Shown one piece after another: positions 1 to 64,000 of a stretch of 64,000 nt of DNA. Under the pieces are notes generated by a model. It made no database searches. It was not told the origin of the DNA and saw nothing but the letters and a program-made list of their open reading frames with translations. This DNA is from Paralichthys olivaceus (Eukaryota; Chordata; Actinopteri; Pleuronectiformes; Paralichthyidae): NCBI RefSeq assembly GCF_024713975.1, contig NC_091096.1:18535458-18599457 (forward strand), given 5' to 3'. Position 1 is the stretch's first letter. Each line of letters opens with the position of its first letter. Position numbers and translations under genes: made by a program.

Positions 1-560
1 TTTTCTTTGGACCCCCCCCCCCCCTCTCTCTTTTCTTTTCTTTTTACCTCCACAAGCTGAACTTCAAAACTCATCCCCGTCGTTAAGAGAAAAACAAAAC
101 AATAATCCGAGATCATCACCTGCTGAAAATCGACGAGGTTTTCTCGCGAGACGTGTGGTCGTTTGTCTTGGCAGAAGAAGAAGAAGAAAAAATAGAGTCG
201 CGGCGGAAGGTTTCTTGTTGTTGTTGTTGTTGTTTTAGGGTCCTGGTGGTTAGGTCCTTGTGTCCTCCGTCAGACAGCCTCAGGTCGGTTCACCTCTCCC
301 TTCCTCTGCCCTCCTGCCTCTCTCTGCCTCTCTCTCTCTTCGTCTCCTCTTCCCTCTGGATGGATGTTTGTTTCCTTCTTTAGTAAGAGGGCTGGCGGAT
401 GATGTCACGGGTGAAACGACGTGTCGCCATTGGCTGCCCGCGGAGCCCCCGAGCGCTTTGTACAGTTCCGCGAGACGAGGAGGAGGAGGGTGGTCGGGTG
501 CGCGCGTGCGCGTAGCCAAGGGCTCGCGTTATTACCTTATTACACATCCATTCGTCATCT
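1..560 (-). promoter_or_regulatory. GC-rich promoter and candidate 5' untranslated exon of a minus-strand gene
   Basis: The segment is much richer in CpG than the following 8 kb. It carries the palindrome TCTCGCGAGA at 142-151, an element typical of vertebrate housekeeping CpG-island promoters (bound by BANP), and a minus-strand CCAAT box (CCATTGG on plus, 27 bases into the line at 427-433). On the minus strand a good donor, GAG|GTAAAA, lies at position 48/47, so a non-coding first exon could run from roughly 150-370 down to 48 and continue off the left edge. In human the gene left of TMC1 on the opposite strand is ZFAND5; that this is its fish 5' end is inference from synteny only, and no coding sequence is visible here. 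Confidence 0.4.
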
Positions 561-1559
561 TCCCACAAGGACACGAATCTTTTTTATTTTTTTATTTATT
601 TTTCTATTGAGTAATCCACCCTAGACGAATGGGTGAATGAATAATGGTGCTGACAGGACTGGGTTTCCAAAGACTAAAAAAGAATGCTGTCACCAGGAGG
701 GTGATCAGGGGACGTCTCATCCTGTGTCTGTGGGCGAGAGGAGGAACTATTTTGTTTGGTGGAAAACAGCCTCGCCCCTCCTGCCACAGTGTGATTACTT
801 CTGTCAGAGGAACAAAACAAGCGCACATTTAGAGCCAGATAAGATGTACCAGCCTGTTTGTTGGTGGCTGCCTCACACTTGTTGTGTTTCCAGCAGGTAA
901 CAACAGAAAACAGGTTCGGGTGATAGCATTAACACTGTTTTCAAACTGATACTCTGATAAGACCAGGGTCCCAATCACTGATAACAATACTTTTATATAA
1001 TCAAAATTGTTTACCTACTATCAAATGGAAGGTAATCTAACATTGCCTATGAATGTGTAATTATCAGTTGACTACTTCAGAATATGCTTAATTACCACTG
1101 GTCTGTTTTAAATACATGTTACAACACTATGTATCTGCTTATGACTATATATATAGATCTTTTATTCAGTGAGGTATTATCATAATGGTAATTGTCTCAA
1201 GTGTTCATGTGACCAACCAATCTTTTAGTAGCAAGACTTAAGGCAAGGATTGGCAAGTCAGGAAAAGTAAGCAAGGGTAGGCTACACACATACATACCAT
1301 TCCCCACCCTCGGACCCTATCGAAGACAAACTGCTTGACAGATGAAGCAAAGATTTCCGTCGCTCATGTATGTTGATTAAAATGAAATGGTTGGTTGTGT
1401 TTATTACAGTCCTGAGGATCACAGGACACCATCTTTTTTTCCTTTTGTCTGCAGAAGACATTATTTATTGAAGGCTACCAGGATCATGTGAAGAGGATTT
1501 CAACAAATTAGATAAAATGTTTTTCAGAAACAACAACAACCAACCCTACCTTGAAATAA

Positions 1560-1840
1560 AGACGTTTCATTTGTAGTTTCAATACTAAAGGTACGCCCAC
1601 CCGAGGACCCTTATTTACATAATGCATAGCCCCTGGCCCCCATTCTTAGCCAAAACCATCACAGTTGTTAAACCTATTACCTTTAGAACAAGCTTAATTC
1701 TTCCTCCAAATCCAAATCTTAGCCCTTAAACAATTTTATGGAAGAACTGGTCCAAGTGTGGCCAAAATGTCTTTTCTTTGGAAAAAAAACATTCTCAGCG
1801 TATCTCAAATATGTCCTCACAAATATAAATATGCACCACA
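1560..1840 (+). repeat. Decayed teleost interspersed repeat, 'gaggaccc...tcctcacaa' type
   Basis: The stretch runs from GAGGACCC through an AACC/TTAGCC-rich middle to 'gtcctcacaaatataaatatg'-like sequence. It resembles a widespread teleost repeat with flanking 'gtcctcac' blocks around an array of 'ccctaacc' words. A related stretch lies at 2940-3240. Both are strongly mutated. Identification is from memory of the pattern and needs a repeat-library match. Confidence 0.35.
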
Positions 1841-2939
1841 AGTGCACACAAACATGCTTGTGTTGCTGCTGAGAGAGCAAACATGTCTTGTGGGACGTCA
1901 CAAAAAACAAGAACTGAACAGCGTCTATAAATCGGGTTATATTGTAAGAAGAAAATGGTTGTGAAATCAATTTACGTCTCTGAAGGGAGCTGTTGTGGCA
2001 AACAGTGTCCTAACTACCACTGAGGGCACTTGAGGTCTTGTGCTTAGTGTTGTTTCAGGGAACATGGGGAGAGGGTGGATATCATTTGCAATCAGATATT
2101 CAAAAGTCTCAAATTCGACAGTTTTATGTCAAAAATATGAATAAAAATGAGGGACATTTCCTGAAGAATTCTTTGCCTAGTTTTCTACTACTGGCTTTGA
2201 GAGACATTTAGACTCAGTTGTGTTGGTAGATCAAATTTGCTTAATACATATTTAACTGTGAAATGAATAAACAAAAACTGGGAGAGATTTTTGTAGTCAC
2301 TCAAAAAATGTAATGGGGGCACTGGATGAAACTGGGGACTCTGGCCTCAGTATGTCTAAAATCTGGTGTTGAACATATTTCTTGTGAAAGACTTAAACAA
2401 ATCTTTTGGGCACTTATTCTTTATAAAGTATTACGTAGCCCCCCCATTTCTAACACCATCGGCCACCAGAGCATATCATGCGTTGGTCATATAGCTGAGA
2501 AGTATGAAAACGTGTAACTCGCAGTGAGTCATGGAGCTGTATGGTTCATCCTGCAGATCTAACAAGTCCCAGCGTATTCCACCACCTCGTCAGTGTAGTG
2601 ACACACACAACCCCAGGCACTGCAGGCCACGCTCAGCAGAAAACAAATACTTGGGGTGGGGTGTTGTGTTTGTGTGCGAGTGTGTTTGAGGGAACATGTT
2701 GTCATCTGCCAGTGAGGGGATTCTTGGAAAGACGAGTACAGTCTGGAAGCCACTGGCTAACACAACCTGTTTTGCTCCAGTTTAAACCAGAGTGAAACTG
2801 AAAAAGCGAAGACAAGCAAAAGTAAAAGCAGGAACTACTGCTTATCTTCAACCGTCACAGCTTTATAGGGGAATGTATTTTTATTGTTTCAAATGTTTTA
2901 TCATGAAGCATCATCTCAAAAATGACAAAACGTAGCGTT

Positions 2940-3240
2940 CTTAAAGTCAAACACACACATACACACATACGTTACAATTACATTCACATACATTAAATTC
3001 ATGGAGACTAGTCTCACATGAATTATATTTATGACCTAACCCTAACTCATACCTTAACCTAACCCATATCAAACTGTAAAGCATGTCTTCACCTTAAATT
3101 GTAATTATTTTTATTTTGGGGACTTGCCCTTAGTCCCCATAAAGAAGTCAAATCCCCATAATATGACTATGTAAGCACATTTAGGTAATACCTGGACCAC
3201 ACCTGAGTAATACCTGGACCACACACCCACATATTTTAGG
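2940..3240. repeat. Decayed teleost repeat with internal direct duplication
   Basis: It contains 'cctaaccctaac' and 'taacctaaccc' words, then GTCCCCATAAAGAAGTC followed by 'aaatccccataatatgac', as in a common teleost repeat. Near 3184-3225 the phrase 'taatacctggaccacac' occurs twice in tandem, a small local duplication. No coding content is evident. Confidence 0.4.
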
Positions 3241-4309
3241 GGAATATATTCATCATAATATGTTATATTTGTTATCTTTATAAAATAAAGGAAACTGGTC
3301 AATAAAAGGTATAAAATGTGAAACACACATTGAGCGAGTGGAGGAGACCTGGCAACTGAACAAAAGTAAACTCATGGGGGATATTTGCTTAGAAACAAAC
3401 TGATCAGGTTTGGTCGGATTGTTAATCTCTGATAACTGTTAAGACAGCTGGTGATTGGCATTTAAAAGGCATATACAGTCGGTGTTTCTTTCTAGTGTTG
3501 CATGAACAAAAGAGAAAAAGAGACACTCCCATACATTTCAGCAAATTAATCAGTAGCACATGATGGTAATATATTGTCTTCTTTGATAAGAGTGAGGTCA
3601 TTTGCATACAATTTACTGCCAGTGTATCAAGGGTGGGGGGGTCTTAAAAAACAAGGAGCATTATTCTCTGATTAAGGAGACAATTTAATCAAACACAGGT
3701 AAACAATTTTTGAATATTGCTCATAAAAACTCATCATGTGGCCTCGTTGAGCAAAGTATCTTCCGAGGATCACCTACAGTAATCATGGGGTTCAGTTACA
3801 GGCATGAGCTGAAAAGCTTTTTCATATGTGAGTAAAGAAAACACAGGGAAGGGAGGGAGGGAGGGAGAATCTAGTCTGTGTTTTACACTGAGGCCTTTGT
3901 GTGTGTGTGTGTGTGTTGTGTTAACGCAGCCCTGTACTTAGCAGAAAAGAAGGAGTGTGTGAAATGTATGTCTGTTTAGTATGTGAAGGTTCATGGGTTT
4001 CACTGAGGGAGGGGGCAGCTGAGGAGAGAGTGGGAGGTGTTGAGTATCATTACCCATCCCCCCCGCTGTCATAGCTTGGCTTCCATATATATGTGTGCGT
4101 GTGTGTTTGTAGGTTTTGGTACCACTGAGTGTGTGTGTGTGTGGGGGTGGTTATGGTGCTGATGGTTGCATGGGAGGTGGAGACTGAGAAGGAGGGGGGG
4201 GGGGGACATTTTTCCTTTTACAAAAGTTGATGGACAAGTGAGCAGGTGATGTTGCCATCACAACAGATGCATACAATTTGTATTTCTTTTTTGTTGTTGT
4301 GTCGTGGGC

Positions 4310-4535
4310 TGTATGTGTGTGAGAGAGAGGGAGGGTGTGTGTGTGTGAGAGAGAGAGAGTGAGAGGGTGTATGTGTGTTTGTGAGAGAGAGAAATAGTGT
4401 GTGTGTGTGTATGGGGGTGCAAGGATTATTTCTGTGAATCTGGAACAGCCTGTCTGTAGTTACTAGGCAGATATTGGCCCACCCGACACACACGCACACA
4501 CACAGACACACAGACACACAGACACACACGTGCAG
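4310..4535. repeat. GT/GA and CA microsatellite cluster
   Basis: Alternating (GT)n, (GA)n and (CA)n runs fill this stretch, with purine tracts on the left and CA tracts on the right. The long open frames across it translate into repetitive Cys-Val or Thr-His peptides and are not genes. Confidence 0.8.
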
Positions 4536-6929
4536 GCACAGCTTGCCAGTGTCTGGCGTCAGTGTGGTGAGACACTGTTGATAAAGGGGCTAGTGGTGGA
4601 AATGGCAGCTTATCCATTTACATAAGCTGTGTGTGGGGCTTGATAAGCTCTGTACCAAGGTTGACTAAAACCATTGCTTCAAAACTTGATCCCCCGCCCT
4701 GCTCTGACAAAATTAAAGTTCACGTGCAGCCCCTTATTTGGCAAGTGACGACATATGTGTGTGTCTTTGTGTGTTGACATAAGTAAAGAGAAGCATTTTC
4801 TTGAACAGAGGGTGTCTGTCTGTGGTTCAGGGGAGAAGAGGGAGAGCTTTGTTGCGATTCCTCGATACTTTCAGTTCCATTCACACTGTTGTTGCTGTAA
4901 TTGTTGAGGAGATGAAACACTGGAGGAAAGGTGAAACAAATTAAACACACAGAGTGATAGAGATATGAATAGAGGGCAAAAGAAACGGGTTTGATTCACT
5001 GTGATGTGCTGATTCAGCAGCCACTGACCATTCAGCCCCTCACTTGTGCTGCTACACGACTCCTCTCTCGACTCGTCTCGTGAATGTGTTTCTTGTTATT
5101 TCTGACCAGGGAGGAGTCCCCCCCTGAAACTTTCCCAGCTCACGCTCTCTGTCTAAGCTCTCTCCTTCTTCCTTTCTCCTCCCTTTTTCACACACACAGA
5201 CACACAAACTTCACCCTACATGGGCATCTGGGTGATTGCTGGACTAACACATTGTGTGAAAAAAGTGTGTGTTTGTGCAAATGTGGCTCTTGTGTAAAGT
5301 TGCAGGAAAAGTAATGCTTATGCTTTTACCAAGGTGCTCATGTGTGTTTACAGGCTGTCCTGTGTGGGTTTGTCCTCTGCAGCCGATATATGACACTGCA
5401 TGGTCGCTTGCGTGCCTGTGTGTGGCGAACAAATGTGAACCCCTGCATGTGAGTGTGTGTGCGTGTGCATGTGTGAAGGGGAGACAGAGTGAGTGCGTGT
5501 ACATGTGTGTGCAGCAGATGTCCTGTGTTCTCCTCCTCAGACTGGCTGCTCTTTGTTGCTGCTCCCTCGTGCAGACGGGCCTAGCCACGTGCTTCTCTGT
5601 CTGTGAGGACAAGCCACGCCCCCGTCTGTATAATCTGTCAATTGCAGCAGCAAAACCCCGCCCTTTGGACGACCCACAGTGGGACAGGGACCGCCCCCCT
5701 GCTCGATGACGCGGTTTTACTCACGCATACTGACCATGCTCTATCTCTCTTTGCTCCCCCTCTCTCACACCTACACACTGTCTATCTGTGGCAGCGTCAG
5801 AGCACGGGGTGTAAAATGTCTCTCCTGCACTTGATTTCTTGCAGATTTCTTACTTCTCGACTTACACCACAACAGTCAGCTCTCTGCGGAAACACTAGAA
5901 ACAGGAAGGAGGAACTGAGTAAAGGGGAAAATAAGAGAAGATAAAAAAAAAAGTCCAGCAATGGGCCCTTTGTTTCCAAGTAAAGACACGTGGCTGTTTT
6001 AATTTACCACTGTTATTTTCATTTTAATAACTTATCATAAACTTTATCAAAATTCAAAGATGTCTATTTTTTAACCTCTCCCCAATCAATCAGCAGTCTT
6101 CCAGATAAGCAGCCTGTATCACAGTGAGAATGTACACGATACACTGGGCTGTGGACGTCTTTCATGAAAGGTCCCACTGATTGCTCCACTTTGAATTCTT
6201 CTGGCAGAAATGTGTTTGTTTGAGTGTGTTTACTGAGTAACGTGTATAACTCAAACTCTCTTCTCACCTTCCTTCTCCCTCCTTCGCTCTGACAAAAACA
6301 AGCCAGGTATTAACCCTCGAGGCCACAACTCCCTGCTGCTTTGCATTTAACGTCACTAGTAGTTGGAGCCAAGGAGACGTTGCAGAGCTGCTGTTTGACT
6401 CGTTACAGTACATTCAGTCACTTTGCAGGGCTCACTAGCCTTTTGTCACTCCAACAGATGGATGAATCACTGTCTATCGCCTGCACACTGATAGCTCTAA
6501 AGTATTTTAGTGTTTCAACAGACAGACAAAAAAAAAGTACAGACAAACTATGCTGTGTATGCACAGCAATACACTCCTATCACTTCTAGCCCAGAAAACC
6601 ATATGTACTCTAAAACACATTCATCTGAACAGACCTGGACAAAATGCACATTCAAACACATAACATTTGACATAACAACGGTCAATAAGGCCACATCACC
6701 TGTACAACTCCTCTTCAATGTTCTGGCTGATCATTCAAGTTTATAAAGGATACAAGAGTTTTCCCAATTAACCCCTTTCGTAGGTGAATACATTTCAGTT
6801 CACTTTTGCCAGAGTGCTAAGTAGATTAAATGAAAACGTTTTTGTGGATAATGCTGACAAAGCAGGTTGTTCTTAAAAAAACACACAAAATAGAGTCCTA
6901 ACTTATGTTTTTAAGAGGGAAACACCTAA

Positions 6930-7070
6930 AATACAGTGACCATCCCTTAACATGGAGGAGGTGGAATTAATGTCCTAAACTGCAGCCAGCCACCGGGGGG
7001 GCGATTGAGACGCTTTGGCTTCACTTTTGGGGGGCTGTCATGTCTTCTATCTTTATCATCTATGAACTTC
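6930..7070 (+). repeat. Interspersed repeat, 'gcagccagccacc' type, copy 1
   Basis: The stretch reads through 'ctgcagccagccaccgg', 'gcgattgagacg', 'tggcttcacttttgggg' and 'tgtcatgtcttctatcttta'. The same ordered words recur at about 30,925-31,030, and the terminal word 'tacagtctatgg' is found alone near 41,315-41,330. This is a dispersed element common in percomorph genomes; I cannot name its family with confidence. Confidence 0.65.
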
Positions 7071-8840
7071 AGAAATCTGCACAAAAGGTAAATTTCTATT
7101 TGTGTTCTTCACTAACTGAGTGGATCAATATTTTAAAAAAATATAGTTTTATCTGTATCAGTTGTAAAATATCCTGTTGCTTCTTTGAAATGTTTTGTAG
7201 TCTGGCGTTAATCCTGATATATTATGTGCTGCATTGCCATATCCATTTCCAGTCACATGCATCTTGCAGTTGCTGCAGTTTGTTTCAATGCTACTCTGCT
7301 CAGATGGCCTTGATGACCTCCATCACCTCTGCGTTCAATGATTCCTCGAAATTGCAGCCAACTTTAGCACCAGGACACTGATATGTCTCCTGCTCTTTTC
7401 CGTCCACAAGCACACGAGTTCATACACATATAGACAAACAGACAGACATGATAGACTTTCTCCACATGTGCCAGCACAAACATACACAGACTCAGACACA
7501 CATGCAGAAAACAAGTAGGTTTAGGATAAAAATAATCTTTCACAAGGCAGAGGTGTCTTTTTCTACTTATAGTATTGAACAACACTGCCCTCTGCAGGTT
7601 CATGGGCTTTGTGGGTTCATGCACAGCTTGTTGGCCAATGTCCTGTCAGTATGACCCCATACTCAAATACATTTTCAGGTAAAATTTGAAATATTTTGAA
7701 TTTTATCATTAACTGTTGTTTTACTGATGGGACAGGGTTTAAACATGAAACAGGGAGAGAGAGCAGGGAAGACAAAGGACCAGGTTGGAACTGAATGTAT
7801 TTAACATTGGAGTTAACCTTATACCAACCTTATCAACCCTTAAAATATCCTTAATCAATCCTTACACTAACCTTAAACCTAAAATGTATTAGTTCTCTAA
7901 TGTGACTTTTTTTTTTACCATAGTTATTATACAACTACATATAAAAAAGCACACATTCAGATGTGTCATATGACTGCACTGATCCAGAAACCTACATAAC
8001 CACACAAGTCTAAGACAAGACAATTTCTTCATCACACACAACTCACAGATGAATAGTTAGCATTATACTTTAAAAATAAGAGAAACAGACTGACTGATGC
8101 CTTTGAGCCTTTTTATTTATTAATATATACAATTTTTAATTAATTTACTTAAAGGAAGTATATGCAGTAAATGTTCCAGCTGGCAAAGTGTTGAATCGTG
8201 CACCTGCAGCTCTGGTGGTATGTACCCTGACTATTCGACTATCAGGTCACCCCTTCTTATTGAGATACAGTACAAACCTCTAATGAAAGCAAATTTTTAA
8301 AAAGCAAATTCAAATAAATAGTTGTTCAAGGACCAGTATCATGGTCTAGATGAATTTAGCTATTTTATTCACTGCCGCTGATTCAGATATGATGGGGATG
8401 TGGGTGTGACTGTACACTGATAACAGTCCCTAGATAGACAATGTCCTTATTTCATGAAGAAAAGCAGATTGTGGATCACAAGCACATTCAGCTACGTAAG
8501 GTGAATGTGACTGTTGAATATCTCCTGTTAGTGAACAGCTGAGTCATTTGTTATGATAGTATTAAGACAAAAGAGCCATGACCCACATTTAGGCCTACTG
8601 CTCTCACAGCCTTTGTGTTTTTTTTATTTGTCTCACACACATACTCACACTCAAAACATTCACAGACACACATTCACAGCTGCATAAAGGCTGTCATAAC
8701 TGATCTGAATAATTGATTGCCAGTGAAATTGCGTGGCTCTAGGGTTTCCATGCCGTCTTTGTCCCTGTTTCGGGTCGATGGGTGGTGAGGAAAAAGTGAA
8801 CTTCTCATGCGAGTTGCTCATCATTGTTCCAGCCCCTTGA

Positions 8841-8869
8841 CACACACACACACACACACACACGCTGGC

Positions 8870-8901
<32 letters not shown>
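8841..8901. repeat. (CA)n microsatellite
   Basis: An interrupted CA dinucleotide tract about 60 bp long, split by 'gctggcacacg'. It lies about 90 bp upstream of the tmc1 start codon, so it is probably in or next to the tmc1 5' untranslated exon. Confidence 0.9.
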
Positions 8902-8990
8902 TGTAAAGATGCAGCAGGTAGAAGACCACCTCATATGCCCACTGGATGCTGGAATGACTGTTGTAGGAGACACAGCACCATGAGAGGAAG

Positions 8991-17396
<8,406 letters not shown>

Positions 17397-17788
17397 GCTG
17401 TGAAAACAGCATGGCAGTGACAGAGACAGAAAACAAAGCACTTTACTGACAATTGGTGTTCAACTGCAAACAGTGAACTGAGAGGAATGAGACTTGAAAT
17501 ATTAATTTTTGTGAAAGGATCTATTCACAATTTAAAGAGACATGAGTGTTTAGATGAGATTAATTTAACTTTTTCCTCAAATGTTGCACAATGGTTCTTA
17601 TGTCTGTCAGTGTTGTTTGAAAACACTAATCAGTAGTGAATTAAAACTGCAGTATTATTTTGAAATATGTAAAATGCATGTCTTTAAGCTACATTGGTCA
17701 AATGTGGGTGTGCTCTCCATTGTCACAGAAAATACAGAGATCAGTCCTGCTTGATTTAATCAGAGCAGCTCAATACAACAAAGCTATT

Positions 17789-18121
17789 ATTACCTCTGCC
17801 AAGGAGGTTATGTTGTTGTCTGCATTTGTTTGTTTATCAACAGCATTATGGGGAAACTCCGGGACAGAAATTAAAAATTAAAGGTTTGGTGCTGATATGG
17901 ATCAGAGGGCAGATCTAGGAATTAAAAACTAAAAAAACTAAAAAACATTTCTGTTGATTTCTCAGAGACTAATTGAACGATCCAGGGGAGTGATATTTAC
18001 GAGTGTGTCGAATTTGGTGTGGATCCAAATAAAATCTGGATCTGGTGAATTTAAATGTGGTTTCACAAGGGGACAGTCGGGCCTAGGCGCAGTGATGAAC
18101 TCTACCGAGTGACATTCTAGT
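17789..18121 (+). repeat. Interspersed repeat, 'cctctgccaaggaggttatg' family, copy 1
   Basis: It begins with 'cctctgccaaggaggtta' and ends 'gagtgacattctag', with the internal words 'gatctaggaatt', 'gatttctcagag' and 'gtgtggatccaaataaaa'. This is the most complete of at least four copies in the window (others near 46,197-46,500, 53,665-53,840 in reverse and 55,450-55,640). The family is widespread in fish; its class is not evident from the sequence. Confidence 0.75.
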
Positions 18122-19929
18122 TTTTTGGACTGCATACATTTTTCTGCATACTCCATTTTTGTCTTTAGAGACATATAGGATAATATTTTATTTGGTTTAA
18201 ATTTCCTAATCATGTCAGTTATATTACAAACTATAATCATTTTAAACTACACAGACAAATCCTTTTCTTGTGGCTTCATGGAAATGCAATCTGTGACTGA
18301 TAAGATCAATCACTCATCTCTGAATGGACTGACTGAAGTCTGTTATTTAGCTGTGAACATGTATATGACTCACTCAGACCTGGACACACTTACAGAGCGA
18401 CACATTATCCTTCATTTGGATTCTAATTTAAATGTCACGTGTAAATCTGTTCACTGGTCTCCCATGACCCATATCATGTAGCTTGGTCGTCTAAAGTAAA
18501 AGCTGGATGACCATTGGCGTTCCAGTAGCTGATCTGCACTTGTACACTGAGTGGTCCTGTCAGTCAACCTGTCATCTAGCTCAGCTGTCAGTCTACGTGG
18601 TGCTGTGTCATTAGTCAGACTTTATCAACCGGAAATTCAATATATTGATGGTCATTGAAAAGTCTTGCTCGTATTTAATTGAAATTGAAGCTCCACACAA
18701 TGTAAGGGTTACCTCTGAGGAGTAAGTGCTGGGTCTAAATCATTAAAGACAACACGTTGATAAGCCCATAATGCCACTGACATTAAATCACAGAGCCAAT
18801 CAGATCCACTTCCATTGAGGCTCATGATCAATTCATGGCAACTAAGCATTAAATATTCATTCTGCAGTTATTTGAGATCATCATGATGATTTATTCTTTT
18901 ACAAAGAGCCAAGGATTGTCAGTCACATTATTAAATGAGGACAGAGAGACACTATTAGGAGATAAGTAAATGTCCATCTACTCTGTAAATTGGAGACTCT
19001 TTTATAAATGTTCTCACTCTTATTTGTCCAGGTATGACCAACCACCTGCCCGCTGTTTCACCCCATTACTGGATTCGTTTTTTGGCTCTGTCCCAGTTTC
19101 CCTCCTTGTTGGTACAATGTGACAGAAAACTGAGCCCTGACAGGATGCACCTGACCGGATATCTCAATGTCAACTGTACCACAACGGGCATCTCTGGTTC
19201 ACCAACACTACGGAAGGGCGAGGTGGGACATTGTGGGACTACAAGAGCCGATTTAACTCTTCGGATTGTGTTGTGTTTTGCTTATGAGAGCAAAGATTAA
19301 CACTTAGGGTGGAAAGTTGGAATGTGTCTTGAGACTAAATGCATCCAGGCCTTCTTTAAGCCTACGTCCAGTACAGTGAGGAGGAGGCATGAAGAGTGTA
19401 TGAATGCAGGAAGTGGAGGGGCACAATCAGGAGGAGGAGCTAAATGAGGAGGACGTGAAAAGCTTGTCTCTCAGGTACAAGCCCTCAAGCCAGCATTCGT
19501 ATAACCCTCGCAAGTGTGGTGCTCTTTGTGTCAGCGTCCCTGCGTCTCCTATTTCCTCCTGCATTATTCAGGAGGGTCAGATCTGACATTTGACCATAAC
19601 CGCCCAGGTAGTAGCTGCAGCTTTATGCATTAGAGCTGGAAACCCATCATGTTGACAATTCAGTCTACATCCTTCAGTCATTTCTGTTGTCCCCTTCCAG
19701 CACTGGTCTTTAAAAACACATTTTTTATATCTGTCTTAAAACAAAGATAAACATGGGTTCACAGGTTTGGACTATAAATTCTGAGTTAGTCAAATCTAGT
19801 GGCTTTATTCAAAAGTTATTGTCTTTTCATTGCAAAGTTTCCTATTTGTGTTTTCCATTTTTAATACAGCCATACCAAAAGTCTCAACATTTAATGTAAC
19901 TTAGTCGGTCTAATAAAGCCTCATATATC

Positions 19930-20008
19930 CCCAACTAGGATCAATAAAGTTCATCTATCTCTCTATCTATCTATCTCTCTATCTATCTCTCTATCTATGT
20001 ATCTATCA
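19930..20008 (+). repeat. LINE-like 3' tail with CTAT tetranucleotide repeat
   Basis: The sequence 'aactaggatcaataaagttc' runs directly into a CTAT/CTCT array. Many fish LINEs of the L2/CR1 kind end in 'gggatcaataaagt' followed by a short tandem repeat, so this is probably a heavily 5'-truncated insertion. No reverse transcriptase sequence is present. Confidence 0.45.
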
Positions 20009-20528
20009 GCTTCAGCTGAACATTTTTTAATACACAGAATCACTATTTTGGATCCTGTTCCACATTACTTCATTGAAGTACAGTATAGCTTTAACAGGGC
20101 ACTGTGGGCTGTATTTAAATACAGTGACATGTTTCACTTTGCTCTCAGAATTACTTAAGCTTCCATCCAACTTTAATGAGACCTGACCTTTATGTCTACA
20201 TTTGCTCTGGTGTCTTGTTTCTGGGACACAGCTGAATGATTGCAAAAGTCCACCGTCCAAAGTCCAAAGTCCGACCGACTCAAAGTTATTTCCTTGTAAA
20301 ATCACAAACATTAAATGATGGGACAGGTTGAATTTGAATAAATGTTGGGATTAAGCATGTGAAGTGTGTATGTGATCTTGTTGCTCCACTCAAATATTGA
20401 TTAGCCGTTTGATTGACAAGTCCATTGTCTGACTGTTTCCTCGCCTGGCTCCTGATTATCATCCAATGATCGGAGTCTCTTTGACTGTTGTCAAGGAGCC
20501 AGGGCATTGAACAGCCTACGCCTGTGTG

Positions 20529-20530
<2 letters not shown>

Positions 20531-20563
<33 letters not shown>
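20531..20563. repeat. (GT)n microsatellite
   Basis: A plain GT dinucleotide tract of about 33 bp, some 125 bp upstream of the tmc2 start codon. Confidence 0.9.
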
Positions 20564-20566
<3 letters not shown>

Positions 20567-20627
20567 CATCCTGGCTTATTGACATGATACCCTCACAGGT
20601 GTATCAGCTGCTTACACTCAGTGCCTC

Positions 20628-20729
20628 ATGGAGGGAGAGTCTGAAGTGAGCAGAAGAGGACAGAGAGAACTGAAGGAGAAACAGAAGGATGCCTCCAAAG
20701 AGGAAAAACAATGCAGTGATCAACGTTGA
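20628..20729 (+). promoter_or_regulatory. Upstream ORF overlapping the tmc2 start
   Basis: An ATG at 20,628 opens a frame of about 33 codons that overlaps the tmc2 ATG (20,689) in another frame and stops at a TGA before the first exon's donor. The neighbouring tmc1 gene has a similar overlapping upstream ORF. Relevance depends on the unknown transcription start. Confidence 0.4.
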
Positions 20730-23584
20730 AGATGGTGAGAATTTATGTATTTATTTCAGCTTTAAATATTTACCTTAGTGCCTGATAATGATTTGGAAAA
20801 AATATTTTTTGAAATTGGGTTTTTATGTTTTTGTTCACATGTTCCAGTTGGGATGGAGGTTGATGCTGTGTCAGACAATGGAAGTGAAGGTGAGATTTGT
20901 AAAACATTTAACACAATGTGATGGTGCAAATTACTGCTGGGTTTAGTTCCTATGTCTTTTCTTCAAACCATTTGCATAATTTTCCCTATTATGATAGCTG
21001 AACTAAATGACTTTAGTATATTTTTACAACCCTTTCTAAATATTCTTTGTACTTATTATACAATAGAAATTTAGTATAAATGGTATTATCAGTGGGTAAA
21101 AGCTTCTGCCATTTGTGCACAAATGCAAACTGTGTATTTGTGTCTCAGATGAGGCCCGAAAGAGAAGTAAAAACAGAAGAGTCAAGCCACAACGTAGAGC
21201 CAAACAGGTCAGTGATGATGAGGATGACGAGGAGGATGAGGATGAGGATGAGGCACCACGGAAAAAAGGACGAAAGAAGAAGGCCAAGCCCAGAGACAGC
21301 GACGAAGATGACGAGGAAGACAACCGCAGTGTGAAAAGAAAAGGATCAAAGGCCTCCAGGAGGAGAGCTGCTAAGGAGGAGAGTGACGAGGAGAGTGAAG
21401 ATGACAGACAGAAGAAAAAAAAGGGAGGAAGAGCGGTGACCAAAAAGGATAAAGAGGAGCAGAATAAGGGGAAGAAGGGGAATGTTAAAAAGAAAGAAGG
21501 GAAGGATAAAGATGGTGAGAAGGACAAGAAAAAGAAGAATGGGAAGTTGAACAGGTGCAGTATTCTCTGAGAGCTGCCTCTCACATACCTGCACGCTCCT
21601 CACACCTGTATTTACAGGCTTTCTCCACGCACCCATCCACATGCCTGACAGACTCTGCTTACATGAAGCTTATGTATGTGCCATTTAATAAGGAATAATG
21701 AATAATGAAATACTGTTAACTACATCAATATACAGAATACACAGTTCTTTCCCTGAATATATGATTTTTACAATATAACTGGTTGATTTTTTTTAAAGTA
21801 CTGTAAAACTTCTTAGAGCTCAGGTGTCTATCAATTTATTTTTCAGTCATTTATATATCAATAGAGCATTAAGTTTATTATTCTTCATGTCAGTATGAAA
21901 TGATTATGTCATCATCCAAAACATATGAAAGTCAGTTATGGTGGAAATATTTAGGTGGTGAAGATTTTAGGCTGTAATCCTCATCCATTACTTACTGCTG
22001 CCTTGAAACTAAAGCAATGGGACAAAACATTGGCTGCACTTTGAATGGTGGCAAACTACCAGTTCTGACTATACAGTGAAGATTTGAACATAACTCACAG
22101 GACAATATGCATCACAATTATTGATATAATAATGTAATTTGGGTAAAACATTTTGGGTAAAACATTTAGAAATGCCCCTGTGGCAGACAGCAGAATACAT
22201 GCTGCCATTGCGGAAATTGGATAAACTAATTGTTTAAAACCTTTAATACGTTTTTGTTGAGGCCACTCTGGGGCAGTGGAAAAAAGCAGTAAAGACAACA
22301 ATCACTTTACATGCACACCATTTTTCTGATACTAACCCGATTAAGACAATAGTCTGGATAAGACGCTGCAATGAAAACAGCATTTTCTGATCAACTTACC
22401 AAAAATAAGATCATAATTGGAATAAGTAATAACCGAATTAAAACATGTGGAGCACTCTGACCCAAGAGACATTATGTAGACATGTATCTAAACACCACAA
22501 TCAAAATCTCTTATTCTGAATTAGATCAATAGTTGGAACATTAGTGCCATTTTGAATTCTGTTTTTGTTCTCTACCACATCCTGAGGGAAATATCCAGCC
22601 TCTTATCTGCTAAATGCACGACTTCACTCACTAGACGTTAATTGTGTGGTCCAGATTTTAGTTTCTATAATTTTGTACAGTTGTTCTCATACAGATAAGT
22701 TGTGATTCTGATGCAGTGCCTCGTCAAAGTGACAGCTCTCTCCCTTCAGCAGCTCCTCTTCTTCCTCTGATTCCGATGATGAATCGCTCTCGGAGGGAGA
22801 GATGGCAGCCCTGAAGGAACAGGTGGAGGAGAAGAAAAAACTGATCGCCACATTAAGGAACAAACCGTGGCGCATGAAGAGGAGGCTCGTACTGCTCAAG
22901 TAAAAACAAATATAAAAACAGAGGCCAACTGTGACTCACACGCTTGTGATAACTGTAATTTCTGGTTGTTGTTGTTGCACCTGCATTTTGTTCTTATTTT
23001 ATTTTGGTGTTCTTCTTGTTTCTGATTCATTTGTTTCCACCTTTCTCAGTGTCTACCATCACTCATGTCATGTACATGTGATGTTGATCATTATTAAAAC
23101 TTTGATTCATTGACTTTAGGTGTTTGATACTTCTCATTGTCAGTGCTTGTTTTTTTTAATTTTTTTATCAGAGATGTTTAAGAGAGAGGTCAGAGAAGGT
23201 TTCTCACGACCCTGGTTTGTCGTAACACAACTCAATAGTTTGAGGAAACTAGCTACAGGCAGTGAGCATGGTGGAGGGGACATGGCCTGATTAATCACAG
23301 TATCTCAGATGAACCTAATTCTGCACAGAAATAACTCATCAGACTTTAAAATCCTAAAAGAACCTGAGAAAGTGATTAGATCCAGGCAGATATTTGACAG
23401 GTTTTAAATTTAAATGTCATGTTCTCTCCACTGTGAGATGCACAATACAAACATCTATCAATCTCAGGAAAACACACAGACGCACACATGACTGCCTGTG
23501 GTTCAGCCTGTTAGACACCTTCAGTGTGACAAGGCTCTGAACAGTTCAGGCCACCTTGCTCAGGTCAAGGAGTTGTAGCTCAGT

Positions 23585-23677
<93 letters not shown>

Positions 23678-26600
23678 GTGTATGTTTCTCTATGTAAGCA
23701 AGGTTCTGGGAAGGGAACCCGATAAGTGTGCTGCATTCGTTTTTTCATGAGCTTGACACTGTTTAGTGCATGCAGTGAGCCACTGAGTTGCCAAGTCTTT
23801 GTAGTGTATCATCAATCAGTGAATTACACTACACCCTTCTGTTTTAACATCCTGTTACCACAGACTAATGCATTCATTGGTTGAAGAAGTCATGGTTTTC
23901 TATGATGTCTTCTGATTGGTCACACAGGGAGGCCCAAGACTTTGTTGAAAAGTTTGAAGGTGCTCTTGGGAAAGGAAAAGGCCGGAAGCTGTATGCATAC
24001 AAAGTCATGATGACAAAGGTAATCTGTTCGTGTTATAACCTCGTTGACACCTAAAAATACAAAACTGCTAATTTCATTAATTTAAAATGTTGAAATAACC
24101 ATTTCAAACTTTAACCCCCCCCAGAAACTGATCAAGTTTAAACGTGACTTTGAAAACTTCAAAACAGCCTGTATACCCTGGGAGAGGAAAATAAAAGATG
24201 TAGAAAGTTGGTATCACAACAACTTTATCTGAAAAAGAATCACTGAGATATGATCTTACTCTTTCTACTAACCGTCCTTATAATTCTGAATCAAGTTCTC
24301 TGTCTAATCCTAGGTCACTTTGGGTCATCAGTGGCTTCCTACTTTATTTTCCTGAGGTGGATGTATGGTCTGAACTTGGTTCTCTTTGGGTTAATGTTTG
24401 GCCTGGTGGTGCTGCCTGAGGTACAAACGTTGTCAGAATACACACTAACAGATGATACCTGATGTAGCAGACATTGTACATGTTTCCTCATATACACCAC
24501 CCCCTCTCCTCTGTGTTTAGATCCTCATGGGTCTGCCCTATGGCTCCATTCCCAGGAAAACTGTGCCCCGAGAGGAGCAGCCCACAGCCATGGACTACTC
24601 TGTGCTCTTTGAATTTAGTGTGAGGATCTCAGCTCCATTTATCGGTTTATTTATCCTGCCTGACTCAACCTATGAAAACAAATCTAATTGATAGAAAAGA
24701 CAATGTATGAAAACTGCATTTTAAATACCTGGCGTGGGTAAAGTGATGGCAAATAGTCCCTCACTTTTGATCCAGGCTTAGTATCGCTGTAGTGCTGACA
24801 TAACTTTGTGGAGCCATTAGCCTGGTTTTAGCTTGGCTTTGTCTTCATCAAAATGTAATGTCACTATTGTGTTTCTTAACATTTTCTTAGTTTTGTTTAA
24901 CCAAATGGTAAAGTTGCTTTGTACCTGCTTGAACGACTGTGATGTGTATCTGTAAGAATGGATATTTCTTTACCTCATCAACAGGGATACTGCAAGTACT
25001 CCTTTTTGTTCTACGGATTCTACAACAGCGAGCGAACCATCGGAGTGCTGCAGTTCAGACTCCCTCTTTCCTACCTGCTTGTGGGTGTTGGCATCTTTGG
25101 ATACAGCCTGATGGTTGTCATTAGAACGTAGGCAAGATGAACACCAGCAAGAATTCAGATGTATAATGAATATACACAAATAGTTGATTTTTTTTGTTTG
25201 GTGTGTTTTGGTTTTCAGAATGGCTCGTAACTCAAATGAAGGAGGAGACGGGGCAGAGGAAGGAGAGTTCACCTTCAGCTGGAAGATGTTCACCAGCTGG
25301 GACTACCTGATAGGAAATCCTGAGACAGCAGACAATAAGTACGCCTCCATTACCACCAGCTTCAAGGTTAGCAGGTGTGTGTGTGTGTATTTGTGTTTGG
25401 AGGTTGATAATTTTTTGTCCATTGGTCTGTCCTGTTTTTGTGAACATAACACCTCATGAACACTTTGAGGGAATTTCTTCACATTTGGTACTTAAAATCT
25501 ATTACATTACTTACTCATCAAACTTTTTTTATTTTTATTATTTGTCGGCTAGGGAATTCAAGGCCAACACTAACCCATTTTTGCTCTATTTTTGGTCTCT
25601 ACCACATCCAATCACCAATTGTGTCATCCAGAATCTAGATTCCTCTATTTTGTATAGTATTGTATAGTATTCCTCTCATACAGATAAACTGAGTTTGTTT
25701 GAATTAGCTGATGTTGGTGTTGCTGCTGCAGTCTGATGTAGTGCCTTGTCAAAGTGACAGCTCTCTCCCTTCACACTTGAGTCCGTTTTATGAACGTTTT
25801 CTTAAAATTTGGCACAAACCTTCAACTTCACACACATACATTAGGTATATTGTGGGGATGTAGCTCAGTGGTAGAGCGCATGCTTCGCATGTATGAGGTC
25901 CTGGGTTCAATCCCCAGCATCTCCAGTCTTGTTAATGTGTCTGAGGTCAGCATGTGAGAAGAAACTGATATTGTTATCTTGATCAAATGTGAATGATGTC
26001 TCGCGGCTCAAGTGGTGTCCTATGGATGCACTGTATGAATGGGTTAATGACAAAAATAAAAGAGAAATGTAACATACTGTGAGTGATAATTCAACACTGG
26101 TTATATGCTATACAAATACAGACTTACTTATTTGAGCAGAATATATTAAAGTCTGCCTCTGGGGAATAAACCGATTAAGTGCAGTATTCATTTGAATATG
26201 AAATTATTTGAAACATGTCAAGTGCAAAATGATACACAAAACAGGTTTGAACCTTAATTTTATATATACATATTTATATTGTCCCTCCTGTAGGAATCCA
26301 TAGTGGATGAACAGGAGAACCAGAAAGACGAGAACATTCATCTGCGAAGGTTCCTCCGGGTTCTCGCAAACGTTATGATCCTGTGCTGCCTGGGAGGCAG
26401 TGGATACCTCATCTACTTTGTGGTGAAACGTTCTCAGGAGTTTGCTAATATGAAGACAGATAATCTCTCATGGCTTGAAAAGAACGAGGTAGCTTGACAC
26501 TAAACTTTGAAATTTGCTGGAAATGTGGCAGATCTGAGGCTTGATGATGAGATCGTGTCCCCTCCTCTCTTGTCCGATGTATCAGGTGGAGTTTGTGATG

Positions 26601-29600
26601 TCTCTACTGGGGCTGGTGTGTCCTCCTCTCTTTGAAACCATTGCAGAGTTGGAAGATTATCACCCTCGTATCGCTCTGAAGTGGCAGCTGGGTCGAATCT
26701 TTGCCCTCTTCCTGGGAAACCTTTACACCTTCCTCTTTGCCCTGTTTGATGAGGTCAATGCCAAGGTATGACCTGTGATCATAGGGTATTTATATGAAAT
26801 TGGCCTGATATTGCCCATCTAAATTGGACGCTGTCTCACTTAAAATGAATTATTGTAAATTACAATTTAAGATTTTATAATCTGCATTTCTGACCTATTT
26901 TAAAATAATGCATTGACCCACAGTTATGTTGGGACAGCTATACAGCTGAGACATTGCCTAAATCTAAAGGAGACATATGCATTTTAATTTCTCCCTATCC
27001 TCTGTTGTGTTATATAGATTTTCTTGTTTGTAAAAAAGTAAATATTTTCCAGTTATAACCCTACTTCAAATTATAAACCTGAATATGAGCAGAAGATGGT
27101 TCCTTTCAATTGTGAGGTATTTGACAATATGGTTATTTGTTTGCTGGTGGTAAGCAAGAGAGAAGATTGATAATACTTATTTATTGGCTTTATATGTAAA
27201 GCTACAGTCACTAGCAGGTTACCAAAGGAAACAGGGACCAGTGTGGCTTTGTCTGAAAGTAGCAAGTTTCCTGTGTATGAGCAAATGAGTTAGCCGACTG
27301 TAGCTGTATTTAACAGACAGATATATAAACCATATTGATCTCATCTAACTCTCATCTGGAAAGTGATTAGAACTTCTCAATGCCCAACCATGCTGTACAT
27401 AGTGTATTTGTTCAACATAAATAAGGTTTGCATGGCCTTGATTTTGTTGTTGATATATTTTCTGTTCTTTAGTTGGAGAGTGAGAAGTTAATCAAGAATG
27501 AGACTGAATGGCTTTTGAATCAGTACTATGCAAACTACAGCCTCCACTTCAACACGACAGACGTGCCTCCTCCGACTGTGGACCCAGCCGACGTCATCAG
27601 AGGACCCTGCTGGGAGACTGGAGTGGGAATAGTGAGTAACGGTAGAGTATAGAACTGCTGTCCAATGAGGGTGCAGACCTTTGCTTGATTTGCAGCATCA
27701 TATCTCTACCTTACCCTCCTCAAACAGATGCCAAATTGATCTTATTTCTTTGCTTCTTTATCTGTGTAGGAATTTGTGAAGCTGATTGTGTCAGACATGC
27801 AAGTGACCTATATCACGATCCTGATTGGTGACTTCGTTCGAGCCGTTGTTGTGCGCTTCCTCAACTACTGCTGGTGCTGGGACCTGGAGGCTGGATTTGT
27901 GAGTACTTGTCAGTGTGTGTCAATAGATCACGTTGTCTCCTTGAGTATTACCTAAGCCAGGCATAATAAAGGAAATAAGAAAGATATTTCTTCCTTTGTG
28001 CATAAAGTGGAAATGTTGATCAATTCAAACTCAATCAAAAGGAAGAATTGTTTGCATTTGAGAATAGAAAAGAAGAAATGTCAAGCGACTGTGATTCCTC
28101 CTTCTTAACAGACCGTTGTCGGCTACACTCTCTTTAAATACCTAAAACTGATCACCACACTGTGTTTGTGTGCTAACGCAGACAGAATATCCTTGTTACT
28201 AAAACCAGTTCTTAAGCACAGCATCACCAATTCATCTACACAAGGCATCCAAGCCTTGCGTACCTACAGTTTTACAGCTGAAGTGTTTGTATTTGTTTTT
28301 ATCATCGTTGTACTACGACCACGTCATTCAACTATAGCTGAACACTCACACTACAGCGCAGCTTGTATTGGTTTCAAGTCAACCTGATACCATACAATGA
28401 CATCTGGCAGGACAGGTGATCCCTAACATGGAGCGAAAGAAGACACTGCATTGAGAAGTTAATTACAGAGAGAGAGAAATGCAAAGTGTATCAACTTGGC
28501 TTTACCATCATGTCTTTGTGTTTACACCAGCCTTCATATGGAGAGTTCGACATCAGTGGAAATGTCCTTGGACTTGTTTTCAATCAAGGAATGATTTGGT
28601 GAATCACTCTTTATTTTATGTCTCTTATAAATATGTCTACACTTCTGCTCTAAAGGCAGGGATTCTCAAATGGGTGACTCTAAGCTGCCCTCTAATGAAA
28701 AATGCTCATGTTTCTTGTTGCCTGCCTCCACTTTGTATATAATTATCAGAATATAAAGTAAAATCAAAAACATTAGATCACTAAATAGACAAGTCAGTAT
28801 ATTCATATACAGTATACTATGATTAGCTGAACACTGGCTGATGATTCTGTATTTTTGACTGGTTTTCCTCAGGATGGGGGCGTTCTATGCTCCAGGTCTA
28901 GTGGGTCTGAACGTGTTGCGTCTGCTTACCTCGATGTACTACCAGTGCTGGGCCGTGATGTCCTGTAACGTTCCTCACGAGCGAGTTTTCAAGGCCTCGC
29001 GCTCCAACAACTTCTACATGGGCCTGCTGCTGCTCGTGCTGTTCCTCAGTCTGCTGCCAGTCGTCTACACTATCATGACCCTGCCCCCTTCCTTCGACTG
29101 TGGACCGTTCAGGTCAGTATCACTGACAAAGGTAGTGACCATTGATGATGAAATTTGATTTAATATCTCAATTAGAATAGAATGATAGTTCACGGTGAGT
29201 TCTTCTTCAAGTATTTTATTGTCTACCTGAAAAGTTTTAGAACATCTAAAGTGAATTCATACAAATTTACTGGTGGTCTAGGCTCCTGAGTATTTGACAC
29301 TAAACCACTCTGAGAAAACAAACATTTGGTTTCAAGAATCAATAAAGAAAGTTTTCATCTGCTGCCATTTATGCTCAAATATAATAACAACATCTTGTCT
29401 TACATATGTACTTTAGTGGACTGTTTTTTTCATCCAGTGATTTTATGCAACAACGTACTGTTTTTGACTCTTTCCTCCAGTGGTCAGGAGAAGATGTATG
29501 ACGTGGTCATGGAGACGATAGAACAGGATCTACCCGCCTTCATAGGGAACATTTTTACGTACGCCACCAACCCTGGACTCATCATGCCTGCTGTCCTCCT

Positions 29601-30543
29601 CATGGTGTATGTATCATTTGTACAGGGGGTGAAATACTGTGCTATGTCTGTAAGAAAAGTAAATAGGGGATGAAATGCCAGTCCATGTACTGTAGAGGAA
29701 GGGAAATGTATCAAGGCATTACATGATAGCCTCTGAAATTCAGCTGTCAAAATGTCCCTGAGAATGTACAGGTTTTTTTCACATTGTTTGTATTTTTTTA
29801 GTTTTACATTTATAATTCTGTTAACTGACTTCACACATTTAGACACACACATTTAGAAACTGATAATCTTTGAAAATAAGATGCTGACTGGTTTACAATG
29901 GCTTTCACCTAAAAGAATGTTGTGTAATTCTATCACAGATTGGCTCTCTACTACCTGAACGCAGTATCAAAAGGATACCAACAAGCCAACAATGACCTTA
30001 AAAGGAAGATGCAAATGGTCAGTCCCCTCTGTTTCTCGATTTTTTCCAAATTTCCTTTGAGGAAGATTCAGTAAAAAACCGTCTGCTTTATGGACGGACA
30101 CTTTAGGCTCGAGACGAGGAGAAGAACCGCAGGAACAACAAGGACAGCACTAATCAAGTGATGAAGGACCTGGAGGACTTGCTGCCGGACAAGTCTCTCA
30201 TACCGCCTTCAGTCGAGGAGGAGCCACCCCCACCTGGTACTCTCACACACTCACACATTCCTTCATTGCACATGCTATCAGCCAGTTTGCACCTGACTAT
30301 ACTCGCCACTGTTTTTGTTCTCAATCTGTCTTCTCAGAAGTCGTAATTGAGAAGGGAGGCAAGTCTCCTAAAACGAAGCCAGGTGCAGCAGGGAAAGGGG
30401 TAAATCTGCAAAAAGAAGTGTCACTGGCTGCCCCCAACCCCAGAGGGCCAGTGACCCGTGCACCAGGGCCGAGAGGGGGGCCCCCTGGAAATGCCAGGGG
30501 GCCTCACCCAGGCAGAGGGAGGGGTCGGGGTGGGCCAAGGTAA
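20689..30543 (+). CDS. tmc2: Transmembrane channel-like protein 2 (TMC2), 20 coding exons, 941 aa
   Basis: TMC2 is the paralogous hair-cell mechanotransduction channel subunit; a/b ohnolog status is unresolved. Exons: 20689-20734, 20848-20889, 21149-21554, 22750-22899, 23928-24018, 24125-24206, 24314-24420, 24521-24619, 24985-25127, 25219-25366, 26294-26488, 26586-26765, 27473-27631, 27770-27898, 28531-28598, 28873-29112, 29481-29606, 29939-30017, 30107-30236, 30338-30543, all in phase. TMC2 identity is shown by [27 protein letters not shown] and [17 protein letters not shown]. The N-terminal 200 residues alternate acidic and basic runs plus a Ser stretch; the TMC region spans about 273-830, with CWETGVGIE and IGDFVRA. 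Residue 513 is Leu (SLLGLVCP), where tmc1 has the Beethoven Met. The last about 45 residues are Pro/Gly/Arg-rich with RGG-like repeats. Fourteen consecutive exons match tmc1 in size or nearly so. Confidence 0.93.
22559..22748 (+). repeat. Dispersed repeat ending exactly at a tmc2 splice acceptor (copy A)
   Basis: This stretch shares 'ctctaccacatcc', 'ctcatacagataa' and a near-identical 34-bp block (22,715-22,748, AGTGCC...CCCTTCA) with 25,588-25,773 in a later tmc2 intron. Copy A ends at the acceptor of tmc2 coding exon 4 (cttcag|C), so its pyrimidine tract serves as the 3' splice site. Confidence 0.6.
23591..23675. repeat. (GT)n microsatellite in a tmc2 intron
   Basis: An almost pure GT dinucleotide tract of about 85 bp, the longest in the window, lying in the intron between exons 22750-22899 and 23928-24018. 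Confidence 0.95.
25432..25840 (+). repeat. Composite dispersed-repeat region in tmc2 intron 10
   Basis: The left part has 'gaacactttgagggaatttc' and 'ttcacatttggtac', and the right part 'ttaaaatttggcacaaacct'; both are hallmark words of a common teleost repeat. Between them, 25,588-25,773 is copy B of the repeat that also abuts tmc2 exon 4. The region therefore looks like nested or adjacent insertions. It contains no coding signal and precedes a tRNA gene. Confidence 0.6.
25854..25925 (+). tRNA. tRNA-Ala (anticodon CGC)
   Basis: The 72 nt fold as a full cloverleaf: acceptor arm GGGGATG/CATCTCC (one G-U), D-arm TAGCTCAGTGGTAGAGC, anticodon stem CATGC/GTATG with loop TTCGCAT (anticodon CGC), T-arm CTGGG/CCCAG with TTCAATC, and discriminator A. 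Internal A and B boxes are intact. It closely matches vertebrate tRNA-Ala as remembered. It lies alone in a tmc2 intron on the same strand, and no run of four T follows within about 40 bp, so it may be a tRNA pseudogene or retrocopy or be poorly transcribed. No SINE body is evident downstream. Confidence 0.85.
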
Positions 30544-30869
30544 TAAGAGACATGGGTCATAGACCAAAACTCATATGATATATGATGATATGGAGGATGG
30601 AAGGACCACTGGGACGATGGAATAATAACAATGGATAATGTTTCACTAATTTATTATATTATTATAGTTATTTTACTGCATATATGAGAGGCATTGAAGT
30701 ATTAGTATTATAAACATGCATTCACTATTGTACAGCTGAAAAAGTATATAGTTGCTGAAGTGTAAAGACAGAAATTATTGCTTTATGTTAAATACTATTA
30801 GAGCAAAAATGTTATGACACAGTACCAGGTTGTAATCATACAGACTGTATATAAAGATGGACAACTGGT

Positions 30870-31095
30870 CTCTACTTCCTCCCACAATTCAAAAATCCCA
30901 TTCATTAATACAGAGGAGGCAGGATTTATGACCTATACTGCAACCAGCCGACAGGTGGCGATCAAGAAACTTCAGCTTCACTTTTGGGGAGCATTCATGT
31001 CCATCTTTATATACAGACATGGTTGTAATACTGATATACAGCATGGAGTGCGCATTGAAATCAGTGTAAAGTTTACCGGTTATCAAGATGGCTGA
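30870..31095 (+). repeat. Interspersed repeat, 'gcagccagccacc' type, copy 2
   Basis: It carries 'gaggcaggatttatgacctat', 'ctgcaaccagccgacagg', 'gcttcacttttggggagc' and 'catgtccatctttata' in the same order as 6930-7070. It lies just downstream of the tmc2 stop, so it is probably in the tmc2 3' untranslated region or shortly beyond it, between the converging tmc2 and aldh1a genes. Confidence 0.65.
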
Positions 31096-31479
31096 AGTTT
31101 TATTGATTTCATTTTGAAATCCCTGTAAATAGTTTGTTAAATGTCATTTGTCTATTTTTTGTATGAGGCCAATTAAAATGATTGTATAAGTGCTATTTAA
31201 GTTGTAACTTCAGAAAACAAAAAACAGGCTCACTACAGTGTTACAACTGGAAAAAACATACTCTCCACACAACTGTTAAGGTAAAATATCTCAGAAAATA
31301 CAGGAGTAATTGGGGAAAAATAGGAAACATCTCAGCAGAAATGTGAAGAATAAATCTTCATGAAGTGACACAGATTCAATAATGGCTTCGAAACACACTT
31401 GTGAAAACGCCCCGCGGAAAGTCTGAAGCCATCAAGAATTTATAAGACAGAATAGAGTCAGTCCTGTGATATGATGATG

Positions 31480-34400
31480 TTACGAGTTCTTCTGTGAGAT
31501 TTTGATGGTGACTGCCTTGACCTCTGTGTACTCCTGAAGAGCATATTCTCCCCTACAATAAAACAAACAAATGATTACATTGAGTTGTCATGACGTTTCC
31601 TCACATTACATGAGCAACATCTACCAGTCAAGTTGTAAAGTCACATGTAGCAAAGAACCGACCTACTACATGTGGTGGACATACTGTAAATACAGTGAGA
31701 ATAAAGGGCTACTGCATGACAGATTAAACAGGGGTGACACTCACAGTTCCCTCCCATTGCCAGACATTTTGAAGCCACCAAACGGACACTGAGCACTCAT
31801 GGCATTGTAGCAGTTCACCCTGGAAAAAAAGGCAACATTAGACTGACACTCATTTACCAAATGTATTCATTATTATGTACTAATATCATAAGTAATATTA
31901 CAAAGTGTAATAAAACTTGAAGGAAAGTGTCTGTGATGATTTGCTGTGCAGATCCTACAGATCAGCTAAAAGCTGAACTGTAGAGATTCGATCCGTACCA
32001 GACCACGCCAGCCTGCAGCGCAGAAGAGACTGTCAGGGCTTTGTCGATGTCGTTGGTGAACACGCCTGCTGCCAGGCCGTAGTGTGTGCTGTTGGCTCTC
32101 TGGATGACTTCATGGATGCTACGGAAACACATGATCTGCTGCACTGGACCAAAAATCTGGATAAGAGTGTAAGAATTTCAGAGCACAGCGTTAAAATGAG
32201 GATGCAAATAATGTGGGTGCTTGTCATGTGCACCATGAATCATGGTTGCATATGTGCAGACGTGCATTAAAGCAGGGTACCTCTTCTTTGGCAATGCGCA
32301 TATCATCTGTGACATCTGAGAAGATGGTGGGTTGGATAAAAAGTCCCTGCTGACCCCACGCGGATCCCCCACATTCCAGTGTGGCTCCCTCCCTCTTGCC
32401 GCTCTCTATCAGCTCCATTATCTTATCAAACTGCTTCTGGTCAATCTGCAGAAAACAGGATCAGTATTAGACAAGAGTTTTACTTCCTGACCAGCGAAAC
32501 AACATCAGTTCTCACATAAATACGGTCCCTGTGTACCTGTGGCCCGTGATCCACCCCTGGCAGCAGGGGGTTTCCCAGGATTTTGGATGTGGCCCTCTCG
32601 ACGCTGCGACGGACAAACTCCTCGTAGATCGGTTCCTCTACAAACACCCTGGATCCAGCCAGACAGCACTGGCCCTGGTTGAAGAACAGACCACTGTGGG
32701 CCTGCTCCACTGCGTACTCCACTGCAAGACAGACATGTTCACACTCAAGTCTGAACGGCTGTAGGTATATTGTTGCCATGAAGTAAGAAAGGTTGAACAG
32801 TATCATCAGTGTTTATTTGTGTGTATTTTATGTTCATGTTGACAACCTGCATATGAGTAATTTCAAAGAATCTAGCTCTCTTTAACAGTGCAGAGAAAAA
32901 GGCAACCCCTTCAATAGTGTTCAGTATGTTAATGCTGTAGCACATACTGAAGGTACAGCAAGATAACTACATTTTAAAAAAACTACCGTAAACTTAACAA
33001 GTATAAATACTCACAGTCACAGTCTGCAAAGACAATATTTGGATTTTTGCCGCCGAGTTCCAGTGTAACTCTCTTCAGATTGCTGTCGCCTGCAGCCTTC
33101 TGAATGAGTTTCCCAACCTAGCAGCCAAGATACACAGTTACTCCTCTACACAGGAGAGGAGAGGAGAGGAGAGGAGAGGAGAGGAGAGGAGAGGAGAGGA
33201 GAGGAGAGGAGAGGAGAGGAGAGGAGAGGAGAGGAGAGGAGAGCAGAGGAACTGTTTCTCGTGTCAGTAGAATACTTACAGCGGTAGATCCAGTGAAGGC
33301 GACTTTGTCTATGTCCATGTGATGAGAAATGGCACAGCCGGCTGTCTGACCGTAGCCCGGCACCACATTAACCACACCTGGAGGAAACCCGACCTGAACC
33401 CGGAGAATTGGAGGGAGCGATATAACAAACAGGCACCACACATGCACATGATCAGCTCATAATCTCAGAGCAGCTACGCAGGTCTCAACAATGTCTAAGT
33501 GAAAGTTTATAGCCGTTGTTAACATGTTCTTTGCTCTTACAAACAGTAATAATCCCAGTACCTCTTTTATGAGTGCAGCCATGTGCAGGGCTGATAATGG
33601 GGTCTGTTCAGCAGGTTTGATGACAACAGTGTTCCCACAGCACAGAGCAGGAGCAATCTTCCATGCAAACATCATCAGTGGGAAGTTCCACTGTCGTCCA
33701 ATTTGCACACACATGTTCAGATGCAACAACATAAAGAGTTTCAATGAGTATAATTGATTTTAAGAAGCATTCAAATACAGGAGGATGTGGCATTAGCCAG
33801 ACTCCGACAACAGCTACACTGATGTCAGGTAAAACAAGTTCAAACATATTGCCAGACTCAATATTCTATGCTGTAAAATTGTGTACAGATTACATTATTG
33901 TGTTGCATTGTTTGTAAGTGCTGTACAGATAAATACAATACACAAATACATATACAAATGTGAAACTTGATGAATATAGTTTAATGCCTAAGACTAAATA
34001 TTCTTAACGGAATGTAAATATTTCAATGCTTTGCCTAAACTACATTCTTAAAGTGCTGCATATGACAGAATTGTTCTTTCTACTCACAGGAATGATCTGG
34101 CCACACACTCCAATGGGCTCATGTCGAGTGTAAGTAAAGTACTCTCCATCTAAAATATATATATGTGTATGGTTAACTCACTTTGAATAAACTGTGACAT
34201 AAATGTCAGAATTGTTAAACATGGCTGTATACAGTATATAGAGAGTAGTAGTCAGAGTAGTTGATAAGTAAGTAAAGATACAAGATACAATATACAAACA
34301 ATTAAATATTAAAAATTAATGTATACGATGTAAATAGAATACATATATGTAACAGTATTACACACACACTGAAAATATCTGTCTATAATCTTTATCTATA

Positions 34401-37068
34401 ATTTAAACGACAACAACTCACCTACTGGGATGGTTTTGCCATGAACCTTGTCGGCCCAGCCTCCATAATATCTCAAAGTTTTGATTGTTGCCATCAGATC
34501 TACAAAATACGCCATGAGAAAAACTTTGCCGGAGTCCAGAGCCTCCAGGGTCTACAAACACAAAACACAAGAATCAATTAAAAAAGGAAGCCATTGTTTC
34601 ATTGTATTGGTCTTTATTTTTTAAATCCAAATTGTATATATATGTTTGTGTGTGTGTGTGGGTGTGTCTGTGTGTTTCTCACTGCCAGTAGAAGCCGATC
34701 TCTCTCCACTAAGTCAGCAAGTCTATTAAGTAGATGACCTCGGTCTGAGGCGTCCATGGATCGCCATGGTGACCCCATCTGGAAGGCGGCTCGGGCGCTC
34801 CTCACCGCCTTGTCAACATCTTCCTAAAAGAGATTCAGTTTGAGTCAAGTCAAGTCTGTTTCTGGGCTCTAAAGCCCAAAATCCCAAATGACAAATCCAA
34901 CAATTTGTGAAGCATAAAGCCTCTATCTTTAGAAACTGAATACGGATAAGGAAAAAACTCCCCATAAATGTATAATAAACAGGAAGAGTAACAGAGTAGG
35001 GATCCCTCCTGCAGGACAGAACACTCTACAGACACATTTGTACAAAAGGCAATGAACTGAGATAAGAATCACTTCTAATTGAACTGGTGATACTTACTGC
35101 ATCAGCCTCCTCCACGTCACACAGCAGCTCTCCTGTGGCGGGATTATACACAGGAATCTTTTTCCCGCTGCATGACTCATGCCACTCGTTGTTGATGAAC
35201 AACTGAGACACCAGAGGAGAATCAGAAAGAAATAACACACGCAGAAACAAATGATCAAGTTCCTTTTTCTTCCTCCTTTAAGTGGGGTCTCCCCGTCTTG
35301 TTGTCTCGGAGCAGATCAAAGTGGTTAACACACAGTGAAGTATATCAGCTCCTCTGATAAAACTAATAACAGGCTCGCTGGATTTAGAGGGAGGTGTTCT
35401 CCCTGATCTTTATTATGTGGTGCATCTGCATGCTGTAAATCATGTAGAGTATATTCAGGAAGCAGCTTTCATCAGTAAACCTACTGATAAAGGGCCAATA
35501 AAAAAAGTTTCCCTTAGTCATCTTGTTAAATCCACATTTCCATTCTCCTCTAATTACAAACAGACACAGCATATTTATTGTTTTCATTTTGGAAACAAAC
35601 CAAATATAGTCAAATACTACACATCACTGTATTAAAGGGCAACTGAACCTCTGCATTATTCAGGCAAGAGGTGGAGAAATCGGGTGAAGGAAGTGATGTA
35701 TTAACTTCACAGCTGAGATCATGTGATTTTCTTAAAAATACCCAGACACCAGGTAAAATATTTTTTCAATCAAAACTTGACATCTGAATGTAAAAGACCC
35801 ACAAAGATCTGGCTGCAGTGGATGTGTCTGTGCACAGTGCTAATAATAATAGCTGGGAAAGATGAATCCACCATTTACTTACAGTGGTTGATTTACATAT
35901 CCTTGTAAGATTATACGTGTGCTGCTTTAGCTCGTTTATCTTACCTTAGTGTGTTGAATTGTGGGCTCTGGGACTGGCATGGGCAGGGCCTGCATCTCAG
36001 GTCTGTCTACGCTCTGCGGACTGTGATTCTGGTTTGGAACCTGGTGGTTGCACCCGTTGCCAGACTGCTGCTGGTGGTCGTTGTCAGGCTGGGAGTTCAT
36101 GTTTGCATGTTTTCCCTCTGAAAAACAGACACAAATGGAAGCCTGTGTCCAAAACCGAGCGTGTTTGTGTGCGTGCGTGTGTGCTTTCCAATGTACTGTA
36201 ACGCATGTTGGTGTGACCCCTTGATTGTGAAAGTTAATCTTGTTATCTTGTTCACTGGGTGAGAATAGTTCCTTTCGTGTTGGCACAAGATGCCCTACCA
36301 ACCCAGTGGAGTAACAGAGCCTGTGCCAAATTAGGTACTGGCATTGTCGGCAGGGTAACACCACAAGGGTCAGGGGTTACGACTGGCACCATAAAGTCGG
36401 GCTGGCTCTGAGCGGTGGACTGGACTGACCTCATTTGGACGAAGGGGATCAGAGAACAGCAGGATGCTGCTGAATACTACAGAGGTGTGCTTCATCAAAT
36501 CCCCCCCCCCAAAAAACAAAGCTGTGATCAGAAATTAAGAATATTTCACCTGTCCTATTGTTTCCCCTCAATTTATATTTTCAATTTATGAAGCACAACA
36601 ACTGTGTTTTTAACAGGTGCTATATACATTTATTTAAATTTAAGTTTATAATTATTACCATTACTTTTATTAGTAGTATTACATACACAGACACTCAAAA
36701 CTACATTTAATCCATGCACACAGACAGAAAGAAAACAATGTATTGCCCCTTATCAAAGTTTTTTTGTGTCTCATCTTCTGTATTGATTAGTATTGAATAC
36801 AAACAAATATTGGACTTAGATTTGCCTTGTTAAGGAGATTAAACACATAATTGGAGAAGAAGTATCAAGATTTAGTAGAATCAGTAAATCTTAACTTTAA
36901 CCATCATTAATGAAGTAGCTTGTTGATCTTATCATAAGATGAACTGGGCCACAGTCGTTCACTGTAAAACACGAGAGGTTGCAAGAGTCTGTGTGAGGAG
37001 TCGTTACCTGTGGGAGAAGCTGATGAGGAGGCTCCAGCCTGGTAGATCCCCGCTCCGGTCACCGGCAT
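31480..37068 (-). CDS. aldh1a1: Retinaldehyde dehydrogenase, ALDH1A1-like, 13 coding exons, 557 aa
   Basis: Cytosolic NAD-dependent oxidation of retinaldehyde to retinoic acid. Exons in order: 37068-37008, 36117-35945, 35202-35098, 34823-34683, 34551-34422, 34149-34088, 33690-33562, 33393-33280, 33117-33015, 32721-32537, 32445-32281, 32156-31999, 31819-31745, 31552-31480. The first of these holds the ATG, so the coding sequence is in 14 pieces if it is counted separately from the 13 canonical ones. Internal sizes (105, 141, 130, 62, 129, 114, 103, 185, 165, 158 bp) match the vertebrate ALDH1A layout as remembered. Catalytic Glu 325 (LELGGK) and Cys 359 (GQCC) are present. ALDH1A1-type words are ILGNPL, GPVQQIM, SSALQAG and SAQCPF. 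The N-terminus is about 56 residues longer than human ALDH1A1. GSTAVG replaces the usual GSTEVG. Converges with tmc2. Confidence 0.88.
33153..33243. repeat. (GGAGA)n minisatellite filling an aldh1a intron
   Basis: About 18 tandem copies of a GAGGA pentamer occupy more than half of a 162-bp aldh1a intron (33,118-33,279). On the transcribed strand this is a continuous CTCTC pyrimidine tract. Such repeats are usually length-polymorphic. Confidence 0.95.
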
Positions 37069-37114
37069 GTTGCGGCTGCTCCTCTCTTCCTCTCACCGGC
37101 GGCGGAGCGGAGCC

Positions 37115-37200
37115 TCGTCTTTATAAGAAGAGGAGGAGACCGCATCATCCTTCACGTCTTTATAAGAGGAGGAGGAGGAGGAGGCAGTATCATCCATCAC
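37115..37200 (-). promoter_or_regulatory. aldh1a promoter with tandemly duplicated TATA module
   Basis: On the minus strand two TATAAA boxes lie at 37,125-37,120 and 37,164-37,159. Each is embedded in a repeated unit (37,115-37,155 and 37,154-37,200) of the form 'cgtctttataaga' plus a GGA-rich run plus 'atcatcc.tca' as read on plus. The proximal box is about 55 bp upstream of the ATG at 37,068, predicting a transcription start near 37,090 and a 5' untranslated region of about 25 nt. The region is CpG-rich. Confidence 0.6.
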
Positions 37201-37659
37201 CCCCCCCCGTCTGATCACCGTTCACACTGAACCAATCCCACTTCACCCCACGTGTCCCCCCGCGAGGCAGACACCGCGCAGAAGACGTGTCGGTTAAAGC
37301 AGCGTGGCGTTCGGTGTGAGTTACACATTTGAAATATTATTAAAAAACATGTGAGCAATGATCAGGTCTCAGCTCATTTTACTGTGGTGGAGTTTAACCA
37401 TCAGCAATTAGTTAAACTTGAGTCTTTCCATTAAATGCAACTTTAAAGCATACTGATCCTCACACTGTTTATATCACAGATAGACCTGCTGGTTACTTTG
37501 CTGATTGTGATTCTGCAAACAAATTACAAATACAATTTAATAAGGTGCATTCCAGTGGTGGATCCAGGATTTTTTTAATTGAGTTGCTCCAGTTTTAACA
37601 AAGGGGCAAATTATATGTCCAACATCCATGCACAAGTCCTAATTCAGTAAGGTGCACAT

Positions 37660-37903
37660 TTAAAGGGATAGTTCACTGCAGTAACTGCAGCAGTAAGCAG
37701 TAGTGATGACACCACAGGAGCAGTATAGAAGCATTTTATGTTTTTTTTTACGTTTTAAGATGTGGTCGCCACTTATTTCAATTGGATTTGGTCGCAATTC
37801 TGTTTACCCCTGAAACTCCAAAGCTGTTTGGTGGACTCAAACACGCCATAGTGGTGAGGAGATAATGAGTGGATTTTCATATTTGGGTGAACTATCCCTT
37901 TAA
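37660..37903. mobile_element. Non-autonomous DNA transposon (MITE) with TTAA target duplication
   Basis: A 244-bp element whose ends are perfect inverted repeats: TTAAAGGGATAGTTCAC at the left and GTGAACTATCCCTTTAA at the right, with TTAA at both outer ends as expected for a TTAA target-site duplication. The interior has no coding capacity. 'AGGGATAGTTCAC' ends are familiar from abundant fish MITEs; TTAA targets are used by piggyBac-like and Kolobok-like transposases, and I cannot decide between them. Confidence 0.85.
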
Positions 37904-40552
37904 GTGATTCATCGTTTACTGTTCTGCTCTATAGCTTTGAGGAATGCAACACAGTGTGAACTTAACATTTAAAAATATATTTATTGTTATGTTACAAGTG
38001 ACATGTCTAGACTTTTAAAAACATGAACTTCAAACAACCACAAGCTGCTTTCGGTCAATTGTTACATTACTTCTGTTGTCCATGAATCATTTCAGCCCGA
38101 CAGCCTGGACAGGCCCATCTACAAGGCAGCAAACATAATTGGGAAGATGCTTGCTTTGATAAGGGGCCTCCTGCTGCTTCACTGTCTCCCGCGAACAATG
38201 TGATCACATAACTTTGTCTGATGTGCCTATTTTGATCTAGAAATACACACATCGCTTTGAGAAATATCCCCTGGGACAACTCAACCTCTGTAATTAACCC
38301 TTGTTTAACAATGAAATGATCAGCAGAACTGCATTCAGGGAGTGTTGCAAAACACAGAGGAAACTGTCTTCACATACCGATGTGTATTGCTCTATTTTGT
38401 TGCCTTAAAACTTGTGCTATAAAGGCAAAGTTTTAAGCCTGAACGAGGATTATAACTCGTATTTAATCTTGATTTGCCTGCAGGTGTTTTGAGTCATGTA
38501 CAGGTATGTTAAATCAGTAATTCTGCTCTAATGTCTGACTGTAAGCAACATGTTCTTCTTCTAGACATTTCAGCATCTAGTCCGTCTCCACAAAGTCTCT
38601 GTCTGCCAGAGTTAATGACAAGACCAGACTGCCTCAGCCTCGAGAGGACGTGGACCACTGGGTCAAAGGAGCTGTCGCTCGGCCTGACAGCACCGGGTGT
38701 CCCACGTTTGAGCCTGAGCCGAATCGACGGTTCGATGGAGAGTGAGAAAGAAAGGAGAATGAAAGGAATGAAAGATGGAGAGGGAGAGATAGTGAGAGAG
38801 CTCGGGAGGAAGAAGTAATACATGCATGTGTGAAAGGAGGGAAAAGGAGGGATGAAGGGTGCAAGAAGGAAGAGCAACAAAGGGCTTTGCTAATCAGTGA
38901 AAGGCAACAAGGTAAACATAGCAAATGATGAAAACTAAAAAGATGGCTGCTTGAATGAGAGGGACCTGGATCTGTCAGGTATTATATAGGTAGCTGTGGT
39001 TTTATGATGGTGATCCACATTGTCCCACACATTGTTCTTATATATTTCTTGGAGAGATGTTTTTATTAACCAGGTGCTGGATCTTACAGAGCAGGGCCGG
39101 TGTTGCTGAGGTCTGTCTGCCTGTCATGTCTATGGGCACGCAGCTCTCAGCAGTCACACCAACCTGCACTCACTGTGCATGGTGCACATTGCATGCATGT
39201 TCACAGAGCATTATCACATCATAATATAGTTAGCATTGTCTGACTGGGGTACAACATTTTCTCAGTATATGCATCACTCCTACAATGCTTTTCACACTAT
39301 AGCCTGCACTCACTGTTACACTCAAGTGTTACAAGTACACATAGCAGGTCACTGACTTTACGGCAAAGTCTTCACTATTACATTTTCTCTGATTGGCAAG
39401 TTACATGAAGATGTTAAGGTGCCTTGATAAATCTGAAAACATTCAGGTGCTTTTCCATGTGCACAGTGGAAAAGCACTGCAGTATGACCAGATGCAGCTG
39501 ATATTAGGAGACAGCCTCAACCCCTGATTAAAAACATAAAAGCTTTGGATATAAGTGTCCGTCTTTCTACAACAATGCAAGCATGGTTTGCAATTCACTA
39601 CTACTACAACCCTGTATGAGGCTTATGTTGGGTTCTTGTTTATATAGGAGTGTGGGAATCATTTGGAATAAAACTGAGGATCCTGGTTTGAGTGTGGGAA
39701 TAAATCTGTCTTGACACATTTGCACATCAGAAACAGAGCAGCTGCTGCCATGTTGTAAAAAAGCATGATTTAAGAAATTCAAGTCTCACCAGTGGGTATA
39801 ATATATCCTGGCTCCAACACACACTGCTGGAAGGGATGGGCAATGGACGATTGGTAGGCAGATTAATCAAAGTGATCATCTGTTTGTAAAGATGTGCTTT
39901 TCTGTGACTGCAGGGTGATACTTAAGCAGTGGTACCCATGTGATTGCAAGCTGTAAGTAGCATGCGTAGGACATCTTGAAACGCACATGCATACGGGTCT
40001 GTTTGCCCCTCTAGAGATAACCAGAATTAATGTTTGACTGGGACACTTTCCTCTAAATCATGGAGAGCCACATGAATATATCTGTGGAAAAGAAAAAAGA
40101 GAAACTCTTTATAAATATATGTGTGTGTGTGTGTGTGTATGTATTTCTTTGCATACAGTGCATATCTCTATACTACACTAGTTCAATCTACCAGCAGTCT
40201 GAGACCGGTGTGGTCCTACTTAGCTTGGCAAAGAGAGACAGCTCATCCGAGTCCCCTTGAGCCTGAACTGAGGAGGACCAATGCGTGAAGATCCAGGTGA
40301 AGATCTGAGGTAATGCTGCTCCACTGGTAGCATCTCCACATGTCCACAGTCTGGAAGACAAACAGGATCAGATTTAATAGACAATGGATTAAACGAGAAA
40401 TTGCAAAATTTCTATATAAATGATTTTTTTTAAACAAGCAACAAATACACAACCCATGTTTAGGTTCAGCATCGCACACAGTGCCGCAACTACATCAAAT
40501 AGAAGTATTCATATATATTTTTGACTCAGACGTTTGCAAATTAGAATTGGAT

Positions 40553-40599
40553 TTTATCACAACTGATGCTAGATACTGTCTAGCATCAGTTGTGATAAA
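40553..40599. repeat. Perfect 21-bp inverted repeat with 5-nt loop
   Basis: The left arm 40,553-40,573 (TTTATCACAAC...CTAGA) is the exact reverse complement of 40,579-40,599, separated by TACTG. Either strand would fold into an uninterrupted 21-bp hairpin. It is not flanked by an obvious target duplication and is too short for a typical animal pre-miRNA. Confidence 0.95.
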
Positions 40600-40883
40600 G
40601 GACTTTTTTGCTTATTTAAGATCTGTGTCCTCAGTTATAGACACAAACAACTACAGTAAACACAATGATCACTTATAATAAATACAGATACAGATACAGA
40701 TGCAGATGCACACCATACCATTAAATATTAGCTGTATAATCCCTAAAGAATGAAATGTACATTTACCATGTGGTCTTCAGTATGAGATAAAGGGCAGACA
40801 CAGTTTAAGGGCACTAAATAATGCATTGTATGCATGATTGCAGGATGTGACATTTCAAAGACAGTGTGCAGTGTAAAGTGTTT

Positions 40884-40920
40884 TAAGATAAGATAAGATA
40901 ATCCTGTATTAGACTTCATG
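40884..40920 (-). repeat. Possible LINE-like 3' tail with GATAA repeat
   Basis: 'taagataagataagataat' followed by 'cctgtattagac' looks like the reverse of a truncated fish LINE 3' end (ending in ATTAATAAAG plus a TTATC repeat). It is short, and the call is tentative. Confidence 0.3.
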
Positions 40921-41739
40921 ACTATCTGAACCAAACAAACTCACGAGGACTGTCACTTGTTACCTTCCACTGCAAATAACACGATGCGTAACATTAGGAA
41001 ACTTATGATCACACTAGTACGGCTAGCACCTGCTAGCTAACTAGTTAGCTACACCAACGTATTTGTAGCGGATTGAGCATCATTTATTAGAAACCACAGA
41101 AATGACCTGAACGCAGATAACCAGAAACAGTCCGTTCTTTACAACTCTCTTTAACTTTGTCAGAACTCACCATCAGTCTCTCAAGAGGACGCGTCTTCCG
41201 CTGTATCCTGGAGACCAGTCTTCTTCTGTGGTTTATCTGGACATCTAAGTGCTTTTACCGCCACCTAGCGTGCTGAGTTATAATTCGTTTTCAACGATGA
41301 GGGAAATATAAAGATACAGTCTATGGTTTGCAGACTGCATCAGGGTGATCACGAGGAGTCAGGGGGTGACAGGGACAGTTTGGAGAGCGGCAAGTGTGTC
41401 AAAGACATTAAAGTTAGATTCAAACATGGATACAAGAGAATAGCAGAGCACTGGGGGCAACACAACCAAAGGCCAAAAAAGAAGATGTCAGCAGAGACAT
41501 TGATGTTCTGACAAACACAACATGCCTGATCCTGAGGGCTTGTGGATGTGATGATGAACTGTTTGTGTGTGAAATCACATCAGCACTATCACTATGGGGA
41601 TCTGTAGCCTGAAAGCACAACCACAGTCAAACTGCAGGGGACATGAAGTCGAGCCAAACAGATAGAGAGCGTCCCCTTGTGGCACAATGTGAAAATTACA
41701 CTGTTCATAAAACTGATGGGGTCTGTGACCCTGTGATGG

Positions 41740-41890
41740 AGTAATACTCAGATCCTTTCATTGTGTAAAATCATTATGTTCCATATTCAAGTTTTACTTA
41801 CACCTAAGATGTCAAAGGTGGTGTAAGACTGAACTAATACAGCAATAGAAATATAAAAGCATTTTCATCATAACCATATATTTAACAATG
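41740..41890 (+). repeat. Fragment of a dispersed repeat, 'agtaatactcagatc' type
   Basis: 'ggagtaatactcagatccttt' followed by 'caagttttacttac' resembles the start of a repeat seen more fully at 48,766-49,233 and common in teleosts. It lies upstream of the cyp1d1 promoter. Confidence 0.4.
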
Positions 41891-42113
41891 TGTTATTGTT
41901 CCTCAAAAACAAGAATTTAAAAGCAAGCTGTAAAAACATACTTGCATTTAAGCTACACGTGTCCTTCCTTCAAAATGTATTATTTCTTAATATCAGTAAA
42001 TCATTGTGGTGCACTTATGCTCCCAGGCAACCCTGTTTATTCTAAATCACATTTCTTAATATTTAAGGCCTTAAAAAAACATTTTATATTGTGCAACAAA
42101 CAGCCTCCCCCGC

Positions 42114-42439
42114 TATAAGGGGCTATAGAACAGGAGAGGAGGGGCTCCTGTTATGAATGATTCCAGTCTGCGGTAAATGGGTCGATGCGGTCACTGGCTG
42201 ACCTGAGGCCTGAGCCAAGTTTCTCGCCATGTCTGCCTCTCTATTGTGAGCGGGCAGCAGCTCCCTCTGCAGGGGGCCCGATTGCTGCTCAAAGGGACGT
42301 CCCGGACTGTGAGCCACTCTCACTAACACTGACAGGTTCCCCAGGATCAGACCTGAGACTCCTGCCTGTCTCTGCTTTGCTCTATGTTGTCTGGTTCTGA
42401 CTCCTCGCTTTACACCAAAGTTACAGAGGAGCCTACATG
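42114..42439 (+). promoter_or_regulatory. cyp1d1 promoter and non-coding first exon
   Basis: A TATA box (TATAAGG) at 42,114-42,120 predicts transcription start near 42,145. A strong donor, ATG|GTGAGT, at 42,439/42,440 pairs with an acceptor at 42,640 or 42,631 (tatttgcag), 14-23 bp before the coding ATG. A non-coding first exon is the rule for CYP1A/CYP1D genes. The exon contains an upstream frame of 71 codons starting at 42,185 and an ATG at its very end. A TAGCGTG word matching the AHR response-element core lies about 850 bp upstream at 41,266-41,272, too weak alone to infer dioxin induction. Confidence 0.55.
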
Positions 42440-42654
42440 GTGAGTTTTATTACAAAATTGATTCCCATATTTCTCTCTTTCTACCTTTGTCTATTTGTTT
42501 GGTTTTCATCCTTCTTTCCATTGCATACTTTTTACTTTTTGTAGAAAGATTCTCTCTACATTTTCAAACTAATTGAATGTTGGTCTCTTTTCTCTCTGAA
42601 ACATAACTTTTCACTTCCTTTCTATGTCTCAGTATTTGCAGTTTACCAAGCAAG

Positions 42655-45600
42655 ATGAAACTGACGTTTGGGACTCTGCCCATCAAAGAGAACCCATGCA
42701 CTTCTATGTCTAGTGTCACTGTCGGTCTGTGTCTTCTCACCTTCCTCCTGATGGCCCTCAGGGGCCGAAAGAACTACCAACACACCTCCCAGGGGGACCA
42801 CACTAAATATCCTCCTCTTCCTGGCCCCACACCGTGGCCCCTTGTCGGTAACCTGCTCCAGATGGGGGACCAGATTCATCTTTCTCTAACACATCTGAGG
42901 CTCCGCTACGGTGATGTTTTCAAGGTATATGAAATTAAATGTGTGAAACATTTAAGATGGTCTAATGATGAGGTATTTGCTCATTCTATCATGTGATCAT
43001 TCCTGTACCTCAGATGCATCTGGGCTCTTTGACTGTTGTGGTCCTGAGTGGATACTCCACCATCAGACAGGCACTGGTCCGACAGGGGGATGCTTTTGCA
43101 GGGCGGCCTGACCTTTTCACCTTTTCTGCTGTGGCCAACGGGACCAGTATGACCTTCAGTGAGAAGTACGGACCGGCCTGGATGCTCCATAAGAAGCTAT
43201 GCAAAAATGCCCTCAGGTCTTTCTCCCAGGCTGAGCCCAGGGGATCTGGTGCCACCTGCCTGCTGGAGGAGCATGTCTGTGCTGAGGCTGCTGAGATGGT
43301 GGAGGTGATTCGGGAGCAGGTTGCTGCTAAAAGGGAAATGGGCCAAGATGTGATGGGCATAGATCCAGTGATACCCTTGGTAACCTCAGTGGCAAATGTT
43401 GTATGTGCCCTCTGTTTTGGGAAAAGGTATGACTACAATGATAAGGAGTTTCTCACTATTGTCCACATCAACAACGAGGTCCTGAGGATCTTTGCAGCAG
43501 GGAACCTGGCTGATTTTTTCCCTGTGTTTCGTTACTTTCCGAGTCCATCTCTGAGGAAGATGGTGCAGCACATCCACAGGATGAATGGATTCATGGAGAG
43601 GAGCATTGAGGAGCACATCAACACCTTTGATAGGGTAAGGAGGCCAGTAGATTCACTGGTAGACCGGAATTTATATCAGTTAAGTGGGAGGACAATGCAA
43701 AAGAAAAGCATAATTACATGCAGCTACAGCAAAAATGAAATCACTATTGTTTTGCAGTCTATTTCTTGAAGAACAAAATCATCTTCTCAGTGTTTCAGGA
43801 CCTGAGTACATCACATATTTTAAATCTAATGTATGACTGTTGGGCACTATACAGAAAAATACATGAGCAAAGCCGAAATTTAAAGTTTTGAAGGACACAC
43901 AACAGAAAATTTATATTTCAAAGAAAAGTACAAACATATCTCATTAGTATCATGACATCACCATAATGAGTGGTGGTTTGGATGGTTTATATCTTGACTC
44001 TTGTCAATCTATTGCAAGGTGATCACAAAATACAAACATTATATATTAAGGACGGTCCCTTGTGGTGGATCACGTAACACAAAGTGTCATTTTCTATAGA
44101 TCTGTCGCACTAATTTGCTGTCCATTATTCATCTGACATTGCACTCATGCAGTAGTAGTTGTGAGTGCGACTGTAGCCAAAAAATAACAAACAAGTTCCC
44201 TGGGAGGGACCTTTGTTCTTGTGCAGAGTGGATAAAATGTTCGCACACACTCTAATTAGGAATTGGCAACCCAGTGGAAGACACGCGTCGTACCATAACT
44301 GATTATACTGTCTCTTCTCTAATTATTGCTTTTAAATTTTGAACCACCATTTCAACACAATCACAAATCACCCTGTTGTTGACAAATATAGCTTAATGCT
44401 TAGGTGATGATGATGTCATCGGGGACTTAAGAAAGTCGAATGTTATAGTTCCTGTCATATTGTGTATGTGTGTGAATGTGTGTGTGATTGCAGAACTGTA
44501 TCCGGGATATTACAGACGCTCTGATTGCACTTTGTGAGGACAGGGAGGAAAATAAGGAAACGTCTGTGCTCTCCAACTCTCAGATCATTCACACGGTCGT
44601 AGACATCTTTGGAGCAGGTTAGAAACAACACATTCTTGGATGACCAATAATGATAATGACTTGGAACTGATCATACTGATCGAAACCATTGATCTCTTTT
44701 CATTGCAGTCGTGTTCTTTGTTATTTTCTGAAGGATTTGACACCATCATTGCTGGTTTACAGTGGAGCCTGTTGTACCTCGTCAAGTTTCCTGACGTCCA
44801 GGACAGAATCCAGCAGGAGATAGGTACTGTCTTGTGTTTTAATATTATAATATAACATTATTTTTACATAACTAATGAGAAAATATTGTGGCTGTAGTTT
44901 ATCGGTGATAGAAAACTAGTAGACATGTGAAAATGCATCTCTTTCTAAATAGTGTATGATCACAGGAGGAGCCAGGCACAGAAGTCTAGTATGAAGTGTC
45001 AGACATCAGAATTTTAGGCAAAATCACATTCAAAAAAACCCAACAATGTGCAGACCCCGGTGCCCTCCCCGCACAGACAAAATCTGACAGCCACGAGAGA
45101 AACCCACAAAAGATCAATCCAATTTGCTGATGCCAGAGCTACTTTTGAAGTCTGCTGACAGAAGTGCTGCTGTCTTCTGTTCCGAGGCACGTTGCATTTT
45201 TCACAGAGGGGAGGTGGGATGGGTTGGAGGGGGGGCACACTTAGAGAAGACACTGGCTGAATCAGGAAAAGAGGGAGAGAGAGAGAGAGAGAAGGGGGGC
45301 ATGAACAGACAGAGAAAGACAGACAGAAAGGTCAGAGAGTTGATCCAGACCGACACAAAGACGGTAACACGCAAGGCATTGAACACATATGTAGATTAAC
45401 ACTCTTCACCTACTGTACGCATCACTTGAATCAGGGTTAAATTAATACAGTGAATTGACTGAGAAGCTTTTCATTCCATTCTGTAAAGCAGGTTCTCCAC
45501 TTTAATGGAAACCTATTAGTGAACGAGCACGAGCAATTGATTTGAAAGACGAGCATATGTGCGAAAAGTTAGAAACTCAAAGAAGACAAAACACCTTTCT

Positions 45601-47001
45601 GTTTGTGTTGAGCTGAGCTGCAGCTAAAGTCTACATACGAGAATTTGTGAGCCAATGAAACTTATGATCATGTGGTTTCATGAGATATAAAATAATTAGC
45701 TATAGAGTGATTTGATACCATTGCAGACTCCAGCTTCAATAAATCTGAACCTGCATCATAGCTGAGGGGTTGTAACGTGTCTAGTTTGTGTGGTAACTCA
45801 AAGAAATATATCTCCAAATGTATCATTGTTCATCCTTATCCATGCATATACATAAGATTACTCATTACAATGTATATTACTAGTTTAAAAAAGCACTCTG
45901 TCTTGCAGTGAAATATTTAATTGCGATGTTTCATTGCTCAACATTCACCTACAGTGCTCAACAATGCCTCAGAAACATATTGTTTGAAAGTTTGTGCAAA
46001 CACTCGCCAGATCCTTACATTTGGAACTTTGGTGTGTTTATTCTCTTGCAGATGACCACATAGGAGCAGCCAGACTGCCCAGGTTTTCAGATAAGACCAA
46101 GATGCCTTTCACGGAGGCGTTCATATATGAAGTGTTTCGTCATGCTTCCTACATCCCTTTCACCATACCTCACTGGTAAGACTGTCTTGTGTACAGTAAA
46201 GGTCTATATATCTCTGAAGCATGTTATGTTTGTTATTTAGCAGGATTACACAAAACCTACTCTACTGGCTTCTGTAAAAGTTTGTGGAGGAAGGGAGGAC
46301 ATGTTCAGTTTTCATATGGGTCTAAATCAGGGGCAGATCCAGGAATGTTTTTCTTTAACATTATGAGATTTCCGTTGATTTCTCAGAGAATAATCACTGG
46401 ATCTTGAGTGTGTGCAATTTAGTGCGGATCCAAATAAAAATCAGGATCTAATGAATTTACGGCATCATCCTAAGGGATCTGATGAGTGCTGTTCTAATCA
46501 TTCAGGCTTTCCTCTCTTTTAGCACCACAAGAAACATCACCCTGAATGGATATTTCATTCCTAAAGACACATGTGTCTTCATCAATCAGTATCAAGTCAA
46601 TCATGATGTGTGAGTAGCCACAAGCATTCATCACTAATTGTGACTTTGGACAGTGTATAGTGTGAATTATAAGAATTGGTGCACATCATTGGTCTTCATG
46701 TTTTTCTCTCTGTCCCAGTGATCAATGGGGCGACCCAGACACATTTCGCCCTGAGCGATTCCTGGGTCCATCAGGACTCCTCAACAAGGAGCTCATGGAG
46801 AAGGTTCTCATCTTTGGCATGGGGAAGAGACGCTGTCTTGGAGATGGATTTGCACGCTTGGAGATGTTTGTGTTTCTCACCACGCTGCTCCACGGGCTGC
46901 GGATTGAAAATGTCCCCGGGCAGGAGCTAGACCTCAGCACTGACTTTGGTCTGACGATGAAACCGCGTCCATACAATATCACCATCTCCTCTAGGTTTTA
47001 G
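42655..47001 (+). CDS. cyp1d1: Cytochrome P450 family 1 subfamily D-like, 7 coding exons, 532 aa
   Basis: A microsomal haem-thiolate monooxygenase. Exons: 42655-42924, 43014-43634, 44494-44617, 44734-44823, 46052-46175, 46523-46609, 46719-47001, all in phase. Visible features: an N-terminal hydrophobic anchor (about residues 20-36), a [14 protein letters not shown] proline-rich hinge, [11 protein letters not shown] and LEEHV as in CYP1 enzymes, the I-helix AGFDT at 338-342, ExxR (EVFR) at 395-398, and the haem loop [10 protein letters not shown] with ligand Cys 478. The downstream exon sizes (124, 90, 124, 87 bp) follow CYP1A/CYP1D; CYP1B and CYP1C have fewer coding exons. The CYP1D call rests on that structure and on its position between aldh1a1 and anxa1, where human has CYP1D1P. 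An extra 89-bp phase-0 intron splits the usually undivided first coding exon after YGDVFK. Confidence 0.85.
46197..46500 (+). repeat. Interspersed repeat, 'cctctgccaaggagg' family, copy 2
   Basis: The internal words 'aggattacacaaaacctact', 'gggcagatccaggaatgttt', 'gatttctcagagaataatc' and 'gtgcggatccaaataaaaat' match the family represented at 17,789-18,121. The copy fills most of the cyp1d1 intron between exons 46052-46175 and 46523-46609. Confidence 0.75.
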
Positions 47002-48765
47002 AGCTTCAAAACCCCAAATGATGCTCTGTGTGGATGTTTTAGAAAATCACAAATCACAAATACTAATAACTTTTTATTCGCCACTGTCTTTGGCTAACCG
47101 TTATAACACCACAGAGATACAGTACCTCTCTTTGTTCGTAGAATATTTACTTAGGCAAATGTGGTCAAAACCATCAGCACACACACGAACAACATAAGAC
47201 AACATATGCTTTATATATCAATTCGTATGTAAGTCATTGAAAAATAGATGTTAATATCATTGAATATCAACTAACTTCATGTTTGGATTGAGGGTCATTT
47301 AAAGTGCCTCTGTGCCTATATTTTGAAAGGGTGGGTAAAGTCCCCCTGCCTTCCTGTCCCACCACATTAAAAATGAAACTAGCTGAAAACAGACCATTAA
47401 AAGTCTTTATCTTCAGATATTAGTTCCAGTTAAACACTGAGGGAGGGAGAAAGAGGCTGTTTCAGATTGATGATCATCGCTCCAGGCCTCAAACTGTGTT
47501 CACGCAGGGTTCATCCTCACTGTCACTGGCCCTCGTCCTCCCTTCCTCGCCTCAACTTTTTTCCATCTCCTCATCACTTGCATTCCCTTTCATCTCCTCA
47601 TCCCCCTCATGTCCTCGTCTTGGTCCCTTCTTCACCCCCATCCCTTCACTGGCTCCTCCTTTTAAATGTCGCTTGGAGGGACGCACTGCTGAGCTAACTC
47701 GTCCCACCTCCATAGTCTCCTCCAGCGGCTCCCTGCGGAACCACGCAAAAGTGTATATTTAGACATTTTTAACCTCCTCCTCCTCCTCTCCCATCAGCAC
47801 TGTGACCTCCCACACACTCAGATTAGATACAGTCCCAGACGTCTTTGAGCGAAGTAAAGAGGACAGTGAAGCGTGAAATTACACGGTTCTATTTTCATGA
47901 GATAAATGTAAAGAAGCATGGCAGTTTGAACAAAAGGGGTTGTTGGGCAAAATCCTTGTGGTGAACTTTTGTTACTTTATCCTATAAAATGTTGAAAGTT
48001 AAGTCCACAACAACTCTGTTTTAAACTTTTGGCGAAGTCTACTGAGCTTTCATATACTTTTCCAACAGATTCATACCTGTAAACTGACAAAGACCATAAG
48101 AGCACTCAAGCAATAGTCTAGAAGATTCAAACTGGCAACCCTCTTATCTTCATTAACCTCTATAGCCAGGAAAAGGTCTTAAATTGATGAAATTAAATTA
48201 AAGTAACTATAAAAGGAGTAATTGGATGTGTGACCTTTACTGTACAGTGACCTGTTTGCAGAATCTGACTGTATAGCTATAGAACAATAATCTCATATTT
48301 ATAGATTCAGGGTGTTTGAATTAGAGAGAGTAGAGAGAATTTAATTTCAACACACATTCATTGCAAGGACCAATTGATTTGGTGTGTGCTATCATAACTT
48401 ATACTCATAATTTATAACTGCAAACATGTTGAATGACCTCTTGACAAGATGAACTTTCACAGCAACTGCTTCTCCTCATTAATGTTGATAAGGACAAGGT
48501 ACTTTTATAATGTATTTTACAAAAGGAAAACAAGGAAAAGAGTAAAATAAATGGGAATCATAAGTTATATATAAGGAGTTATATGTACACTAAAACAGTA
48601 TAGACTGCCTCTAACAATGTATTTTAATGATACACATTTTCTGTAGAAAAACATGTAACTTGAAAATAAAAAATAAAATGGTTAACCTCTTTGTTGTAAT
48701 ATTTCTATTTCAAAGGTAACTGTCATCTTACTATGAAGTAGTTCTCAGATTGTTAACAAAAGCAG

Positions 48766-49233
48766 TGGTGGAAGTGTTACCGAAATGTACTCAAATGAAA
48801 GTAGAATTACCACATTAACCCTTATACTTGAGTTAAAGTAAATTAGTACTTATACTTTCAACCATACCTTATGTAGATTTAGATTTAGTGAATCTAATCC
48901 TAAATCTAAATGTACTTTTAGCTATATGTAAGGTATAAAAGTAACAGTAGTTCCCTAATACAACAGTCTACTACTATCATTATGACTGAGTCTCGACTGA
49001 GGCCTTTTCCAAATCCAATATTAAGTGATTATTCTTCACCAGTGATGCTGCAGGAGACGGGGTCCATTGTTACTGCTCTGATTGGATCAATTCTCCTATG
49101 GTTACTTAAGAGCAGATATTTGCTGTAGTGGAGTAAAAATGAAAACTACCTGAAAATAAATCTATAAGTCAAGTAAAACTACATAAAAAATATGTATTTA
49201 ATAAAAAAATATTAAGTAAAAGTACTTTACAAA
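48766..49233 (+). repeat. Dispersed repeat, 'gtggtggaagtgt...agtaaaagtacttta' type
   Basis: It starts 'agcagtggtggaagtgttac' with 'cttgagttaaagtaaattagtac' and ends 'attaagtaaaagtactttac'. The repeated 'agtaaaagtac' words at both ends are characteristic of a very common teleost repeat. An internal inverted repeat, ATTTAGATTTAG/CTAAATCTAAAT, lies at about 48,889-48,923. About 465 bp; class not evident. Confidence 0.65.
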
Positions 49234-50205
49234 AGCATCCTGTCACAGTTGGGGCATCAAACACAGCTGAGCTGTGGGTGGTCATGTTTGTGAACCATTG
49301 ACGGTGAATTGGTTCGTGTGGATTGATTAAACAAACACAACAACACGATGAGACCTCGGCCTCAGTCCTCCATGTGCTTACTGCAGCACTCTGCGTCTTT
49401 GTCCCTCACTTTGTTCTCATCCACAGTATGATTTAAACTATCACCCCCATTAAAGAATAACAAATCACATGAGAACATGCACTGCATGTCCTCTGATCTA
49501 AAGCACCCAATAAAACACAGCAGACAAAGCTATAGGAATCATGGCTCTAACGTGGCGTAACAAAAAGAAGCACTTGTGGGGCCCGCGGAATAGATTAAAA
49601 GTGCTGAACAATTAAGATTGGGCCCAAGAGCAGACAAAAGACAGCCTACTTATAGAAACTGTTATCCCTCATCAGGGCTGAAGTGCCATCCTGGCTCAAA
49701 CACTTTCTGTTTGAAGCCTTGTATTTGCTCTGACAGTTTTAGTCAGACACAAGGCGTCTAGTGTGAGAAAAACAAACCAGTTAGCGGCAAAATAAATCAT
49801 CTTTCTATGACTTCTCAATTATATAATTGCCTTCTTGTTATATAAAAAAAACAGTAGCATATACACAAATGCTTGGCGGCCTGACCTACTTCCTTTAATA
49901 TAGTAATGCAATGCAATAATGTAATGATAAAAAAATGTCCTGTTATTGTTGGCACATTTTAAGCAGCGTTTACCTTTTGTCATAAGGTTCTAATTTTAGT
50001 TAACCAGTAAAAGAAAGCAACAACATAACAAGGCCTTTGCGTGTGTGTCCATTCCCAGCCAGGATCTGACCCTGCAACAGTATAGGGACAGGTCACGGGC
50101 CCTGGAAACTTAACCTCTCAGGTTCTAATGGGCTCCACACTCATTGCAGTTTACAGCACACAATAGAAGGCACACTGAATGACCAACTGACTTCCTATTT
50201 GCCTA

Positions 50206-50245
50206 TTCAGTTACACTTGGGGCCCCATATTGTGGGGGCCTCATT
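50206..50245 (+). repeat. 40-bp direct repeat, copy 1 (3' of the kinesin gene)
   Basis: The stretch 'ttcagttacacttggggccc' to 'tgtgggggcctcatt' recurs at 50,636-50,675 with two differences. Each copy contains the inverted repeat GGCCCC/GGGGGCC around ATATTGT. Confidence 0.9.
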
Positions 50246-50459
50246 CTACAGACCCAGGCAGCCAGCACCCATTAACAAACTGCACGCAATCCCCTGAATG
50301 TGCCCCGATAGTGATGTCACCCATCCCTCCACGTAAGTAAATATAATATCAAAATTACTCTAAGTGCGTTCTCCCTCATAAGAAGCAATGCATAAAAGAA
50401 ACAAGAAGGCTCCAAACAATCCAATCGAACCGCTTTACTGCACTGTTGTCGTGCACAGC

Positions 50460-53400
50460 TTAGACGTCCTCCTCCTCCACAGTCTGTCCTGACCTCAGCT
50501 TCATGATCACCTGTCAGAAACGGAATGGAAAAAGAAAACAGAGAGGAATTCAAAATGTATTTGTGCATTGCCAAGAAGTGCATAGCCATTTTGTGGAAAT
50601 CTGTTTCCCATCTCCCCATGACTAAATGTTTTTTTTTCAGTTACACGTGGGGCCCCATATTGTGGGGGCCACATTAAGTCTTTTTTTTTCTTCCATTTTA
50701 CTTTGATTAATACCTGCTCCCATGTTATGGTTCTGTGTGTCTTGTTAAGCTGAAAATGTGAAAAAAACACACTATACCTCTTTCAGCTGGGCGATCTCTT
50801 TGCTCTCCATGTTTCTCTGAGCATTGTTGGTTATTGCCTTCACTCTCGTTGCGTAACTGGAAGGTTCAGGAGGTTTAGGTGTTATTTGGGAGTTTTTTTA
50901 ACATGACAGATAAATGACAGGGAGAACCTCTCTCTCTGTGCTTCTTACATGAGGGATGTGAGGGTCTCGTCGAGGTTGCACTCTGAGGGAGAAATGTTGA
51001 CGATCATGAGGGTTTTGGCATTACCGCCCAGCGAGTCCTGCATCACCTGAGGGAGACGACGTTGATTAAGCAACTTAATGTTCACTGCTACAGTAATTTG
51101 TCTGATGACAGCTAAGTGTTCACTCAAAACTGAATCCAACTGGATCATCAGAGTGAGGGGCTAGTAATTAGGCCAGAAATGACATCAAGATATACATTTT
51201 CAAATCACTTAATATCAATAATTATCACTTTAAATGTCACATTATTATGTTTTGAGAGTTTTTTGCTCCTTACAAGTGTGTACTGTATACACCTCCTCAC
51301 TATTTGTGCATAAACAACATATTGATGTTGAACTGATGATTGAACTTTCATTATATTGCTATTAATGAAAATTATATAAGGATAATTATTCATGTCATTT
51401 TGTCGCCCAGCCCTGGTCTGAATTCATTATTGTTTGTGATAACCTGTGTCAGCTTGCTGTTCCTGTATGGTACATGGGGCAGCTCCGCAGACAAGGCTGA
51501 GATCACATCACCCAGGGCGCTCAGAGACTTGTTAATGGAGTTGGCCTCCTGAAGAGGAGTCGAGAATGTAGAGAGAGCATTAGAAATACTGTATCGGATC
51601 AGTTTGAACAGTCATTTGTTGGGACATAACGTTTGAGAGAACCTTCAGCTGGTGGTCCTTGGCGCCAGTCTTGGCTGCTCTCTCACTGCCTGCCAGGTCC
51701 ACTAGGCTCAGCTTCCCAGTGCTCATGCTCCCATTGGTCAGATTCCTGCTCTCCACCATAATGCCAACAATGAGATGGGAGCGAGAACTCTCCACATTCA
51801 TTTCTTGGAAAACATAAACCATAAAAAAGGTGTATGGATTATTAGAGAATCCAACTACCAATTATTTCCAATTAATAATTATTCTTCACAATTTATTTGA
51901 TAGATTTTTTTCTATAAAATATTTTTAAATGCTTCCTGAAATGTCCTGTTTTTTCTTGATCAATTACAGATCAACACGCAAACTGTCAACATTACGAATC
52001 AATTCGTCTAATCATGTCAGCTAAAATCAAGTTTCTGTTGAAAGACAGAAAATTACATAATTACAGATAAATACATGTAATTCTTATACTTATTTCTTCC
52101 TAAGTACTTCTAAGTGTGTGAGCCTTATAGAAACCTGTCAGTTTCCACTGTCAATAAACTGTATTTGTAATTGTTATTGATAACGTTATAACTCTTGATC
52201 GTGGATTTACAGTTCTGTTGCTCTGCCACTCAACGTCCAGTCCAGTAATGATGTACCGAGCTGATGTTCCCCTCACACTGACTGTAACTAACACGATTAA
52301 TCCAAACCATTTAGCAGGGCCCTGTTTGAACTAGGCAGCATGGCACGGTACAGAGAACTCACTGGTGGCAGAGATGTGTCGGTTGGCGCAGGCCTGCTGG
52401 AACAGAGCATAGAGCTCCTGGGCACTGGAAGCCTCCTTTGTCTCTGCTCCTTGGGCGAACACAACCCCCTTTCTGTTCCTCTTGATTTCCACCCGCCTGG
52501 CCTGGCCATGGGACTGGGGCTGTGCATGGGCCTCACCAGCCAGGCTCACAAAGAGGTCCTGCAGCCTGTCGTTGTAGAGCTCGAGCATATAGGCTGAAAC
52601 CTAAGGTATAAGGAAGCACAGGAAGGAGGAGGAGGGCGTGGACAGAGAGTAAAAGATGATGTGGGGTTCTTTAAAATCTTTTCTCCCAGTGAGATCCTGT
52701 CTGTCACCTTGAAGTCAAACTTGGTGCTGTTCTCCCTGATGATATCAAACATGGCATGAAAGGATCTCGGCAAGATCCCGGGGTTCTTCTGCTCCTTGTC
52801 GCCCACCATGGTGAAGGTCTTCCCTGAGCCCGTCTGGCCATACGCAAAGATACAGACGTTGTAACCATCGATGGCTGACTGGATTAATCTGTGGGGGAAA
52901 ATAATCTGAACTATTTAGCTGAGGGATTACACGCCTCTCCGGGGGGCTTCCATTAATCTGCTTCATTAATATTACATTTATTTCATGATCAATTTGAGTT
53001 TTTAAAAAGTTGTTCATGGAGAAACACATTTTGTTCCCCCTACATGTGTGGAATTAAAAATGTGTGAACTGCATTGGTTCCCTGCTTTCGAAGTAATCTC
53101 TCCCCTCACCTGTTGGTATCATGAAACAAGTCTTCCTGAGAGGTTTCAGCACAGAACACCTTGTCAAACTGAAACTCCCTCGGCCCACGAGCGGTTTCCA
53201 CCTTCACAGAGTACTCATCTATTTTCTCCACAACCACAGCCCCACCCTGTGCATCCTCGATGCGGCTCGGTGGCCGAATCCGACACAACACTCGGATTTT
53301 ACCTGGGAGGGTCATGAATCCTTAATAACTTTAAAATTTGGAGGCTTTTTGTATTGAAATTCCATGCATTAACATTTAATGCTGGCTATTGTGTACCTTT

Positions 53401-56400
53401 CATATCTTCCACCATATTGTAATACTTCTTCCTCATTGTCCTTTCTGATGTGTAGTTCTCGATTATCTTCTTATTCTCTTCTTTCATTTGCTTTAGCTTC
53501 GGAAAAGAGAATATGAAAATAGGCATGAAAATGAAAAGATTACAAACATTTCTCGATAAAACATTTTAGCTAATTCATCTGGAACTTAAAAAAATAAACA
53601 TTGGAAGAGTCAGTGGCTTTCTTCAGTGTACTCAAAGTGTTGATTCACAGACAATGTGACTGACACTCAAGTGCACCTCTGCCAAGGCCCAACAGTCCTC
53701 TAATGAAACCACATTTAAATTCACTAGATCCAGAATCTTTATTTGGATCTGCAGTAAATTATATGCACTGATAAATACTAGTCACCTAAGAATGCCTTAT
53801 CTTTTCATCAAAATCCATGAAATACGCTCTGAAAATGTTGAAAAACAGCTTATCTCACATGTCAAAGTAAAAAAATTGAGATGAAAACATAAAAAAGAAT
53901 CCAGTATATGATAGAAACCATTAAATCAGAGAGGTATGATGCTTCATTAATCAAGACTGTTGTTGTGTATCCTAGCTGCAATGATGCAGTGGAGGCCCTG
54001 AGGTCTGATCTGAGCAGAGACACTGACTTGAGTTTAAAAAAACAGCAACCTGATCCTGCATCAAGAGAAGCTGCTGACCGACACTCTTCACTTCCTCTGT
54101 GGTTTGGATCGTCCCTTGTCCCAAGATGTCCTCCAGCTCTGAGACCGCATTGCAATCTGGGTAAAAAGGTTTTTTTAACTTTAAGCCATTGATAGAAGAG
54201 ATGTACCTTATACTCTGTAACATAAATCTAATGCACAAACATACAGCTGTAGCAGGTGATGCATTACATAACTGTGCATGTTGACATGCTTCGATCCCTG
54301 TAAAGAGATTTGAGGGAATTAAGCAGGAATGTGCCCCCTTACCCAAAATAGAAGCATAAAGAAACATATGATGCCAAACCACATCATTTCAATCTCTAAA
54401 ATCACTTTTAGTATCCAAATGTAAACAAAGGCCTTACTGTGCAGACACATAACAGTAAAGTAGTGAAGTTGTACAAACCTCAATCACTATAGCAGGCACT
54501 TCACACACACTGTGGACTAATGTCATCAGCTGTCCCTGAGGGGCCCCCTCTCAGTTTGAGGCCCCAGACGACTGCCTGCTTTGCTTACTCTTACGTACCT
54601 GGAGGTATTGAGTAACATTTCCAGGGGATTGAAGATGTTTATTTACCATTTGTTCCTGGGCTCTCTCCAGTTCTGATGCAGTCTAAAGCCATTTGAGAGA
54701 CCTCGTACTCCCTCACTCTGTCTTGGAGCAAAGACAAACTTGACTCATATTCACATGACCTGAAATGTGGAAGAAAATAATCCTAATGATAATTATGTTT
54801 CAGACAATGAAAGGAATAAAGAAAACATAAAAGTTGTACTGGCTTTGGTTATTCCAACTACCAAGAATCAATATATTATTTGCTCCCATGAGATCTAACC
54901 GCTTTTGGTCAGCGGTCTTATCCTCTCTGTTATTACTGTCTTCTCGAGTCATTTGTAGATGGTCCAGTTTGTCTCTGGCTTCAACCAGAGCAACCCGGTT
55001 CTCCTCAATCATCTGGTCCAGAAGAGCTCTGGTCTCAATCACTGCACTGCAGATTACATGAGCCTTGAAAGACAAAACAAAGCAGTTGTTGGGTACCAGC
55101 AGAAGAAAGTCACCAAACTGATGACTAAGAGAACAGAATGAAGTTCACACTTGAGCAATGCAGAGAATGTCATGTTGAGAAGAGCTCAATGTGCAGGTTC
55201 ACAGTTGTGTATGTACCTTGTGTATGAGAGTGGGGAGCAGAACACTGCATGGTGGCTGAGGAAGAGGAGGGCCGGGGCTCCTCTCTGCCTCCAGCAGCTC
55301 AGTGATCTCTCTCTCCCTCTGGTACAAACTCTCCTTTAACTCCTCCAGACGGGCTTTAGCCCCCTCCAGTGGCACATCTGACTTACTGCAATCCTGCAAA
55401 TACAAGCAGTGCAAAGGGTCAGAACACCCAAGTCACAAAAACATATTTATCCCCACTGAGGAGGTCATGTTTTCACCTGCGTCTGTCTGTTTGTTGGTTT
55501 GTTTGGCTGGGTTTAGGAAGAACCCAATGGATTTAACCAAACCCCTGGGTATATTTCAAATAATAGTTTATTTTTCAAAAAATATGATGCTGGCTAATCA
55601 TTTTCACAGAAATACCATATGTTTCTAATCTTTTCTGAGATATAAACAGATTGTCATTGTAACTAACCCCAACCCACCTCAGTCTGTTGTACTTTGTTCT
55701 CTGAGCTTGCACCTTCCTCTTTGGCTTCCTGCTGCTCCTGGGATGATGCCATCAACATTTCTTGGACTTTGCCTATTTCCTGTCGGGCCATTTGCAGTTC
55801 CTGTAGTGCTGTTCAGTGTCACAGAGCATTAATAAAGGGTGTAATATGGTTACACATGCTTATGAATACATGCAAACTCACTGGAGGTCTGGTGGCTGTG
55901 CAGGGCGTCCAGCCTGGTGGAGAACAGTTCCAGCATTTTGCTCTAACGAAAAAGAAAGGCAGCGACTGTGTAATAAATATGAAATGAAGCGGAACAGCAT
56001 GACTGTTACAGTCACTGTATTATGGCCAGAAGAGGGTGCTCCATTCCTATTCTACCTTTTCTCTGTGCCACTGCAGAGCCTCCTCTTTACTCCTCCTCTT
56101 CTCAGCTCTCTGCTCCTCCAGCAGCTGCTCCTTCTGAGCAGTCAGGGCCTGCAGCAGACACAGAAATCCCAAAATTACTGTTTGATATTCCCTCTAAAAT
56201 GACTGCAGTGTGCATTGAAGCATCGCTGAGGAATAAATTTTGAAAAAGAAAGAGTTTGATTGATTACTGTGTATGTCAAGGGTATGTCCAGGAAGAACAG
56301 TGTACCACAAGAGAGCTGCAGGAGTTGAGCCAGATATTTGTGTAACAGGGAGAGAAGAACATGACGTTGGTTTGAGTCTTGAGACTTAAGTAAGAGAGAC

Positions 56401-56593
56401 ATTAAAGGAGAGATGGACAGCGACACTGACCACAACTCGCTTGTCCCACTCAGAGTTCTTCTTCTCCACCTTCTCCTGGTACAGGCCCAGGATTCTCCGC
56501 AGGGTGTTTAATTTGTTCTGGAAATGAGATCTGACCTTCTGCACTGTCCATTCCTGATAACACAGCATCATTTCCATCACTGTCATGCACGCA

Positions 56594-56674
<81 letters not shown>

Positions 56675-59438
56675 GATTCTCTCGTGCTGTGATCTGGAAG
56701 TTCTCCTCCAGCTCTTTCACCATGTCCAAGTGTCTTCTCTTCATTGCTTCCATGTCCCCGGCTATCTGAGGGTGAACACAGAATGCATGAACCTCACATA
56801 CACAAAATACGTCCTGGTACTGTTCAGATGCCTTCAGGGCTGTGGTTGCAGCATCAGTGCATGTGAGTGTGAGCGAGAACACAACAACAACTTCACTGTG
56901 TGTCTGCATGCCCTCTCACTGAACAACTAGACAGAGCCTGTAATCACATGTCTGACTAACATTTCTACTTTCACAAGATGAAATACTTGTTATTTTATCT
57001 GCTCTCAGTATTTTGTTGGGTAAATTTCAGATGCTTAGCTAAATTTTTCAGATGACATAATGTAATATTAATAAATTGATTCTACTCTTAATATAAATAC
57101 ACTGATGTGTGGGACAGTATTTGTTGTGTGATCTTTAGTTCACCTGAGTGATGCAGAGTTCAGCTGACTCATACGGGATGTACATCTTGATATGTGGTGA
57201 TCTCTCAGCTTCTGTTGCCTGACGCACATCACTGCTGTCTGACAGCTGAGAGTCTGAGGAGCCTGGAGAAATAACCATTCACTGCACAACCATGGAAATT
57301 AACTATAGTGTAGAAAGGTTATACTTTAATACTATTACAAAAAGTATTGTCTGGTTGGGGCCCTCATCATGTTCCAGTCTCTGCCCATTTTATCAAACAT
57401 TTTTTAAGATGAAGAAGATTTAGTAGACACATTATTTTACACCACCTTGGTTGACCTCTTCTCGAGGGTGTTTCCGTCGATCTATGCTGATCCAGCGCCT
57501 GAATGCAGCCCACCTCTTCATCCACAGAGGTTTGTCAAGAGCAACAGCTTGAACATTTAAGCAAACGTTGGTGGACAGATTCTGTTATTATGTACAATGT
57601 TATAAATGTTCTGTGTGATAATACATTTTACATCATACTCATGAGTAATAAAAACTTGTAGAGCTCTATATCAATTTAACAAATGTGTCATGTGTGTGTG
57701 TCATGTGTGTGTGTCAGATCATCGCTGCTTATTATCTAAAGTCAACTAAGCAATTTTTAAAACTGATTCCATCAAGTGTTTCAACTTGCTTCATTCAGTT
57801 TTTCCTCTAAAAAACTTAATTTATAATGTTTTTAAAATCAGTTTATTGCACTAGGACATATGCATTGATTGCAAACAATAAAGCACATATACTTCAGTAA
57901 AACAGTTAACATTTTATTTATTAGATTTATAACAGGTTTTACATCCTTTATTTTTTAAGATACATTCATTCAAATAATCAAATAATGTCAGTAGTTCAAT
58001 TATTTAGTATTATTTAGGCCCTGTTTATTTTCATTTTCAAATGAATCCATCCCTGTTCGTAAGTTTTTCGGAAATCCCAGCATGGTGTCTGAATATTTCA
58101 TAACTCTTTTGTCTTATCCCGCCCTCACCCCCGTGTTTCGTCATACAGGAATGAGGGTGTGTTGTCATGCTGTTACTTTCCTCCCAGAAACACCTTTCAG
58201 TGGAGAGATAGAAATCACATCAGGAATTAAAGAGAAGACATGGTTGAATAATAAAAAAGAAAACATTCAGGTTATCTGCTGCACAAGCTCAAGAGCAGGT
58301 AGAGTGTCACTGGAAACATAGTTGAAACTTTATGACGTTTAATGAAGGGTTTATTAATCAGAGGATTGGTTGTAATCATTGGCTCATTTATTTTGAGTAA
58401 GAGATGCAAGCTTCAGTTTATGTCTCAGTGTTTGCATGAATGTGTGCGTGAGAACGGCGGTGCAGGCCTGACCTGCTGTGTTGTCATCATACTGGTTCAA
58501 CTGTGTGTTTTGGATTAAAGGACATGGCCTCTCGTCCTTCAGCTCTGGTACGCTGCCTGGTAAAACCTCCAGCACATGTGGGGCCACTGGGACCTGTGTA
58601 GGCCGCCAGGACACCAGAGGGTCCTCAGGACCGGTGGACGTGTTTGTTGTCTCCCAGGCACCTGAGAGAGGAAAAATTACTTTCAGATGATGAACATGAT
58701 GTGAAAAATCAAAATCTAATATCCAGACAGACAAAGATATTAGGAACTGGGGATGATCTTTAAACAGCTTGATGGAGGACAGATAACTTTCAGGCAACAA
58801 AAACATCTGGATGGAAGATGGTAGACCTCACAGTGACATAACCGAGGCCTGAAGCCAGTCTTCCCATATAGAAACCCACTGACCTCTGCATGCAGACCAT
58901 GCGACTACAAATGCATGTATGGAAAGTCTTATATCACAGAAAACATTTCCAATTGATTCTTCTGCAATTGAAGAAAAGGGTGAAATATTGTAGTTATCTA
59001 ACATGTGTTTGAAGGTGTGTTGGAGTCTGGTCCTGACAGGCCATCATGTCCAGATCTCACACCAGACGCTGCCAAGAACTGTGTGGTGTGTTGGTTCTGA
59101 TACACTCACTGCTCCACTGCTTCACAAGAGAGGCAGCCATGCAGCTGAAATATTTAAGCCTGGTCTAACTTCACCTGTCTGCCTGCAACACATTCATCAC
59201 ACAGAGCAGCTCCAGCTAAACAAAGTCCAATATCTGCTGCAGAAATGAACACAAGAATGTCAACACCATCCTGCAGATGAACCCATTGCTGATGTGTGAG
59301 GTGTTTGTAAGATGTTAGTTGTGTCTCACACTCACGTTGCTTGCCTGCAGGAGCCACAGAGTGATGTCTCCCGACTTTCTTTCCCAGGAAGGTCAGTGAA
59401 CATGATCCACTCTCAGCTCCAGGAGAGTTCAGGTACAT
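50460..59438 (-). CDS. Kinesin-14 with C-terminal motor, KCBP-like, 22 coding exons, 926 aa
   Basis: A minus-end-type microtubule motor. Exons: 59438-59336, 58661-58473, 57547-57446, 57262-57144, 56765-56673, 56553-56431, 56148-56056, 55942-55882, 55808-55678, 55393-55217, 55063-54900, 54759-54647, 54156-54050, 53496-53397, 53302-53110, 52888-52708, 52600-52363, 51803-51643, 51548-51444, 51046-50949, 50856-50778, 50510-50460. Residues 1-200 are low in known domains; 200-555 are largely coiled coil. The neck and motor start with [20 protein letters not shown], followed by P-loop GQTGSGKT (640-647), SSRSH (768-772) and DLAGSE (798-803). After the motor, SLIYATRV and [10 protein letters not shown] resemble plant and sea-urchin KCBP rather than KIFC1/2/3. 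No MyTH4 or FERM domain is visible. An in-frame stop precedes the chosen ATG in the likely 5' exon. The exon 12/13 junction is the least secure. Confidence 0.85.
50636..50675 (+). repeat. 40-bp direct repeat, copy 2 (last kinesin intron)
   Basis: Near-identical to 50,206-50,245 (38 of 40 positions). The two copies bracket the 51-bp terminal coding exon of the kinesin gene. The copy lies directly after a T8 run and 'cag'. Confidence 0.9.
53665..53840 (-). repeat. Interspersed repeat, 'cctctgccaaggagg' family, copy 3
   Basis: Read on the minus strand it contains 'atccaaataaagattctgg', 'tctagtgaatttaaatgtgg' and 'ctgttgggccttggcag', the 3' half of the family seen at 17,789-18,121. It is in the kinesin intron between exons 54156-54050 and 53496-53397. 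Confidence 0.7.
55450..55640 (+). repeat. Interspersed repeat, 'cctctgccaaggagg' family, copy 4
   Basis: 'ccccactgaggaggtcatgt', 'gtttgttggtttgtttgg' and 'ggaagaacccaatgga' match the 5' half of the family. It lies in the kinesin intron between exons 55808-55678 and 55393-55217, antisense to the gene. Confidence 0.65.
56594..56672. repeat. (CA)n microsatellite abutting a kinesin splice donor
   Basis: An almost pure CA tract of about 79 bp. On the kinesin strand it is (GT)n and begins at the first base of the intron after exon 56765-56673 (CAG|GTGTGT...), taking up two thirds of a 119-bp intron. Confidence 0.95.
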
Positions 59439-59895
59439 TGTGTGTATAATTGTGCTTCCCCTGTCACTACTTTTCTCGTGTCTGCTATTTGAATCTGCAG
59501 GAGGAAATATAATTAATATTGGTTTGAAGCCAAACAGATCAAAGATAGATGAATACAATTGAAAATCCCAGAATATTTTCTTCTATATCATGAACTCTTG
59601 CTCAACCCTCAAACTGTTTGCAGATGTCAGAAAGCTCACACAGCAGATTCGTTCAGGGAGTGTCATCTTTTTGTCAGAACCAAGCTAAAATAAGCTATGA
59701 GCTTCACTACAGGAAATACTGAAAATCCCAAAGTTCCTCTGATTTCACTGTGCTATAAAGAACAAATCTTACATGTTTGTATGATCTGGCACAATGCCAC
59801 AGTAAAGTTATTTCAATTGCCTGGAAAATGAGCAGAAATATATGAAACCATCAGAAAACACATGAGAGAAGTAAACTGGGCAGTAAAAGAGTTAC

Positions 59896-59990
59896 CTGGC
59901 CTTGGAACAGATCAGGTCCCTCCTGTGTGATTCAGTGCAGTTGGAGTGCTGCTATGCTGACGAGGACACGTCGGTCCTGATCTCTAAGGG
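59896..59990 (-). other. Likely 5' untranslated exon of the kinesin gene
   Basis: On the minus strand a donor CCAG|GTAACT lies at 59,896/59,895 and would join to the acceptor tctgcag before 59,493. Read in the kinesin frame this exon has a TGA upstream of the first in-frame ATG (59,438-59,436), which is why that ATG was chosen. The left limit and transcription start are not determined. Confidence 0.5.
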
Positions 59991-59999
59991 GAACCAAAC

Positions 60000-62500
60000 T
60001 CTCAACCGTCTTTAAATATTAAACCTGTGCAGATGGAGTTTCACCAGGTACAAGCTTAAACCCCACGTAGCCTGCTAGCAAAGAGATGCCCCAAACAGTC
60101 CTCAGGTTTCCCATGTGTAAGATAGAGATTGTAACTAGATGCTTACTCATACATACTGACACACGCGTGCTGGTCACACACACTCATTTCACCCAGTCTG
60201 TTTGTTTACCTGGGCACCCCACACTTTCCTCAACTGCTCTGGTGAAGGGTATGAGCCTGAAATAGGTCAACAACATTCAAACGTATTGGGATATTGCTTA
60301 TATGTGAGTTTGTTGTTGTCATAATTGGATACCTTGGCCCATAAAAGATAAAAACCAAACACAAGTCTACTCAAAAGTACTGCTCACAAAACAGGATATT
60401 AACTCAATCAACTGACCTTAAAAAATGAGACAACAGGGAGACATATAAACTGGCTGATCAAACCATTTGGAAATCATAGGCAGGAAACAAAATAGACAAC
60501 AACTTCAACTTCATATAAAGAAACCCCATTCTGCCCCCTTGAAATGCAACACTTGGTTTGACCCATTTAATGGGGCCTCTGTATTTAAACAGACTCCACC
60601 CTCAGACACTTTTTTGTCCAAACCAGGAAGGAGGACAGGCACATCATTAAAACCAAAAAAAATGTTTATTAACTGATGTGACTACAAAGAAAATAATAAA
60701 ACTTGTGATAATGATGTGAATGTGTGAGACCATCAACCTAAATTAAATCCAATGTAATGAGTGGGATAACAGAATGAATTTTACATTGTATTTAACATGT
60801 GTGGCTGTAATACGACCATCGCAGTTGGAGAAGAAACCATCTGGTTTATAGATAGAATAGATTTGCTACAGTGGTAGGTCCATATACATCCTAAAAAATC
60901 TATTTCATGGTCTTAAATGTAAGCTACTCTCTGTCCTCTTGTTCTTGGCCAAGCACCTCTGAGAATTGACTTTCTCTTTTCTTAGACTAGGATACTCATT
61001 TGGAACATTTGGCTGAGCACCTTGCTTAAAGATAAATCCAGATATGATGCCACTTTAATGAAAATACAGCTTTGCCTCCTCCTTCCTTTTTCAAATCCAA
61101 ATGTGCCCTGACAGTATAGTAGTGTCACATTCAAATTCTGCAAGCTCTGCGAATAAAAAATGACGCAATTACAAACAAATGCACAAGTTGCAACAGGTAA
61201 AAGTGTGTCTTAATTTTGGAAGTCCGTAACACCATCTTCAGTCAAATGTGTCATCATCCTGGCTGTTAATCTCAGCCACACACTCACATGAGCTCAGTCT
61301 GCAGATGGCGTCAGGCCCTGGCTGTAGAGTCATGACATCATGCCACACCTTGGAGAAAGTCATTACCTGCCCACACTAAAACTACACTCTTCTCAGGAAT
61401 GTTCAGGCGTTCTATGTGTACTTCCTCCTACAGGACAGATAACAGATGGATATACAATGAGCTATGGATTGATTTGAGGCCTCGCCCCCTGATGACAATT
61501 TTGCAAAGGGAGAAACACTGCAGCAGAAATGTCAAACGAACAATACACATACTTCACTCTTTCTTCTGTCAACATGAAACTGTTGATTATGCTGTGGACA
61601 CATAATCCATCCCAGCAGTGAACACATAACCTGTGGAACAGATGAAAACACCTGCATGTGTGTTCTCACTGTCCAGAACTGTACGTTTAGAGAGTTACTT
61701 TACATTTCTGCTTTACTGTCCATTATATCATAACCCTAGACACAGGCCTTTCTGTAAAGAGTCTGCAGAAGGTCTGATGACTGTAGGATTCACATCCTGT
61801 TTAAGTGTTTACTGGTTTTGTGTGAAGTGATACCAACAGTATAGGAAGCTCTTACACATTGGATTTGTTTCAGGCACAACCAGGGCCAAAGTTAAGTTTC
61901 ATGTGTTTAATGTCCACGGAAAATGATTGTGCTTTAATTTTGGTGGTTGTGACAGTCTGGCGTAGATGAAGGTGTATCTGTACTTCTGCTGTGATCAATA
62001 ATAAACTAAGAACTAAAAGAATAAACTACTACTTCTCCTACGAATATCTTAACTATTGGCTTATGCTAAAATTGTTAGAATAGCAAAATTATGCATTAGT
62101 TAAAAGACACCTTGTAATTTTACTACTAACAAGAATTTTAACTTCTTGTACAATGTTAAAATGTTGAGAGAGTTGTCTTAAATGTAAAAATGAAAGAATG
62201 GATTATAATAACGAGAGAAAATGCATCAGTCTAATAACTAATGCAGCATTAAAACCCAAGCTAAGTGCACGAGTACATTTCAGTGAATCACCCGAACACA
62301 CTGCTTCCTCATATCTATTAGAGTCTACACGTGATCTCAGTTTATATAAAACATCTTGCACTCAGTCAGCATGTGTTTCCAACTAAGCTGCAGGACTGTT
62401 CTGCTGGAGGTTCTGCTCACCGTACTTTACGCACGGCGGTGCGCTGTGGACTCTGTGGCTGCGGTTCAGTCCAATCCCCGCTGCTGAGAGCAGTGTGTGG
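60000..62500. other. Kinesin-annexin intergenic interval
   Basis: The two genes diverge from this interval, so it should contain both promoters. No exon, long repeat or RNA gene was recognised. The sequence is AT-rich except for a GC-richer patch at about 62,400-62,520, just upstream of the annexin TATA box. Confidence 0.55.
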
Positions 62501-62534
62501 GCTGGACCGGTCTCTAGGTGTGGTTTCTGCTGTG

Positions 62535-62612
62535 TATAAATACGCTCCCTCTGTCGCTACAACACCTCCTCAACCTCAGTCACACATTCCTCCTCCTCTC
62601 CAAGGCGTAGCG
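62535..62612 (+). promoter_or_regulatory. Annexin promoter (TATA box) and non-coding first exon
   Basis: TATAAATA at 62,535-62,542 is a strong TATA box, predicting a start near 62,565. The following untranslated exon ends in a consensus donor, GCG|GTAAGT, at 62,612/62,613. It splices to the acceptor 'cctcctgcag' at 63,260, placing 21 nt of leader before the ATG at 63,282. Confidence 0.65.
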
Positions 62613-63281
62613 GTAAGTCATTCTCCTACCATGAAACTAAAATAATCAGATCTCCAACTTTTAATGTTTGAGAGTTTGGTGAATTATGAAGCCAGATGTT
62701 TTATTCAATAATACGTATCATCCTCAAAGTAACGATTACACCCATGAGGGTGTGGTCTGTAAAATAGCAGAAATGTTTTGTTTTTATTTACGCAGTGTTG
62801 AGCTGGTTTTGATTACGCATTGATGTCAGTGTGAGTGTAATCATAAAGAAGACTGTATGTGTAACGTTGCCTGAACCAAAGTGTAATGTACAGTATGTCT
62901 GTGTTAAGGGTGAACGTGGGTGTGGTCAGACAGTCTTTAAATATTTGCGCTCATGCAAAACTCCAATATAGAAACCTACAGTAAATATAAGTATATTTAC
63001 TCTCCAGCAGTGGATTCACATACTTTCCTCCTGTCTTTGTTTAACTTGAGAAAACTTTTCTAAAGTAGAGTCAAGAAGGAGTGGTGACAGCTTCTCCTTC
63101 GAATACAGGGAATTCACTGTGTTGACTTATCTTCAGATCATCTGCTCTGTCTCACAATAGACTTGCAGATTAATAGATCATTACATGTTGGATTAGGTAA
63201 TCATATTAAGATTACATCAGTGCTGATCATTTTCTCCTCTCTTCTCCTCTCCTCCTGCAGACAGACTCCAGCAGTCCCACC

Positions 63282-63341
63282 ATGTCTTTCATCCAAGCCC
63301 TAATGCAGCAGACAATCTATCTGGGCATGCCCGATGACTCA
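63282..63341 (+). CDS. anxa1: Annexin A1-like, first coding exon only (20 codons, continues off the right edge)
   Basis: The exon encodes MSFIQALMQQTIYLGMPDDS and ends at the donor TCA|GTACGT. The ATG is in strong context (cccaccATGt). Annexin A1 genes have a non-coding exon 1 and a first coding exon of about 20 codons for the short amphipathic N-terminal helix that binds S100 partners; the core annexin repeats come from later exons, which must lie beyond 64,000. The assignment combines this gene shape, the resemblance of the peptide to fish annexin A1 N-termini as remembered, and position next to aldh1a1/cyp1d1 as ANXA1 in human. Other annexins cannot be excluded from 20 residues. 63,342-64,000 is intron with no further exon seen. 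Confidence 0.65.
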
Positions 63342-64000
63342 GTACGTAGCTCTGTGGTTCTTGTTCCAGTTGCTAAGGCCAACCACTCAGTTTTTTCCTT
63401 TTTGTCCTCGCCCCCTCTCATCCTGTGGTATGCTGGGGTGGAAAAATTTAGAGTTTAGAACGAGGGGAGGGAGAGAAGCATAGAGGATATAGAGGGAAAA
63501 GAGTGAGGTGTTGGGACGGATGGAAGGGAAAGGAGTGGTACAGAATGATAAGAGGACTGTTATTAAAGTGAAAGGGGAGTCTCGATGATAAAACATTATG
63601 TGCAATAAGAAAGATGACCAAACTTAGTCTTGTGAGTGTGTGACTCATAGAGACCGGAATTGGTGCCCCTCCCTTTATAAACTCACAAGCAGAACAAAAT
63701 GCTTCTGATTTCTTAAAGTGAACGTTTGTGAAAGTTGTGTAAGATTACCCTTCATGATTTCAGTCTGCCCTGCTGGTATTGTTCAGTTCAGTCCAACAGG
63801 GGTGTGCACAGGCACTTTACAGGAAACAGTTGTGGTTTTTAGAGACAAATCTGTCTCACATTTCCTTTTTTATGTCCTGTGAATGTCTAAAGCTGGAATA
63901 AAGATGCAGGCAATGTGTAAAAGGATAAAACCTGCTACTTGACTTTCTCAAAGAGCACTTTTATGACCTGCCCCACGCACAAGTCAAGTATTTACCAAAC

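What the first reader, a model, noticed from the sequence alone, without database searches (positions are those of the whole stretch)
31480..37068. Intact aldh1a1-like gene in conserved 9q21 synteny in a fish
The gene sits between the TMC genes and a CYP1D/annexin pair, exactly the neighbourhood of human ALDH1A1. Several segments look ALDH1A1-like rather than ALDH1A2-like ([40 protein letters not shown]), though others ([22 protein letters not shown]) resemble ALDH1A2. Comparative work has concluded that teleosts secondarily lost aldh1a1. Catalytic Glu and Cys are present and the frame is open throughout, so if this species is a teleost the gene would be a surviving aldh1a1.
Basis: partly seen in the sequence, partly recalled or inferred. 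Interest (0 to 1): 0.72.

Follow-up and report, generated by a model that had tools for sequence, protein, structure and literature searches.

The report
Intact aldh1a1 gene in a fish
This fish genome carries a complete, intact-looking copy of aldh1a1, a vitamin-A-processing enzyme gene that published work says the teleost fishes lost; the fish looks like a teleost, but its species could not be named with the tools at hand.

Summary
On the minus strand at 37068-31480 lies an intact 14-exon gene (558 codons, 13 GT-AG introns). Its 479-residue catalytic part aligns ungapped with mammalian ALDH1A proteins: 75.2-75.8% identity to ALDH1A1, 72.9-73.3% to ALDH1A2, 69.3% to ALDH1A3. The best tree joins it to ALDH1A1 (89/97). 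The ALDH1A2 placement is rejected under LG+G4 (p-AU 0.014), not under the mixture model (0.12). Neighbours are tmc1-like and tmc2-like genes and a CYP1-family p450, as in the published Aldh1a1 synteny group. So it is most likely aldh1a1, inferred to make retinoic acid from retinaldehyde. Teleost origin is likely (short introns; repeats recalled as percomorph-type) but unproven: 13 own-genome requests did not complete. Three later papers seen in passages repeat the teleost loss; Feng 2015 names a tilapia Aldh1a1 accession, so a teleost aldh1a1 is not wholly new in print. If the source is a teleost, loss in the stem teleost is wrong.

The parts
37120..37125 (-). TATAAA 52 bases before the ATG; a second copy at 37159 (candidate core promoter)
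   Evidence: function inferred
37008..37068 (-). exon 1, ATG and first 20 codons
35945..36117 (-). exon 2, Gln/Asn-rich N-terminal extension, ends ...IQHTK just before the catalytic part
35098..35202 (-). exon 3, start of catalytic part (LFINNEW...)
34683..34823 (-). exon 4
34422..34551 (-). exon 5
34088..34149 (-). exon 6
33562..33690 (-). exon 7, holds Asn170 and Lys193; the ALDH1A2-like stretch
33280..33393 (-). exon 8
33152..33250 (-). (AGGAG)n array of about 20 copies in intron 8
33015..33117 (-). exon 9, holds catalytic Glu269
32537..32721 (-). exon 10, holds catalytic Cys303 and [10 protein letters not shown]; strongest signal for ALDH1A1
32281..32445 (-). exon 11
31999..32156 (-). exon 12, holds Glu400 and Phe402, GPVQQIM
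31745..31819 (-). exon 13, SAQCPF; Asn at the position of human Gly458
31480..31552 (-). exon 14, stop codon
31099..31104 (-). AATAAA, candidate polyadenylation signal
   Evidence: function inferred
10811..17400 (+). tmc1-like gene (approximate span, read by eye around tblastn hits)
   Evidence: compared with recalled human TMC1/TMC2
21100..30543 (+). tmc2-like gene (approximate span, read by eye around tblastn hits)
   Evidence: compared with recalled human TMC1/TMC2
42607..47001 (+). CYP1-family p450 (approximate span from open frames), taken as cyp1d1 from its place

Best explanation
The gene is the orthologue of tetrapod ALDH1A1, kept in its ancestral place between tmc and cyp1d genes in a ray-finned fish that is most likely a percomorph teleost. 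It should code for a cytosolic, tetrameric, NAD-dependent aldehyde dehydrogenase: Cys303 attacks the aldehyde carbon, hydride passes to NAD held in a Rossmann fold, Glu269 activates the water that frees the acid, so that retinaldehyde becomes retinoic acid. Shown here: intact frame and splice sites, kept catalytic residues, best-tree and positional identity. Inferred from the family: fold, tetramer, substrate, cell compartment. Inferred from repeats and intron sizes: teleost origin.
For: Gene model intact. 479 catalytic residues align ungapped to human and sheep ALDH1A1 at 75.2% and 75.8%, above ALDH1A2 73.3% (human) and 72.9% (rat), ALDH1A3 69.3%, ALDH2 67.0%. ALDH1A1-type peculiar states at 11 of 35 sites, ALDH1A2-type at 5 of 39, ALDH1A3-type at 8 of 58. 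Tree: with ALDH1A1, 89/97; grouping with ALDH1A3 rejected (p-AU 0.013); among three fixed topologies LG+G4 rejects the ALDH1A2 (p-AU 0.014) and the basal (0.012) placement. Place: tmc1-like, tmc2-like, aldh1a, CYP1 p450, fitting 'Aldh1a1 synteny: Tmc1, Cyp1A/D, Anxa1'. Compact, percomorph-like genome: introns of median 192 bases, a CYP1 gene of about 4.4 kb against 14.7 kb from the zebrafish CYP1D1 coordinates; repeats at 18001 and 46406 and an element with inverted termini at 37657-37906 that I recall as common in percomorph DNA.
Against: The tree has 7 rows, all others mammalian; the branch is not starred, and under the mixture model neither the ALDH1A2 placement (p-AU 0.12) nor a pairing with ALDH2 (0.11) is rejected. 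At human positions 227 and 249 the window has Gln and Ala where ALDH1A1, ALDH1A2, ALDH1A3 and ALDH2 have Pro and Glu. Zebrafish is itself a teleost, so a gene shorter than zebrafish's shows compactness, not teleost origin. The repeat argument rests on recall, and the repeat pair is a short two-copy family (34 bases, 88%), of a kind the tool warns may be chance. No transcript, no activity, no species name, no annexin found.
Confidence: 0.82

Rival explanations
1. A non-teleost ray-finned fish (gar, bowfin, bichir, sturgeon), where an aldh1a1 in this place is expected or known; then the finding is ordinary.
For: Gar and reedfish were the ray-finned representatives in a published Aldh1a1 study (passages). 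No tool named the species.
Against: Introns of median 192 bases, and repeats I recall as percomorph-type; such compact genes are not expected (recalled) in those larger genomes.
Confidence: 0.08
2. A teleost aldh1a2 copy, or an aldh1a1/aldh1a2 mosaic made by gene conversion, that sits in this place.
For: [16 protein letters not shown] and VYNPATGE resemble ALDH1A2; 40 of 43 residues of exon 7 match ALDH1A2 against 35 for ALDH1A1. The mixture-model test does not reject the ALDH1A2 placement (p-AU 0.12).
Against: No exon favours the ALDH1A2 tree by more than 1.2 log units, and exon 7 itself favours ALDH1A1 by 0.44, so these are best read as states kept from the common ancestor; the place is that of ALDH1A1.
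Confidence: 0.05
3. A decaying or silent aldh1a1, intact by chance and on its way to loss.
For: Changes at two positions invariant in the compared set (Q227, A249); an unusual N-terminal extension.
Against: Whole frame open, 13 of 13 introns GT-AG, no gap in 479 residues, catalytic residues kept; 75% identity to mammals after some 430 million years (recalled date) needs lasting selection.
Confidence: 0.05

Closest known systems
Tetrapod ALDH1A1 (human, sheep; PDB 4wj9, 1bxs)
   Same: Catalytic residues, ungapped alignment, ILGNPLxPGV, GPVQQIM and SAQCPF strings, TMC and CYP1D neighbours (published)
   Different: 78 instead of 22 residues before the catalytic part, coded by two exons; Asn at human Gly458; Gln227, Ala249; gene of 5.6 kb
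ALDH1A2 / ALDH1A3 of mammals
   Same: 73% and 69% identity; same fold and reaction (known for the family)
   Different: Fewer shared peculiar states (5 of 39 and 8 of 58); other chromosomal place (published)
'Tilapia Aldh1a1' XP_003445644.1 named by Feng et al. 2015 (PMC4432375, passages)
   Same: A teleost protein called Aldh1a1
   Different: Its sequence could not be fetched, so identity with this locus was not tested
Aldh1a1 of non-teleost ray-finned fishes (gar, reedfish)
   Same: Ray-finned fish used for Aldh1a1 with the synteny genes Tmc1, Cyp1A/D, Anxa1 (PMC10879103, passages seen)
   Different: Non-teleosts; sequences and the figure were not at hand

Membership tests
ALDH superfamily, ALDH1/2 class | Catalytic Cys, general-base Glu, Asn170, Lys193, FNQGQCC and LELGG motifs | tested here: met
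ALDH1A1 orthologue | Groups with ALDH1A1 to the exclusion of ALDH1A2, ALDH1A3 and ALDH2 | tested here: inconclusive
   Best tree yes, 89/97; ALDH1A2 placement rejected under LG+G4, not under the mixture model (p-AU 0.12); no fish rows
ALDH1A1 orthologue | Shares residues peculiar to ALDH1A1 | tested here: met
   11 of 35, against 5 of 39 ALDH1A2-type and 8 of 58 ALDH1A3-type sites
ALDH1A1 orthologue | Lies next to TMC1 and CYP1D | tested here: met
   the gene labels rest in part on recalled human sequences
ALDH1A1 orthologue | ANXA1 on the far side | tested here: inconclusive
   not found in the parts searched; it may lie beyond 64000
ALDH1A1 orthologue | Oxidises retinaldehyde with NAD | not testable with these tools
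   needs expressed protein
Teleost gene | Source organism is a teleost | tested here: inconclusive
   own-genome search unanswered; intron sizes and repeats point that way

The most novel reading that the evidence does not exclude
A functional aldh1a1 survives in a percomorph teleost, so the accepted loss in the stem teleost did not happen; aldh1a1 was lost several times later, and this lineage still makes retinoic acid with an enzyme its relatives lack, one with a new Gln/Asn-rich N-terminal extension.
Probability: 0.78. Interest if true: 0.5.

Novelty: new member of a known kind. Interest (0 to 1): 0.42.

Why it matters
Fish models of retinoic acid signalling are read on the premise that teleosts work with aldh1a2 and at most aldh1a3. 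A surviving aldh1a1 would move the loss from the stem teleost to several later branches, give natural comparisons between close species with and without the gene, and warn that 'two-enzyme' models from zebrafish and medaka need not hold for all teleosts. The tilapia accession in Feng 2015 means that the correction may already lie unremarked in public annotation.

Tried and rejected
Own-genome search for the aldh1a2 and aldh1a3 partners and for a species hint: 13 requests, none answered. Phage, viral and bacterial collections as a source of fish DNA: no match in phages for 1661 bases of the gene; one viral contig with a 36-residue match of 61% (not used further); two scans with a repeat pattern found nothing (viral; bacterial and archaeal genomes). 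Rfam at gathering scores: only a tRNA. Annexin: looked for, not found. Gene conversion with aldh1a2: no support in per-exon likelihoods. 'Teleost-specific tandem tmc' as a mark of teleost origin: given up, since the two genes come out as tmc1-like and tmc2-like, an old split (98% in a four-row tree). The bacterial promoter and terminator scan of the upstream region found nothing and does not bear on a vertebrate gene. Structure prediction was not run. One paper search for tmc2a/tmc1/tandem gave no paper; a cobia paper fetched for cyp1d1 had nothing on this locus, and two papers held aldh1a1 only in their reference lists.
Full report
What is there. The minus strand of 37068-31480 holds one complete gene. 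I placed exon borders by hand on the peptide blocks and checked them by script: 14 exons, 13 introns, all with GT and AG, 558 codons with the stop printed after them as the last symbol of a 558-letter translation (557 residues and the stop). The introns are 890, 742, 274, 131, 272, 397, 168, 162, 293, 91, 124, 179 and 192 bases, median 192. TATAAA lies 52 bases (and again 91 bases) before the ATG, and AATAAA lies at 31099 beyond the stop.

What it codes for. From LFINNEW to the end the protein has 479 residues. Against the PDB its best matches are sheep ALDH1A1 (865 bits) and human ALDH1A1 (855), then human ALDH1A2 (845), rat ALDH1A2 (836), an ALDH1 listed as cytosolic 1 (1o9j, 830), ALDH1A3 (774) and mitochondrial ALDH (762). 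On the ungapped alignment identities are 360 (human) and 363 (sheep) of 479 for ALDH1A1, 351 (human) and 349 (rat) for ALDH1A2, 332 for ALDH1A3 and 321 for ALDH2. Of sites where ALDH1A1 has a state of its own the window has it at 11 of 35; for ALDH1A2 5 of 39; for ALDH1A3 8 of 58. Asn170, Lys193, Glu269, Cys302, Cys303, Glu400 and Phe402 are kept; Gln227, Ala249 and Asn458 differ from human ALDH1A1, the last being the ALDH1A2/ALDH1A3 state.

Tree. With seven rows (window, two ALDH1A1, two ALDH1A2, one ALDH1A3, one ALDH2) the window joins ALDH1A1, support 89/97, not starred. Holding it with ALDH1A3 is rejected (p-AU 0.013), as is a clade of the mammalian ALDH1A1 and ALDH1A2 without it (0.012); holding it with ALDH1A2 is not rejected under the mixture model (0.119), nor is pairing it with ALDH2 (0.112). 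Under LG+G4, among three fixed topologies, the ALDH1A2 placement (p-AU 0.014) and a placement outside both (0.012) are rejected. Per exon, the difference between the ALDH1A1 and ALDH1A2 trees is +8.75 in exon 10, +3.22 in exon 4, +2.88 in exon 12, +1.80 in exon 13, and never below -1.15 (exon 3). The ALDH1A2-like strings are thus best read as ancestral states, not as conversion. No fish row was available, which is the main weakness.

Neighbours. Two TMC genes lie on the + strand at about 10.8-17.4 and 21.1-30.5 kb. Against recalled human TMC1 and TMC2, 635 shared columns give a four-row tree with the second gene next to TMC2 at 98%. Identities of the second gene are 73.2% to TMC2 and 61.1% to TMC1; those of the first gene are 64.1% to TMC1 and 68.2% to TMC2, so the label tmc1-like rests on the tree, not on raw identity. 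A CYP1-family p450 lies on the + strand at 42.6-47.0 kb (the tested fragment matches CYP1A1 best in the PDB, then CYP1A2 and CYP1B1); it is called cyp1d1 from its place. No annexin was found in the parts searched. A kinesin motor follows on the minus strand at about 51.0-53.3 kb. In PMC10879103 (passages seen) the Aldh1a1 synteny group is Tmc1, Cyp1A/D, Anxa1, and PMC3229566 (passages seen) puts CYP1D1 in the region of TMC1, ALDH1A1 and annexin 1 in rhesus monkey, zebrafish, anole and frog.

Which fish. No tool named it. The own-genome search did not complete (13 calls). Short introns, a CYP1 gene of about 4.4 kb against 14.7 kb for zebrafish CYP1D1 (coordinates), an element with 20-base inverted termini at 37657-37906 (two matches against a shuffle mean of 0.16, 0 of 100 shuffles reaching two) and two copies of a repeat at 18001 and 46406 (34 bases, 88%; surroundings read by eye) fit a compact percomorph genome. 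That these repeats are common in percomorphs is my recollection; zebrafish being a teleost, the gene size shows compactness only. I put teleost origin at about 0.9.

What is in print. Canestro et al. 2009 (passages seen) had zebrafish, stickleback, medaka, Tetraodon and fugu in their tree, found Aldh1a1 absent from teleost genomes, described tandem tmc genes in its place between tmc1 and anxa1 in zebrafish, stickleback and medaka, and concluded loss in stem teleosts or earlier. Passages of PMC3769385 and PMC6365411 repeat this, and PMC10135820 lists only aldh1a2 and aldh1a3 for teleosts. Feng et al. 2015 (passages seen) used tilapia Aldh1a1 (XP_003445644.1) as outgroup and reported its very low gonadal expression; the passages seen do not discuss the supposed loss. 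A Lateolabrax transcriptome paper lists aldh1a1 as a hub gene by name only (passage). Ten paper searches showed in their listings, some of them capped (15 of 131, 15 of 19), no title or abstract start that argues for survival of aldh1a1 in teleosts. Only open-licence papers are held; I saw passages of 13 papers and read none whole. Holmes 2015, known to me from memory and from its citation, is as I recall it said to find ALDH1A1 absent in many, not all, bony fishes.

How it works. From the family: retinaldehyde enters the substrate tunnel, Cys303 forms the thiohemiacetal, hydride goes to NAD, Glu269 activates water, retinoic acid leaves. The residues for this are present; substrate, tetramer and cytosol are inferred. 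The Gln/Asn-rich N-terminal part of 78 residues is likely disordered (inference); a start at Met27 in exon 2 is also possible from the sequence.

Verdict. The gene is real, intact and most likely aldh1a1. Its importance depends on the species. If it is a teleost, the stem-teleost loss is wrong; but a teleost aldh1a1 had been named before, so the step is a correction, not a new kind of thing.

Noticed in passing
51640-51813 and 52660-52914, minus strand: A kinesin motor whose two tested fragments match 1sdm ('kinesin heavy chain-like protein', recalled as potato KCBP) and 3h4s (kinesin-like calmodulin-binding protein) best among PDB chains (72 and 51 bits for 1sdm; KIFC3 61 and 39): a KCBP-like kinesin in a fish, possibly of interest.
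   Followed up: partly
25853-25926, plus strand: A well-scoring tRNA-Ala (CGC) inside an intron of the tmc2-like gene.
   Followed up: no
37657-37906: A 250-base element with 20-base inverted termini (95% complementary) upstream of aldh1a1.
   Followed up: partly
18001-18034 and 46406-46439: Two diverged copies (88%) of what looks like one interspersed repeat.
   Followed up: partly
22707-22748 and 25732-25773: A 42-base stretch repeated at 95% identity at two places within the tmc2-like gene.
   Followed up: no
33152-33250: Nearly perfect (AGGAG)n array in intron 8 of aldh1a1, a likely length-variable marker.
   Followed up: no
1-9990: No Pfam match up to E=0.001 in any of six frames.
   Followed up: partly
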